From Coffea arabica (lineage: Eukaryota > Streptophyta > Magnoliopsida > Gentianales > Rubiaceae), in assembly GCF_036785885.1 (NCBI RefSeq), contig NC_092312.1, forward strand, positions 18,370,001-18,434,000: a stretch of DNA of 64,000 bases, read 5' to 3'. Below the pieces are notes generated by a model. It made no database searches, was not told where the DNA came from, and was given only the letters and a program-made list of their open reading frames with translations. Positions 1-64,000 of this stretch are shown piece after piece (positions within the stretch are counted from its first letter, which is position 1; the number at the start of each line of letters is the position of its first letter). The translations under genes and the position numbers were made by a program.

Positions 1-82
1 GGATCGGGTATCCTATTTTTCGGATCGGATCGGATCGGGTTCATCGGGTTTTCGGATCGGCGGGTTTTTTTGCCCACCCCTA
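1..82. mobile_element. Terminal part of a hAT-like DNA transposon remnant (left edge of window)
   Basis: The first 70 bases are iterations of GGATCGG-like words and end in TGCCCACCCCTA at 71-82. That word is the reverse complement of TAGGGGTGGGCA, a typical outer end of plant hAT elements whose subterminal DNA is rich in CCGATCC words. Only one end is in the window, so family and length are inferred. Confidence 0.4.
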
Positions 83-1130
83 CCCGTAATATTTGAATAC
101 GGATACAGATCACAAAAATAAAAACATGCTGGTATCCGACCTGTGGGGTATATTATATAAATATTAAAAAAATATAGGAGTAATTTTATAATTTTTTAAG
201 TTACTAACCCTAAAACCTAAATGAATCATTTCACCCTTCAGAGCCAAAACTTTCTCTGAGTCTCTGTACTTCAGCCGATTGCCTTTGACACTCACTACTC
301 ACCAGTCTTCTTCTCTTCAATTTTTGTTTCAAATTGAGTTCAAAGAAATAATCTTCTCAATCACCTCGGGGTGCCTTCTACCAATAGTTTCCTTATATTT
401 AGTCAGCATCTTCTGTCTCAACCCCTAAAACTCCAGCATTAGCTCTTTCAGCTTCTTTAAGCCCATTAGTCAGTACAGACCTGGTCGAATCAACTGGGTA
501 ACTTGTTTGCACCTGAAAAGTCGTCGACTCACTGCATTAGCCCTGTCCATTTCCTCCAGCTAAGACCTAATACGCTTCATCTACAAAACATCGAACATTC
601 ACCTGCAGTTTTTTTTTTTAAAAAAAAACATTTATCGGTTTGGATTGAATTCTAATCCTGTGGCTTGATCATTTTGTCTGTTGGTTTTTTTATGTTTCCG
701 TTGAAAAGTTGAAAATTTTGATAGTGTTATTGCTAATTTTACTCTGCGGCATCAGCATCTCCAATTCAATTGCGAGCTATATTTTGTCTTATTAGTTTTG
801 GATCTTGGTCTAATTCTACTCTAGTAGCTTGAGTTCTTTTGTTTCTATTCTTTTTCATTACATCATTTGTTTTGTGTTTAGGTGTATCAGCTGTCAATTG
901 GTGGCTTGGTGCTCCTTGAGGCTTATCATAGAATCATAATTCAAGTTCTTAATGATTCGACAGAAACTACTATCAAGGTTAGAGGCAAGTACCATGTGAT
1001 CCGCTCCTTTTTTTCGAGTTGCCGAGGACAAACGGAGCGGATTAGGGTAAAAAAAATAGTGATTCCATATTTTAAGGTCGAGTCAGCCATTTATTATTCG
1101 GAATGATAACCCGACTGGTGCCCACCCGTA
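83..1130. other. Intergenic, probably decayed transposon DNA; no recognisable gene
   Basis: No coding similarity is recognised. The stretch finishes with TGCCCACCCGTA at 1119-1130, one base different from the hAT-like end at 71-82 and in the same orientation. This suggests a second, nested or tandem decayed element rather than a host gene. A 74-codon open frame at 882-1106 has no recognisable domain and is not called. Confidence 0.35.
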
Positions 1131-1194
1131 CTAGAGGTTTGTTTAGAAAAACTTCAACCAGTTTTCCTAACCATGCGCACAGTTAAACACTTCA

Positions 1195-1990
1195 CTTAAA
1201 TAATTTACAGATAATTTCACTTACCTCCCTTTAAATTTGAATAATTACACTAACATCTTCATATGGTAAAATGACCATAATATCATTCACTTCAAAATAA
1301 TTCTTACAAAAAAAAAAGTTTCTACAACTACAACTAGTATTTCATTATAAAATAATGGCTGTCACACAAAATAAACTCTTATTTTCTCCCTTCGACTGTT
1401 TCTCCTATCTTCCTTCTCCTGTATCTCACAATCTATTATTTTTTCGCAACTACCATCTTCACAATCATTTAATACATCTCAAATTTCATTATTATGAAAA
1501 TACATCTTCTCTCTTTTTTTTTTGTTTTCCTTTTTTGTGTAAGTATTATTATTGCCAAATAACAAGTTGTTGGATCAAATTTGTTGTTACACTAAATGAA
1601 GGTAAAAAAGATGCCACAATTGATTTGCATGGGAAACTTTGGGGCGACAATGATAAGTTGTCAAAATTAAGAGAATATAGAGATTGAACTGAAGTGGTTT
1701 ATTGAGTTCATTAGAGTATTGTTGATGAAGTGGTTTATTGAGTTCGTTAAGGTGGTGTTAATGTCATTTATAATAGTTGTAACGTGAAAAAAATTTATTA
1801 GTAGTTTTCCTCCTTCTAAGTAACAAAGGGGTATTTTAGGATTTTTTGAGGGCAAATTTAGCATACTGGGTCTATATTGTTACTAAAATGCTAATCATAG
1901 GGGAGGAAGGTATAATTTTTTTAAATTAGAGGGGAGTTTCTTGCAATAGTTAAAAACCTCAGGGAGGTTTCTAAAATTATCCCAATAATT
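1195..1990. mobile_element. Non-autonomous TIR element, about 0.8 kb
   Basis: The left flank contains GATAATTTCACTTACCTCCC. The reverse complement of the right flank contains GGGATAATTTTAGAAACCTC. The two arms align as imperfect terminal inverted repeats. The interior is AT-rich and has no transposase-like frame. The ends resemble those of the element at about 16.9-18.3 kb (a shared ACCTCCC core in AT-rich arms), so the two may be distant relatives. Superfamily was not determined, and no clean target-site duplication was seen. Confidence 0.5.
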
Positions 1991-2509
1991 TAATCTAAGG
2001 AGCTAAGCCGAGTGAGCATATGTATCTGCACAAACTCTTCCAAGAGTTTCAAGAAACTCGGAACGAACTGCTTTTGTGTGGCTTCTTCTCCATCCACTTT
2101 AGTACTTCAAAAATCCAATTAGCCGCTCTGTGCTTTCATCTCCCAGCTACTAGCATTTCTTAGGCCTTCAACAGTTATAGCAACGAATATGTGATAGACA
2201 TATTCGTCCATACAGCATGAAAGAAACAGCCCAATCCTTCATGCTGCATGTCTGACCTGAGTTGGACCATGTAACCAACCGAATGCAACCCTTCACAACT
2301 GTACAAGAACATTCACATAAAAGAACAGCCCAATAAATTGATAAACAAATCTGAATATTGAAGAATGCAGAGGAGCAAAACAAAAACAAAGGCACACTGA
2401 GTAAGCAACTAAGCATGTTACAAACTTACAAATAGAATCGAAGACAATGATGCCACTATATTGAGGCACTACAAGCCTTGTACAACCATCAATGTCACCA
2501 ATCAAGATG
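1991..2509. other. Intergenic / 3' flank of the minus-strand gene that follows
   Basis: Nothing is recognised here. Open frames on the minus strand at 2168-2505 are low in information and lie downstream of the stop at 2510, so they may include its 3' UTR. Confidence 0.4.
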
Positions 2510-5327
2510 TTAAACTACAATTAACAACATTCCCAAGTCAAAAGTGAATACTATTTCTCCATATTTGTGGTTCAAATGAGCATATTCGATTAGCCATGAA
2601 AAATTGACTTGGTATCTGAGCATGCTTGATCGCCGAACCGGGGTCATGATCTCATCATCTCCATTTGCCTTCAATATTTAACAAAACAAAATTGTGAATT
2701 ACAAGCATAAAAAGGATAATAAACCATATTGAAACAAGTTAGTAAATTATACTCACATGCTTGTTGGAAATCCTCTCATAGGTGGTGAAGCTTCCATATG
2801 AAGGTGAACCCTCAGAAAATTCTGATGAAGAAGCCAATGACTCTCTCTTAGAATACTTCCTAGGCTTTCTCTCATGGCTATGAACCTCATTTGCTCCTCT
2901 CAGGTCTTTCCTGCTGTAAGATGAGCTCCTCTTAGAGCTGCTCATTTCTGAAGGAAAAGACTCCTCCCCTTCCACATCAACCTCTGTTGCCCAATTATGA
3001 CAGGATGCATTTTCTTGGAACATTTTCTGAGGGACTGATGATACTGGACTGATCTTCTCACTGGACAATCCATCAGTGTGAACCAAAAGATTTGGATCAC
3101 CGGCATTGCATTGCTTCAAGTAAACAGACGCTGCAGCTGATACCAGAGCCAAAACAAGTGATGCCATTACCATAACTGAGTACACTCTGTACTTATTTTC
3201 TGATCCTCCAATGGGAAACTTCGCCATTTCAGAACTTCTATCTTCTACAATTGCAGAAAGAGCATCCGAGGTGCTTTCGTGGTCGCTATCTGCTGATGAA
3301 GACTCAACTTTGGCTCCAGAATCATGAGGCATATCAACTTCAATATTTAGACTTTCAATCGCTTCAGGATTATTTCGAAATGCTTCTGATTCAGATTTAG
3401 CTCCAGGAGTTTCCAAAACTGGAGTCGAATTACCTTCATAATCTAGCTTGTATTTAAGTTCAGTGTCAACATTGGAAGAAACAGCTTCATGGTTCCAGAG
3501 AGTTTCTGACTTCTCAAGCTCATTCATTTCAGCTAGTTGTACAGGAGCAGGTGGTGATTCTTCAATTTCCATTTCACTTTCTTCTTCTGAATCTTTTTCA
3601 AAAAAATCATCCGAAAACACATCTGCAAAAGTCTGTTCCTCAAAGGGTTCAGTTTCAGAGCCTTCCCCCTCTTCCAAATTTTCCCGCTCAAGGTCTGTTA
3701 AAAACGTCTGTCTCTGTTCATAGTCCCCGAGAAAGCTAGAAACCAACATGTCACTTTGCAGATCAGTCAGATTCATGAATTTCACGGTACCAATATTATC
3801 TACTCCACCAATATTGTTAATCAGCAGGGACATATGGGAAATTGAGTCAAGTGAAAGCTGCTTGAACCTCACACCAAGCCCATTTAAATTGGCTTTTGCT
3901 GAAACAGCTAGTTGTGATGGTTCAGTAAGCTTTGAGAATTTCAAAATGTTTGAGATAGATGATGAATCCATGAAAGGAGAATCAGTACCCCAGATTGATA
4001 GACAAGCAATCATGAGTAGTACCAGCAGCAGCGAAACAGACTTCAATCTTGAGAAGAACCAAGGCCTTGCTTTCCCTGTATCATCGACAGTCCCATCAGA
4101 CATATGACAACTATCAGGTGGACTGAAGGTTTTTGCTTCATCTACTCCTTCTGCAATTCCTTCACACATGTCTTGGCAAATGGGTTCGTTAGAGGTTTTT
4201 GGTTCCTCTTTTTCTTCAATAATCCCCATGAATGAGTCTTCGGTAATGGGGTCACCGATGGTTGACACCTCATAAACATGAACCCCTTCTTCCTCTGCTT
4301 CAGGTACCACATTCTCGACAGAATAATCCTCTGAATCCTTTTGGGATTCTTCAGAACATGAGCCCTCTGTTCCGTCATTGTCTGAATAGCTTTCAGAAGC
4401 CTCAAGCAAAAAGCTATCATCAAGCCTCTTTGCCTCACCTAAATCAAGCCCCTTTTCTTTATTGAGAAGAACTTCAATTCTTGGATTAGGTTTATAATGC
4501 AGAAACTGAGGCCTAGGAGAAAGATAATTTGTTTTTGGATCATAAGGGGGAAGCGATGGATCAGCATCTAAAGGAGCTATGATAGGTGAAATAGGAAAAC
4601 AAGAAGGCATGTTCTTGGGGCTTGAATTAACTGTTACTGTCTCTGGCTTTACCTCTGTTGCATTCTCACTGTCTGAATGCACTTCCAAAAATGTTACTCT
4701 TTTTGATGCCTTGGAAGATTGAGGGCCTTCAACAACAACACGCTTTCCTTCACCATTTTGCTGATCTACAGCCAAATCTTCCTTATTTTCTGAAGAATTT
4801 CCAGAAAAGAATATGGCTTTCCCTTCAGACAACGAGATTGAAGTCCGAAGAGGGTCATTTCTCTCCACCAAAATCTTCTTTCTAGGTGAAGGAGTAATCT
4901 TTGAAGCTGCAGAAATAGTTGGAGACATGAAATTTTTGGACCCATTTGCCGGTGACTTCACTACTTTTACTGGCTTCAAGTTCTGATCTTTCTCATTCTC
5001 CTTCTCATCACAGCCGAAAGAATTTCTTCGTCCAAATCCTACAAATTTTTTTACCCAAGGGAATCAAAAAATCATATTTGTTACCCACTAACAAAAACTA
5101 CAAGAAACTCAATATGCAAGTCAAATAGAATAATTACCTGCAGGACTGTTGGCAGGAGTGACTGGGTTAAGGCTTCTGGGATTGGTCAGAACTGAAGGTC
5201 TGGCAAAATGGTTGCCACTAAAACTCCTCCGGGCTGCAGCATTAGAATCTGATGAATTTCTTGAATGAGAAGCAGTGGGTCTTGAAGAAAGTGGGGAAGG
5301 GGATCTGCTGTTTGAAGGAACCGCCAT
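2510..5327 (-). CDS. Plant-specific acidic, serine-rich protein with two predicted TM segments (876 aa, 3 exons)
   Basis: Exons on the minus strand are 5327-5138, 5038-2757 and 2668-2510, all with GT-AG borders and phases that close exactly to 877 codons. Exon 1 starts at the ATG beginning MAVPSNSR and is rich in Ser, Arg and Pro. Exon 2 opens with GFGRRNSFG, followed by the conserved-looking NFMSPTISAASKI (about residues 100-112). Hydrophobic segments near residues 397-414 (SVSLLLVLLMIACLSIW) and 683-705 suggest membrane anchoring. The stretches between are strongly acidic (for example EEESEMEIEE). The C-terminal exon carries TPVRRSS, as I recall in plant relatives that end soon after it; here the frame runs about 34 residues further. 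The family is plant-specific and of unknown function, so no symbol is given. Gene structure is well supported; function is not. Confidence 0.8.
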
Positions 5328-6854
5328 TACCAGAATCAAATTACTTCTTGATGCGTACTTTCGTGCAAATTTGCGCGCGTTATAGAACAAGAATAAGGGG
5401 AAGATGAGAACGGAGGGTTTGGAAAGAGAGAACTGGAAATGGTAAGGAGATCACTGAAAGCAAAAATGGTGATTCTTGAATTGATTTGATGGTGATGATA
5501 ATTGAATTGCGGTGAAAATGGTAACGGCTAGTTTCCCAAAATAACGGCGGTGAGTTTTTAAATGGTTGCTTTTTGACCGTTGCGGTGGGAGTGGGAGGGG
5601 GCGAAAAGATTATAGCCGTTGGATTGAATGTTTGAAGTAGGAATCTCGGAGGAAGATTTAACCTTTTCTCTTTCTTTTTTGTTGTTTTTGCTTTTGTTTA
5701 GTTTTGGTTTTTTGTTTTTCTGACATCATTTTCGTGTGTGTGTGTGTGTGTGCACGCATGTGTATTACTAGGAACATATTGGTATAAGTTGAAGAATCTC
5801 ATTTGGGAGTGAGAATTACTTTATATTGGTTGACTCCGAATCTCCAATTACTTTACACATTGTGCTTACGTTATTGAAAGAAATTAAAAAAGAGGATTAA
5901 TTTGTAAAAAGTTAAAAAAATTGTACCAACATAATTAAAAACTAAAATTTGTCTAACAATAGTTCAAAGTATGACAAAATATATAAATCATTTAAGAACT
6001 GCATTTTTATGAAAGATGGATCTTGAAATAATAATGAAAAATAAATGATGTATGGATAGAAATAAATATAATCGCATGTTTTATTTGATTTCAAAATAAA
6101 ATATTTACAAACATTATACATTCGATTTGATAATATTGTACAAAGGTGCGAACATTTTTTACACCAATCAACTTTTAGTATGAAAATCAATATTGATGAT
6201 TTAATTAATTCTATTAAATTTTATGAAGTTCATACTACAAAAAAATGTTCAGCGAGATTTGTATTACTTAGAAGTGAATTTGCTGAACCTTTTAAAATAT
6301 TTCAGTGGAATCACTATGGTGTAAAATTCGTTTTATGATCAATTATTTTTTTCTTTGTAATCTTGCGAGTTTAAAATTATTGAGATGCCATTGAAATCAA
6401 TGATGGAACTAAGAGGAACTAATAGGCGGCTAAAATACTTTACATTGGTTGACTCTGAATTCACAATTACTTTACATTGGTAAAATCATACTTTAGAATC
6501 TGGTATTGATGACCTTAAATATTGGCTCCGTTGTACACCCGCATTTTTACTATACAGATTTTTTAAATAATTTTATCTACAGTTATATTTATAAACACCA
6601 CAACATTTTAAAATATACATCCTAAAACACCAAGAAACATATACTCATTTTCCTATTCTATCACCATCCTCCCACATCAATTCTTTGTTTCCACTATCGT
6701 CGCCACCTAACCTTCCTCTCTTTCTTTTTTTTTTAATCCTTTCCCTCTCCTCTCCCCTGCCCCTTTCTCCTCCAAACCCCCTTCCCCCACGACCCCCTTT
6801 CCCCCCCTTCCTTACCCCCACCCCTTCCCCTACTCTGCAACATTTGGTTGTGAC
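5328..6854. other. Intergenic; promoter side of the 2.5-5.3 kb gene; GT microsatellite
   Basis: This region lies upstream of the minus-strand ATG at 5327. It holds a (GT)n run at about 5733-5752, AT-rich DNA, and a pyrimidine-rich block at about 6705-6835 (mostly C and T), which may be half of a Py/Pu-rich repeat like the one at 9.0-9.5 kb. No host coding sequence is recognised. Confidence 0.5.
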
Positions 6855-6967
6855 CAATGTTTTAAAACTCGAACCGTTAATTGAACCGGTGAGATGTTCG
6901 GGTCAATGTTCAACCGGTCAGATCGGTTCAACCCTGATTCAATAATTTTTTAAAAAATAATTTATAT

Positions 6968-7015
<48 letters not shown>

Positions 7016-7896
7016 TTTAATATTTTCGAATAACTTGGATTTTTAAAATTATAAGTTGAAACAAATAAATTTCATCTTAATCTCAATATATTTACCAAAA
7101 AATAATCTTAAATTCAATCCAAAATATACCACAATATTTTGAAATTGTACAAAATTCACGTCTATGGGAATTTAGATATTGTGAGTTTAAATTTTAATTT
7201 ACATTTTTGAAACTTAGAAATTGCAATTTGAAAAAAAGAAGAAGTTTGGAGTTTAAAGGAAGTCAGGAGAATCAACAAATAGAAATGCAAACTTGATAAG
7301 AAACAAAAAATGAGATAAAAGTAAATGGTTGTGCCATTTAATAATTAGTCTTTAGGGTTTAAGAAAAATAATTCTTTTTTTAATTTTTTCAATTTAATGG
7401 ACAAAAATAAAATTCAAAGATGGAAGAAAATATCAATAAATTAAAACTAAAAAGGTTTTATTAAAAAGGGAGTGACAAAAGAAAAAAGGAGAAAGAGAGT
7501 TAAAGATTAGAAAGAAAGAATCATAAGAGAATGAGATTTTATAGAGAAAACGGGAAAAAGAAAGATGAATATTTATTTTATTTAAATGAGTTATCATAAA
7601 AAACTTATTGGATGTAATGGTACAATGGTTACTACATTGGTCTTTCATCACAAAGATCCTTAGTTCGATCCTTGGTAGTTGTATTTTGCAAAACTTAAAA
7701 GAATATTAAGAGAAAAGTTAAAAAATCGAAAATCACGATTCAGCGATTCTGAAGGATTTGACCAGTTTTCTGACAAAGTCAACTGTAGCATAGAACTAGA
7801 CCGGTGCCATGGTGCTATCATTTTTACATAGAACCGGTGCCATAGTGCCATAGAACCGATCGAACCGGCCAGTCCGGTCCGATTTTTAAAACATTG
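6855..7896. mobile_element. hAT-like non-autonomous element with 8-bp TSD and internal (TA)n
   Basis: The ends are inverted: CAATGTTTTAAAACTCG at 6855 and, on the other strand from 7896, CAATGTTTTAAAAATCG. Both continue into CCGG/GGTTC-rich subterminal words. The direct flanks are GTTGTGAC (6847-6854) and GTTGCGAC (7897-7904), matching at 7 of 8 positions; this fits the 8-bp target duplication of hAT elements. The interior has a TA microsatellite (about 6970-7013) and a tRNA-like module near 7618-7672, but no transposase frame. Confidence 0.65.
7612..7685 (+). other. tRNA-like / Pol III promoter-like module inside the hAT-like element
   Basis: TGGTACAATGG (7618-7628) resembles a Pol III A box, and AGTTCGATCCT (7662-7672) resembles a B box (GGTTCGANTCC). 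Their 33-base gap is close to tRNA spacing. I could not fold a convincing cloverleaf with an acceptor stem, so this is a tRNA-derived or SINE-like fragment rather than a tRNA gene. Confidence 0.4.
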
Positions 7897-7904
7897 GTTG
7901 CGAC

Positions 7905-8979
7905 ATCATTTTATTTCACTTGTAGTGTCAAAGTAGATTAAGTATAAACTCTTTTGTAGGTAGAGAGAGAGAGAGAGAATATCATAAATTACATCATGTA
8001 TCTCTTACACGATCTAAACGTAATTAAGAATTCATTTTGGACATCAAATATCCCTTACACGATCTAAAAGTCACTGTGAACAACTTAAATTAAGTAGACA
8101 GAAAATACAGCACAAACTTGATTAAGAAATTGTTGCAACGTCTTTCTTTTTTGATAATTTGTTGCAAGGTCTTTCAAGAGGTGAAAAAAGAAGCATTAAA
8201 AAGCTAGTGAGTAAGACCAATAAGAATAGGGTTATAAATGCAACAATACATTAACGGTTGATATGGATAACTAACAATTAAATTAATAATACGCCAAATA
8301 TCAATAACTAAGGAGTAATTCGTAATATAAACATATTACTTTGAAAAAAAAAAACTGACGAGGCAGAAATTGGGCTATCTGGCCCTATGTACACTTCTAG
8401 CAACGGGTTGCCCCACAACCAAATGAAGTCTGAGCAAGGAAAGCTCGAATCCCCTTCTGACTTCTCCATTTTTCTCCAAAATACCAACAAAAAGGCCCTT
8501 TTCCTACAACTTTTATTAATAATTTAGCCAAGTTTTAGACATCCACCTAAGACGCCTGTAAGAGCAACGGGATTTTTCTGGCCCTCTTGGCAAAGTACAA
8601 ACGCTCCCTACATGCTCAATTTTGCTCAGCTAAAAATGAAAACCAGCACGCCTAAGCCAACAGTTAAAAAGGACGAGAGAAATTGATAGTTCAGGAAACG
8701 ATCTGAAACAATGTTATCAAATTAAGGGAGCACGTAGTCCAGCGAATAGTTCGGAAAACAATTTGAAACAAAGGGTTAACTGGGATTGCCCTGCTGCCGA
8801 TCCCAATTAATTAGCCAAATTACAGACCTGTTCTTGTTTGCATTGTGGACCTAACTCTTTGTGGTTTTCTTCTACGTATGAAAGGTCCCTTTCCAAAATG
8901 ACAAGAATTTAACGCATAAAACGATTCCTGAAAATACACAGATATAATAACAATCTATAATCCTCCAAAATGACAAAAT
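7905..8979. other. Intergenic; nothing recognised
   Basis: AT-rich DNA with a short GA run near 7962-7977 and an A tract near 8344. No gene or clear repeat structure was seen. Confidence 0.5.
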
Positions 8980-9585
8980 GGTGTGTTTTTCAAGAGTTTG
9001 TATAAAACTTTACTACAGAATTTTTGAAAGATTGTTGTAAAATTTTGCCACCCTCCCTATGCCACCAACCCCGACCACCACCCCTCTCCTTTCTCCTCTC
9101 CACAACCACCACCTCTGGCACCTACTACCACTACTTCCACACTCACACAGCCAAACTCCTCCCTCCTTCTTGCTTCTTCACCACCCTACCACCTCTCACT
9201 TGTCACTGCCCACTGCTGCTACCCCCCTCTAACTTACCCTTCTCCTGGGGTGGGGGGCACAAGGAAGGGGGGAAGGGGGGAAGGAGGGAGGAGAAGAGAG
9301 AGCAGAAGGAGAGGAAGGAAGGAGCAGGGGAGAAAAGGAAGGGGGTGAGAGGGGCAGTAGGGAAGGAGAGAGAAGAAGAGAGGAGGCGGCGGGTGGTACT
9401 GGCGGGTGAGGAAGCAGCAACGATGGGGAGGGTGGCGGTGCTGATAGAATGGAGTAGGTGTTTTTTTTTAACTGTATGTTTTGTGTTAAAAGGTATCAAA
9501 AATTTGTGGGAATTTTTGGAGGGTTAGCGTGGATGAAATTGTAAAGAAAATTTGTCTTTCAAAAACAGAGGTGCCAAACAGAGCC
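8980..9585. mobile_element. TIR-type MITE with a long polypyrimidine/polypurine core
   Basis: The left arm (GTGTTTTTCAAGAG, then TTTACTACAGAATTTTTGAA) and the reverse complement of the right arm (TTGGCACCTCTGTTTTTGAA) are similar and inverted. The core reads CCACC/CTCC-rich for about 200 bases and then turns almost purely purine at about 9247-9385. A 167-codon open frame across it is compositional only. I recognise the overall design as a common plant MITE layout; the exact termini are approximate. Confidence 0.5.
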
Positions 9586-9683
9586 ATATATATCTATTCA
9601 CTGACAAGATGGTTGTGCACTTGATCAAAATCGATCTCTCAAGGCTAGAATGGCACAAAGCCTCGGGGACAAGGGCATGAGAA

Positions 9684-12600
9684 CTACGTCGCATGAAATG
9701 AGAGATCTTCTAATTGTTGTGTATCCACCGGTGAAGGTGCACGAGTCAACGCGCACTGCGCAGTTGTTGTCTTTGGGAAAGCAATGACATCCCTGATCGA
9801 ATGACTGCCTGCCAACAGCATGACCATTCTATCTAACCCATAAGCTATCCCTCCTGTGCAACAAATATATTAATCAATAACCAAAGTTCAAAAGCAGACT
9901 GTGGAAATGGAGGAGGCTACTGGCTTAGTCCAAGCAAGAAATCTAAAAATTATGTTTGTCAAACCAGCACTCGATACTCAGCATCCAAGCAGAAACCTGC
10001 TCTACAGCCGTGAACACACTCGAGCTATCTGTTCTTAACAACCATATACACCAATCATGTGACTTCAAACTCGCTCTGATGCTAAGCTAAATTATTTAAA
10101 TGATTCCCTACATAATCTTCTTAACTATCACTGCATCAAGCAATACAATGAAACATTACCTTGTAGCATATACCAAAAAGCTCCACAAATATACTTTGAG
10201 TGCAATCAATTTTCTAACCTTGTAAAATTAATAAGCTTTTTTGCATGTGGCTGATGTTTCTCATTCAATAAATGAGACACACAAAAGCTTCACAAAAAGT
10301 TCTCTTGCGACCCAGCATTCAAGACATGGTCTGGTACACATATGAACAAAATATCAACTAATCAAACATTTATATGCACATTTTCAGGGAAACAAAAAGG
10401 AAAAGAAGAATGATCTATTAACCTCAAAGACTCCAAAAACAAGGTAAATTTAATATAAATTGGGCCAGAGTTGGCCCTTCTATCTTCTATTGGCAATAAG
10501 CAGCAGTTCCACTTGACATGGATTGGAGGTTTATTTATTCTCCAAGGAAGAAACATATCTTTCAGTGCAATGCAACAAGAAGAGTAATCATGAACTATAA
10601 GAAATGTGCAGTAGGATGTTTCGAATTAACTGAGTAGTATTCCTTGGGCAAGAAAATGTCCCATACCATGTGGAGGAGCACCCAGATCTAGAGCTTCCAA
10701 GAGATAGCCAAACTTGGCTTCAGCCTGCAGACCAAAAAAGAATGTATGAAAATACACAACAGTGCAAACGTTGCTCTATCATGGCAATCAGAAATAGTTT
10801 GTAAGCTTTCAATAACTTCCAATTCACGGCAAAATTTCTTAACTCAGTTATTGCTTTCCTTCTTCCAATGTATTTAACTCAAAATACGAACACAAAAAAG
10901 GCAATTGACAGTCCCCTTGATCATTAAAAGGAAAATAAAACTGGAAGATTAAGGATAAAGGGTGGTCTGAGAAAAGTTTTCTACTAACAAAGTTCAATAT
11001 TCACACACATAATTGAAGGACTCGAAATGCAAACTATATACCCATCTCAATGTGAAATACTGCAATAGTGCAATTCATGTTTTCAGTAATTATTTAGAAG
11101 CACGCTCTTGCCTATATCAGAGAAATGGAACACACTGAATATTTGACCCTTCAAAGCTATAAGTGCTGACCACATACATGAGCAAACAGTCAAATGTTTT
11201 AGACCCAAAATAGCATGACAAGGATTTCCTCAGGCCTTACCTGTTCACGCGAAATGCCAATGATTTCCAAGACCTGTTCTTGGACGTCACGCTTGTAGAT
11301 TCTCAAACTTCCTCCACCAATCTGCCAGATAAGCAGAAGATTCCATTATACTTAAATTTATACATGCATACCTAATCTTGCAAAGATAAAAAACAAGATG
11401 TATGTACCTCCACACCATTGTAAACCATGTCATAAGCCAAAGCACGAGCAGAGAACAAATCCTTCACATCTTCTGGGTTAGGGGCAGTGAAAGGATGATG
11501 CAAGGCCTGAAAAACAACTACAATTTAACTTACACCAGAAGAGATACAAGAAAGGAAGGACCATATTTTAAGCATATAATCTCAAATTTTGTCAGCATAA
11601 TTTGATCTTAACCGTGATGGTTATTATATTAAAAACTACCCTTATATTTCTTTCCACAATAGCTTGCATTAATCCCATATTAAGTCATTTCTAAAATCTA
11701 ACTTAAACGTTTTACAAAACCTAGCTTACAGAAAAATCAGCTAACACTGAAATTACTAGTACAAGTCAAAATACATCCTGAGAATGCAGAATCCACTTTA
11801 CCACCATACATAATGAAGAGGTCAATTCTACAGACAAGAATAGTGAGGTGGAAACAACACTATTACCTACTTCTTCAAGTAAAATACATCATAAACCTAA
11901 ATAAGAGAATAGTACAAAAACTATAATCATAGCACCAACCTCAAGCCTCTGTTCAGCATCATTCCACTCAAACATAGGAAAATCAGTCACCCAAAGGATT
12001 GAGTGCCTGGACTAAATGACACCAAATAGACAAAGTGAGATGTGTAAAAATAATTAATCCAAGTTTCCTTTCCTTTTTCTTTTAAATCCAATAGTATATT
12101 GCATGAAATTAAAAGCTTTAAGCAGTAAACTTACAGGATCAATCAAGCCCAAATCATGGGCTACATACAACCTCAACCTATCTAAAGTTTTATTTACTGA
12201 TGCAGGCTGACCCACTGCAAACAAGATGAGATCACCTGATCCCGCAGATAAGTGTTTGAGTAACTTGTCTTTCTTTGTGGGGTCCAAGCATGATACCAGT
12301 GGGGAAATCCCTTCAATTGCCCCTAAAAGATATACATCAAGCACTAAGAACAATAAAATCTGCAAAATGCGATGAAATGTGCAAACAATCACAAACATCA
12401 CTCTCACCATCTTCTAACACCTTTAAGAAAGGCAAACCCTTTGCTCCAGATTTAATAGCTTCATTGTAAATATCACCTTTCTTCAAAGCATTATTTGAGT
12501 ATGCCTTTCCTCCTGAAGGGACACACAAGGCTTTAACAATTCCCCCACTCTTCAAGGTATCTGCAAATGCCTTGAAGGAGGAATCTGAAAATATCTCAGA

Positions 12601-15600
12601 TACCTGCAAGCCAAGAAAAAGTTGCTGCCTAAGACCATTAGGTAATCACTCCAAAAAACAAAAAATAGATTTAAGATTTCATAATATAGTATCATCTATG
12701 GTACCAAAAGAATGACAACCTGTCTCTCCCCCCCCCCCCTCTCCCAAAAAAAAAAGAATAAGGGAAAAGAAACTATTTTTGTTGGGACAAACTGAAGAAG
12801 GGGCTATATACTGCATTGGCAGTTCTCAGTAGTTCTCAGTTGAGAAAATTGAAAGAGATAAAGAATAAAAACAAATAATGCATGAAAACCAACAAGCTTT
12901 ACATCTTTCAATCCAAGATCAAAACGAGTATCTGGCCTATCTGAACCGTATTGGCTCATGGCTTCAGCATAAGTGAGCCTTGGGAAAGGGTCAGGTAGCT
13001 GGACACCTTTGATCTCAAGGAAAACCTGCAGGAAAATATTTATCATGCCCTGTCAACTTACCAGTTGAATATCAGAAGTAACGGCAAAAGTAATATCAAT
13101 ACAGAATTAAGAGTTGTATTAAACATCTAAATTGGGCCATCAGAGCCCTCATCTACCCATGTAACCCATGGCTCACTAGACCCTAATTCCATGCTACAAA
13201 AGGAAAAATTGGACAGCATCCAGCTTTAAACTTCAGGGGAAAAAATCAAGGGGAAAAAATCAAGCTTATTAGAACAAACAACTATTTCGGAACAAACCTA
13301 CATATATATATTATTTGCTGATACCAAAAGGAATCATATGATAGACTACAAGCATGACGAGGTAAAATTTACACTAAAACATACGTATAATTTGTTTCAA
13401 TCTTCTAAAAGATATTTAGTCTGATAATGCAAAAGATTGTCATGTTTACTCAGAAGTAATAATTATTTTCGGCACCACATATAGGCCAAGCATGTGCACA
13501 GCTGATGATGTTTAGCTTCTATACAGCAAAATGTTATACAAGTTTTAACAAGATTAATGCTATTACAGTTCAATTCCCACACCCAGCCCATAACAGAGGA
13601 GAATGTTACTAAAATTGGAAAGTAAAAGATCATACAAAAATCTACCAGAAGGTGCGAAACCTAGGTCATCAAATTCAAATACTAACCAATCAGTTGAAAA
13701 ACAGGATTCAGCCATCATATAGGCTCTGGTCGAAAATAACATTCGATTCAGAATTTCTGGAAGGTATTAAAAATTCAAATCAACAGTTTAGAGCCCCACA
13801 ATGTAGGTAAATTTAGTTATAATATTGCTATGGAAGCACAGCTTCTTTTAATGAAAATTTCAGGACATGTTTTACAGAATTTTGAGCAGAAAATATATCA
13901 CACTTCAATAGAGGATTTTATCAAAGGTCTGAAGGGACTCACAAATTGTGAAATCAGATTATTGCTCTACTATCTATTAGGCTATCAACTACAGCAAACT
14001 AATTGGCAGGATCAAGGAAGTGAGAGGGGTCAGCAGTAAACAATCAATATATTTTAGGCTATGGAAAAAACTATGGCCTCTGAAGCATTGCATGCTTTAA
14101 AGCCACAAACTACATTGAATAGAAAACACACATCATAGGGTATGGAACATGCAAAATGTGAGAATTGATGGTAAATAACCCATGCTACCTCTTCAACTAT
14201 GTGGTTCAAAGATCAACATCACCAAAATCCCTTATCATCATATAGTGATATTACTTACTAATTTTATTTCTTCTCTTGTAAATGAGGCAAGCACTAGTAT
14301 TCTTTTACTTAAGCAGTTAAGTGTCTCAGAAACAACTAGAACAACAAACCATGACCCAAGCAAACTCCAGTTTACCCACTCCAGTCACAATACCACAAAT
14401 TAGCGAGAGGAAGCAGAAACAAAAGTAGACCTTCAATCATTAAGAAATGCCCAACTCGACCAGAAAAGTAAAAATATCAATTATCAAGAGAACTAACAGC
14501 AATCTGCAGAGAGAAGCAAAACATAAGCCCATGGTCAAAAAACTTCAGAAAGTTTTCACCTCAAGCGAATTTCCTCCTTTACAGATTCTCTGGCATCATC
14601 TGCAGTAGTAACTAAGAAAGGCAGCTTAGATCTCACAGTATTCAGAACATGGACACGCTCAGCAGCCACCTGCAAACTTAAGCAATTGTACTAAAACCAC
14701 CAAAAAGAATAATCATCCAGGAGCAAATCCAAGTTAAGGAAATAATAAAACAGCGGTCATCAGTTATTAGAATTCATCTTCCACAATCAACTACACATCA
14801 TAATTCCACAACCAACTTTGCAGAAACTAAGTAAATTGTGGAGCACTGAGATAAAGAACTCATCCTTGAACATATGATTATAACATCAGAAACAATTCAT
14901 TACCTTTCCTTCTCTCCTAGTCAATCACCAGCATCAGACTTCGATTTTCTCTCTCTCTGATGCACCTAAGCTGTTATCTTCTTCTGATAACACTTATAGA
15001 ATAGCAATTCAAACAAGGTCGTATTTTAACCATATTAATCATTACACTTGGAAGGTTTTTGTGGGGGAAAACATAAAACATTGCCCTTGGATTGTTCTTG
15101 TTACACCTGTTAATTTTAACACTTGAACACTTCAAAAATTGGGCCAGGGGGACTGCTTGAACAAAAGCCTAAAAAGGTTTTCCTTCAAATCACAATGCAA
15201 AACACCCTTGACACAATAGATCTGGTTGAATTCATATCAACTAGCACCACGCCTTGTTTTCAGCCATAGGCATGTTATTCTCAGTTTCTTAAAGAGTTCA
15301 TGGAGACTAAACAGACAGGTGAACTGCCAAAGGAGACCTCAAATTCAAATTTTCTAGACTTACTATAGTGAGAATGTAATCAGTGACTTCCTTCAGCTGC
15401 TTTTTCTGTAATTATTGCAGAATACATCCATCTATGCATAAAGATTTAAAGCTAAAGCAGAACACACCTCTACCGCACCAGTCCTCATCTTCATGTTGAC
15501 AGACTCAATTGGGCGAGGCCGAACAACACCTTCTACGGCCACCACATACTCAATTCTTAAGTCATTCACTGTTGAATGAGCATCAGGAAATTCGTTGGGA

Positions 15601-16446
15601 AGCGTCGTAATCTGAAATTCCCAAAGCACAAAAGGTAAAGACCAGTTCAACAACTCGCCCCAAAGATACTCTTTGTCGCAATTTCATCAAATAGCATATT
15701 CATAGCTACTCTTTCCCATGCAGCATTTATCGCAAATTAACAAGCATTCTCAACAAAGAAAACAAACCAAAACACGGATTGTAGACTGTAAGTACTGGTA
15801 ACTTCAGACAGATTAGTTCAAATAAAATTCCATCAATGTTCAAATTTTTCCACGTTTCCTAGGCAGAATGCCTTAAATTTCTGACTTAAGTAAACAAACT
15901 AATGGTCATCATGTTAAAAAAATATTTATTACAATGGAAGAATAAAAGCAATAGCCAGTCAAGAACTATTACATGCTCAAGAAATGAAAGATTGAGAATT
16001 CATAATTTTTTTTTTTAAAAAAAAAAAGGAGAGAGAAGAAAATGAAAAATAAGTACCTGTAAAACACCGGTATGGTCACGGAGATTAACAAAAGTGAGGC
16101 CACCATGAACACGATGAAGAGCAACCCAGCCGCAGAGCCTGACCCGTTTATTCACATCAGCTTCTGACAATTCACCGCAGAAAGCGGTCCGGCTCACCCA
16201 TTCAAGAGAAGGGATGGAGCGAGATACTTTAGGGGAAGCGGCAACAAGTGGTGTTTCAGTTGAAGAAGGAGAAGGAGACGAAGCAGAAACAGAAGGAGTT
16301 GAAATGCAGCGTTTAGGAGGTTGCGTGGGTTTGAAGCTGGGGCTGTGCGAGTTTAGGAATAGAAGAGGCAATGGAGGTGGTTTGAGTGAGAAGTGTTTAT
16401 AGCGGAAGGCTATACTGGGCAGAGCGCGGAGGAGTTGTGCGGCCAT
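9684..16446 (-). pseudogene. Organellar aspartyl-tRNA synthetase, copy A: exons 1-3 and 8-15, catalytic exons 4-7 deleted
   Basis: Homolog of the dual-targeted plastid/mitochondrial bacterial-type AspRS (class II; charges tRNA-Asp). Minus-strand exons: 16446-16057 (Ser/Pro-rich transit peptide, then the OB-fold part with HGGLTFVNLRDHTG), 15611-15468, 14669-14560, 13025-12903 ([24 protein letters not shown]), 12603-12408, 12322-12135, 12011-11940 (HSILWVTDFPMFEW), 11506-11408, 11321-11241, 10724-10667, 9853-9684 ([11 protein letters not shown], the motif 3 Arg; [11 protein letters not shown]). Every kept junction has GT-AG ends and matching phases. Exons 4-7, which copy B retains with class II motifs 1 and 2, are missing through a 1541-bp deletion between exons 3 and 8. 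Exon 3 ends two bases into a codon and exon 8 starts in phase 0, so joining them would be out of frame. This is the only copy with the C-terminal third, and it cannot encode an active enzyme. Confidence 0.88.
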
Positions 16447-16924
16447 CTCGCGGCAGCCGCTTCAATTTTTCAATTGAGACTCTGAGCAGATAAGTCCATG
16501 GCCGGGGGACGAAGCCGAATTGAATTGAGAGTCCAAAACTATGTCGTTTTCCTGGTCCTTTTACTTCAGTGTAGATTGGGCTTGGCCTACCAAAGCTTGC
16601 TGAGCCAGCCTGCTCCATTTGATCCCAATGTTGTTGTTGACCCTAACCATAACGTGATTGGGGTTGGGCATGTACGCTCGATCTATTTTAAAATGAAACA
16701 AAGTTGGGCCAAGTTACGTAGGAAAATCAAGTGAGTTAAAATAACTTCCTTGCGTATATTTGTTTGACAAGAAAAATTTGTAGATAAAATAAGTAGTTAA
16801 TTATACTTATTGAAAATATTGTGGTAATCAAATATTTTTCCTTTAAAGTCCTGTAAATTTGGATGCAACATGCAGAAAATTAAGGAAGTATTTGTTGGTA
16901 AAGAAAAATATGGAAGAGTAAAGG
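16447..16924. promoter_or_regulatory. AspRS copy A upstream region
   Basis: The stretch beyond the AspRS ATG is less AT-rich up to about 16,680, as expected for a promoter/5' UTR, then becomes AT-rich. It is repeated nearly identically at 31,460-31,935. No separate gene is recognised; a 78-codon plus-strand frame at 16498-16734 is conserved only because the whole block is duplicated. Confidence 0.45.
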
Positions 16925-18042
16925 AAAGTTAGATATATTTTCCTTTAGGTCCTTTGAGGTTTAACCAAATTGCCAAATAAACTCTATAATTCTACAAAGT
17001 TATAGATAACCCTCTTTGTGGTAAACAAATACAATAAAGACACTTTTGGGTGTGAGTTAATTATTTTACTAACATTATTGGTCCTCTCATCATTAATGTT
17101 ATCAACATCGTCTTATGCTAGAAATCCTAGAATGCCCTTGAAACCATAAAAATTCCTCATTTCCTTCTACCGGAATCGATGTAATTTGCAAAAGTCCACC
17201 AAGTTGGCTGCTGCCAAATTCGATAATCATGAATTCACAATCAAAATACAACACATGAATCCCATGAGCATCCATCCATACATCAGTATATCCTTTTCAT
17301 TAACACAGCAAAAATTAAATCCAAATGCAACAATTACGAGCTCTTAAAGTGTTATAAAATTAAGTTGGATGTGTACCAAATCGTCAAAAAAAAAAATAAA
17401 AATGTATGCTTTGTGTAAGCCCTACTATATTTGTTTGAGCCTGAATATTTGTGATTGAAATAAAAGAGAATCAAGAAAGAAACGAAGGTAATTGTAAAAG
17501 GGAAATGGCTCATCGAATTTGGTGCACAAAAGGAGAGAGTTAATGAAGCCTGGATGGTGGTTTTGGAGAAAGAACAGAGTTTCGAATTTCATAAAAAGAA
17601 GATTTAGAGCTGAAGTTACAGTAATGCAGCAGTAGCACGGATATTAATGAAGCAAGGGAAGTCCGATTGAACAAATGAAGAACAAAAACAAGTTTGGGAT
17701 TAGTTGGGTCGTACGGTATCCAGTCCACGGCCCAGATACCCACCGTTGAAAAAAAAAAGAAAAAGAAAAAGAAAACACATACTACAGTCTTTTCCGTTTC
17801 CATATTTCCTCAATTTCCTTTCACCAACCTATTTAGTTACCTTTTCTCTTTCCTAGCCTTTATGTTTAATTACATCATTCTCCTTTATATTGTTTTGTTA
17901 TGTCCTATATGCCTGTTATTGAGAAATTGTTTTTCGTTATTTTTGTTTCTTTACTTCTTCTAATTTATTCATTAACTTCTCTTTGGAATGCAAAAATTAT
18001 TATGTTTAGATTGTATTCTCTTCCTTTCTTCCTATCTTTTCT

Positions 18043-18093
<51 letters not shown>

Positions 18094-18290
18094 TTGCTTT
18101 TTTTGACAAGGATTAGTTAAAATTTGCAAATTGTAGGAATAAGGGCATTTTTATCATTTCAGTATCTCAGTTAACAGGGGTTTAGACTCCATCCATTGTA
18201 AGGGTATAATTATAATTTGGTCAAGCTATAGAGTTTATTTGGTGTTTTGGCCCGATTTCAGGGGAGGTAAATGTAATTAAGCCTAAAATG
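16925..18290. mobile_element. TIR-type non-autonomous element, unit 1 copy (about 1.37 kb)
   Basis: The left arm contains CCAAATAAACTCTATAATTC. The reverse complement of the right arm contains CCAAATAAACTCTATAGCTT. Outside this core the arms stay alignable to about 16,925 and 18,290. The interior has a long CT run (about 18,042-18,092) and no coding frame of note. It sits between the AspRS promoter and MADS-A. Unit 2 has the same insertion in the same place, so it predates the duplication. Confidence 0.55.
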
Positions 18291-19472
18291 AATTGGAATT
18301 TACGAGCATATTCATAAGCGCATACGTCAGTCGGTTACAATTCTTTGGTCTCAAGTCACAGCAGCTGTTTTTTTCCTTTTTTTTTTTTTTTCAAACGAAC
18401 GCAGCTGTTGCTATCAGTAAAGTGGAGCGATTTCATTGGTCGGGCGCACAGGCCATCATTTGACGTGGTCTGCAACGTGAATGCAAACGCTTAGAAACTA
18501 ATTATGGCATATGATTAAACAAGGCTACATAAGCGGGCAAGAGTTGTATTAGCTCAGGATATATAAGTACACATTGGAAACGAGTTGAAAACATTGAAAT
18601 CTGTAACATTATTAATGGCTTCTTAACCTTTAATATTTCGCAATGACTAATAATAAGAATAGTAATTATCAATGCATATTTCCATAAATAATTGATGATA
18701 TTTACTACGTCTCTGATATAAGCTACTACTAAATACTAAGCTAAGGTAAGTATATTAAGAAGAAATCAAAATCTTCAAAAATCTTGTAAGCAGTCTTAAT
18801 TATTATTATTATTAGTAATAAATTTGTATCATAACTGAGAAGATAATAACATTAATTATAAACTATGGCATGCTTTTATTTTATATCATTTGGAAAAAGT
18901 TACATGTGCATGGCGTTTGCCCGCTCAATATTACGTCGAAACGAGTGTTCTTTTTTCAAATAACGGTCCAATCGCTTATTACCTTAATTGACATGAGTAC
19001 TTGACAAAGTAACAAAAAATTATTTTACATTCTTGTGATTACAATGTAGTGGCATGTCGTATTACTTTTTTTTTTTTGGGGTTTTGGAAATTTACATATC
19101 ATTCCTTTTATGTATCCAGTATTTTCATATTGAGATTAGAATCGCCCAAAAAAAAAATCTTATGCAATAATAATTACTACTATTTTGTAAGTTCTTATCT
19201 ATATATCAGCATTTACCATTCAAGTGTTACATGCCTTTTAATTGCTTACTCTTTTTTTTCTTTTTTGTCTATTCTGGATTAGGCTGTGAATGTGACCAAA
19301 AGGTAAGAACAAGTTAACAGTCTTGGCTTAAAAGGTAACAAGAAGTTAATAGTCATATCCTAAATGGTAGCAAAAATCTACAACGATGTGGCAGAAACTT
19401 CTAGGAAAATGAACACACCCTTTAAATCCCCAGCCACATTCCTCCCATTGGAACATAATTCCTGCTTAAACA
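18291..19472 (+). promoter_or_regulatory. MADS-A1 upstream region with TATA-like TTTAAAT
   Basis: TTTAAAT at 19421-19427 lies 46 bp before the ATG, preceded by CACACCC. MADS-C genes have the same CCCTTTAAAT word 91 bp before their ATG, so the core promoters look related. The remainder is AT-rich with no other gene. Confidence 0.45.
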
Positions 19473-20138
19473 ATGGCAAGAAAGAGCAAGGGTAGGCAAA
19501 AGATTGAAATGACAAGAATGTCAAAAGAAAGCAACTTACTTGTTACTTTCTCAAAGCGCCGCTCTGGCCTTTTCAAGAAGGCTTATGAACTCTACACACT
19601 TTGTGGTGCTGAAATTGCAATAATCGTTTTCTCCCCAGGGAAAAAGGTTTTCTCCTATGGCCATCCTTGCCTTTACTCCATCATCGATCGTTTCGTAACC
19701 GGAAAAGCTGGCCCGAGTTCGAGCAGTTCGCAAATTGTTGAGGCACACAGGGCAGCGAGCATTCGCGAACTCAACATGCAATTGACTGAAATGCTTAATC
19801 AGTTAGATGCTGAGAGAAAGCGTGGTGAGGAGCTGATCAAACTGAGGACAGCGAGTCAAGGAAGATGCTGGTGGGAGGCTCCGGTTAATGATCTTGGACT
19901 TCAAGAACTGGAGCAACTAAAGGCGGCCATGGAGGAGCTGAAGAAGAATGTGGCCAATCAGGCAGAGAAGTTGATGGTGGAGGCTTCCAACGCGACTGCG
20001 TTTCTTGGGTCATCGAGTTCCAAGGGAGGAGGCCATGTTGGTCCAAGTAACATTGACGCTAAGGTTCCTCCTCCTGGTCTGGGACTTTCTATGACTCCTC
20101 ATGGGTTTGCACTTGGATATGGTCGTGGATTTTTCTAA
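19473..20138 (+). CDS. MADS-A1: type I (M-alpha, AGL62-like) MADS-box transcription factor, 221 aa
   Basis: Intronless, as usual for type I MADS genes. The MADS domain spans about residues 7-66: GRQKIEMTRM, then VTFSKRRSGLFKKAYEL, then LCGAEIAIIVFSPGKKVFSY. The basic SKRR/KK helix contacts CArG-box DNA and the following strand mediates dimerisation. After it come GHPCLYSIIDRF (M-alpha signature region), a Ser run (residues 82-86), a probable coiled coil (about 96-125) and WWEAPVNDLGLQELEQLK (133-150), a block typical of AGL62/AGL61-like proteins. There is no type II K domain. It is transcribed away from AspRS. Family members act in central cell and endosperm, often as M-alpha/M-gamma heterodimers; that role is inferred here. 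It differs from MADS-A2 at four bases (Y41H, E147K, S192I and one silent). Confidence 0.93.
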   Translation: MARKSKGRQKIEMTRMSKESNLLVTFSKRRSGLFKKAYELYTLCGAEIAIIVFSPGKKVFSYGHPCLYSIIDRFVTGKAGPSSSSSQIVEAHRAASIRELNMQLTEMLNQLDAERKRGEELIKLRTASQGRCWWEAPVNDLGLQELEQLKAAMEELKKNVANQAEKLMVEASNATAFLGSSSSKGGGHVGPSNIDAKVPPPGLGLSMTPHGFALGYGRGFF

Positions 20139-22639
20139 ATCACATATCCAGAAATTGGTCTGATCTATTGTAGTGGTATTTTGTTCTGTTGAATCATATT
20201 TGGGTGTCTGTATTGTATCGTATAAGTAAGTCTGGGTATTAATCTTATCTACTTTATTCCTGTGTACTTTTGTTGATGTTGTACAAGAAGCCTTTTATGC
20301 CAAAACAGTAAAAATGGGATAAAGTTTTCTTCTTCGATGTATTAACAATCTATCCCATATTTGGAATCAAGGAAAGAAACCAATAGGAGATGATTGTAAA
20401 GTAAAAAGAAAAAACATAAGAAACTTTTTTTTCTGGCTTGAGACATAATCTTCAAGTCTGCCACATGCGATGAAACTGTCAAACAAAGATTTGAATCCAA
20501 CGGTGAATCAAACCGTCAGCATTGGATGAATAATAACGGTGATAGTGTACGCACTGTTAGTGTATATAAGATTTACTCTAATAATAGAACAGTGTTAAAG
20601 AATTGCATGACTTAGTTTGAACTTTTTTTCCCTAATATCTCTTCACACCAGTATAATAGGGCTTTTCAGTAGGTATACTAGGTAAATATCGAGAGGCTAA
20701 AATTAAAAATTAAAAATCTATCCAAACTAATGCTTTTCGATACCGAAGGCAGAACGGCTTCGTAATTCTTAGCTTCCTTCGTCCATTTCGGTGAAACATC
20801 AAACAACCTATACATGTGAAAATTTTCCCAAAAAAAATGTTTAAAAATAGTTTCCAGAAAGAATTCTTAAACAACGCACTCAATTTGTTAATGTACTCAT
20901 CTTTTTTTTTTTGGACTTTTTTTTTTGGTATAAGTGGAATGTCTTGAACTTTGGATCTCTCGTAACTCCTTTCTGCCTTATCATCTATCACATCCCTTCC
21001 CCCTCCCTCCTCTCTCAGATTAATGTACTCATCTTGATGCTAGGTATTCACATTTATAACAATTTTTATCAAGTTTAGTACTTGTTTTGAGGATCTAAAT
21101 TCTTCGCGATTGCTAGGGCTATTAGTCGAGCTTTTTGAACAGGGTTTTGATAAGTCCAAACTTTACTCACAAATTAAATAGTGCTTTTAGGTTAGGATTT
21201 TGTTAAAAGATTCAAATTCAACTCACACTTGTATAAACGTTTCAAAGTCAGAAGTTTAACCTAGTAAGATCCTAAATTAGCTCATATTTAATTCGAGTTT
21301 AATATTCAGGGTCAAAATCTGTCAAGTCCGATTAAAGATAAAATCGAACGGTATTTTTTTTTTAACCGAATGGGTCAGACTCAGACTAATTCGACTCCAT
21401 TAACAATTCTAATAGTTGCAGGAACACTTGCATAATACATTTAACAGTTGGTTCGACCGAGTTGGTTCGAACTAATCTCAGCTATTAATTTGAAATTTAA
21501 ATAAATTTTAAATCAACAATCAAGATAAGCTCTAGCCTTGCTTGGTCGATCCCCACAATTAAAACCTTTAAAAGTCTTCTGCCAACATCACAGAATCCCA
21601 ATTCGTGGTTTTGATGCCTGATTGACACTATACAAAGTTGTTTAGGATCACGGTTCGAAAGTGCATCGCTACAAATGAAAAGCATTTAGGTTCCATTTTG
21701 ATTGGACGAAACGTCTTTTACAATAAAATTCACCATTCTTGTGCAAAATGTTTGATCATAATGAGTAAATTTTCATCCAATATTTGAATGAATTACTGAA
21801 AAAAAAAATGAATAGCATGTTGTTGCTGTTTCTTATGTTGGTTTTCTCATACTTGCACGTGTACACGTTAGTTCCTTTTACAATACCCATAGACAGACGA
21901 TGTTTCCCCTTGTAGCACAAAAGAAGAAGAAGAGTTAAAAAAAAAAAAAAAGGAATAGACGATGATTGTATAGTGTTCATAATGATAATCAATAGGATAT
22001 TAGCTAAATAGGTAGAGAAAAGTTGGGGGGATTTAATCCATGGGCCTTGAGATCAAAGTTCAGTGAATAAGGTTTCTGGGGTTTTCAGCTTGTCATAACT
22101 GTATGACACTGACCTACAACAAAACCCCACCAACAAAAAACCTTAGAAAGTACTATTGATGCAGATACGATGATAGAATTCTTGCTTTGATGACCCATTA
22201 ATTGTTACTTTAAAGACGATAATGATGCTAACCAGTTGAAGGTTGTCAGATTATTGTATGGCTTTCCGTTAATAGCTGCATATATCATACAGTACTATAT
22301 TTGAATCTTTGGAAGATTTCTTACCAAGTACTGTTTTCTGATCACTTTCAAGTAAGAACGTGTGAATAATTATCAATTTGGCATCTTCTTAAATTTTTTG
22401 ATTCGTGGTAAATTTTAAGGTTTTACTTTTTTTTTTCACCGATTTCTTCACTTGTTAACAAAATCCCTGTAATTATTAATTAATAGCAGGAGGTAAGTAG
22501 CTACAATTCCTTTTTGACAACCAAAAAAACTAACAATTCCTCTGAATTCCTATTTGCCCTTTGAATTCTTAGCATATAGGGCGGGCATGTGAATTGTGAA
22601 TTGTGAAGCTGCTGCCAACTCACTTGCGACGTTATGATT
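20139..22639. other. Intergenic DNA between MADS-A1 and the orphan MADS-C promoter (unit 1)
   Basis: It is homologous to 35,038-37,440 of unit 2, with small indels. The block at about 20,480-20,595 is largely absent from unit 2 (around 35,385-35,405). No coding sequence is recognised in either copy. Several T and A homopolymers are present. Confidence 0.6.
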
Positions 22640-23024
22640 CACTTCTTATCCTAATTACTAGTACTAGCTAGCATTTTATGGGGAAAACAGTTAGATGATA
22701 CTAGCATTTTGCTCCTCTATAAATGCTCTTCCATCTCTTGGCTCTTTATGAAGACACAAGTACGTAACGTGCCAAAAGCACTTTCTGTGCTCTAACAAAT
22801 GCCTAGAGAGTGAGCGAGTGAGCTAGTGCCTATTGATCATCAATTCATACCCAAGATGATCGGTAGAGAAACACATACATATGAGATGAGTTGACTTTGG
22901 CTTGCAATAATAACTGATACTTCACCTTGTAATGCCAACTAAGAGAAGATTTATGTCACACCATCATATAGCTAGCATTAAGATCTAAGATTTTTTTAAA
23001 CTCCCAAATCAAGGGTAATTATGC
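22640..23024 (+). promoter_or_regulatory. Orphaned MADS-C upstream region (its gene is deleted in unit 1)
   Basis: It matches the DNA upstream of MADS-C1 (about 37,430-37,787) and MADS-C2 (about 58,478-58,817), including the TATA-like CTCTATAAATGCTCTTCC near 22,714. Homology stops at ATTATGC (23,018-23,024). The next base already belongs to sequence found only beyond the MITE in units 2 and 3 (GTGTCATTGCTTAAATTG). The MADS-C coding region and the MITE, 1594 bp in unit 3 coordinates, are therefore missing here. Confidence 0.8.
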
Positions 23025-24157
23025 GTGTCATTGCTTAAATTGTTTCAAAGCCTGCCCTTCATTCATTCACCCCCAAAAAATAATAATAATAACAAAACGG
23101 AACGTAGAGAATAACTTCACTGTGGTTCAATTCCTGGACGTAATTAGGTGAGGCAACTTATACAATGCACAAAAAGTAGTTGAGTTGATTTTTTCCATTC
23201 AATTTGAGCGGATGAGGGGTGAAAGTGGAATTTAACAAGCTCCATTCCTAGAGTCCGAGCTACATCGCACTTGCCTGGCACGGATTAAGGAAATAATTGG
23301 AAAAATTGTTTACTAAGAGTCCTATATACTTAATACATGTAAATCATACTCGATTACCGCCCACGGATTAAGGAAATAATTGGAAAAGTAGTTTCATTTT
23401 TATTGATCTATTTAACGAAGTTGAATTGAGAACATTTTGGAGACACTTTAGTTGTCACCAAGCTGAGGAAATAAATTTTTCTAATTTTAACCTAGGCAAG
23501 AAAATACTTAGCCAAAAAAAGAAGAAGAAATAATTAGATTTTTGGAAGTATATATGTTTCTATATGTTGATGCATGAATTCATCCAAACAATATGTATAT
23601 CGCTTTGCTAAAAGATAATAAACCATTAACTACTTAAACTAACTACACATGCCATTAAATAACAATTTGATCGTTTGTTTTTTTTTTTTTAATTTTGATG
23701 AAATGATTAGATCGATAGTTCTCAACAATGCCATTTTCTTGGTCAGTGTGAGAGAGTAAATTATGTTTTGCCAGGAAAAGAAGAAAATAGCTGTTAATTC
23801 TAGACAAATTGTCCATTTCTAAGTTTAATCCATCAATCAATGAGGAGTTAACACTAATTTATATTTTGTCGAAAAAAAAGAGAGAAAAAGATAGAGATGT
23901 TACTCTACATAAATCATCCATTTCTAAGTTTAATCCATCAATCAAGGGGAAATTAGGAGGGTGAAACAATGGAAACTGGAGAAAATATATCGACCGAATC
24001 ACAATAAAATCTTTGACGTTTTTAGGAAACAAAATTACGGGTAAATATTAAGGAAGGTGGAACCTTATATAATAATAGGATGGGATGCCAAAGCAATGTA
24101 GCTAGCCCTTAATTCATCAAAATCCCACCAAAAGACAAAAAAAAAAAAAAGGCGAAA
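23025..24157 (+). promoter_or_regulatory. MADS-B1 upstream region: TATA box and two internal direct repeats
   Basis: CCTTATATAATAATAGG near 24,063-24,079 is the best TATA candidate, about 85-95 bp before the ATG. Two exact direct repeats are visible. One of 26 bp starts CACGGATTAAGG (23,279-23,304 and 23,362-23,387). One of 29 bp starts TCCATTTCTAAG (23,812-23,840 and 23,917-23,945). All three MADS-B genes keep this upstream layout; unit 3 has a few base changes in the second 26-bp copy. Confidence 0.55.
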
Positions 24158-24880
24158 ATGAACAACATGATGATGAAGAAGAAGACGACCCAAGGTCGAA
24201 AAAAAATCGAGATCAAGAAGATAGACAACTTGAGCAACAGGCAAGTAACCTTCTCCAAGCGAAGAGTCGGTCTCTTCAAGAAAGCAAGTGAACTTTGCGT
24301 CTTGACCGGGGCAGAAGTTGCCATCATCGTTCATTCTTTGGGCAAGCGCGTCTTTGCTTTTGGTCACCCCAACATTGACGCTGTTATTAACCGCTATACC
24401 ACGGGATCGGCATCATCATCATCATCATCATCCTCCTCGTCATCCGTTGCTGATCCGAAAATCCCATTGGGTGCTCATGAGATTCAACAACACAACCGAC
24501 ACTATGCTAAAGTGTCCAAAGAATTAGAGGTCGAGAGAAAAAGAAAGGAATTGATTGAAGGTTCGAAGTTAGAGAACGGTGGGAGTTTTTGGTGGGATGA
24601 CCCAATTGAGCATATGGGTTTGGAGGAGCTTCAACAGTATAAAGCTTCATTGGAAGAGTTGAAGAAAAAGCTGTTGATGAGAGCCGATGACTTGATGTTG
24701 TTGAAAAATTCTTCTTCTTCTTCAACTAATTTGGGCTTAAATAATAGCGGTGATATCAATCCCGGCGTGACTGCAGTTGGTTGTGATGATATGTTATTCA
24801 ATCAGACGACGACTGAATACTGCAACAACTCCATCGTTCCTTATGGTTCTGATGACTTCGGAAATTCTCTGCAGGTTTGA
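24158..24880 (+). CDS. MADS-B1: type I (M-alpha) MADS-box transcription factor, 240 aa
   Basis: Intronless. The MADS domain is at about residues 13-71: GRKKIEIKKI, VTFSKRRVGLFKKASEL, TGAEVAIIVHSLGKRVFAF, then GHPNIDAVINRY. It differs from the A and C types by Val in SKRRVGLF, by HSLGKR for FSPGKK, and by a lysine-rich N-terminal extension (MNNMMMKKK). A Ser run (residues 86-96) is encoded partly by a TCA microsatellite. FWWDDPIEHMGLEELQQYK (145-163) is the family block after the coiled coil. The ATG follows an A-rich leader; the two extra Met codons just downstream make the exact start slightly uncertain. It differs from MADS-B3 by two bases (one E157D, one silent). Central-cell or endosperm function is a family inference. 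Confidence 0.93.
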   Translation: MNNMMMKKKTTQGRKKIEIKKIDNLSNRQVTFSKRRVGLFKKASELCVLTGAEVAIIVHSLGKRVFAFGHPNIDAVINRYTTGSASSSSSSSSSSSVADPKIPLGAHEIQQHNRHYAKVSKELEVERKRKELIEGSKLENGGSFWWDDPIEHMGLEELQQYKASLEELKKKLLMRADDLMLLKNSSSSSTNLGLNNSGDINPGVTAVGCDDMLFNQTTTEYCNNSIVPYGSDDFGNSLQV

Positions 24881-25489
24881 AGATCTGTGGTTGGCAAAGT
24901 CCGGATAAGTTTAATATATGCATGGCTTTCAGCAGTTTTTTTTTACTGTTTAGTTTATTGACGATTTTTCACAGTGTTGTTAGCGTTCGTTCCTTATGAA
25001 TTACTATAAATTAGGCTCTTGCAGTGTTTTATTTTATTGTGTTGACTGATGTCTCTTTTTTTGTTTTTGTCTTTCAGTGATTTTTAAGTAGGGAGTATTC
25101 TTTATCTCCCCCTCTATGCGTGCATATATTTATATATATGTGTGTGCGATCCAATCTTAAATAATTGATATTAGTGTTAAAAAGCACACTTACTTTGTGT
25201 GCAATTTAGAAATCATTATTATTTTTTATGAATTTGTAAATTTTATTGTTTCATTAATAAATTTTATAAGAACTTTTCATTAACAAACTTCAATTTATAA
25301 TTAATTTTTTCTTCAATTAAAAATAGATAATTTGGTAATTGCAATATTTAGAGTGATTATGTTGGTAAATGTGATCACGTGACTTAGGGTAAAAAATTAA
25401 TTTTCTAAGAATAAAATTGAAAGTTCGAAAAAAAATTGTAGAAAATATTTACACTGGCTGTCAATGCCCTCTTCTTATATATTGTATAA
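24881..25489. other. MADS-B1 3' flank up to the duplication joint
   Basis: AT-rich DNA, conserved after MADS-B2 and MADS-B3 up to the same GATTGAGG joint. TTATATATATG-type runs occur near 25,127. No gene is recognised. Confidence 0.6.
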
Positions 25490-25505
25490 GATTGAGGGCC
25501 TGGAC
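25490..25505. other. Tandem-duplication joint 1 (MADS-B flank / AspRS exon 11)
   Basis: MADS-B 3' flank (TATAAGATTGAGG) fuses to AspRS exon 11 and intron 10 (GCCTGGACTAAATGAC). Copy A reads AGGATTGAGTGCCTGGAC at 11,995-12,012, so GATTGAG is shared at the joint. The same joint is found at 53,243 and 62,874. It cuts exon 11 about 7 bases into its coding sequence. Confidence 0.85.
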
Positions 25506-26200
25506 TAAATGACACCAAATAGACAAAGTGAGATGTGTAAAAATAATTAATCCAAGTTTCCTTTCCTTTTTCTTTTAAATCCAATAGTATATTGCATGAA
25601 ATTAAAAGCTTTAAGCAGTAAACTTACAGGATCAATCAAGCCCAAATCATGGGCTACATACAACCTCAGCCTATCTAAAGTTTTATTTACTGATGCAGGC
25701 TGACCCACTGCAAACAAGATGAGATCACCTGATCCCGCAGATAAGTGTTTGAGTAACTTGTCTTTCTTTGTGTGGTCCAAGCATGATACCAGTGGGGAAA
25801 TCCCTTCAATTGCCCCTAAAAGATATACATCAAGCACTAAGAACAATATAATCTGCAAAATGCGATGAAATGTGCAAACAATCACAAACATCACTCTCAC
25901 CATCTTCTAACACCTTTAAGAAAGGCAAACCCTTTGCTCCAGATTTAATAGCTTCATTGTAAATATCACCTTTCTTCAAAGCAGTATTTGAGTATGTCTT
26001 TCCTCCTGAAGGGACACACAAGGCTTTAACAATTCCCCCACTCTTCAAGGTATCTGCAAATGCCTTGAAGGAGGAATCTGAAAATATCTCAGATACCTGC
26101 AAGCCAAGACCATTAGGTAATCACTCCAAAAAACAAAAAATAGATTTAAGATTTCATAATATAGTATCATCTATGGTACCAAAAGAATGACAACCTGTCT

Positions 26201-26220
26201 CCCCCCCCCCCCCCCCCCCC
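26201..26220. repeat. Poly-C tract in the AspRS exon 8/9 intron (one in each copy)
   Basis: Run lengths read from the sequence are 12 C in copy A (12,728-12,739), 20 C in copy B (26,201-26,220), 19 C in copy C (53,953-53,971) and 20 C in copy D (63,585-63,604). Each is followed by TCTCCC and an A tract. Confidence 0.85.
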
Positions 26221-29200
26221 TCTCCCAAAAAAAAAAAAGAAAAAGGGAAAAGAAACTATTTTTCTTGGGACAAACTGAAGAAGGGGCTATAGACTGCATT
26301 GGCAGCTCTCAGTTGAGAAAATTGAAAGAGATAAAGAATAAAAACAAATAATGCATGAAAACCAACAAGCTTTACATCTTTCAATCCAAGATCAAAACGA
26401 GTATCTGGCCTATCTGAACCGTATTGGCTCATGGCTTCAGCATAAGTGAGCCTTGGGAAAGGGTCAGGTAGCTGGACACCTTTGATCTCAAGGAAAACCT
26501 GCAGGAAAATATTTATCATGCCCCGTCAACTTACCAGTTGAATATCAGAAGTAACAGCAAAAGTAATATCAATACAGAATTAAGAGTTGTATTAAACATC
26601 TAAATTGGGCCATCAGAGCCCTCATCTACCCATGTAACCCATGCCTCGCTAGACCCTAACTCCATGCTACAAAAGGAAAAATTGGACAGCATCCAGCTTT
26701 AAACTTCAGGGGAAAAAATCAAGCTTATTAGAACAAACAACTATTTCGGAACAAACCTACATATATATATATATATATTATTTGCTGATACCAAAAGGAA
26801 TCATATGATAGACTACAAGCATGACGAGGTAAAATTTACACTAAAACATACGTATAATTTGTTTCAATCTTCTAAAAGATATTTAGTCAGATAATGCAAA
26901 AGATTGTCATGTTTACTCAGAAGTAATAATTATTTTCGGCACCACATATAGGCCAAGCATGTGCACAGCTGATGATGTTTAGCTTCTATACAGCAAAATG
27001 TTATACAAGTTTTAACAAGATTAATGCTATTACAGTTCAATTCCCACACCCAGCCCATAACACAGGAGAATGTTACTAAAATTGGAAAGTAAAAGATCAT
27101 ACAAAAATCTACCAGGAGGTGCGAAACCTAGGTCATCAAATTCAATTACTAACCAATCAGTTGAAAAACAGGATTCAACCATCATATAGGCTCTGGTCGA
27201 AAATAACATTCGATTCAGAATTTCTGGAAGGTATTAAAAATTCAAATCAACAGTTTAGAGCCCCACAATGTACGTAAATTTAGTTATAATATTGCTATGG
27301 AAGAACAGCTTCTTTTAATGAAAATTTCAGGACATGTTTTACAGAATTTTATGTGCAGAAAATATATCTCACTTCAATAGAGGATTTTATCAAAGGTCTG
27401 AAGGAACTCACAAATTGTGAAATCAGATTATTGCTCTACTATCTATTAGGCTATCAACTACAGCAAACTAATTGGCAGGATCAAGGAAGTGAGAGGGGTC
27501 AGCTAAATGAAACGTATCTTAACTCACTGGATCATTCTAATGCTTTTATCCCCACCTCATTTCATTTTGTGATTTGTTACCTCATCAAACTATTTCTACC
27601 ACCCAAAAAAAAAAAAAAAGACAACCTTCCTAATCAAATCTTCATTAAGTCTGAGCATGTCCTCTAAGGGAGTGAAAGCCATCTCCATATCTAGTTGCGT
27701 AAATTCAGGTTGTCTATCTGCCCTTAGATCTTCATCCCTGAAACACCTGCAAAGCAAGAGCAGATGAAGTCACATTGTGGTCTTGGTTGTATACTAATAA
27801 ATGACCCAGCAATAAATGCAAAATTTCTTGATCCCCCCTCTAGAATCCTTTTTCCTCATAATAATCTGAGGGGGGAAGGGGGGAGATCCTCTTCACATAA
27901 GTTGAACAATGTGTGGCAGAATGTAAAGATGCAAGAGAAAAGGGGAATTTAAATGAAAATCAACAGTCTGATCAAATAGTCGTAAACTTAAAACTTATTA
28001 CCTTGCAATTTGATAGTATTTATCAAAACCAGAGACCATCAACATTTGTTTGAACAGCTGCGGACTTTGGGGCAAGGCATAAAATGTTCCTGGCTTTAAA
28101 TGATGGAATTAAGCAATCAGATTTTTATTTGATGACTGATATATCTCTGGAAAACATAAACTTGAAACGTAGAGAATTAGATGTTAAAAAGCCAATAAAA
28201 CAAGTAAATATTTTTCATCCTTGATGTTTCGATGTATCAAATGCTGTATGGAAATTGTTCAGCCTCCATCACTTCCAAAAGATCTACACGAGTTGTATTA
28301 AATGGCGTTCTCCTTTTCTTATCTTACAAGTTGCCTTGAGCGGGTTCTCAACAACAAAGGTAAAAAGTTTGGGGAATAACAGCTCAAATGCAATGAAATT
28401 TTAACTCTGAGTATAAATTTGAGAAGCTAAAAACATAGGTAGCCATAAAAGGCTGGAGATTAAGCGTAGCTTAGAAAACACAATTTGGCTTGAATTCGAG
28501 ATTGAAGCCTGATGGGATGGGAATTCTTTCAAAATCACTAAGTCATCACCAGGACAAACGACAACATCAATACCAAGATTACATTTTGTTTTTCAATTCA
28601 CTTCAACAGAAAACAAGGGAAAACACCAAAAGAGTGAAGAGGAGAAATTAGAGATAATCCCGAGATAGGTACATTTAACAGGGCAAATACTGTACCTGAA
28701 TTCTTGAAGGGACAAGATAATCCCGAGCACCTTCTGGGGTAGATCTAGATAGAATTGGAGTCTCAATCTGCCTTACAAACATGAAGGCAAGGATCAGAGA
28801 GTGGAAGAGACAGACTCCAGTAGAATCTTCTGATTGCACTAAGATGTTAAAATGCAAACATTACCTCCACAAAATCATGTACATCCTCAAGGTACCTTCG
28901 GATGAGTTTTACCACTTGATGCCGCAATATAATGTTGGAAGTCATTTGTGGCCGGCGCAAATCAAGGCATCGATATCTAGTAACAGGTATGGGGACCATT
29001 TAATCCGTACAGTTTAAGAGACATGCATCGAAGATCTTACAAGCAGTAAACAATCAATATATTTTAGGCTATGGAAAAAACTATGGCCTCTGAAGCATTG
29101 CATGCTTTAAAGCCACAAACTACATTGAATAGAAAACACACATCATAGGGTATGGAACATGCAAAATGTGAGAATTGATGGTAAATAACCCATGCTACCT

Positions 29201-31459
29201 CTTCAACTATGTGGTTCAAAGATCAACATCACCAAAATCCCTTATCATCATATAGTGATATTACTTACTAATTTTATTTCTTCTCTTGTAAATGAGGCAA
29301 GCACTAGTATTCTTTTACTTAAGCAGTTAAGTGTCTCAGAAACAACTAGAACAACAAACCATGACCCAAGCAAACTCCAGTTTACCCACTCCAGTCACAA
29401 TACCACAAATTAGCGAGAGGAAGCAGAAACAAAAGTAGACCTTCAATCATTAAGAAATGCCCAACTCGACCAGAAAAGTAAAAATATCAATTATCAAGAG
29501 AACTAACAGCAATCTGCAGAGAGAAGCAAAACATAAGCCCATGGTCAAAAAACTTCAGAAAGTTTTCACCTCAAGCGAATTTCCTCCTTTACAGATTCTT
29601 TGGCATCATCTGCAGTAGTAACTAAGAAAGGCAGCTTAGATCTCACAGTATTCAGAACATGGACACGCTCAGCAGCCACCTGCAAACTTAAGCAATTGTA
29701 CTAAAACCACCAAAAAGAATAATCATCCAGGAGCAAATCCAAGTTAAGGAAATAATAAAACAGCGGTCATCAGTTATTAGAATTCGTCTTCCACAATCAA
29801 CTACACATCATAATTCCACAACCAACTTTGCAGAAACTAAGTAAATTGTGGAGCACTGAGATAAAGAACTCATCCATGAACATATGATTATAACATCAGC
29901 AACAATTCATTACCTTTCCTTCTCTCCTAGTCAATCACCAGCATCAGACTTCGATTTTCTCTTTCTCTGATGCACCTAAGCTGTGATCTTCTTCTAATAA
30001 CACTTATAGAATAGCAATTCAAACAAGGTCGTATTTTAACCATATTAATCATTACACTTGGAAGGTTTTTGCGGGGGAAAACATAAAACATTGCCCTTGG
30101 ATTGTTCTTGTTACACCTGTTAATTTTAACACTTGAACACTTCAAAAATTGGGCCAGGGGGACTGCTTGAACAAAAGCCTAAAAAGGTTTTCCTTCAAAT
30201 CACAATGCAAAACACCCTTGACACAATAGATCTGGTTGAATTCATAACAACTAGCACCACGCCTTGTTTTCAGCCATAGGCATGTTATTCTCAGTTTCTT
30301 AAAGAGTTCATGGAGACTAAACAGACAGGTGAACTGCCAAAGGAGACCTCAAATTCAAATTTTCTAGACTTACTATAGTGAGAATGTCATCAGTGACTTC
30401 CTTCAGCTGCTTTTTCTGTAATTATTGCAGAATGCATCCATCTATGCATAAAGATTTAAAGCTAAAGCAGAACACACCTCTACTGCACCAGTCCTCATCT
30501 TCTTGTTGACAGACTCAATTGGGCGAGGCCGAACAACACCTTCTACGGCCACCACATACTCAACTCTTAAGTCATTCACTGTTGAATGAGCATCAGGAAA
30601 TTCGTTGGGAAGGGTCGTAATCTGAAATTCCCAAAGCACAAAAGGTAAAGACCAGTTCAACAACTCGCCCCAAAGATACTCTTTGTCGCAATTTCATCAA
30701 ATAGCATATTCATAGCTACTCTTTCCCATGCAGCATTTATCGCAAATCAACAAGCATTCTCAACAAAGAAAACAAACCAAAACACGGATTGTAGACTGTA
30801 AGTACTGGTAACTTCAGACAGATTACTTCAAATAAAATTCCATCAATGTTCAAAATTTTCCACGTTTCCTAGGCAGAATGCCTTAAATTTCTGACTTAAG
30901 TAAACAAACTAATGGTCATCATGTTCAAAAATATTTATTACAATGGAAAAATAAAAGCAATAGCCAGTCAAGAACTATTACATGCTCAAGAAATGAAAGA
31001 TTGAGAATTCATTATTTTTTTTTAAAAAAAAAAAGGAGAGAGAGAGAGAAGAAAATGAAAAATAAGTACCTGTACAACACCGGTATGGTCACGGAGATTA
31101 ACGAAAGTGAGGCCACCATGAACACGATGAAGGGCAACCCAGCCGCAGAGCCTGACCCGTTTATTCACATCAGCTTCTGACAATTCACCGCAGAAAGCGG
31201 TCCGGCTCACCCATTCAAGAGAAGGGATGGAGCGAGATACTTTAGGGGAAGCGGCAACAAGTGGTGTTTCAGTTGAAGAAGGAGAAGGAGACGAAGCAGA
31301 AACAGAAGGAGTTGAAATGCAGCGTTTAGGAGGTTGCGTGGGTTTGAAGCTGGGGCTGTGCGAGTTTAGGAATAGAAGAGGCAATGGAGGTGGTTTGAGT
31401 GAGAAGTGTTTATAGCGGAAGGCTATACTGGGCAGAGCGCGGAGGAGTTGTGCGGCCAT

Positions 31460-31934
31460 CTCGCGGCAGCCGCTTCAATTTTTCAATTGAGACTCTGAGC
31501 AGATAAGTCCATGGCCGGGGGACGAAGCCGAATTGAATTGAGAGTCCAAAACTATGTCGTTTTCCTGGTCCTTTTACTTCAGTGTAGATTGGGCTTGGCC
31601 TACCAAAGCTTGCTGAGCCAGCCTGCTCCATTTGATCCCAATGTTGTTGTTGACCCTAACCATAACGTGATTGGGGTTGGGCATGTACGCTCGATCTATT
31701 TTAAAATGAAACAAAGTTGGGCCAAGTTACGTAGGAAAATCAAGTGAGTTAAAATAACTTCCTTGCGTATATTTGTTTGACAAGAAAAATTTGTAGATAA
31801 AATAAGTAGTTAATTATACTTATTGAAAATATTGTGGTAATCAAATATTTTTCCTTTAAAGTCCTGTAAATTTGGATGCAATGTGCAGAAAATTAAGGTA
31901 GTATTTGTTGGTAAAGAAAAATATGGAAGAGTAA
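31460..31934. promoter_or_regulatory. AspRS copy B upstream region
   Basis: Near-identical duplicate of 16,447-16,924, retaining the full block upstream of the AspRS ATG. No gene is recognised. Confidence 0.45.
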
Positions 31935-33200
31935 AGGAAAGTTAGTTATATTTTCCTTTAGCTCCTTTGAGGTTTAACCAAATTGCCAAATAAACTCTAT
32001 AATTCTACAAAGTTATAGATAACCCTCTTTGTGGTAAACAAATATAATAAAGACACTTTTTGATGTGAGTTAATTATTTTACTAACATTATTGGTCCTCT
32101 CGTCATTAATGTTATCAACATCGTCTTATGCTAGAAATCCTAAAATGCCCTTGAAACCATAAATTCCTCATTTCCTTCTACCGGAATCTACGTAATTTGC
32201 AAAAGTCCACCAAGTTGGCTGCTGCCAAATTCGATAATCATGAATTCACAATCAAAATACAAACATGAATCCCATGAACATCCATCCATACATCAGTATA
32301 TCCTTTTCATTAACACAGCAAAAATTAAATCCAAATGCAACAATTACGAGCTCTTAAAGTGTTATAAAATTAAGTTGGATGTGTACCAAATCGTCAAAAA
32401 AAAATAAAAATGTATGCTTTGTGTAGGCCCTACTATATTTGTTTGAGCCTGAATATTTGTGATTGGAATAAAAGAGAATCAAGAAAGAAATGAAGGTAAT
32501 TGTAAAAGGGAAATGGCTCATCAAATTTGGTGCACAAAAGGAGAGAGTTAATGAAGCCTGGATGGTGGTTTTGGAGAAAGAATAGAGTTTCGAATTTTTC
32601 ATAAAAAGAAGATTTAGAGCTGAAGTTACAGTAATGCAGCAGTAGCAGGGATATTAATGAAGCAAGGGGAAGTCCGATCGAATAATTGAAGAACAAAAAC
32701 AAGTTAGTGGAATAGAAAAACATACTACACTCTTTTTCTTTTCCATATTTCCTCAATTTCCTTTCACCAACCTATTTAGTTACCTTTTCTCTTTCCTACC
32801 CTTTATGTTTACTTACATCATTTTCCTTTATGTTGGTTTGTTATGTCCTGTATGCATGTTATTAAGAAATTGTTTTTCGTTATTTTTGTTTCTTTACTTC
32901 TTCTAATTTATTCATTAACTTCTCTTTGGAATGCAAAAATTATTATGTTTAGATTGTATTCTCTTCCTTTCTTCCTATCTTTTCTTCTCTCTCTCTCTCT
33001 CTCTCTTTGCTTTTTTGACAAGGATTAGTTAAAATTTGCAAATTGTAGGAATAAGGGCATTTTTATCATTTCAGTATCTCAGTTAACAGGGGTTTAGACA
33101 CCATCCATTGTAAGGGTATAATTATAATTTGGTCAAGCTATAGAGCTTATTTGGTGTTTTGGCCCGACTTCAGGGGAGGTAAATGTAATTAAGCCTAAAA
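31935..33200. mobile_element. TIR-type non-autonomous element, unit 2 copy
   Basis: Orthologous to the unit 1 element at 16,925-18,290, with the same inverted arms. The internal CT run is much shorter (about 32,986-33,007). An approximately 60-bp block containing an A-rich tract, present near 17,700-17,770, is absent here. Confidence 0.55.
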
Positions 33201-34371
33201 TGAATTGGAATTTACGAGCATATTCATACAATTCTTTGGTCTCAAGTCACAGCAGCTGTTTTTTTCCTTTTTTTTTTTTTTTTTTGTCTAACGAACACAG
33301 CTGTTGCTATCAGTAAAGTGGAGCGATTTCATTGGTCGGGCGCACAGGCCATCATTTGACGTGGTCTGCAACGTGCATGCAAACGCTTAGAAACTAATTA
33401 TGGCATATGATTAAACAAGGCTACATAAGCGGGCAAGAGTTGTATTAGCTCAGGATATATAAGTACACATTGGAAACGAGTTGAAAACATTGAAATCTGT
33501 AACATTATTAATGGCTTCTTAACCTTTAATATTTCGCAATGACTAATAATAAGAATAGTAATTATCAATGCATATTTCCATAAATAATTGATGATATTTA
33601 CTACGTCTCTGATATAAGCTGCTACTAAATACTAAGCTAAGGTAAGTATATTAAGAAGAAATCAAAATCTTCAAAAATCTTGTAAGCAGTCTTAATTATT
33701 ATTATTATTAGTAATAAATTTGTATCATAACTGAGAAGATAATAACATTAATTATAAACTATGGCATGCTTTTATTTTATTTCATTTGGAAAAAGTTACA
33801 TGTGCATGGTGTTTGCCCGCTCAATATTACGTCGAAACGAGTGTTCTTTTTTCAAATAACGGTCCGATCGCTTATTACCTTAATTGACATGAGTACTTGA
33901 CAAAGTAACAAAAAATTATTTTACATTCTTGTGATTACAATGTAGTGGCATGTCGTATTACTTTTTTTTTTTTTTTGGGGTTTTGGAAATTTACATATCA
34001 TTCCTTTTATGTATCCAGTATTTTCACATTGAGATTAGAATCGCCCAAAAAAAAAATCTTATGCAATAATAATTACTACTATTTTGTAAGTTCTTATCTA
34101 TATATCAGCATTTACCATTCAAGTGTTACATGCCTTTTAATTGCTTACTCTTTTTTTTCTTTTTTGTCTATTCTGGATTAGGCTGTGAATGTGACCAAAA
34201 GGTAAGAACAAGTTAACAGTCTTGGCTTAAAAGGTAACAAGAAGTTAATAGTCATATCCTAAATGGTAGCAAAAATCTACAACGATGTGGCAGAAACTTC
34301 TAGGAAAATGAACACACCCTTTAAATCCCCAGCCACATTCCTCCCATTGGAACATAATTCCTGCTTAAACA
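33201..34371 (+). promoter_or_regulatory. MADS-A2 upstream region
   Basis: Duplicate of the MADS-A1 upstream DNA. The TTTAAAT TATA-like word is kept at 34,320-34,326, again 46 bp before the ATG. Differences are mostly homopolymer lengths and a small deletion near 33,228. Confidence 0.45.
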
Positions 34372-35037
34372 ATGGCAAGAAAGAGCAAGGGTAGGCAAAA
34401 GATTGAAATGACAAGAATGTCAAAAGAAAGCAACTTACTTGTTACTTTCTCAAAGCGCCGCTCTGGCCTTTTCAAGAAGGCTTATGAACTCCACACACTT
34501 TGTGGTGCTGAAATTGCAATAATCGTTTTCTCCCCAGGGAAAAAGGTTTTCTCCTATGGCCATCCTTGCCTTTACTCCATCATCGATCGTTTCGTAACCG
34601 GAAAAGCTGGCCCGAGTTCGAGCAGTTCGCAAATTGTTGAGGCACACAGGGCAGCGAGCATTCGCGAACTCAACATGCAATTGACTGAAATGCTTAATCA
34701 GTTAGACGCTGAGAGAAAGCGTGGTGAGGAGCTGATCAAACTGAGGACAGCGAGTCAAGGAAGATGCTGGTGGGAGGCTCCGGTTAATGATCTTGGACTT
34801 CAAGAACTGAAGCAACTAAAGGCGGCCATGGAGGAGCTGAAGAAGAATGTGGCCAATCAGGCAGAGAAGTTGATGGTGGAGGCTTCCAACGCGACTGCGT
34901 TTCTTGGGTCATCGAGTTCCAAGGGAGGAGGCCATGTTGGTCCAATTAACATTGACGCTAAGGTTCCTCCTCCTGGTCTGGGACTTTCTATGACTCCTCA
35001 TGGGTTTGCACTTGGATATGGTCGTGGATTTTTCTAA
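34372..35037 (+). CDS. MADS-A2: type I (M-alpha, AGL62-like) MADS-box factor, 221 aa
   Basis: Full-length partner of MADS-A1 with the same intronless layout. The MADS domain, GHP motif, Ser run, coiled coil and WWEAPVNDLGL block are all intact. Replacements relative to A1 are Y41H (after the basic helix), E147K (in the segment after the WWE block) and S192I (C-terminal tail); one further change is silent. Its promoter-proximal DNA is duplicated too, so there is no visible reason for it to be silent. It lies head-to-head with AspRS copy B across the TIR element, and MADS-C1 follows 2.9 kb downstream. Confidence 0.93.
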   Translation: MARKSKGRQKIEMTRMSKESNLLVTFSKRRSGLFKKAYELHTLCGAEIAIIVFSPGKKVFSYGHPCLYSIIDRFVTGKAGPSSSSSQIVEAHRAASIRELNMQLTEMLNQLDAERKRGEELIKLRTASQGRCWWEAPVNDLGLQELKQLKAAMEELKKNVANQAEKLMVEASNATAFLGSSSSKGGGHVGPINIDAKVPPPGLGLSMTPHGFALGYGRGFF

Positions 35038-37429
35038 ATCATATATCCAGAAATTGGTCTGATCTATTGTAGTAGTATTTTGTTCTGTTGAATCATATTT
35101 GGGTGTCTGTATTGTACCGTATAAGTAAGTCTGGGTATTAATCTTATCTACTTTATTCCTGTGTATTTTTGTTGATGTTGTACAAGAAGCCTTTTATGCC
35201 AAAACAGTAAAAATGGGATAAAGTTTTCTTTTTCGATGTATTACCAATCTATCCCGTATTTGGAATCAAGGAAAGAAACCAATAGGAGATGATTGTAAAG
35301 TAAAAAGAAAAAACATAAGAAACTTTTTTTCTGGCTTTAATCTTCTAGACTGCCGCATGCGATGAAACTGTCAAACAAAGATGTGAAATAATAATAATAA
35401 TAGCGTTAAAGAATTGCATGACTTAGTTTGGACTTTTTTTCCCCTAATATCTCTTCACACCAGTATAATAGGGTTTTTCAGTAGGTATACTAGGTAAATA
35501 TCGAGAGGCTAAAATTAAAAATTAAAAATCTATCCAAACTAATGCTTTTCGATACCGAAGGCAGAACGGCTTTGTAATTCTTAGCTTCCTTCGTCCATTT
35601 CGGTGAAACATCAAACAACCTATACATGTGAAAATTTTCCCCAAAAAAATGTTTAAAAATAGTTTCCAGAAAGAATTCTTAAACAACGCATTCAATTTGT
35701 TAATGTACTCATCTTTTTTTTTTTTTGGACTTTTTTTTTTATAAGTGGAATGTCTTGAACTTTGGATCTCTCACAACTCCTTTCTGCCTTATCATCTATC
35801 ACATCCCTTCCCCCTCCCTCCTCTCTCGGATTAATGTACTCATCTTGATGCTAGGTATTCACATTTATAACAATTTTTATAAAGTTTAGTACTTGTTTTG
35901 AGGATCTAAATTCTTCGCGATTGCTAGGGCTATTAGTCGAGTTTTTTGAATAGGGTTTTGATAAGTCCAAACTTTACTCACAAATTAAATGGTGCTTTTA
36001 GGTTTGGATTTCGTTAAAAGATTCAAATTCAACTCACACTTGTATAAACGTTTCAAAGTCAGAGGTTTAACCTAGTAAGATCCTAAATTAGCTCATATTT
36101 AATTCGAGTTTAATATTCAGGGTCAAAATCTGTCAAGTCCGATTAAAGATAAAATCGAACGGTATTTTTTTTTTAACCGAATGGGTCAGACTCAGACTAA
36201 TTCGACTCCATTAACAATTCTAATAGTTGCAGGAACACTTGCATAATACATTTAACAGTTGGTTCGACCGAGTTGGTTCGAACTAATCTCAGCTATTAAT
36301 TTGAAATTTAAATAAATTTTAAATCAACAATCAAGATAAGCTCTAGCCTTGCCTGGTCGATCCCCACAATTAAAACCTTTAAAAGTCTTCTGCCAACATC
36401 ACAGAATCCCAATTCGTGGTTTTGATGCCTGATTGACACTATACTAAGTTGTTTAGGATCACGGTTCGAAAGTGCATCGCTACAAATGAAAAGCATTTAG
36501 GTTTCATTTTGATTGGACGAAACGTCCTTTACAATAAAATTCACCATTCTTGTGCAAAATGTTTGATCATAATGAGTAAATTTTCGTCCAATATTTGAAT
36601 GAATTACTGAAAAAAAAATGAATAGCATGTTGTTCCTGTTTCTTATGTTGGTTTTCTCATACTTGCACGTGTACACGTTAGTTCCTTTTACAATACCGAT
36701 AGACAAACGATGTTTCCCCTTGTAGTACAAAAGAAGAAGAAGAGTAAAAACAAAAGGAATAGACGATGATTGTATAGTGTTTTGAACCATGGAGAGTTCA
36801 CAATGATAATCAATAGGATATTAGCTAAATAGGTAGAGAAAAGTTGGGCGGATTTAATCCATGGGCCTTGAGATCAAAGTTCAGCGAATAAGGTTTACTG
36901 GGGTTTTTAGCTTGTCATAACTGTATGATACTGACCTACAACAAAAACCTTAGAAAGTACTATTGATCCAGATATGACGATAGAATTCTTGCTTTGATGA
37001 CCCTTTGTTACTTTAAAGACAATGATGATAACTAGTTGAAGGTTGTCAGATTATTGTATGGCTTTCCGTTAATAGCTGGCATATATCATACTATATTTGA
37101 ATCTTTGGAAGATTTCTTACCAAGTGTTTTCTAATCACTTTCAAGTAAGAACGTGTGACTAATTATCAATTTGGCATCTTCTTAAATTTTTTGATTCGTG
37201 GTAGCTTTTGCATCTTAGCTTTATTTCCTAAATTTTAAGGTTTTACTTTTTTTCACCGATTTCTTCACTTGTTAACAAAATCCCTGTAATTATTAATTAA
37301 TAGCAGGAGGTAAATAGCTACAATTCCTTTTTGACAAAAAAAAAAGCCACAATTCCTATTTACCCATTTGCCCTCTTAGTTCTTAGCATATAGGGCATGT
37401 GAAGTGAAGCTGCTGCCAATTCACTTACG
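35038..37429. other. Intergenic DNA between MADS-A2 and the MADS-C1 promoter
   Basis: Homologous to 20,139-22,639 of unit 1. No coding sequence is recognised. It lacks the roughly 100-bp block that unit 1 has at about 20,480-20,595. Confidence 0.55.
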
Positions 37430-37956
37430 TTATGATTCACTTCTTATCCTAATTACTACTAGCGTTTTATGGTAAAAACAGTTATACACAGCATTTTGCT
37501 CCTCTATAAATGCTCTTCCATCTTTCGGCTCTTTATGAAGACATAAGTAACGTGCCAAAAGCACTTTCTGTGCTCTAACAAATGCCTACAGAGTGAGTGT
37601 GAGTGCCAATTGATCATCAATTCATACCCAAAATGAGTAGAGAAACACATATATATGAGTTGACTTTGGCTTGCAATAATAACTGATACTTCACCTTGTA
37701 ATGCCAACTAAGAGAAGATTTATGTCACACCATCATAGCATTAAGATCTAAGATTTTTTTAAACTCCCAAATCAAGGGTAATTATGCCTAATGATTACAT
37801 ATACTAGCTAGCACAAATTACAATCAATCTATCCAGATTCAAGAGTAAACTTGAGGCCCTTTAAATTGTTGCTTCTCCACTTTATCCATAACTCTTCATA
37901 GAACCACCAAACCTAACCTAAAAAACCTCTCTCCCTCTTGTATTCAGAAGAAGATC
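37430..37956 (+). promoter_or_regulatory. MADS-C1 upstream region
   Basis: Two TATA-like words are visible. CTCTATAAATGC near 37,502 lies about 450 bp before the ATG. CCCTTTAAAT at about 37,857-37,866 lies about 91 bp before it and matches the MADS-A core promoter word. The nearer one is the likelier TATA element. The block recurs at 58,478-58,986. Confidence 0.45.
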
Positions 37957-38628
37957 ATGGCAAAGAAACCTAGCATGGGTCGCCAAAAGATCAAAATTGC
38001 AAAAATTGAGATCAAGAATCATCTCCAAGTTACATTTTCAAAACGCCGTTCGGGACTCTATAAGAAGGCGCACGAACTCAGCACTCTCTGTGGCGTTGAA
38101 TTAGCCATTATAGTTTTTTCCCCAGCGGGAAAAGTATTTTCTTTTGGCCATCCTAGTGTCGATTACATAATCGATAAATTCATTGCGCGATGCAGAAATC
38201 CTCAGCCAAACTCGAGTGCACTCCACCTCGTTGGGGCTCACAGGAATGCCAGTAGTGTCCGGGAGCTCAACTTGCAGCTCACTCAAATTCTCAGTGAATT
38301 AGAAGTTGAGAAGAAAAGAGGCGAGGCATTTGATCTCATGAGAAAAGCCAGCCAAAATCATTATTGGTGGGAATCCCCTGTTAATGAACTTGGATTACAC
38401 GAACTTGAACAACTAAGAGATTCACTGGAAAACATGAAAAACAGTGTGACGAGTCATGCTAGCAAGGTGGCGGCTGAGGCTAATTACAACAATTCTTCAT
38501 TTTTTACACTAAACAATTGTGCTGCTGCGGGATTGTATCATCAATATGAGAGCAAACCAACCGGGGTCAGCGTGGGTTCGGTCCATCCTAATATCTTCAA
38601 CTTTGGATATGATAATGGAGGATTTTGA
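37957..38628 (+). CDS. MADS-C1: type I (M-alpha, AGL62-like) MADS-box factor, 223 aa
   Basis: Intronless. The MADS domain is at about residues 8-67: GRQKIKIAKI, VTFSKRRSGLYKKAHEL, LCGVELAIIVFSPAGKVFSF, then GHPSVDYIIDKF. The segment VRELNLQLTQILSELEVEKKR (101-121) looks coiled-coil, followed by YWWESPVNELGLHELEQLR (136-154). The C-terminus is Asn/Tyr/Gly-rich and ends NFGYDNGGF, similar in spirit to GYGRGFF at the MADS-A end; this supports A and C being older duplicates of each other. It differs from MADS-C2 at I19T, V117I, C188G and one silent site. The unit 1 copy is deleted. Confidence 0.93.
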   Translation: MAKKPSMGRQKIKIAKIEIKNHLQVTFSKRRSGLYKKAHELSTLCGVELAIIVFSPAGKVFSFGHPSVDYIIDKFIARCRNPQPNSSALHLVGAHRNASSVRELNLQLTQILSELEVEKKRGEAFDLMRKASQNHYWWESPVNELGLHELEQLRDSLENMKNSVTSHASKVAAEANYNNSSFFTLNNCAAAGLYHQYESKPTGVSVGSVHPNIFNFGYDNGGF

Positions 38629-38779
38629 AGCCTATTCGGTATAAACTTATCTCGTTTTTCCGATTTGACTTTGGTGCATCAAGCTAGTGCCTCGCTAGTC
38701 TAAACTGTCAATAATTATGTCATTGCTCTTCTCTGATGATTCCTCCATCAATCTACTATAAATAGTTTAATCTCATAAA

Positions 38780-38932
38780 GGGTGCGTTTGGTACTATAGA
38801 ATTGAAATTGAATTAGAATTCGAATTCTATAAAATTGGAATTCCAAGTCATTGCAATTCTTTCGTTTGGAAAATGCATAGAATTGGTATGGAATTTCAAA
38901 TTCTTTATTTGCGTGAGAGAAGAATTCATTAG
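38780..38932. mobile_element. Left part of a MITE interrupted or rearranged in unit 2
   Basis: GGGTGCGTTTGG at 38,780 opens a block that is collinear with the left end of the complete element at 59,810-60,403. Homology between units stops after ATTCATTAG (38,932). The element's right part resumes 11.39 kb further on, at 50,323. Confidence 0.7.
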
Positions 38933-39500
38933 ATATTCATGAGATAAAAAAAGTAGCTCAAAAAATAATAAAGGTGGTGAGAAAAAATTGTGTTAAAAAT
39001 CCCCAATAAAGTTTTTCCCAAACAACTACTATTCAAACAAACAATTTGGCTTCTAATTAGGATTAAAAGCAGTGAAACATCTCCAACAATCAACCGAGCT
39101 GCATGATACCCCTAGCGATTCTTGCACCTACTTTGGACCTTTGATCTGAACTGAATTAATGAAAAAGATAACTTCATCAATTTCATTAGATAAATGACCT
39201 TTGCAGCTTCACCCTCACCTTCAGTGGGATCCTTAATTGACGAGGCTAACTAAACAAAGGGAATTTGTCTTTTGATTTCCAGGGCAGGCTAGTCGTCCAT
39301 TAGTGGCGGTCCGTGGACTTTTACTTTGGACATCTTACATGTTATGTTAGTTGAATTCCGTAGCACAGCCTTCACATCACTTAGAGCTATCAGCTATAAT
39401 ATTTGACAGTTGAGTTATTTTTCATGTTGTAAACATGTAACCGAGAGAAAACATGAACATTGTACTCTTCCTAACAGAGACCTTAGTTAGTGTACCAACA

Positions 39501-39868
39501 ATGGTTCAAAGACTTGGCTGAGTCGTCACCAGAAATGGGCTTTCCGATCCGATACCAGGATGAGATGGTTCCGAGATAATGAATTGTCGAGAACTTGGCC
39601 GAATCACCGAAAACTCAACCAAGACGTCTTCGAAATGGATAGAAACGGTCGAATCGTCCCGAGTCACTCCGAATCATCCCAAATCAATTTGAATTTTTAT
39701 TATTTTTACTAATTTTTAATTATTTTTGTTTATCATATTTTTTACAATTTTTAAAATATTAAATATTTTAAAAATTTGCGTTTCGCTGAGACCGCGGTCG
39801 ATGCGTCGAGACAGATGTGGAACAGTTTGGGCCGCGACCGCAACTGCGACGGCGACTTTGAACCATGT
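39501..39868. mobile_element. hAT-type MITE, 368 bp, with perfect 8-bp TSD
   Basis: The inverted ends are ATGGTTCAAAG on the left and CTTTGAACCAT close to the right end. Direct repeats TACCAACA flank it exactly (39,493-39,500 and 39,869-39,876), as expected for a hAT target duplication. The interior has GTCG/CGAATC-rich arms around an AT-rich centre and does not code. Confidence 0.7.
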
Positions 39869-40441
39869 TACCAACACGATTGTGATTCCTTTGATGACAT
39901 GTTTTATAAGAGTGGGTAGAGGATTTATATATATATATATATGAAGTTTCTTGAAACCTACTAATGTATTTCTTTAGTGACATGTGCTAAATTTCCAAAA
40001 CCCTATTTGATTATGAACAATGTGATTGATGGTAGTTTGATAGCGTACCATGTTTGTAAAAAACAAAACATTTCTAGGGGAAAGTGGAAAGATTGTGCAT
40101 GACGCAGGAAACCATATGCTCAACCCCTCCTCTCATCGTCAACAAGCTGAATTCATTTCACCATCCATTGTCAACGTGGACTGCAATTGCCATTGATTCC
40201 CAACCAAAAGTACTCGTGCTGCTTGCAGCTTAGATATTGGCAACTTTTCTTAGTAGCTATCCACATTCAAATACCTTAATAAAAAAATAAAGGGGACGGT
40301 TTAGAGATCAGTTTGAAACCTCGGGCTGATTTTATCTACAGCTAGTATAAATTTGAGGTAAATTAGGCACATTTCCCCCACATCCGAAGTCGAGAATCAA
40401 GCTACCCTACCTAGGCAGAAGTAAAGTCCACAGCCATAATC

Positions 40442-41078
40442 ATGGATCTCCTACGCTTCAAATTTGTCTTAATCAGCATATTCAGTCTGGCTAAAATAAA
40501 CTTAGTCCTTGGACACATTGGCACTGCCACTTCTTACAATCCTCCATATACCCGTGAGCAACATTTGATTTCTCAGAAGTTTCTATATCATTATTTAGCA
40601 GCAGCTTTTTTGTTTTTTCAGTTGTTTGAGAATCGTATTAGGAAGGATATGGAATTTGATTATAAAATTTACTCTAAATTTAACTCGTGCAGCCACCAAG
40701 TGCGGGGGAAACAGAAATGATCAGTTTCCAGCAGGAAATCTGTTCGTTGCTGTGAGTGAAGGGCTGTGGGATAACGGGGCTGCATGCGGCAGACGCTACA
40801 GATTAAGATGCTTGAGCGGCAGCAACAAGCCATGCAGAGATATTGGCACCACCATCGACGTTAGGGTGGTGGATTTCTGCCCAAGACGCCCATGCCCTTC
40901 CACCATTGTTTTGTCTAGTGATGCTTTTGCAGCTATCTCCCGCAACCCTGATGCCAAAATCAACATTGAATACATCCAGTACTTACACTTCTTCCTTGTC
41001 TCCAGCTTATTATCTTCACTATGTTCTTCGGTTGCTCCATTGCTTAATATTTTACGTCACACCTTTTGCAGGATATGA
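40442..41078 (+). CDS. EG45-like domain protein (plant natriuretic peptide / blight-associated p12 type), 134 aa, 3 exons
   Basis: Exons are 40442-40553, 40693-40978 and a 7-base last exon 41072-41078, in phase throughout (405 nt). Residues 1-24 form a signal peptide (hydrophobic FVLISIFSLAKINLVLG). GTATSYNPPYTP then begins the mature protein, as in p12/PNP proteins. Exon 2 has TKCGGNRND, then NLFVAVSEGLWDNGAACGRRY and the double-psi beta-barrel core (VRVVDFCPRRPC, IVLSSDAFAAI). The micro-exon supplies only the end Gln, Ile and stop, giving EYIQI. The family is secreted to the apoplast, is expansin-like without the C-terminal wall-binding domain, and has been linked to water/ion balance and stress. 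It appears intact. Confidence 0.85.
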
Positions 41079-41287
41079 AGAGGGATTTGACTTCCATATA
41101 TATATATATATACGTGTAATTTTACGGGCTGAAGATCAAGAGGAAAAGGGCATCCTTGGAAATAGGAACAGAACTAGATAGCAAAATGTTGTTTAAAAAT
41201 TCATTTCCCTTTGTTATCGGTATATCCTATTAAATGATGGCAAACGAGCACAAAAAATGTACTAAAAGTTTCGACGTGATGTACACA

Positions 41288-44200
41288 TCAAATGATTTCA
41301 AGAGATGGTTCCCGAAATTGAGTTGCTTTTGCATTAAGAGTACCAAAGCTTTCCTTTTGATTCTGGAAATACGGATGAAGATGGCGGACACCTTCCAGGT
41401 ATAAAGGTGTTTGCATCTCAATCAAGCGGGAAACCTGCATGTACCAGCCTTTTAGTTCATGCCCTAATGTACAGTATATAGAGGCCACAATCACAACCAC
41501 AACTTACCAGATAACAAAGATAGAACAAAAGATATTAACAGATTATTCCTGATAGCAAATCTTAGGCCATGGCGAATACACCAGTCAAGAACTGAGTTAA
41601 TGAATCCACCAGATTCATCTTATTATGGCAGCATGACAATTTCTTCTGCTAGTCTAATGAAGCAGGTATTATTGGGTGCAGCATGGGACACTATCTGAAT
41701 GTTGCTAGGGGTACAAGTCTTAGTTGTTTTGACGACAAACTTGTTTTCATCAATGGCAATAGTGGGTTAAGTGTTACAAAACCAACTCAAGGAGTAAAGT
41801 GGGAGAAAGTAACTTTAAGACTAACATGCAAAGCATGCTAAACCTGATGGGGTTTTACTGCGATTAACCCTTCAGGGAAATTGCAATAACCTTCTATGAG
41901 AAGGTTTAACATGCTAAACTATGGACTTAGAAACAGCATTTCCTATGACTTGACAGAAAAAATGTAGAACATTCATGATAAAAGACGGCAAAAATTGACA
42001 ATCACGCAAAAAATGACTTACAGCTCGGCGAAATGCAAACATCTCCTCTTGACCAGATAGCATGGAAGTAATTCCAGTTGGTGTACCACCAGAACTAACT
42101 GTGCCCTCTGCTAGAACATCTCGTCGCAGTTTGGCACCTTCAGTCTCTGTTTCAAATTGGAAGCTGGAAAAGGAGAGCAGAAATGAACCAATGTAGTCTT
42201 TATAACCAAAGACAGAAGTTGAAGCTAAAAGACAGGTGATGTAGATGGCATATTGCTTAAACTTTAAAGTTTTCCAGCAACTCTAGACGGGTCAAAGACT
42301 GGCCTTACGAATGTTATCCATTCATATTTGATTCGATTTTCTCACTGAGAATGTACTTGACCAGAAACTTGATCATCAGTCACCAGACATAAAAGAGAAG
42401 TAATGTCTATGCCAAAAGTCACTTCCATACTCTTTTAAAACAGTAAATTCACTATATCCATTTTACTGCCAATCCTGATATCATGCTACCAACCTAGTGC
42501 ATACCCTTAGATTTCTTAATAGCAGGTTTAGATGACATTGCCATTTGGGAAGCAATGTGTAATATAAAACTATGTCTTTTGCATTAAAAAGAGACAATTA
42601 TTTGTGCCTAAATTTGAATTGATCAATTTATCACATCACTCTGTTAATGAAAATGTTATGATTCATTTTCTGGAGGGAAATATCACGTCTGCATACAAGG
42701 ACGACATATTTGGTCTTTTAATCCTCGAATCCTTTCATAAGTATTACTAACATAACAATCTATTCTACTAAAATCAATTATTCATTGAAATCGCAGCAAG
42801 TAAATCATCTCTCTCTCTCTCTCTCTCTCTCTAATGTATATTAATGCTTTAGGATTGTCCTTGACGAATCATAGTTAATTTACATTATGAGATATTAGGC
42901 CAAAAGCACACTAAGTCATAAAAAGAAAAAATAAAGACGTACAGGGCAACATAAAACTGAACTGTCAGAATATAGGAAAAACAAAAATGAAAATAGGGCA
43001 CACCGTAAGCAGAGGTAAAGCACAGCGCACATTTTTCACTGAAAATTGACACATAAAACTTGCATCATGAGAAACAATGTCAAAATGGTACAATAAAACC
43101 CTAGCTAATGAAAGAACTTGGCTCTGCTCAGGAGAAAAGAAGCAGAAAACAGATATAATTAAAAAAAATGAAAAAAAAACCTCCATGGCTCTAGGAAACT
43201 TCTCATAATAGAATTTTGATACTTTTAGGGAATACTTTGTTATATAACATTGATCTATAATGAATTGATGACATGTTGCAAGTATGCTAGGTAGTGTAAA
43301 ATAATTTCTGATGAAACTCATGCGTGTCAATAGATGAAAGAGCTAACTAAGCAAAGCCAAAGGGTGTGGGGGTCATCCATGGACCAATGTGTCAAGAAAC
43401 TCACAAAAGAAGAATGATCAAATGATTTCCTCACCTCTCCAAGTCAAAAAGTGTACCCTCTTCAGTTCCTTGAAATAGGTCATCTATTGAAGAAGCAGCA
43501 GAACAGTATAGGCAGCAATGGTGATTGTAAAGTTCATCAATGAGAGTTATAAATCTCCGAGCCTGGAAGCGAGAAACCCAGTATCGGTAATTGTAGCTGG
43601 TAATCATACAGAAGCAATATCAATCTGTTTATTAGACTGTCAGTCTATCAGTTTGTCTTAGCTTTCCAAAGATAAGATAATCATTGGAAGCTTTAGAATG
43701 CTCACACATTGGTCAGTCTTATCCAAGAAAAACAGGATAACCTGATAAACTGCACAAGCACCTTGCAAGCATATAGAGCAATCTATTAGGTAGCTTGTAA
43801 ACTGTTGTCCTTAAAAGGTGCCTTAAATTGTTTCACTAAAATGGCACCATATTTTAGTATGCTGAAAACTATGATCCCTAAATACACTGAGGGCGACTAT
43901 ACTTCAGAAACCCATCCATGAGACTGAATAAGCCACCATGATCCATGGAACATGTTCAAACTCAAGCTAAGCGCATAGCAATCAGGAATCTAGAAGCTGT
44001 ATCTTATTGTATACTACTAATGGTGGCTGGTAAGTTTCGAAGTAAGTTTATCATAAACCTTGAGACAAGTATGATTTTCCCTTGAGATGACATTTTAAGG
44101 GAACCTGTTCGACCTTCAAAAGCTCCCTTCCCCCTTGATGTAATAGGTAAAATAAGAAAAGAAAGACTAAAGTGAAAAATAGGCAATTTCTCCTTACATT

Positions 44201-47200
44201 AAACTGAAAGAAGGAAAAAGAAGAATGTCAAGTGAACAGCATGGGCGATAAGAAGCATATCTATTCATTTAAAGCCTGATGTAAATCACAAAAACTTGCA
44301 TGCACAAAAATGCTGTAGGAATTGATACTGATGTACTGAAGGAAATAGCATTCACTTAAGCAGCCTTGGTACCTTATCACGAATTCGCATGCTCATAGTA
44401 GGGATGTCTGAGATAAAGATCATGTGGTAATTTTTAGCTACAGAAATATAATCTGCGGCTCCAACCTGCAATAATTGCTAATGGGATCAAACAGGAAAAA
44501 GAAGGTAAAGGGGGACGTGCAACAAGGTCAAGCATCAAAAAATTAAATTAAAATGCAGTGCAGATGTCACTGAGTGGTTGGTTCATCTATCAGGGACAGG
44601 AATTGATAGCTTTAGTATACACTCACAAACAGTAAGAATCATCTGAGACTTGGAAGATATTTTTTAGGAAGGAATACTCATATTTTTCCACCAAAGTACT
44701 TTTCTTTGTAGTAATATCCAATAATATGACAGTATGAACTCTTTGAATATTGATCTAGACATGGACCTAGCTATTTTCATTTGTTTCATCAAGTTTCCTT
44801 CCTTTTGTTTGCAAAAGTACATTACAAGATGGAAGGAAGGATTTCAATTTAAAGATGTGCAAAAATATACGAGGCACAAATCTTAGAAAGAGTCAAAGCA
44901 AGTTTAACAGTCTTTAGTCGTAAAATCGACCAGATATTGCTTCTGTTTTCGAATGTTTTCAGATAATGAATGATACTAAATATGCATCAGCATACACACA
45001 ATAGAAATTGTTCCAGCATGAACAGAGCGCCAAAAGAGAGAGAAAAAAGATAGACTAGCTTTGAATTAGTGATACTATAAAAAAACACTAAACCACAATC
45101 TAAATATTTCGAGCTTTTCTATTTACAGTACCATCATTTAAACAATCCTAAATCATTATAGGCAGGTTTCAGCTTATAAATTATTTTGAAGAAAGAATGA
45201 TTTAGATGGTATTAATTTAAATAGCACAACAATATAAAAGATACTTTTACCCAAAATGAAGCAATTTACCGGTCGACCGCATAGGTACTCAAATGTGAAA
45301 CGTGCCAAACCGTTACAGCTTAGGCGAACCTCCAATGTTCTGATTGCGAAAAAAATGTAATATCAAAAGCTGAGTGAGATATATCAGTAAAATGGACGCA
45401 GATAGATTGAAGAGTACCTCCCAAACATCACTCGAATTGCCTTTGAAGTGATTATTCCCCCAGATAGTCTTGTAAGCTTGTCCCACATAATCTCAAATTC
45501 CTCTGTTTTGATACTATTCAGTGGCCAAAAATAATGAACCTGAATAGACATAGGAAAATGGAGATGCACTTAACCCCAAAAACAACATCTAAGTACAGGT
45601 TGGACTTATTCTATGACTAACAGATAACCAATATATTGGAGCAACGAAGACGATGAGACTGAAGTAGAATATAGAAAATTCAATTAAGTTCAGAAAGAAA
45701 CAAAAATATATATCTCAACCACACCAACTAAGACTCAAGTTCATCTTTTTGCCAGGAGAATCTTTAGAAATGTTACGAGTGTGAATATTCCTACAGCTGA
45801 ATGGACCAATTAAAGAATTTAGACAAAAAGAAACTGAATCTTATTGCAATGTAATACCACATTCTTGTTTAGCAAACCATTCATTATTCAGAGCTATCTC
45901 CAGGATACACCTTCAAATGTGCTTAAATTTTCAAGCTTGTTCTTTTTATTGCTCTCTTTGTCAATCATTAAGGTTCTGTACAATACTCGTACATCTGCAT
46001 GTATGGTAATTAAGGATGTGGCCATCACATCTTTCACAACTAAAAGTCATAAAAACAGAAACACATGGAAAAGATAATTGATTTGCCTTCATGCTCACCT
46101 GATCAATAGATCTTTTTGCTATAAGACGGCGATAGTCAATTTCACTTCCTATTAGACAGTTATCACATTGTTCATCCAATTTTGCTACAAGCTTTTGGAA
46201 GATTTCCTTTTGCATACCATCCTGAAAGGAAGGAGAGAAGTTGCAGGAACATTTTATATGGGGTGCAATATATGTTCAAAGTCCCATGCATAGCATGTCA
46301 CAGAGTCCTGGATAGAACACCAAAGGAAGCATAAAAACATAAATTTATTTAGTATAAAGACACCTGATTCAGGTCTCTCGGTGCACGATTACTGGTGGCA
46401 ACAAGAATTGTTCCATTGCTTAACAATCTACTTAGAATTCCAGATAATGCTACGATTGCAAAAACATCAACTGTCTGCAAGAGCAAGTAAGATATTAAAT
46501 TTAAAGATTCCGTCTCCAAAATTTCAATCCGACTCAGAAATTTGCACGAAATAAAGAATATAACTTAATCATTCAAAGAAAAATTATGCCCCACTCATTT
46601 GCAGAAAATAATATAAGGTAAAACAAAACCCGCTTCATAATATAATTCCAATATCCAGTTCAAGTAGCAGTAAACTGATCTACAAAATGAATCACGTTAG
46701 ATGTAGTAGTACAATAACATAACACTTAGTCATGTTGCAAATTAGATTTCTTTAACAGGGTCTGTTATTCATGTTTGTACTTAGGAATTCTACAAGGGTA
46801 GAACTCAAACATTTTATTACAGTAGATGACTAACTTGAATATTCTGTCTTCCCACTTATAGTAACAAACATCAGTTGAACCTAATATTCTTGCTCAGATA
46901 ACTAACAAAAAAAAGGATTTATAAAGAAGACAGTAACAGATATCTGTAGGTAAGGATGTAGATAATTCTTGAAGAACCACTAAAGTAAATCTATGAAACA
47001 TTACATCATCAGACCTGTATTTCATCAAAGCACAGAAGGCTAGCTCCTGCATGATTTCCATGGGCTTCAGTGAGAAACTTATCAGCTACAGCAGGAAGGA
47101 TGTTTTTCATCTGCACCTCTTGCTTATATCTTTCTTCTGCAGCTAACCACTCTTTAATTTTTGTATCAAAGGGAAGATTAGTAATCCAACTAGAAATACT

Positions 47201-49366
47201 TGACTGCAAACTTTTATTCTTAACTTGATCCTTCCATATCTTATGCATGTGCTCATTTATTAACAGCATAGCCTGTCGAGAAAAGACATTTTTAAAGAGC
47301 AATAAAAAAATAATTATGGAAACAAAAATGAAAATCCGCAAAAATTAAGGTTTGAAGCAAGTTAAGCCCAAACCAACTTATATTGTGTGTGTGTGTGTGT
47401 GTCTTTATTTGTGTTCTGCATGCTTCCTGTTGGTCAACATTCCTCAAGCCAGATGAGGAGTGAGTACTTTTGATTTGCCAAAGCATTAGTTGGTACAGAG
47501 TGGTCTTAATATAAAACCTACTCCTCCATCTGTTAATGTTGATATCTACACATGATGGGTTTGTAGAGAAACATTATAGGTAAAGCAAATGTGGTGTCAC
47601 TGACTACTGTGGCACGTTAAATATTTCCCTATAGTTCTGTGATTCTATCCTCCTGTACCAACTTCATGATGTGCTAATTCTGAAAGTTTGATTCATTCTT
47701 CTTCTGCTTTTGCAGAAGTAGTTATCAACTTTTTAACTGCTGCCTTCTTGCACTACCTACCCAGAAAGTCTTGTTTACGTCCATCAATCAGTTTTAAGCT
47801 TCTTACCAAGAAAAACAAGGATAGAGCAACGACTAGACCTACTACAGAACTTTCAATATGGAATCCATGAGAGTTTGTTATACCTTTGATAGGAAGCATC
47901 AAGCAAAAAGAAGCTATAATTAGAATAAATGCAATATATGCTCCATTTTAATCTCATTTGCCTTAAACTCTACAAGTCTTTTGTTTGTGGTTTATCATCT
48001 TATGGAATGCCTAGGGTTCTCTCACCAAATGCCTTACAGTCAAAAGAAAGACATGCCAGAAGTCAAAGAAGATATAGCAGGGCTTACATATGCCCATCCA
48101 ACATTGACAAGGAGAAACCAAGAAGAAACAAGATATGATGAACCAAATAAAAGCTAGCAAAGTGGAGACTGGCAAATGAACAGAAAGTAATAAGAACTTG
48201 TAACTTAATTTTTTCCAAGTAGAATTGCATAACAGCTGCTTAGGAAAATAATTCACATAATAAAATTCAGAAGATGGCATAGTGAAATTACACCACACTC
48301 TGTACCAGTATGCAGTCACCTCATGAAAGTGAAATCTTCTTTGGTGTTTTACAACTCCTTCAGTCGCACCATAAAACATATCCATAAGCATTGTCTTACC
48401 TAAATGATGCAAAAATTTCTTCAAATTGGTATGTGAAAAAGTAAAACCACAACCAGAATAATATTAATAGAGAGAGATGCTGTGTATTAACATGCTATTC
48501 ATGTTAGATTGCATGTCTACTTTATAAAAGATAAGTGAAATCATTGAATCCTTTTAGTGCCTTAATGTAGTAACATACTAGAAATCTTAAGTGCAGAAAT
48601 GTGCATTGGCAAGGAAGTGCAGATAATCAAGATGCAGGAACGAACCACTTCCAACGTTCCCATAAAGATACAATCCTCTGGGGGCTGGAGGAGCAGTGGG
48701 ACGACGACCAACCAGTGAATCTAATTTCTTCTCTCGATTAAGATATGAGACCCATTTCCCTACTCCTGGCTCTACAATTTCATGTTTCTTCCTGAATGAA
48801 GACAAATATCACTAGCAGGGAAAAAATATATTTCTTTTGACTGATGAAGGGAGCAAAATACAGGAATTGGACCTCATGCTGAACTTTACAGAATTCGCAA
48901 CTGGTTCAATGACAGGAAATCCTATTCAGATTTTTATGAACCAACGTATAATTCATTGAAATATCCAGTTTCAGTATTGCTACAAAATCAAGGGAAAATT
49001 GATAGCCTTACCGGGACATCCATCTTTGGAAAAGATTTCGCTGCTTGCTTATTGATGTCATACCACCCCCCTCTTGTTTGGTCTCAGCTTCCTGCATCAA
49101 AAGCCTGCGCCGTTCGTTTTCCCTCTTCTGCTCCCATTTGGTAAGCTTTTCCTATGAATATGAGGAATAACATAAGGCCAGGAACAGCGTTTCAGTATTA
49201 TTTAACCACTATAAACTGTTGTGGCCTACATGGTACTCCTCCATATCTTTCTCATATTGCTCCATTCTCCCAAGCAGATTTTCCAGTTTAAAAGCAACCT
49301 CTTCCTGGTAAGGATCATGCTGCAGCTTCCCTTACTTAACAAGACTCCTATACTGTGCAAGTGGCC
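41288..49366 (-). pseudogene. AFG1-like (LACE1 family) mitochondrial AAA+ ATPase gene, 13 visible exons, 5' end missing or unclear, in-frame stop
   Basis: Minus-strand exons: 49366-49230, 49145-49012, 48791-48646, 48399-48320, 47272-47015, 46474-46364, 46221-46099, 45539-45418, 45339-45270, 44465-44373, 43562-43435, 42163-42022, 41434-41288. All phases close. Motifs: EPGVGKWVSYLNREKKLDS, GNVGSGKT Walker A (split between exons), LLCFDEIQ Walker B, ILVATSNRAP sensor 1, YLCGRPVGAADYI, SMLSGQEEMFAFRRAVSRL. AFG1 is an inner-membrane P-loop ATPase that helps degrade unassembled respiratory subunits. The first visible exon reads AQYRSLVK, TAA, GKLQHDPYQEE, where relatives have a sense codon (probably Gln), so the frame is broken there. 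No clear transit-peptide exon precedes it. A short Arg/Ser-rich frame starting at 50,193 (MSRNFMSTKPLYRK) is a weak candidate. The rest of the frame is open, so the lesion is recent, or a later ATG may be used. Confidence 0.82.
42810..42832. repeat. CT microsatellite in an AFG1-like intron
   Basis: About 11 CT units in the long intron between the exons ending at 43,435 and starting at 42,163. Confidence 0.85.
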
Positions 49367-50322
49367 CTGCAGGAGATCCATTGAAAAGATAATTTGAGTT
49401 CACAGCTAAACAACTTGGAAAATAAATGCAAAGGCACATGTGAGTAGAGGAATTAAATAATACTCTCCCTCCTCATGCGTGGAAGGTATATCATTGTAAT
49501 AGGCCAAACATGTGGGACAAAAAATTAATAGGATATACAGATAAAGCCCTCAGTAGGTTGACGTAATTTTCCATTACAAAGTACAATATCCATTTATTAA
49601 TGCATCATAGACCCTAACCCATGTAAAATGTAGTCCCCAGCAAAACAAGATACATTGTGTGATTGAGAGCTTGGACTCCCTAGAGAAGCACTAATCAACT
49701 AAAGCAGTCTTCACTCAATAATCAACCAAAGCTAAACGGTCTCCATTCAGAATATTAAACTGTTTGTCAAGCATCAGAAAGAACAATATAAAAGCTTCAT
49801 AGAAGCATTCTCCGAGATCACAGATTAACAAGTTAAGATTGGAGCATTTCTCTGTCCAGGGAATCAAGCATATAAAAGGAAATCTTCGCAGAATGGTTTA
49901 ACTAGTAAGACCACATGGTAGATCTCTAGCTAGCCATCCTTTGAGCAGCCATATCCATGAGAGAAAAACCTCACATGACCTGCTTTTTGTCCAGTTTTCA
50001 GTTGCTCTTATTTCTCACTCACACAGTATGACATTGGCTTTTATTCGTGAATGGGATATATCTAACAAAGAGAGGGCAATAAAGTGAAAAGGAAGGAAGA
50101 ATGATAGAGAAGAAAACTTGCAATTTTTCTCAATGAAGCCACGAGGTTAGGCTTTCTGTATAATGGTTTAGTGCTCATGAAATTGCGACTCATTATATAA
50201 TTTTCAGACTTTTTAAACTATAATCAAATTTTGACATGCGAAATATGAAGAGAACTGAGCAGTGGCTTAAGTTAGTGTGTCAATAAGTTTGGACATTTCT
50301 GTAGTGAAAAAGACAAATCAAT
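49367..50322. other. 5' side of the AFG1-like gene up to the segment border
   Basis: No clear first exon is found. Only the 43-codon minus-strand frame from 50,193 has a transit-peptide-like composition (many Arg, Lys and Ser, no acidic residues at its start). A splice path to the exon at 49,366 would need a weak donor. Confidence 0.35.
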
Positions 50323-50769
50323 AATTAGAATTATTTTCATGAAACATTTGCTTACATAAAATTTTTATTTTATTTTTACATAATAATTTTTTTCTTACAT
50401 CTAGCTAATTTTTACTAAAAATTTAAAGGAAAAAATCAATTTATGCCTTTAATAATTTATTTTTTCGTGCATTTAGCTAATTGTTACTAAAGTTTTAAAG
50501 AAAAAAGCAAATTACTTCCTTTTTTTTGGCAAAATACCAGCCAAAGCCCCAAAACCAGCTGAGACATTCAGCAAAAATTACAACCAACAATGACAATATA
50601 AATAGAAAATATTGCAACAATGACAATATAAAGTGTCATTGAATTCAAGCCCCGTAGAATTGAAATTTAATTCTAATTATTTGGGAAAGTTAGAAGCCAA
50701 ACAAAAGAATTAGAATTGAGGCTTCCAATTCCAATTCTATGCCTCAATTCTATAGGAACCAAACCTCCC
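50323..50769. mobile_element. Right part of the unit 2 MITE
   Basis: It is collinear with 59,960-60,403 and ends in ATAGGAACCAAACCTCCC, the inverted counterpart of GGGTGCGTTTGGTACTAT at 38,780. Immediately beyond lies the MADS-B upstream region. Confidence 0.7.
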
Positions 50770-51907
50770 AAACAAAAGTGTCATTGCTTAAATTGTTTCA
50801 AAGCCTGCCCCATTCATTTCACCCCCAAAAAAAATAATAATAACAAAACGGAACGTAGAGAATAACTTCACTGTGGTTCAATTCCTGGACGTAATTAGGT
50901 GAGGCAACTTATACAATGCACAAAAAGTAGTTGAGTTGATTTTTTCCATTCAATTTGAGCGGATGAGGGGTGAAAGTGGAATTTAACAAGCTCCATTCCT
51001 AGAGTCCGAGCTACATCGCACTTGCCTGGCACGGATTAAGGAAATAATTGGAAAAATTGTTTACTAAGAGTCCTATATACTAAATACATGTAAATCATAC
51101 TCGATTACCGCCCACGGATTAAGGAAATAATTGGAAAAGTAGTTTCCTTTTTATTGATCTATTTAACGAAGTTGAATTGAGAACATTTTGGAGACACTTT
51201 AGTTGTCACCAAGCTGAGGAAATAAATTTTTCTAATTTTAACCTAGGCAAGAAAATACTTAGCCAAAAAAAGAAGAAGAAATAATTAGATTTTTGGAAGT
51301 ATATATGTTTCTATATGTTGATGCATGAATTCATCCAAACAATATGTATATCGCTTTGCTAAAAGATAATAAACCATTAACTACTTAAACTAACTACACA
51401 TGCCATTAAATAACAATTTGATCGTTTGTTTTTTTTTGTAATTTTGATGAAATGATTAGATCGATAGTTCTCAACAATGCCATTTTCTTGGTCAGTGTGA
51501 GAGAGTAAATTATGTTTTGCCAGGAAAAGAAGAAAATAGCTGTTAATTCTAGACAAATTGTCCATTTCTAAGTTTAATCCATCAATCAATGAGGAGTTAA
51601 CACTAATTTATATTTTGTCGAAAAAAAAGAGAGAAAAAGATAGAGATGTTACTCTACATAAATCATCCATTTCTAAGTTTAATCCATCAATCAAGGGGAA
51701 ATTAGGAGGGTGAAACAATGGAAACTGGAGAAAATATATCGACCGAATCACAATAAAATCTTTGACGTTTTTAGGAAACAAAATTACGGGTAAATATTAA
51801 GGAATGTGGAACCTTATATAATAATAGGATGGGATGCCAAAGCAATGTAGCTAGCCCTTAATTCATCAAAATCCCACCAAAAGACAAAAAAAAAAAAAAA
51901 GGCGAAA
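50770..51907 (+). promoter_or_regulatory. MADS-B2 upstream region
   Basis: Same layout as before MADS-B1: two 26-bp CACGGATTAAGG repeats, two 29-bp TCCATTTCTAAG repeats and TATATAATAATAGG close to the ATG. Nothing else is recognised. Confidence 0.5.
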
Positions 51908-52630
51908 ATGAACAACATAATGATGAAGAAGAAGACGACCCAAGGTCGAAAAAAAATCGAGATCAAGAAGATAGACAACTTGAGCAACAGGCAAGTAACC
52001 TTCTCCAAGCGAAGAGTCGGTCTCTTCAAGAAAGCAAGTGAACTTTGCGTCTTGACCGGGGCAGAAGTTGCCATCATCGTTCATTCTTTGGGCAAGCGCG
52101 TCTTTGCTTTTGGTCACCCCAACATTGACGCTGTTATTAACCGCTATACCACGGGATCGGCATCATCATCATCATCATCATCCTCCTCGTCATCCGTTGC
52201 TGATCCGAAAACCCCATTGGGTGCTCATGAGATTCAACAACACAACCGACACTATGCTAAAGTGTCCAAAGAATTAGAGGTCGAGAGAAAAAGAAAGGAA
52301 TTGATTGAAGGTTCGAAGTTAGAGAACGGTGGGAGTTTTTGGTGGGATGACCCAATTGAGCATATGGGTTTGGAGGACCTTCAACAGTATAAAGCTTCAT
52401 TGGAAGAGTTGAAGAAAAAGCTGTTGATGAGAGCCGATGACTTGATATTGTTGAAAAATTCTTCTTCTTCTTCAACTAATTTGGGCTTAAATAATAGCGG
52501 TGATATCAATCCCGGCGTGACTGCAGTTGGTTGTGATGATATGTTCTTCAATCAGACGACGACTGAATACTGCAACAACTCCATCGTTCCTTATGGTTCT
52601 GATGACTTCGGAAATTCTCTGCAGGTTTGA
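51908..52630 (+). CDS. MADS-B2: type I (M-alpha) MADS-box factor, 240 aa
   Basis: Intact, intronless third-type MADS gene with the same domain order as MADS-B1. It is the most diverged B copy. Relative to B1 it has M4I, I102T (after the Ser run), E157D (shared with B3), M180I and L213F, and I saw no silent change between them. All MADS-domain DNA-contact residues are unchanged. The 3' flank runs straight into duplication joint 2 at 53,243. Confidence 0.92.
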   Translation: MNNIMMKKKTTQGRKKIEIKKIDNLSNRQVTFSKRRVGLFKKASELCVLTGAEVAIIVHSLGKRVFAFGHPNIDAVINRYTTGSASSSSSSSSSSSVADPKTPLGAHEIQQHNRHYAKVSKELEVERKRKELIEGSKLENGGSFWWDDPIEHMGLEDLQQYKASLEELKKKLLMRADDLILLKNSSSSSTNLGLNNSGDINPGVTAVGCDDMFFNQTTTEYCNNSIVPYGSDDFGNSLQV

Positions 52631-53242
52631 AGATCTGTGGTTGGCAAAGTCAGGATAAGTTTAATATATGCATGGCTTTCAGCAGTTTTTTTTTACTGTT
52701 TAGTTTATTGATGGTTTTTCACAGTGTTGTTAGCGTTCGTTCCTTATGAATTACTATAAATTAGGCTCTTGCAGTGTTTTATTTTATTGTGTTGACTGAT
52801 GTCTCTTTTTTTGTTTTTGTCTTTCAGTGATTTTTAAGTAGGGAGTATTCTTTATCTCCCCCTCTATGCGTGCATATATTTATATATATATGTGTGTGCG
52901 ATCCAATCTTAAATAATTGATATTAGTGTTAAAAAGCACACTCACTGTGTGTGCAATTTAGAAATCATTATTATTTTTTATGAATTTGTAAATTTTATTG
53001 TTTCATTAATAAATTTTATAAGAACTTTTCATTAGCAAACTTCAATTTATAATTAATTTTTTCTTCAATTAAAAATAGATAATTTGGTAATTGCAATATT
53101 TAGAGTGATTATGTTGGTAAATGTGATCACGTGACTTAGGGTAAAAAATTAATTTTCTAAGAATAAAATTGAAAGTTCGAAAAAAAATTGTAGAAAATAT
53201 TTACACGGGCTGTCAATGCCCTCTTCTTATATATTGTATAAG
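52631..53242. other. MADS-B2 3' flank up to joint 2
   Basis: Duplicate of 24,881-25,489, AT-rich, with no gene recognised. It ends at the GATTGAGG joint (53,243-53,250). Confidence 0.6.
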
Positions 53243-54096
53243 ATTGAGGGCCTGGACTAAATGACACCAAACAGACAAAGTGAGATGTGTAAAAATAATT
53301 AATCCAAGTTTCCTTTCCTTTTTCTTTTAAATCCAATAGTATATTGCATGAAATTAAAAGCTTTAAGCAGTAAACTTACAGGATCAATCAAGCCCAAATC
53401 ATGGGCTACATACAACCTCGGCCTATCTAATGTTTTATTTACTGATGCAGGCTGACCCACTGCAAACAAGGTGAGATCACCTGATCCCGCAGATAAGTGT
53501 TTGAGTAACTTGTCTTTCTTTGTGTGGTCCAAGCATGATACCAGTGGGGAAATCCCTTCAATTGCCCCTAAAAGATATACATCAAGCACTAAGAACAATA
53601 TAATCTGCAAAATGCGATGAAATGTGCAAACAATCACAAACATCACTCTCACCATCTTCTAACACCTTTAAGAAAGGCAAACCCTTTGCTCCAGATTTAA
53701 TAGCTTCATTGTAAATATCACCTTTCTTCAAAGCAGTATTTGAGTATGTCTTTCCTCCTGAAGGGACACACAAGGCTTTAACAATTCCCCCACTCTTCAA
53801 GGTATCTGCAAATGCCTTGAAGGAGGAATTTGAAAATATCTCAGATACCTGCAAGCCAAGACCATTAGGTAATCACTCCAAAAAACAAAAAATAGATTTA
53901 AGATTTCATAATATAGTATCATCTATGGTACCAAAAGAATGACAACCTGTCTCCCCCCCCCCCCCCCCCCCTCTCCCAAAAAAAAAAAAGAAAAAGGGAA
54001 AAGAAACTATTTTTCTTGGGACAAACTGAAGAAGGGGCTATAGACTGCATTGGCAGCTCTCAGTTGAGAAAATTGAAAGAGATAAAGAATAAAAAC
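53227..54096 (-). pseudogene. AspRS copy C: exons 9 and 10 only
   Basis: Exon 10 is 53567-53380 and exon 9 is 53848-53653. The sequence then runs into the preceding intron and stops at 54,096, where homology with the other units ends within AATAAAAACAA. It carries changes not seen in A, B or D (for example LTLF for LILF and DRPRLY for DRLRLY). It has no promoter or start and is a dead fragment. Confidence 0.85.
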
Positions 54097-57000
54097 AAGT
54101 TTACATAATATAGTTAAGATAGTTTACATAATGATTCTTTTTGAGAAATAAATATCTTGGGAGAATAATTAATCTAGGATTATTTCCTTTTTCTTTGTTA
54201 TAAGTTTTATTGTTTTTGCTGCTGGTACTCTCCTAATAAAGTACAAAGCAAGTGAATTTGAAACTTTATGGTCCTGTAATTTTAGGTTTAGGTCGTATTA
54301 TGCGAGAATTAAATCAAACTCAGAGCCTCAGATGCTAACTGAAGTGATAGGAGGACCAAATGATATCTAGAATAAACAAAAATGATTGTTGCTTTGCTTA
54401 GCCGTGCTTAGGCTTAGTTTGCTGCTGCCCAATTTCAGTCATTTGTTTTACAAAACATTGCACAAATAAGGTCTTCAGAATTGCTGGAATTTCATATTTA
54501 AATTGCTCAAAAGAGTCCGAGAATTCTTACGTTTCCAATAAAAAAATTTCCACCTTCATGAACATGCATTTAATATATTAACATGAGGAAATCAGAATTC
54601 TGTTCTTAGCATCTCCAAGCAGTAGTGCAGCAAGTTAACTCTTTGGTGTCGTGCTTAACTGTTTAAGCTGTTGTATAAAACTGGACTGTTCTTTCTTTAT
54701 TTATATATTCCTATGCTCGAGGAAGTGTACATTCTGTTTGATTACATTTCTTTTGTCATGTATAAGCATCATGTTAAAGTTTTGGCTGTATTTGTGATGG
54801 ATTATTGCGAATCATTTTGCCATAGGTTCCTTGACATTCTGCATGAGGCTCCTTTATTTGGTCACCGGAAGCCTACTAGCATTTTGGGGAGTATATTCTA
54901 CTGTATTTTGCTGGCAAGTGGTAGCTATTATCTGCTTCGGAGTCAACTAAGTTAATTACTACATTTTCAGTTTGTACCAAGAACTGCTGATTTTCTTGAA
55001 TTTTAGGCAGGTTATGCTATTATTGCTGCTGGAGCTACATGGTTTTTTCACCCTCAACCGGAACTGATTTCACCTTTGCTCTGTAGTTCTGATGTCATTC
55101 TTTTGGTAATCACAGGTACATGCTTGGTCTTCTTTACCCTTTTTTGATGTATTCTTCGATGTGATGACTTAACTGCCCTGGAAGTTGGCGGTGATTTTAA
55201 CTTTGCTTTTTGCAGGCTTCATCTTTCAAGTTTCATTTGATTTAGATGTCATATAATTCATCTCAGTTTTTTTGAGTTTTCTTTTCAAATACTTCCTGAT
55301 CTGTAGTTTATCATTGTTACTGTGTTTTCCAGGTTTATTTCAGCAATACCTTGTCTATCAAGTGCAGAAAATACGGTTACAGGTTCTCTCTCTCTCTCAT
55401 ACACACACTCACACACACGCACAGACACACATACACACACAGAAGCACATACATAAACATGAGTTCATATGCATTTGGGGTATGTATGTGTATAATCCTT
55501 TCTATTTATCAATTGATTTCAAGTCCATCTTGGTACTAATTTGTTTTCTTTTGTGTATGTATGTTTCTTTTCTTCCAACTTTGGGAAGATGTAAATAATT
55601 CTTTGAACTAAAGGTAGAACTTCAGAAGGAAACCTTAACCATCATTGTCAACTGCATAAATAATTTGGAAGCCAAAGTTTTGATTGAATTTTGGGATTTG
55701 TGAAGTCTAAGCTAAGAGAGGAGCTAATAAATTGACTAAAGAATTAGGTATAAGACAACACACAAGGCGAGATGTGAGGAGATTGGTGGAATCATGGGGA
55801 CATTAGGACATTCTGAGTGCACATGTGTTCGTAATAGTTATGTTCTTGAACTAATTTATGTGTGCTGTTATTTTACTTAGCAAGTTTATGAGTATTTTTC
55901 TTGATCTCTTGGTTGCTGTTATTTTATCCCAGCTTAAAATTTGTAGCTTTTGAAGCTTAGATTCAAGGCATGCATGTGTTTTGTAGGGTTACTACGTTTT
56001 CAGCCAAAAGTTGAAGCACATTATTCGCCTACCTTTTGCTGTTATAGCATGTGGTACGTTTGTATCTGCATTTTCATGCCCTATGATGTTGTAACCTGAA
56101 GAATTTCTAAATATGAAGAAATCATAGTAAATATTTACTCCATTTTGACATCAAATTAGTTTGTCCCATTCTATATAGTCTAGTGTTTATCTCGCATTTG
56201 GACGCAGTTCTTTGCTTTTTGTTTGAAGACATTTTCAGAATTCAATCTTCACCTAGCATTTTTTAGTCCTTAAGTAGGTCATCTTTGCCTTTTGACCAGT
56301 CTTCCATCCAAATATTACTGGAAATCTTACTAAATTACTACTTTTTCTTTTTCATTTTAAATTATTATTCTTTTTCTTTAAGTTCCTTGTTTACTGCATG
56401 ATGATCAACCTTCTTTTATTGAATGTTCCTCCATTTATCTCTTGTAATACCTTGCTCGTATTCTTCACAGAAATACTGAAATGTAGTCAGCACCTTTTTG
56501 GCTTTCAATGAGATATCTCTATGATATATGCACTGCAGGAACTGCAGCTATGCTGCTTATCCATGTCTGGGAAATTTATATACGCTTTCTGTCCATATCA
56601 ACAATACTTAGGTATGCTATTAGTTCTTTGAATACATACTCAAGTTCACTAGGTTCATCTGGACTAATGTAAACTCTCTTTTTTCAATCTGTCTGGAAGA
56701 AACAAACATGCATATGTTAAGCACTTTTTTTTATGTGAAAAGTTACTTTTGCCAAATGCAAGAAGCATATGTAGCATCTAGGAATCCATGATTGCTGCCA
56801 AGGGAAACTGTTCATTTCTGACTATTTAATCACTTAGCATTAAATGTGCAGGATTATTATGCTAGCTGAGATAATTTGTGCTGCGTTCTTCATGAGTGTC
56901 TATATTGGTGAGTTTTGACTGGCTAATTGTTATATGTAGTCATTAAAAATTCCACATTTTTTTGGCAATTAAATCGAGATGCTTTTGTTAGGATCTTGTT

Positions 57001-58472
57001 GATGACTGCACTGACATGCATTCTATCATATAATAGCAACTTCATCTTGCTTAAAACTTTATTACTTTTGCCTATCAAGCACTACACTAACTAGTCCAGT
57101 ATATAAGGTTCAACTATAGCTGATTTGCTATCAGTTATAATTTTTCTTTCTGCAGGCTTCCAATTTTTAGTCATATGTAAGCATTGTAATGTTTTGGACT
57201 ATGAATGCTGCAATGGCCAGCACAAGTAGCTCCACAATGGTTCTTGTGCCATCAGTGTTTAATAAACATTTCTGTGCTGCAGGTTATGTACACCAGTACA
57301 GTGCATTGGATTCTCAACCTGATGTTTTGAAATCATTATATTCTCCACTTCAACCATCCAGCTCTCTGGAAGAGTTAAGGTAACAATATTACAATGGTCG
57401 GACTGCTTCAGCCTCTGAACAATTTTTCAGCTAGTTTACTTTCTTTCCTGTAATGTCTTAAGGCTGATGTGGTAGGTCACCACACAGTGTAGGTGATTGC
57501 TTTCACTACCATAAAATTAACCTTCCACTGCCCCCGGTACCTCCCCTATCCAGAAGTTGTACTACATAATAGCGCATTTTGAGAACTTCTGATGACTCTG
57601 CTACACTTTTTGCCAGCAGTTCTCTTGAAACCGTTCTGTTACTGCCGGCATTTGAAACTTCCTGATAATTGCTAATCATGAGCTTGAGTTATATTAGACC
57701 ACTTTGGATACCAATCTATCTAAACTAGATGTTCCAAGTCTATTTGTGTGCTTAAACTTCAACACTCTTTTTCACCACCTCTTGGTCATTCTTCTGCAGA
57801 TGCATATCCAAAGTTTGCTTTCTATTTGTCATTATTGTATTACCTTGATGAAACTAGAATGTATATTGTTGTAAAGCAGGAGTTTTCATGTTCAACTGGC
57901 CTATAAGGCAAAGTATTATGTAACAAATCCATGACATCATGATGTATTTGTGCTCACAATCTTCTCTTCTACATGAATTCTTGCATTTATGAAGATGTTC
58001 TCAGCATCTAGATAAATGCTTTCATGATTGTTATCCCAATTTAATTTTGGGAATGATTATTGCTCTTATCTCATTCAATACTCTGGAAGATCACAGATAA
58101 ATGGAGATAAAGTACTGAAACAGTAGGCCATTATTGTGCTTCCAGACCCAAGCAGAAAATGGGCAAGTAATTTTTGGTGCTCAATTGAAATCAAATGCTG
58201 CTTCTGTGCCAATTAGCTTGCCTGGATTTGGATTTTTTTTGGGGCTCGACTGAGATGGCTCAATTGTGGTTTGAAAGTGGCATTTTTGAAATACTTTCCT
58301 AGGATGAGAGTTTTGATAATTAAGTTGAAATGTGTACAACTGTGACGTGGTTGGTTTTAATGCACTCTAATAAGGACATCTGGTTTTTTTTTTTTTTTTA
58401 GATTTTGTATTCTGAAAATCAGTACTTGGGATAGCACACTGATAAGGATGTCTCTTTTCTTTTCTTTATGTC
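54097..58472. other. 4.4-kb segment replacing about 11.1 kb of unit 3
   Basis: Left border: unit 3 leaves AspRS intron sequence after AATAAAAACAA (54,096). Right border: it re-enters MADS-C upstream DNA at TCTTAATCCTAATTAC (58,470-58,485); unit 2 has TCTTATCCTAATTAC, so TCTTA may be junctional microhomology. The segment holds exons of an unrelated membrane protein gene, an AC microsatellite (about 55,400-55,441) and a T tract near 58,388. Confidence 0.75.
54826..57379 (+). pseudogene. Fragment of a multi-pass membrane protein gene (TMEM192/FIP1-like), 7 internal exons
   Basis: Exons are 54826-54913 (FLDILHEAPLFGHRKP), 55007-55115 (AGYAIIAAGATWFFHP), 55333-55382 (LFQQYLVYQVQKIRLQ), 55987-56053 (GYYVFSQKLKHIIRLPFAV), 56539-56611, 56852-56907 (IIMLAEIICAAFFMSVYI) and 57283-57379 (GYVHQYSALDSQPDVLKSLY). 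The frame is open across all seven (540 nt), with about four hydrophobic segments. I match this from memory to plant proteins annotated as FIP1-like/TMEM192-domain, which continue into a long C-terminal coiled coil; that part and a first exon are not found here. Intron 1 uses GCAAGT as donor (GC-AG). After 57,379 a TAA follows before codons resembling the next family residues (YYNGR). This is most likely a truncated gene fragment. Confidence 0.6.
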
Positions 58473-58477
58473 TTAAT

Positions 58478-58986
58478 CCTAATTACTACTAGCGTTTTAT
58501 GGTGAAAACAGTTATACACAGCATTTTGCTCCTCTATAAATGCTCTTCCATCTTTCGGCTCTTTATGAAGACATAAGTAACGTGCCAAAAGCACTTTCTG
58601 TGCTCTAACAAATGCCTACAGAGTGAGTGTGAGTGCCAATTGATCATCAATTCATACCCAAAATGAGTAGAGAAACACATATATATGAGTTGACTTTGGC
58701 TTGCAATAATAACTGATACTTCACCTTGTAATGCCAACTAAGAGAAGATTTATGTCACACCATCATAGCATTAAGATCTAAGATTTTTTTAAACTCCCAA
58801 ATCAAGGGTAATTATGCCTAATGATTACATATACTAGCTAGCACAAATTACAATCAATCTATCCAGATTCAAGAGTAAACTTGAGGCCCTTTAAATTGTT
58901 GCTTCTCCACTTTATCCATAACTCTTCATAGAACCACCAAACCTAACCTAAAAAACCTCTCTCCCTCTTGTATTCAGAAGAAGATC
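58478..58986 (+). promoter_or_regulatory. MADS-C2 upstream region
   Basis: Near-identical to 37,447-37,956, starting within the TCCTAATTACTACTAGCG block where the unit 3 replacement ends. MADS-C2 keeps about 510 bp of its 5' flank, including both TATA-like words. Confidence 0.5.
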
Positions 58987-59658
58987 ATGGCAAAGAAACC
59001 TAGCATGGGTCGCCAAAAGATCAAAATTGCAAAAATTGAGACCAAGAATCATCTCCAAGTTACATTCTCAAAACGCCGTTCGGGACTCTATAAGAAGGCG
59101 CACGAACTCAGCACTCTCTGTGGCGTTGAATTAGCCATTATAGTTTTTTCCCCAGCGGGAAAAGTATTTTCTTTTGGCCATCCTAGTGTCGATTACATAA
59201 TCGATAAATTCATTGCGCGATGCAGAAATCCTCAGCCAAACTCGAGTGCACTCCACCTCGTTGGGGCTCACAGGAATGCCAGTAGTGTCCGGGAGCTCAA
59301 CTTGCAGCTCACTCAAATTCTCAGTGAATTAGAAATTGAGAAGAAAAGAGGCGAGGCATTTGATCTCATGAGAAAAGCCAGCCAAAATCATTATTGGTGG
59401 GAATCCCCTGTTAATGAACTTGGATTACACGAACTTGAACAACTAAGAGATTCACTGGAAAACATGAAAAACAGTGTGACGAGTCATGCTAGCAAGGTGG
59501 CGGCTGAGGCTAATTACAACAATTCTTCATTTTTTACACTAAACAATGGTGCTGCTGCGGGATTGTATCATCAATATGAGAGCAAACCAACCGGGGTCAG
59601 CGTGGGTTCGGTCCATCCTAATATCTTCAACTTTGGATATGATAATGGAGGATTTTGA
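58987..59658 (+). CDS. MADS-C2: type I (M-alpha, AGL62-like) MADS-box factor, 223 aa
   Basis: Intact, intronless copy of MADS-C1. It differs by I19T at the start of the MADS domain, V117I in the coiled coil, C188G in the tail, and one silent base. Only about 510 bp of ancestral upstream DNA remains before foreign sequence (the membrane-protein fragment), so distal regulation may differ from C1. Confidence 0.93.
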   Translation: MAKKPSMGRQKIKIAKIETKNHLQVTFSKRRSGLYKKAHELSTLCGVELAIIVFSPAGKVFSFGHPSVDYIIDKFIARCRNPQPNSSALHLVGAHRNASSVRELNLQLTQILSELEIEKKRGEAFDLMRKASQNHYWWESPVNELGLHELEQLRDSLENMKNSVTSHASKVAAEANYNNSSFFTLNNGAAAGLYHQYESKPTGVSVGSVHPNIFNFGYDNGGF

Positions 59659-59809
59659 AGCCTATTCGGTATAAACTTATCTCGTTTTTCCGATTTGACT
59701 TTGGTGGATCAAGCTAGTGCCTCGCTAGTCTAAACTGTCAATAATTAGGTCATTGCTCTTCTCTGATGATTCCTCCATCAATCTACTGTAAATAGTTTAA
59801 TCTCATAAA

Positions 59810-60403
59810 GGGTGCGTTTGGTACTATAGAATTGAAATTGAATTAGAATTCGAATTCTATAAAATTGGAATTCCAAGTCATTGCAATTCTTTCGTTTGGA
59901 AAATGCATAGAATTGGTATGGAATTTCAAATTCTTTGCGTGAGAGAAGAATTCATTAGGAATTAGAATTATTTTCATGAAATATTTGCTTACATAAAATT
60001 TTTATTTTATTTTTATATAATAATTTTTTTCTTACATTTGGCTAATTTTTACTAAAAATTTAAAGGAAAAAATCAATATATGCCTTTAATAATTTATTTT
60101 TTCGTGCATTTAGCTAATTGTTACTAAAGCTTTAAAGAAAAAAGCTTACTTCCTTTTTTTTGGCAAAATACCAGCCAAAGCCCCAAAACCAGCTGAGACA
60201 TTCAGCAAAAATTACAACCAACAATGACAATATAAATAGAAAATATTGCAACAATGACAATATAAAGTGTCATTGAATTCAAGCCCCGTAGAATTGAAAT
60301 TCAATTCTAATTATTTGGGAAAGTTAGAAGCCAAACAAAAGAATTAGAAATAAGGCTTCCAATTCCAATTCTATGCCTCAATTCTATAGGAACCAAACCA
60401 CCC
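59810..60403. mobile_element. Complete MITE, 594 bp (unit 3)
   Basis: Left end GGGTGCGTTTGGTACTATAG; the right end on the other strand is GGGTGGTTTGGTTCCTATAG. Both continue with AATTGA and GGAATT-type words. The interior is AT-rich, with no frame. The long GGGTG-type ends recall common plant MITEs; I could not define a clean target duplication. Unit 2 has the same element split by 11.39 kb, and unit 1 has lost it. Confidence 0.65.
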
Positions 60404-61539
60404 AAACAAAAGTGTCATTGCTTAAATTGTTTCAAAGCCTGCCCCATTCATTCACCCCCAAAAATAATAATAATAACAAAACGGAACGTAGAGAATAACT
60501 TCACTGTGGTTCAATTCCTGGACGTAATTAGGTGAGGCAACTTATACAATGCACAAAAAGTAGTTGAGTTGATTTTTTCCATTCAATTTGAGCGGATGAG
60601 GGGTGAAAGTGGAATTTAACAAGCTCCATTCCTAGAGTCCGAGCTACATCGCACTTGCCTGGCACGGATTAAGGAAATAATTGGAAAAATTGTTTACTAA
60701 GAGTCCTATATACTTAATACATGTAAATCATACTCGATTACCGCCCACAGATTAAGGAAATAATCGGAAAAGTAGTTTCATTTTTATTGATCTATTTAAC
60801 GAAGTTGAATTGAGAACATTTTGGAGACACTTTAGTTGTCACCAAGCTGAGGAAATAAATTTTTCTAATTTTAACCTAGGCAAGAAAATACTTAGCCAAA
60901 AAAAGAAGAAGAAATAATTAGATTTTTGGAAGTATATATGTTTCTATATGTTGATGCATGAATTCATCCAAACAATATGTATATCGCTTTGCTAAAAGAT
61001 AATAAACCATTAACTACTTAAACTAACTACACATGCCATTAAATAACAATTTGATCGTTTGTTTTTTTTTGTAATTTTGATGAAATGATTAGATCGATAG
61101 TTCTCAACAATGCCATTTTCTTGGTCAGTGTGAGAGAGTAAATTATGTTTTGCCAGGAAAAGAAGAAAATAGCTGTTAATTCTAGACAAATTGTCCATTT
61201 CTAAGTTTAATCCATCAATCAATGAGGAGTTAACACTAATTTATATTTTGTCGAAAAAAAAGAGAGAAAAAGATAGAGATGTTACTCTACATAAATCATC
61301 CATTTCTAAGTTTAATCCATCAATCAAGGGGAAATTAGGAGGGTGAAACAATGGAAACTGGAGAAAATATATCGACCGAATCACAATAAAATCTTTGACG
61401 TTTTTAGGAAACAAAATTACGGGTAAATATTAAGGAAGGTGGAACCTTATATAATAATAGGATAGGATGCCAAAGCAATGTAGCTAGCCCTTAATTCATC
61501 AAAATCCCACCAAAAGACAAAAAAAAAAAAAAGGCGAAA
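60404..61539 (+). promoter_or_regulatory. MADS-B3 upstream region
   Basis: Same layout as the MADS-B1 and MADS-B2 upstream regions, with the paired 29-bp repeats and the TATATAATAATAGG box retained. The second 26-bp repeat has two base changes. Confidence 0.5.
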
Positions 61540-62262
61540 ATGAACAACATGATGATGAAGAAGAAGACGACCCAAGGTCGAAAAAAAATCGAGATCAAGA
61601 AGATAGACAACTTGAGCAACAGGCAAGTAACCTTCTCCAAGCGAAGAGTCGGTCTCTTCAAGAAAGCAAGTGAACTTTGCGTCTTGACCGGGGCAGAAGT
61701 TGCCATCATCGTTCATTCTTTGGGCAAGCGCGTCTTTGCTTTTGGTCACCCCAACATTGACGCTGTTATTAACCGCTATACCACGGGATCGGCATCATCA
61801 TCATCATCATCATCCTCCTCGTCATCCGTTGCTGATCCGAAAATCCCACTGGGTGCTCATGAGATTCAACAACACAACCGACACTATGCTAAAGTGTCCA
61901 AAGAATTAGAGGTCGAGAGAAAAAGAAAGGAATTGATTGAAGGTTCGAAGTTAGAGAACGGTGGGAGTTTTTGGTGGGATGACCCAATTGAGCATATGGG
62001 TTTGGAGGACCTTCAACAGTATAAAGCTTCATTGGAAGAGTTGAAGAAAAAGCTGTTGATGAGAGCCGATGACTTGATGTTGTTGAAAAATTCTTCTTCT
62101 TCTTCAACTAATTTGGGCTTAAATAATAGCGGTGATATCAATCCCGGCGTGACTGCAGTTGGTTGTGATGATATGTTATTCAATCAGACGACGACTGAAT
62201 ACTGCAACAACTCCATCGTTCCTTATGGTTCTGATGACTTCGGAAATTCTCTGCAGGTTTGA
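61540..62262 (+). CDS. MADS-B3: type I (M-alpha) MADS-box factor, 240 aa
   Basis: Intact, intronless. It differs from MADS-B1 only by E157D and one silent base (CCATTG to CCACTG). E157D is shared with B2, so B2 and B3 may share a more recent ancestor, with B2 having gained further replacements. The domain order is as in B1. Confidence 0.93.
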   Translation: MNNMMMKKKTTQGRKKIEIKKIDNLSNRQVTFSKRRVGLFKKASELCVLTGAEVAIIVHSLGKRVFAFGHPNIDAVINRYTTGSASSSSSSSSSSSVADPKIPLGAHEIQQHNRHYAKVSKELEVERKRKELIEGSKLENGGSFWWDDPIEHMGLEDLQQYKASLEELKKKLLMRADDLMLLKNSSSSSTNLGLNNSGDINPGVTAVGCDDMLFNQTTTEYCNNSIVPYGSDDFGNSLQV

Positions 62263-62873
62263 AGATCTGTGGTTGGCAAAGTCCGGATAAGTTTAATATA
62301 TGCATGGCTTTCAGCAGTTTTTTTTTACTGTTTAGTTTATTGACGATTTTTCACAGTGTTGTTAGCGTTCGTTCCTTATGAATTACTATAAATTAGGCTC
62401 TTGCAGTGTTTTATTTTATTGTGTTGACTGATGTCTCTTTTTTTGTTTTTGTCTTTCAGTGATTTTTAAGTAGGGAGTATTCTTTATCTCCCCCTCTATG
62501 CGTGCATATATTTATATATATATGTGTGTGCGATCCAATCTTAAATAATTGATATTAGTGTTAAAAAGCACACTTACTTTGTGTGCAATTTAGAAATCAT
62601 TATTATTTTTTATGAATTTGTAAATTTTATTGTTTCATTAATAAATTTTATAAGAACTTTTCATTAACAAACTTCAATTTATAATTAATTTTTTCTTCAA
62701 TTAAAAATAGATAATTTGGTAATTGCAATATTTAGAGTGATTATGTTGGTAAATGTGATCACGTGACTTAGGGTAAAAAATTAATTTTCTAAGAATAAAA
62801 TTGAAAGTTCGAAAAAAAATTGTAGAAAATATTTACACTGGCTGTCAATGCCCTCTTCTTATATATTGTATAA
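62263..62873. other. MADS-B3 3' flank up to joint 3
   Basis: Duplicate of the MADS-B1 and MADS-B2 3' flanks, with no gene. It ends at the GATTGAGG joint (62,874-62,881). Confidence 0.6.
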
Positions 62874-64000
62874 GATTGAGGGCCTGGACTAAATGACACC
62901 AAATAGACAAAGTGAGATGTGTAAAAATAATTAATCCAAGTTTCCTTTCCTTTTTCTTTTAAATCCAATAGTATATTGCATGAAATTAAAAGCTTTAAGC
63001 AGTAAACTTACAGGATCAATCAAGCCCAAATCATGGGCTACATACAACCTCAGCCTATCTAAAGTTTTATTTACTGATGCAGGCTGACCCACTGCAAACA
63101 AGATGAGATCACCTGATCCCGCAGATAAGTGTTTGAGTAACTTGTCTTTCTTTGTGTGGTCCAAGCATGATACCAGTGGGGAAATCCCTTCAATTGCCCC
63201 TAAAAGATATACATCAAGCACTAAGAACAATATAATCTGCAAAATGCGATGAAATGTGCAAACAATCACAAACATCACTCTCACCATCTTCTAACACCTT
63301 TAAGAAAGGCAAACCCTTTGCTCCAGATTTAATAGCTTCATTGTAAATATCACCTTTCTTCAAAGCAGTATTTGAGTATGTCTTTCCTCCTGAAGGGACA
63401 CACAAGGCTTTAACAATTCCCCCACTCTTCAAGGTATCTGCAAATGCCTTGAAGGAGGAATCTGAAAATATCTCAGATACCTGCAAGCCAAGACCATTAG
63501 GTAATCACTCCAAAAAACAAAAAATAGATTTAAGATTTCATAATATAGTATCATCTATGGTACCAAAAGAATGACAACCTGTCTCCCCCCCCCCCCCCCC
63601 CCCCTCTCCCAAAAAAAAAAAAGAAAAAGGGAAAAGAAACTATTTTTCTTGGGACAAACTGAAGAAGGGGCTATAGACTGCATTGGCAGCTCTCAGTTGA
63701 GAAAATTGAAAGAGATAAAGAATAAAAACAAATAATGCATGAAAACCAACAAGCTTTACATCTTTCAATCCAAGATCAAAACGAGTATCTGGCCTATCTG
63801 AACCGTATTGGCTCATGGCTTCAGCATAAGTGAGCCTTGGGAAAGGGTCAGGTAGCTGGACACCTTTGATCTCAAGGAAAACCTGCAGGAAAATATTTAT
63901 CATGCCCCGTCAACTTACCAGTTGAATATCAGAAGTAACAGCAAAAGTAATATCAATACAGAATTAAGAGTTGTATTAAACATCTAAATTGGGCCATCAG
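62859..64000 (-). pseudogene. AspRS copy D: exons 10, 9 and 8, continuing beyond the window
   Basis: Exon 10 is 63199-63012, exon 9 is 63480-63285 and exon 8 is 63882-63760, all in the same phases as copy B and without visible breaks. It lacks the C-terminal exons, like copies B and C, because it starts at the same joint. Unlike copy C it continues past the exon 8/9 intron, so unit 4 may hold a full exon 1-10 block, and perhaps MADS-A, to the right. Confidence 0.85.

Follow-up and report, generated by a model that had tools for sequence, protein, structure and literature searches.

Partial tandem duplication and a later deletion as a probable origin of incomplete organellar aspartyl-tRNA synthetase gene copies in a MADS-box array

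If every copy of an organellar aspartyl-tRNA synthetase (AspRS) gene at a locus is partial, how did the copies come to be broken, and where does the working enzyme come from? The locus lies in a window (the whole 64-kb stretch of DNA analysed) that is free of N and, judged from its genes and introns, is plant nuclear DNA. The window holds partial AspRS copies A, B, C, and D and no complete one. A preliminary description had said as much, although its further phrase, complementary losses, is misleading because B, C, and D share one junction. It had also called the organellar AspRS of Arabidopsis single-copy and embryo-essential. The first point is supported: in the cited sections of two papers, At4g33760 is the sole AspRS listed as plastid/mitochondrial (PMC7564348, PMC13308715). 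The second found no confirmation in the passages cited next, although a plant left without its only organellar AspRS would be expected to suffer severely. In the relevant part of a 2022 paper, 21 of 45 aaRSs are cited as needed for endosperm formation and embryogenesis, with AspRS unnamed there (PMC9635353). Likewise, the cited part of a 2010 review on the plastid genes that embryogenesis requires includes several aaRS genes, while "At4g33760" and "aspartyl" occur zero times in it (PMC2944999).

The explanation that we consider probable is a partial tandem duplication from an intact gene, a later loss of 1541 bp in copy A, and a supply of enzyme from outside the window. The underlying cause is likely ordinary, namely partial tandem duplication and recent pseudogenisation.

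Layout of the array

Comparison of the 64-kb window with itself revealed a young tandem array. Its minus strand bears the partial AspRS copies and its plus strand bears seven single-ORF MADS genes. The comparison runs up to base 64000, short of the right-hand limit of the array and of the genome beyond. The array is composed of the following blocks:

11997-14034, self-match with 25490-27503
14032-17703, self-match with 29042-32715
23025-26616, self-match with 60412-64000
50323-54098 and 58471-59958, further array blocks

A tandem-repeat scan of the window returned 8 short rows, and an Rfam scan of the window returned 0 matches.

The parent gene and its composite product

The parent gene has 15 exons on the minus strand and encodes a cyanobacterial-type AspRS (the organellar AspRS). 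Exons were placed by searching with an E. coli AspRS sequence as query, and their borders were set at AG acceptors and GT donors. Within the window, copy B is the sole carrier of exons 4-7, and copy A alone has exons 11-15 complete. Copy B matched E. coli residues 123-255 at 28978-27623 (E 3e-9 or better), and copy A matched the residues from about 441 on. Elsewhere in the window, matches to these two stretches were at chance level (E 0.29 or worse), with the exception of exon 8 matches starting at residue 248.

Joining exons 1-10 of copy B to exons 11-15 of copy A gave an open frame of 675 residues without a stop. This composite scored 785.5 bits against NF001750 (cut-off 443; full-length) and 741.8 bits against TIGR00459 (cut-off 373.85), figures that hold for the composite only, since each copy by itself is less than full length. 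When prokaryotic genomes were scanned, the composite was 56-61% identical (best segment) to the 80 loci with cyanobacterial titles kept of the 573 matches listed. The OB-fold, a complete class II core, and the GAD insertion domain occur together only in the composite and in no product of a single copy. Solved bacterial AspRS structures align to composite residues 85-671. The about 85 residues that precede this enzyme body are consistent with a transit peptide and may be one. Given the clean splice sites and the open 675-residue composite scoring above cut-off, the parent gene looks to have been intact when copy B was made from it.

Copies B, C, and D share one duplication junction

Three of the copies end at an identical novel junction, at which the start of exon 11 is joined to MADS-beta flank:

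25490-31459, minus strand, copy B of organellar AspRS, exons 1-10 and the opening bases of exon 11, followed by MADS-beta flank
Copy B exons 1-3, minus strand: 1, 31459-31070; 2, 30621-30478; 3, 29679-29570
Copy B exons 4-7, minus strand, inside 27501-29041: 4, 28976-28865; 5, 28767-28696; 6, 28093-28002; 7, 27746-27626
Copy B exons 8-10, minus strand: 8, 26498-26376; 9, 26096-25901; 10, 25815-25628
53242-54098, minus strand, copy C of AspRS: exon 10, 53567-53380; exon 9, 53848-53653; then sequence without AspRS match
62874-64000, minus strand, copy D of AspRS: exon 10, 63199-63012; 9, 63480-63285; 8, 63882-63760; cut by the window end
25489/25490, also 53241/53242 and 62873/62874, no strand, tandem-duplication junction

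Copy B was described beforehand as exons 1-10 with its C-terminal third, including motif 3, replaced by MADS flank, and the junction at 25489/25490 confirms this. Alignment with solved bacterial AspRS places in exon 15 the site that we take to be motif 3; lacking exons 12-15, copy B lacks it. The product of copy B would have 525 residues by way of the exon 11 acceptor, or 542 with intron 10 retained. The 525-residue form contains the OB-fold, the GAD domain, and positions 1-184 of the 308 in the class II core profile. The statement that C and D are shorter holds for C, which has only exons 9 and 10 and differs from B at 5 of 857 aligned bases. It does not hold for D, which is cut by the end of the window. 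All 1127 bases of D are identical to B (25490-26616 vs 62874-64000), and beyond the window D may continue as a B-like copy.

As one junction is common to B, C, and D, the simplest reading is that their 3' part was left out of the duplication, and not that it disappeared in three separate events. The same junction together with C's own later changes indicates that it most simply arose once, and makes an assembly slip unlikely. The original sequence is kept outside the first copy: the block 9684-11996, which spans exons 12-15 and almost the whole of exon 11, has a single occurrence in the window. We infer that an intact 15-exon gene once stood here on the minus strand. A tandem duplication with its left end inside exon 11 and its right end beyond a MADS-beta gene would have copied exons 1-10 along with MADS genes. 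Copies B, C, and D, which carry the junction, would have been 3'-truncated from birth, and B would never have had exons 12-15. A duplication that starts inside a gene leaves truncated inner copies and a whole outermost copy; copy A, as the outermost, would have retained all exons after the duplication.

The flanks before B and D (23025-25489 and 60412-62873) differ at 6 of 2460 aligned bases and by 4 indels, and the B-D pair is closer than A-B or B-C. This near-identity points to one of three causes: a duplication of very recent date, gene conversion, or a stretch that the assembly repeats. Patterns of bacterial promoters and terminators were also sought near the B junction, although they say little about plant DNA.

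A separate deletion in copy A

Copy A retains both ends of the gene and lacks part of its middle:

9684-16446, minus strand, copy A of organellar AspRS, exons 1-3 and 8-15 present, exons 4-7 absent
Copy A exons 1-3, minus strand: 1, 16446-16057; 2, 15611-15468; 3, 14669-14560
Copy A exons 8-11, minus strand: 8, 13025-12903; 9, 12603-12408; 10, 12322-12135; 11, 12011-11940
Copy A exons 12-15, minus strand: 12, 11506-11408; 13, 11321-11241; 14, 10724-10667; 15, 9853-9684
14031-14034, no strand, deletion junction of copy A, 1541 bp missing, 3-bp microhomology AGC at 14032-14034

Exon models and self-comparison agree on this anatomy, which had been noticed before, including the size of the loss. 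The missing piece is exactly 1541 bp, corresponds to 27501-29041 in copy B, and occurs once in the window. The deletion runs from intron 3 to intron 7 and removed 397 coding bases of exons 4-7 and, with them, about 132 residues from the beginning of the class II core. We take motifs 1 and 2 of AspRS to lie in this region. Splicing exon 3 to exon 8 joins phase 2 to phase 0, and the resulting frameshift leads to a stop after 237 residues, leaving a product with the OB-fold domain alone. With exons 4-7 missing and the frame shifted, copy A as assembled should be inactive. Judging from class II synthetase biochemistry, neither the A nor the B product should charge tRNA.

The preliminary description saw here a MADS expansion that broke a housekeeping gene. 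The replacement of exons 11-15 by MADS-beta flank in B, C, and D invites that reading, but the junction truncates only the copies, and a duplication starting inside the gene leaves the outermost copy whole. Moreover, the lesion in A, between introns 3 and 7, lies 2.0 kb inside the edge of the duplicated segment (11997) and at least 9 kb from any array junction, the nearest being 23024/23025. The MADS expansion made truncated side copies; that it directly broke the gene is not supported and is very improbable. On our preferred explanation, copy A would have lost its 1541 bp later, by a separate illegitimate deletion with 3-bp microhomology. The microhomology fits end-joining and proves little, since a random join would share at least 3 bases about 5% of the time by our hand estimate.

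Alternatively, the assembly may have dropped the 1541 bp from copy A, which would then be a normal gene. Copies at 98-99% identity are hard to assemble. Assembly collapses usually use long repeats, however, and the ends of this deletion share 3 bp only; the 1541 bp are single in the window, and no N lies at the junction. We consider such an error unlikely.

Divergence between copies A and B

The frequency of substitutions between A and B did not differ between the left side of the deletion (28 of 1993 aligned bases) and the right (28 of 2411; P=0.50), and A therefore does not have the look of a patchwork of two sources. BLAST identities of 95.9% and 98.3% on either side had suggested such a chimera, but these values count gaps, and we rejected it. 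Non-exon sequence differed at 43 of 3238 bases (1.3%) and exon sequence at 13 of 1166 (P=0.65). By typical plant rates, the non-exon value places the A-B split of the order of 1-3 million years ago, and this age is a maximum if the haplotypes joined by the duplication had diverged beforehand.

Evidence for selection on the two copies is mixed. Neither the exon and non-exon divergence nor the ratio of dN (0.0081) to dS (0.0180; NG86), at about 0.45, shows strong purifying selection after the split. Among the 382 whole codons of exons 1-3 and 8-10, 12 differ, of which 7 are replacing and 5 synonymous. Conservation among 80 cyanobacterial proteins is lower at every one of the 7 replaced residues than at any of the 5 synonymous ones (exact one-sided P=0.0013), in a test that covers 12 codons, was chosen post hoc, and has cyanobacteria as its yardstick. 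The replaced residues also show lower conservation than sites drawn at random from a set of 298 (P=0.009). This is expected if A and B mostly diverged under selection on the protein. Copy C's 3 own replacements sit at conserved positions, though not significantly so (3 sites, P=0.16), as expected of a dead copy. In our reading, selection acted on A during most of the A-B divergence, and its breakage is recent.

A recent break bears on whether the deletion is heterozygous, with the other haplotype keeping exons 4-7 and the assembled one being a recessive null allele. The parent gene looks intact at the time B split from it, the 1.3% non-exon divergence between A and B makes the deletion young, and divergence is alike on both sides of its junction. 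We hold heterozygosity to be possible, though somewhat less than an even prospect. It is a sub-case of our preferred explanation that differs only in the place of the working gene, such that our confidence in one overlaps with that in the other.

Source of the working enzyme

Could the two large copies together still make the enzyme? Copy B lies upstream of A on the same strand, in transcription order, which the preliminary description had left unmentioned, and the needed exons, splice sites, and phases are intact. Splices from B exon 7 to A exon 8 and from B exon 10 to A exon 11 would both be in phase. As the native 3' end is gone from B, its transcription could run on into A. A full enzyme might thus arise by read-through splicing from B to A or by recurrent exchange between their exon 8-10 blocks, which span 2.0 kb with a longest identical run of 217 bp. 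Through a single such exchange, about 13.5 kb would be lost and the two copies would merge into one complete gene. Read-through, however, needs an intron of 13.6-14.6 kb and the skipping of five exons with good acceptors. On the strand in question, nine AATAAA signals separate B exon 10 from A, and MADS genes run antisense in the interval. Nor do the intact exons prove anything, as little decay is expected in so young a pair. A working split locus, in which an essential gene would persist in two separate broken parts, its intron containing MADS genes, is therefore extremely unlikely in our estimation.

A gene elsewhere, the other haplotype, and an assembly error had been named at the outset as the options to consider, and they are the right three. 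We think it probable that the functional gene sits at a different place in the genome or on the second haplotype. Under our preferred explanation, no copy in the window as assembled would charge tRNA-Asp, and a gene at another locus or an allele with exons 4-7 would supply the enzyme.

If the deletion is real and fixed, the plant recently came to rely on another locus for organelle function. Lineages that lose different copies are in a situation that can yield hybrid incompatibility. Should the deletion instead be heterozygous, a recessive null would sit on the assembled haplotype and would deserve to be flagged. Gene annotation may also be misled: we guess that a predicted AspRS model at this locus could wrongly fuse A and B.

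Comparison with known systems

Partial, catalytically null copies of plant aaRS genes have a precedent in the fragmented aaRS genes of Arabidopsis and rice (Saga et al. 2020, PMC7564348). The cited part of that study lists 14 Arabidopsis and 7 rice fragments, with At4g33760 bearing no truncation mark; here, in contrast, all organellar AspRS copies in view are partial and stand in tandem with MADS genes. The pTAC14 case in Mimulus, as set out in the cited part of Zuellig and Sweigart 2018 (PMC5896889), is alike in that the ancestral copy of a gene for organelle function is non-functional and another locus provides the function. The second locus is known in Mimulus, whereas here it is hypothetical. 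A literature search for AspRS, MADS-box, and "tandem" together found no paper, which does not show that nothing is in print.

MADS genes and other array content

The seven MADS ORFs comprise two alpha, three beta, and two gamma copies:

19473-20138, plus strand, MADS-alpha of unit 1, single ORF with SRF-TF domain; copy at 34372-35037
24158-24880, plus strand, MADS-beta of unit 1, single ORF with SRF-TF domain; copies at 51908-52630 and 61540-62262
37957-38628, plus strand, MADS-gamma of unit 2, single ORF with SRF-TF domain; copy at 58987-59658

Domain scans covered 3 of the 7 ORFs (one each of alpha, beta, and gamma), the other four being read as ORFs only. The SRF-TF domain was found at E 1e-20 or better and no K-box in a scan up to E 0.01, as in type I MADS genes, and we take the array genes to be of this type and AGL61/AGL62-like. 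The array resembles the class of tandem single-exon type I MADS-box genes of AGL61/AGL62-like kind in its intronless SRF-TF ORFs within a young array. It differs in that the repeat unit here carries the 5' two thirds of an unrelated gene.

MADS-gamma is present in units 2 and 3 and absent from unit 1, where the join at 23024/23025 shows no microhomology. This absence is a second deletion in the unit that holds copy A.

Other sequence accompanies the repeats. On the minus strand at 2739-5063, a 774-codon stop-to-stop stretch contains a segment that appears membrane-like by eye and gave no Pfam match. In unit 3, 4.4 kb of other sequence (54099-58470) replaces the 5' part of AspRS and MADS-alpha; three pieces of it were tested, with no Pfam hit. 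Neither this segment nor 38933-50322 has long terminal or inverted repeats, as marks of mobile elements, at the settings used. The latter segment, 11.4 kb found in unit 2 only, bears AFG1 ATPase-like pieces on its minus strand (two Pfam matches below the curated cut-off) and an ORF at 40599-41078 with a DPBB domain (E 6e-12).
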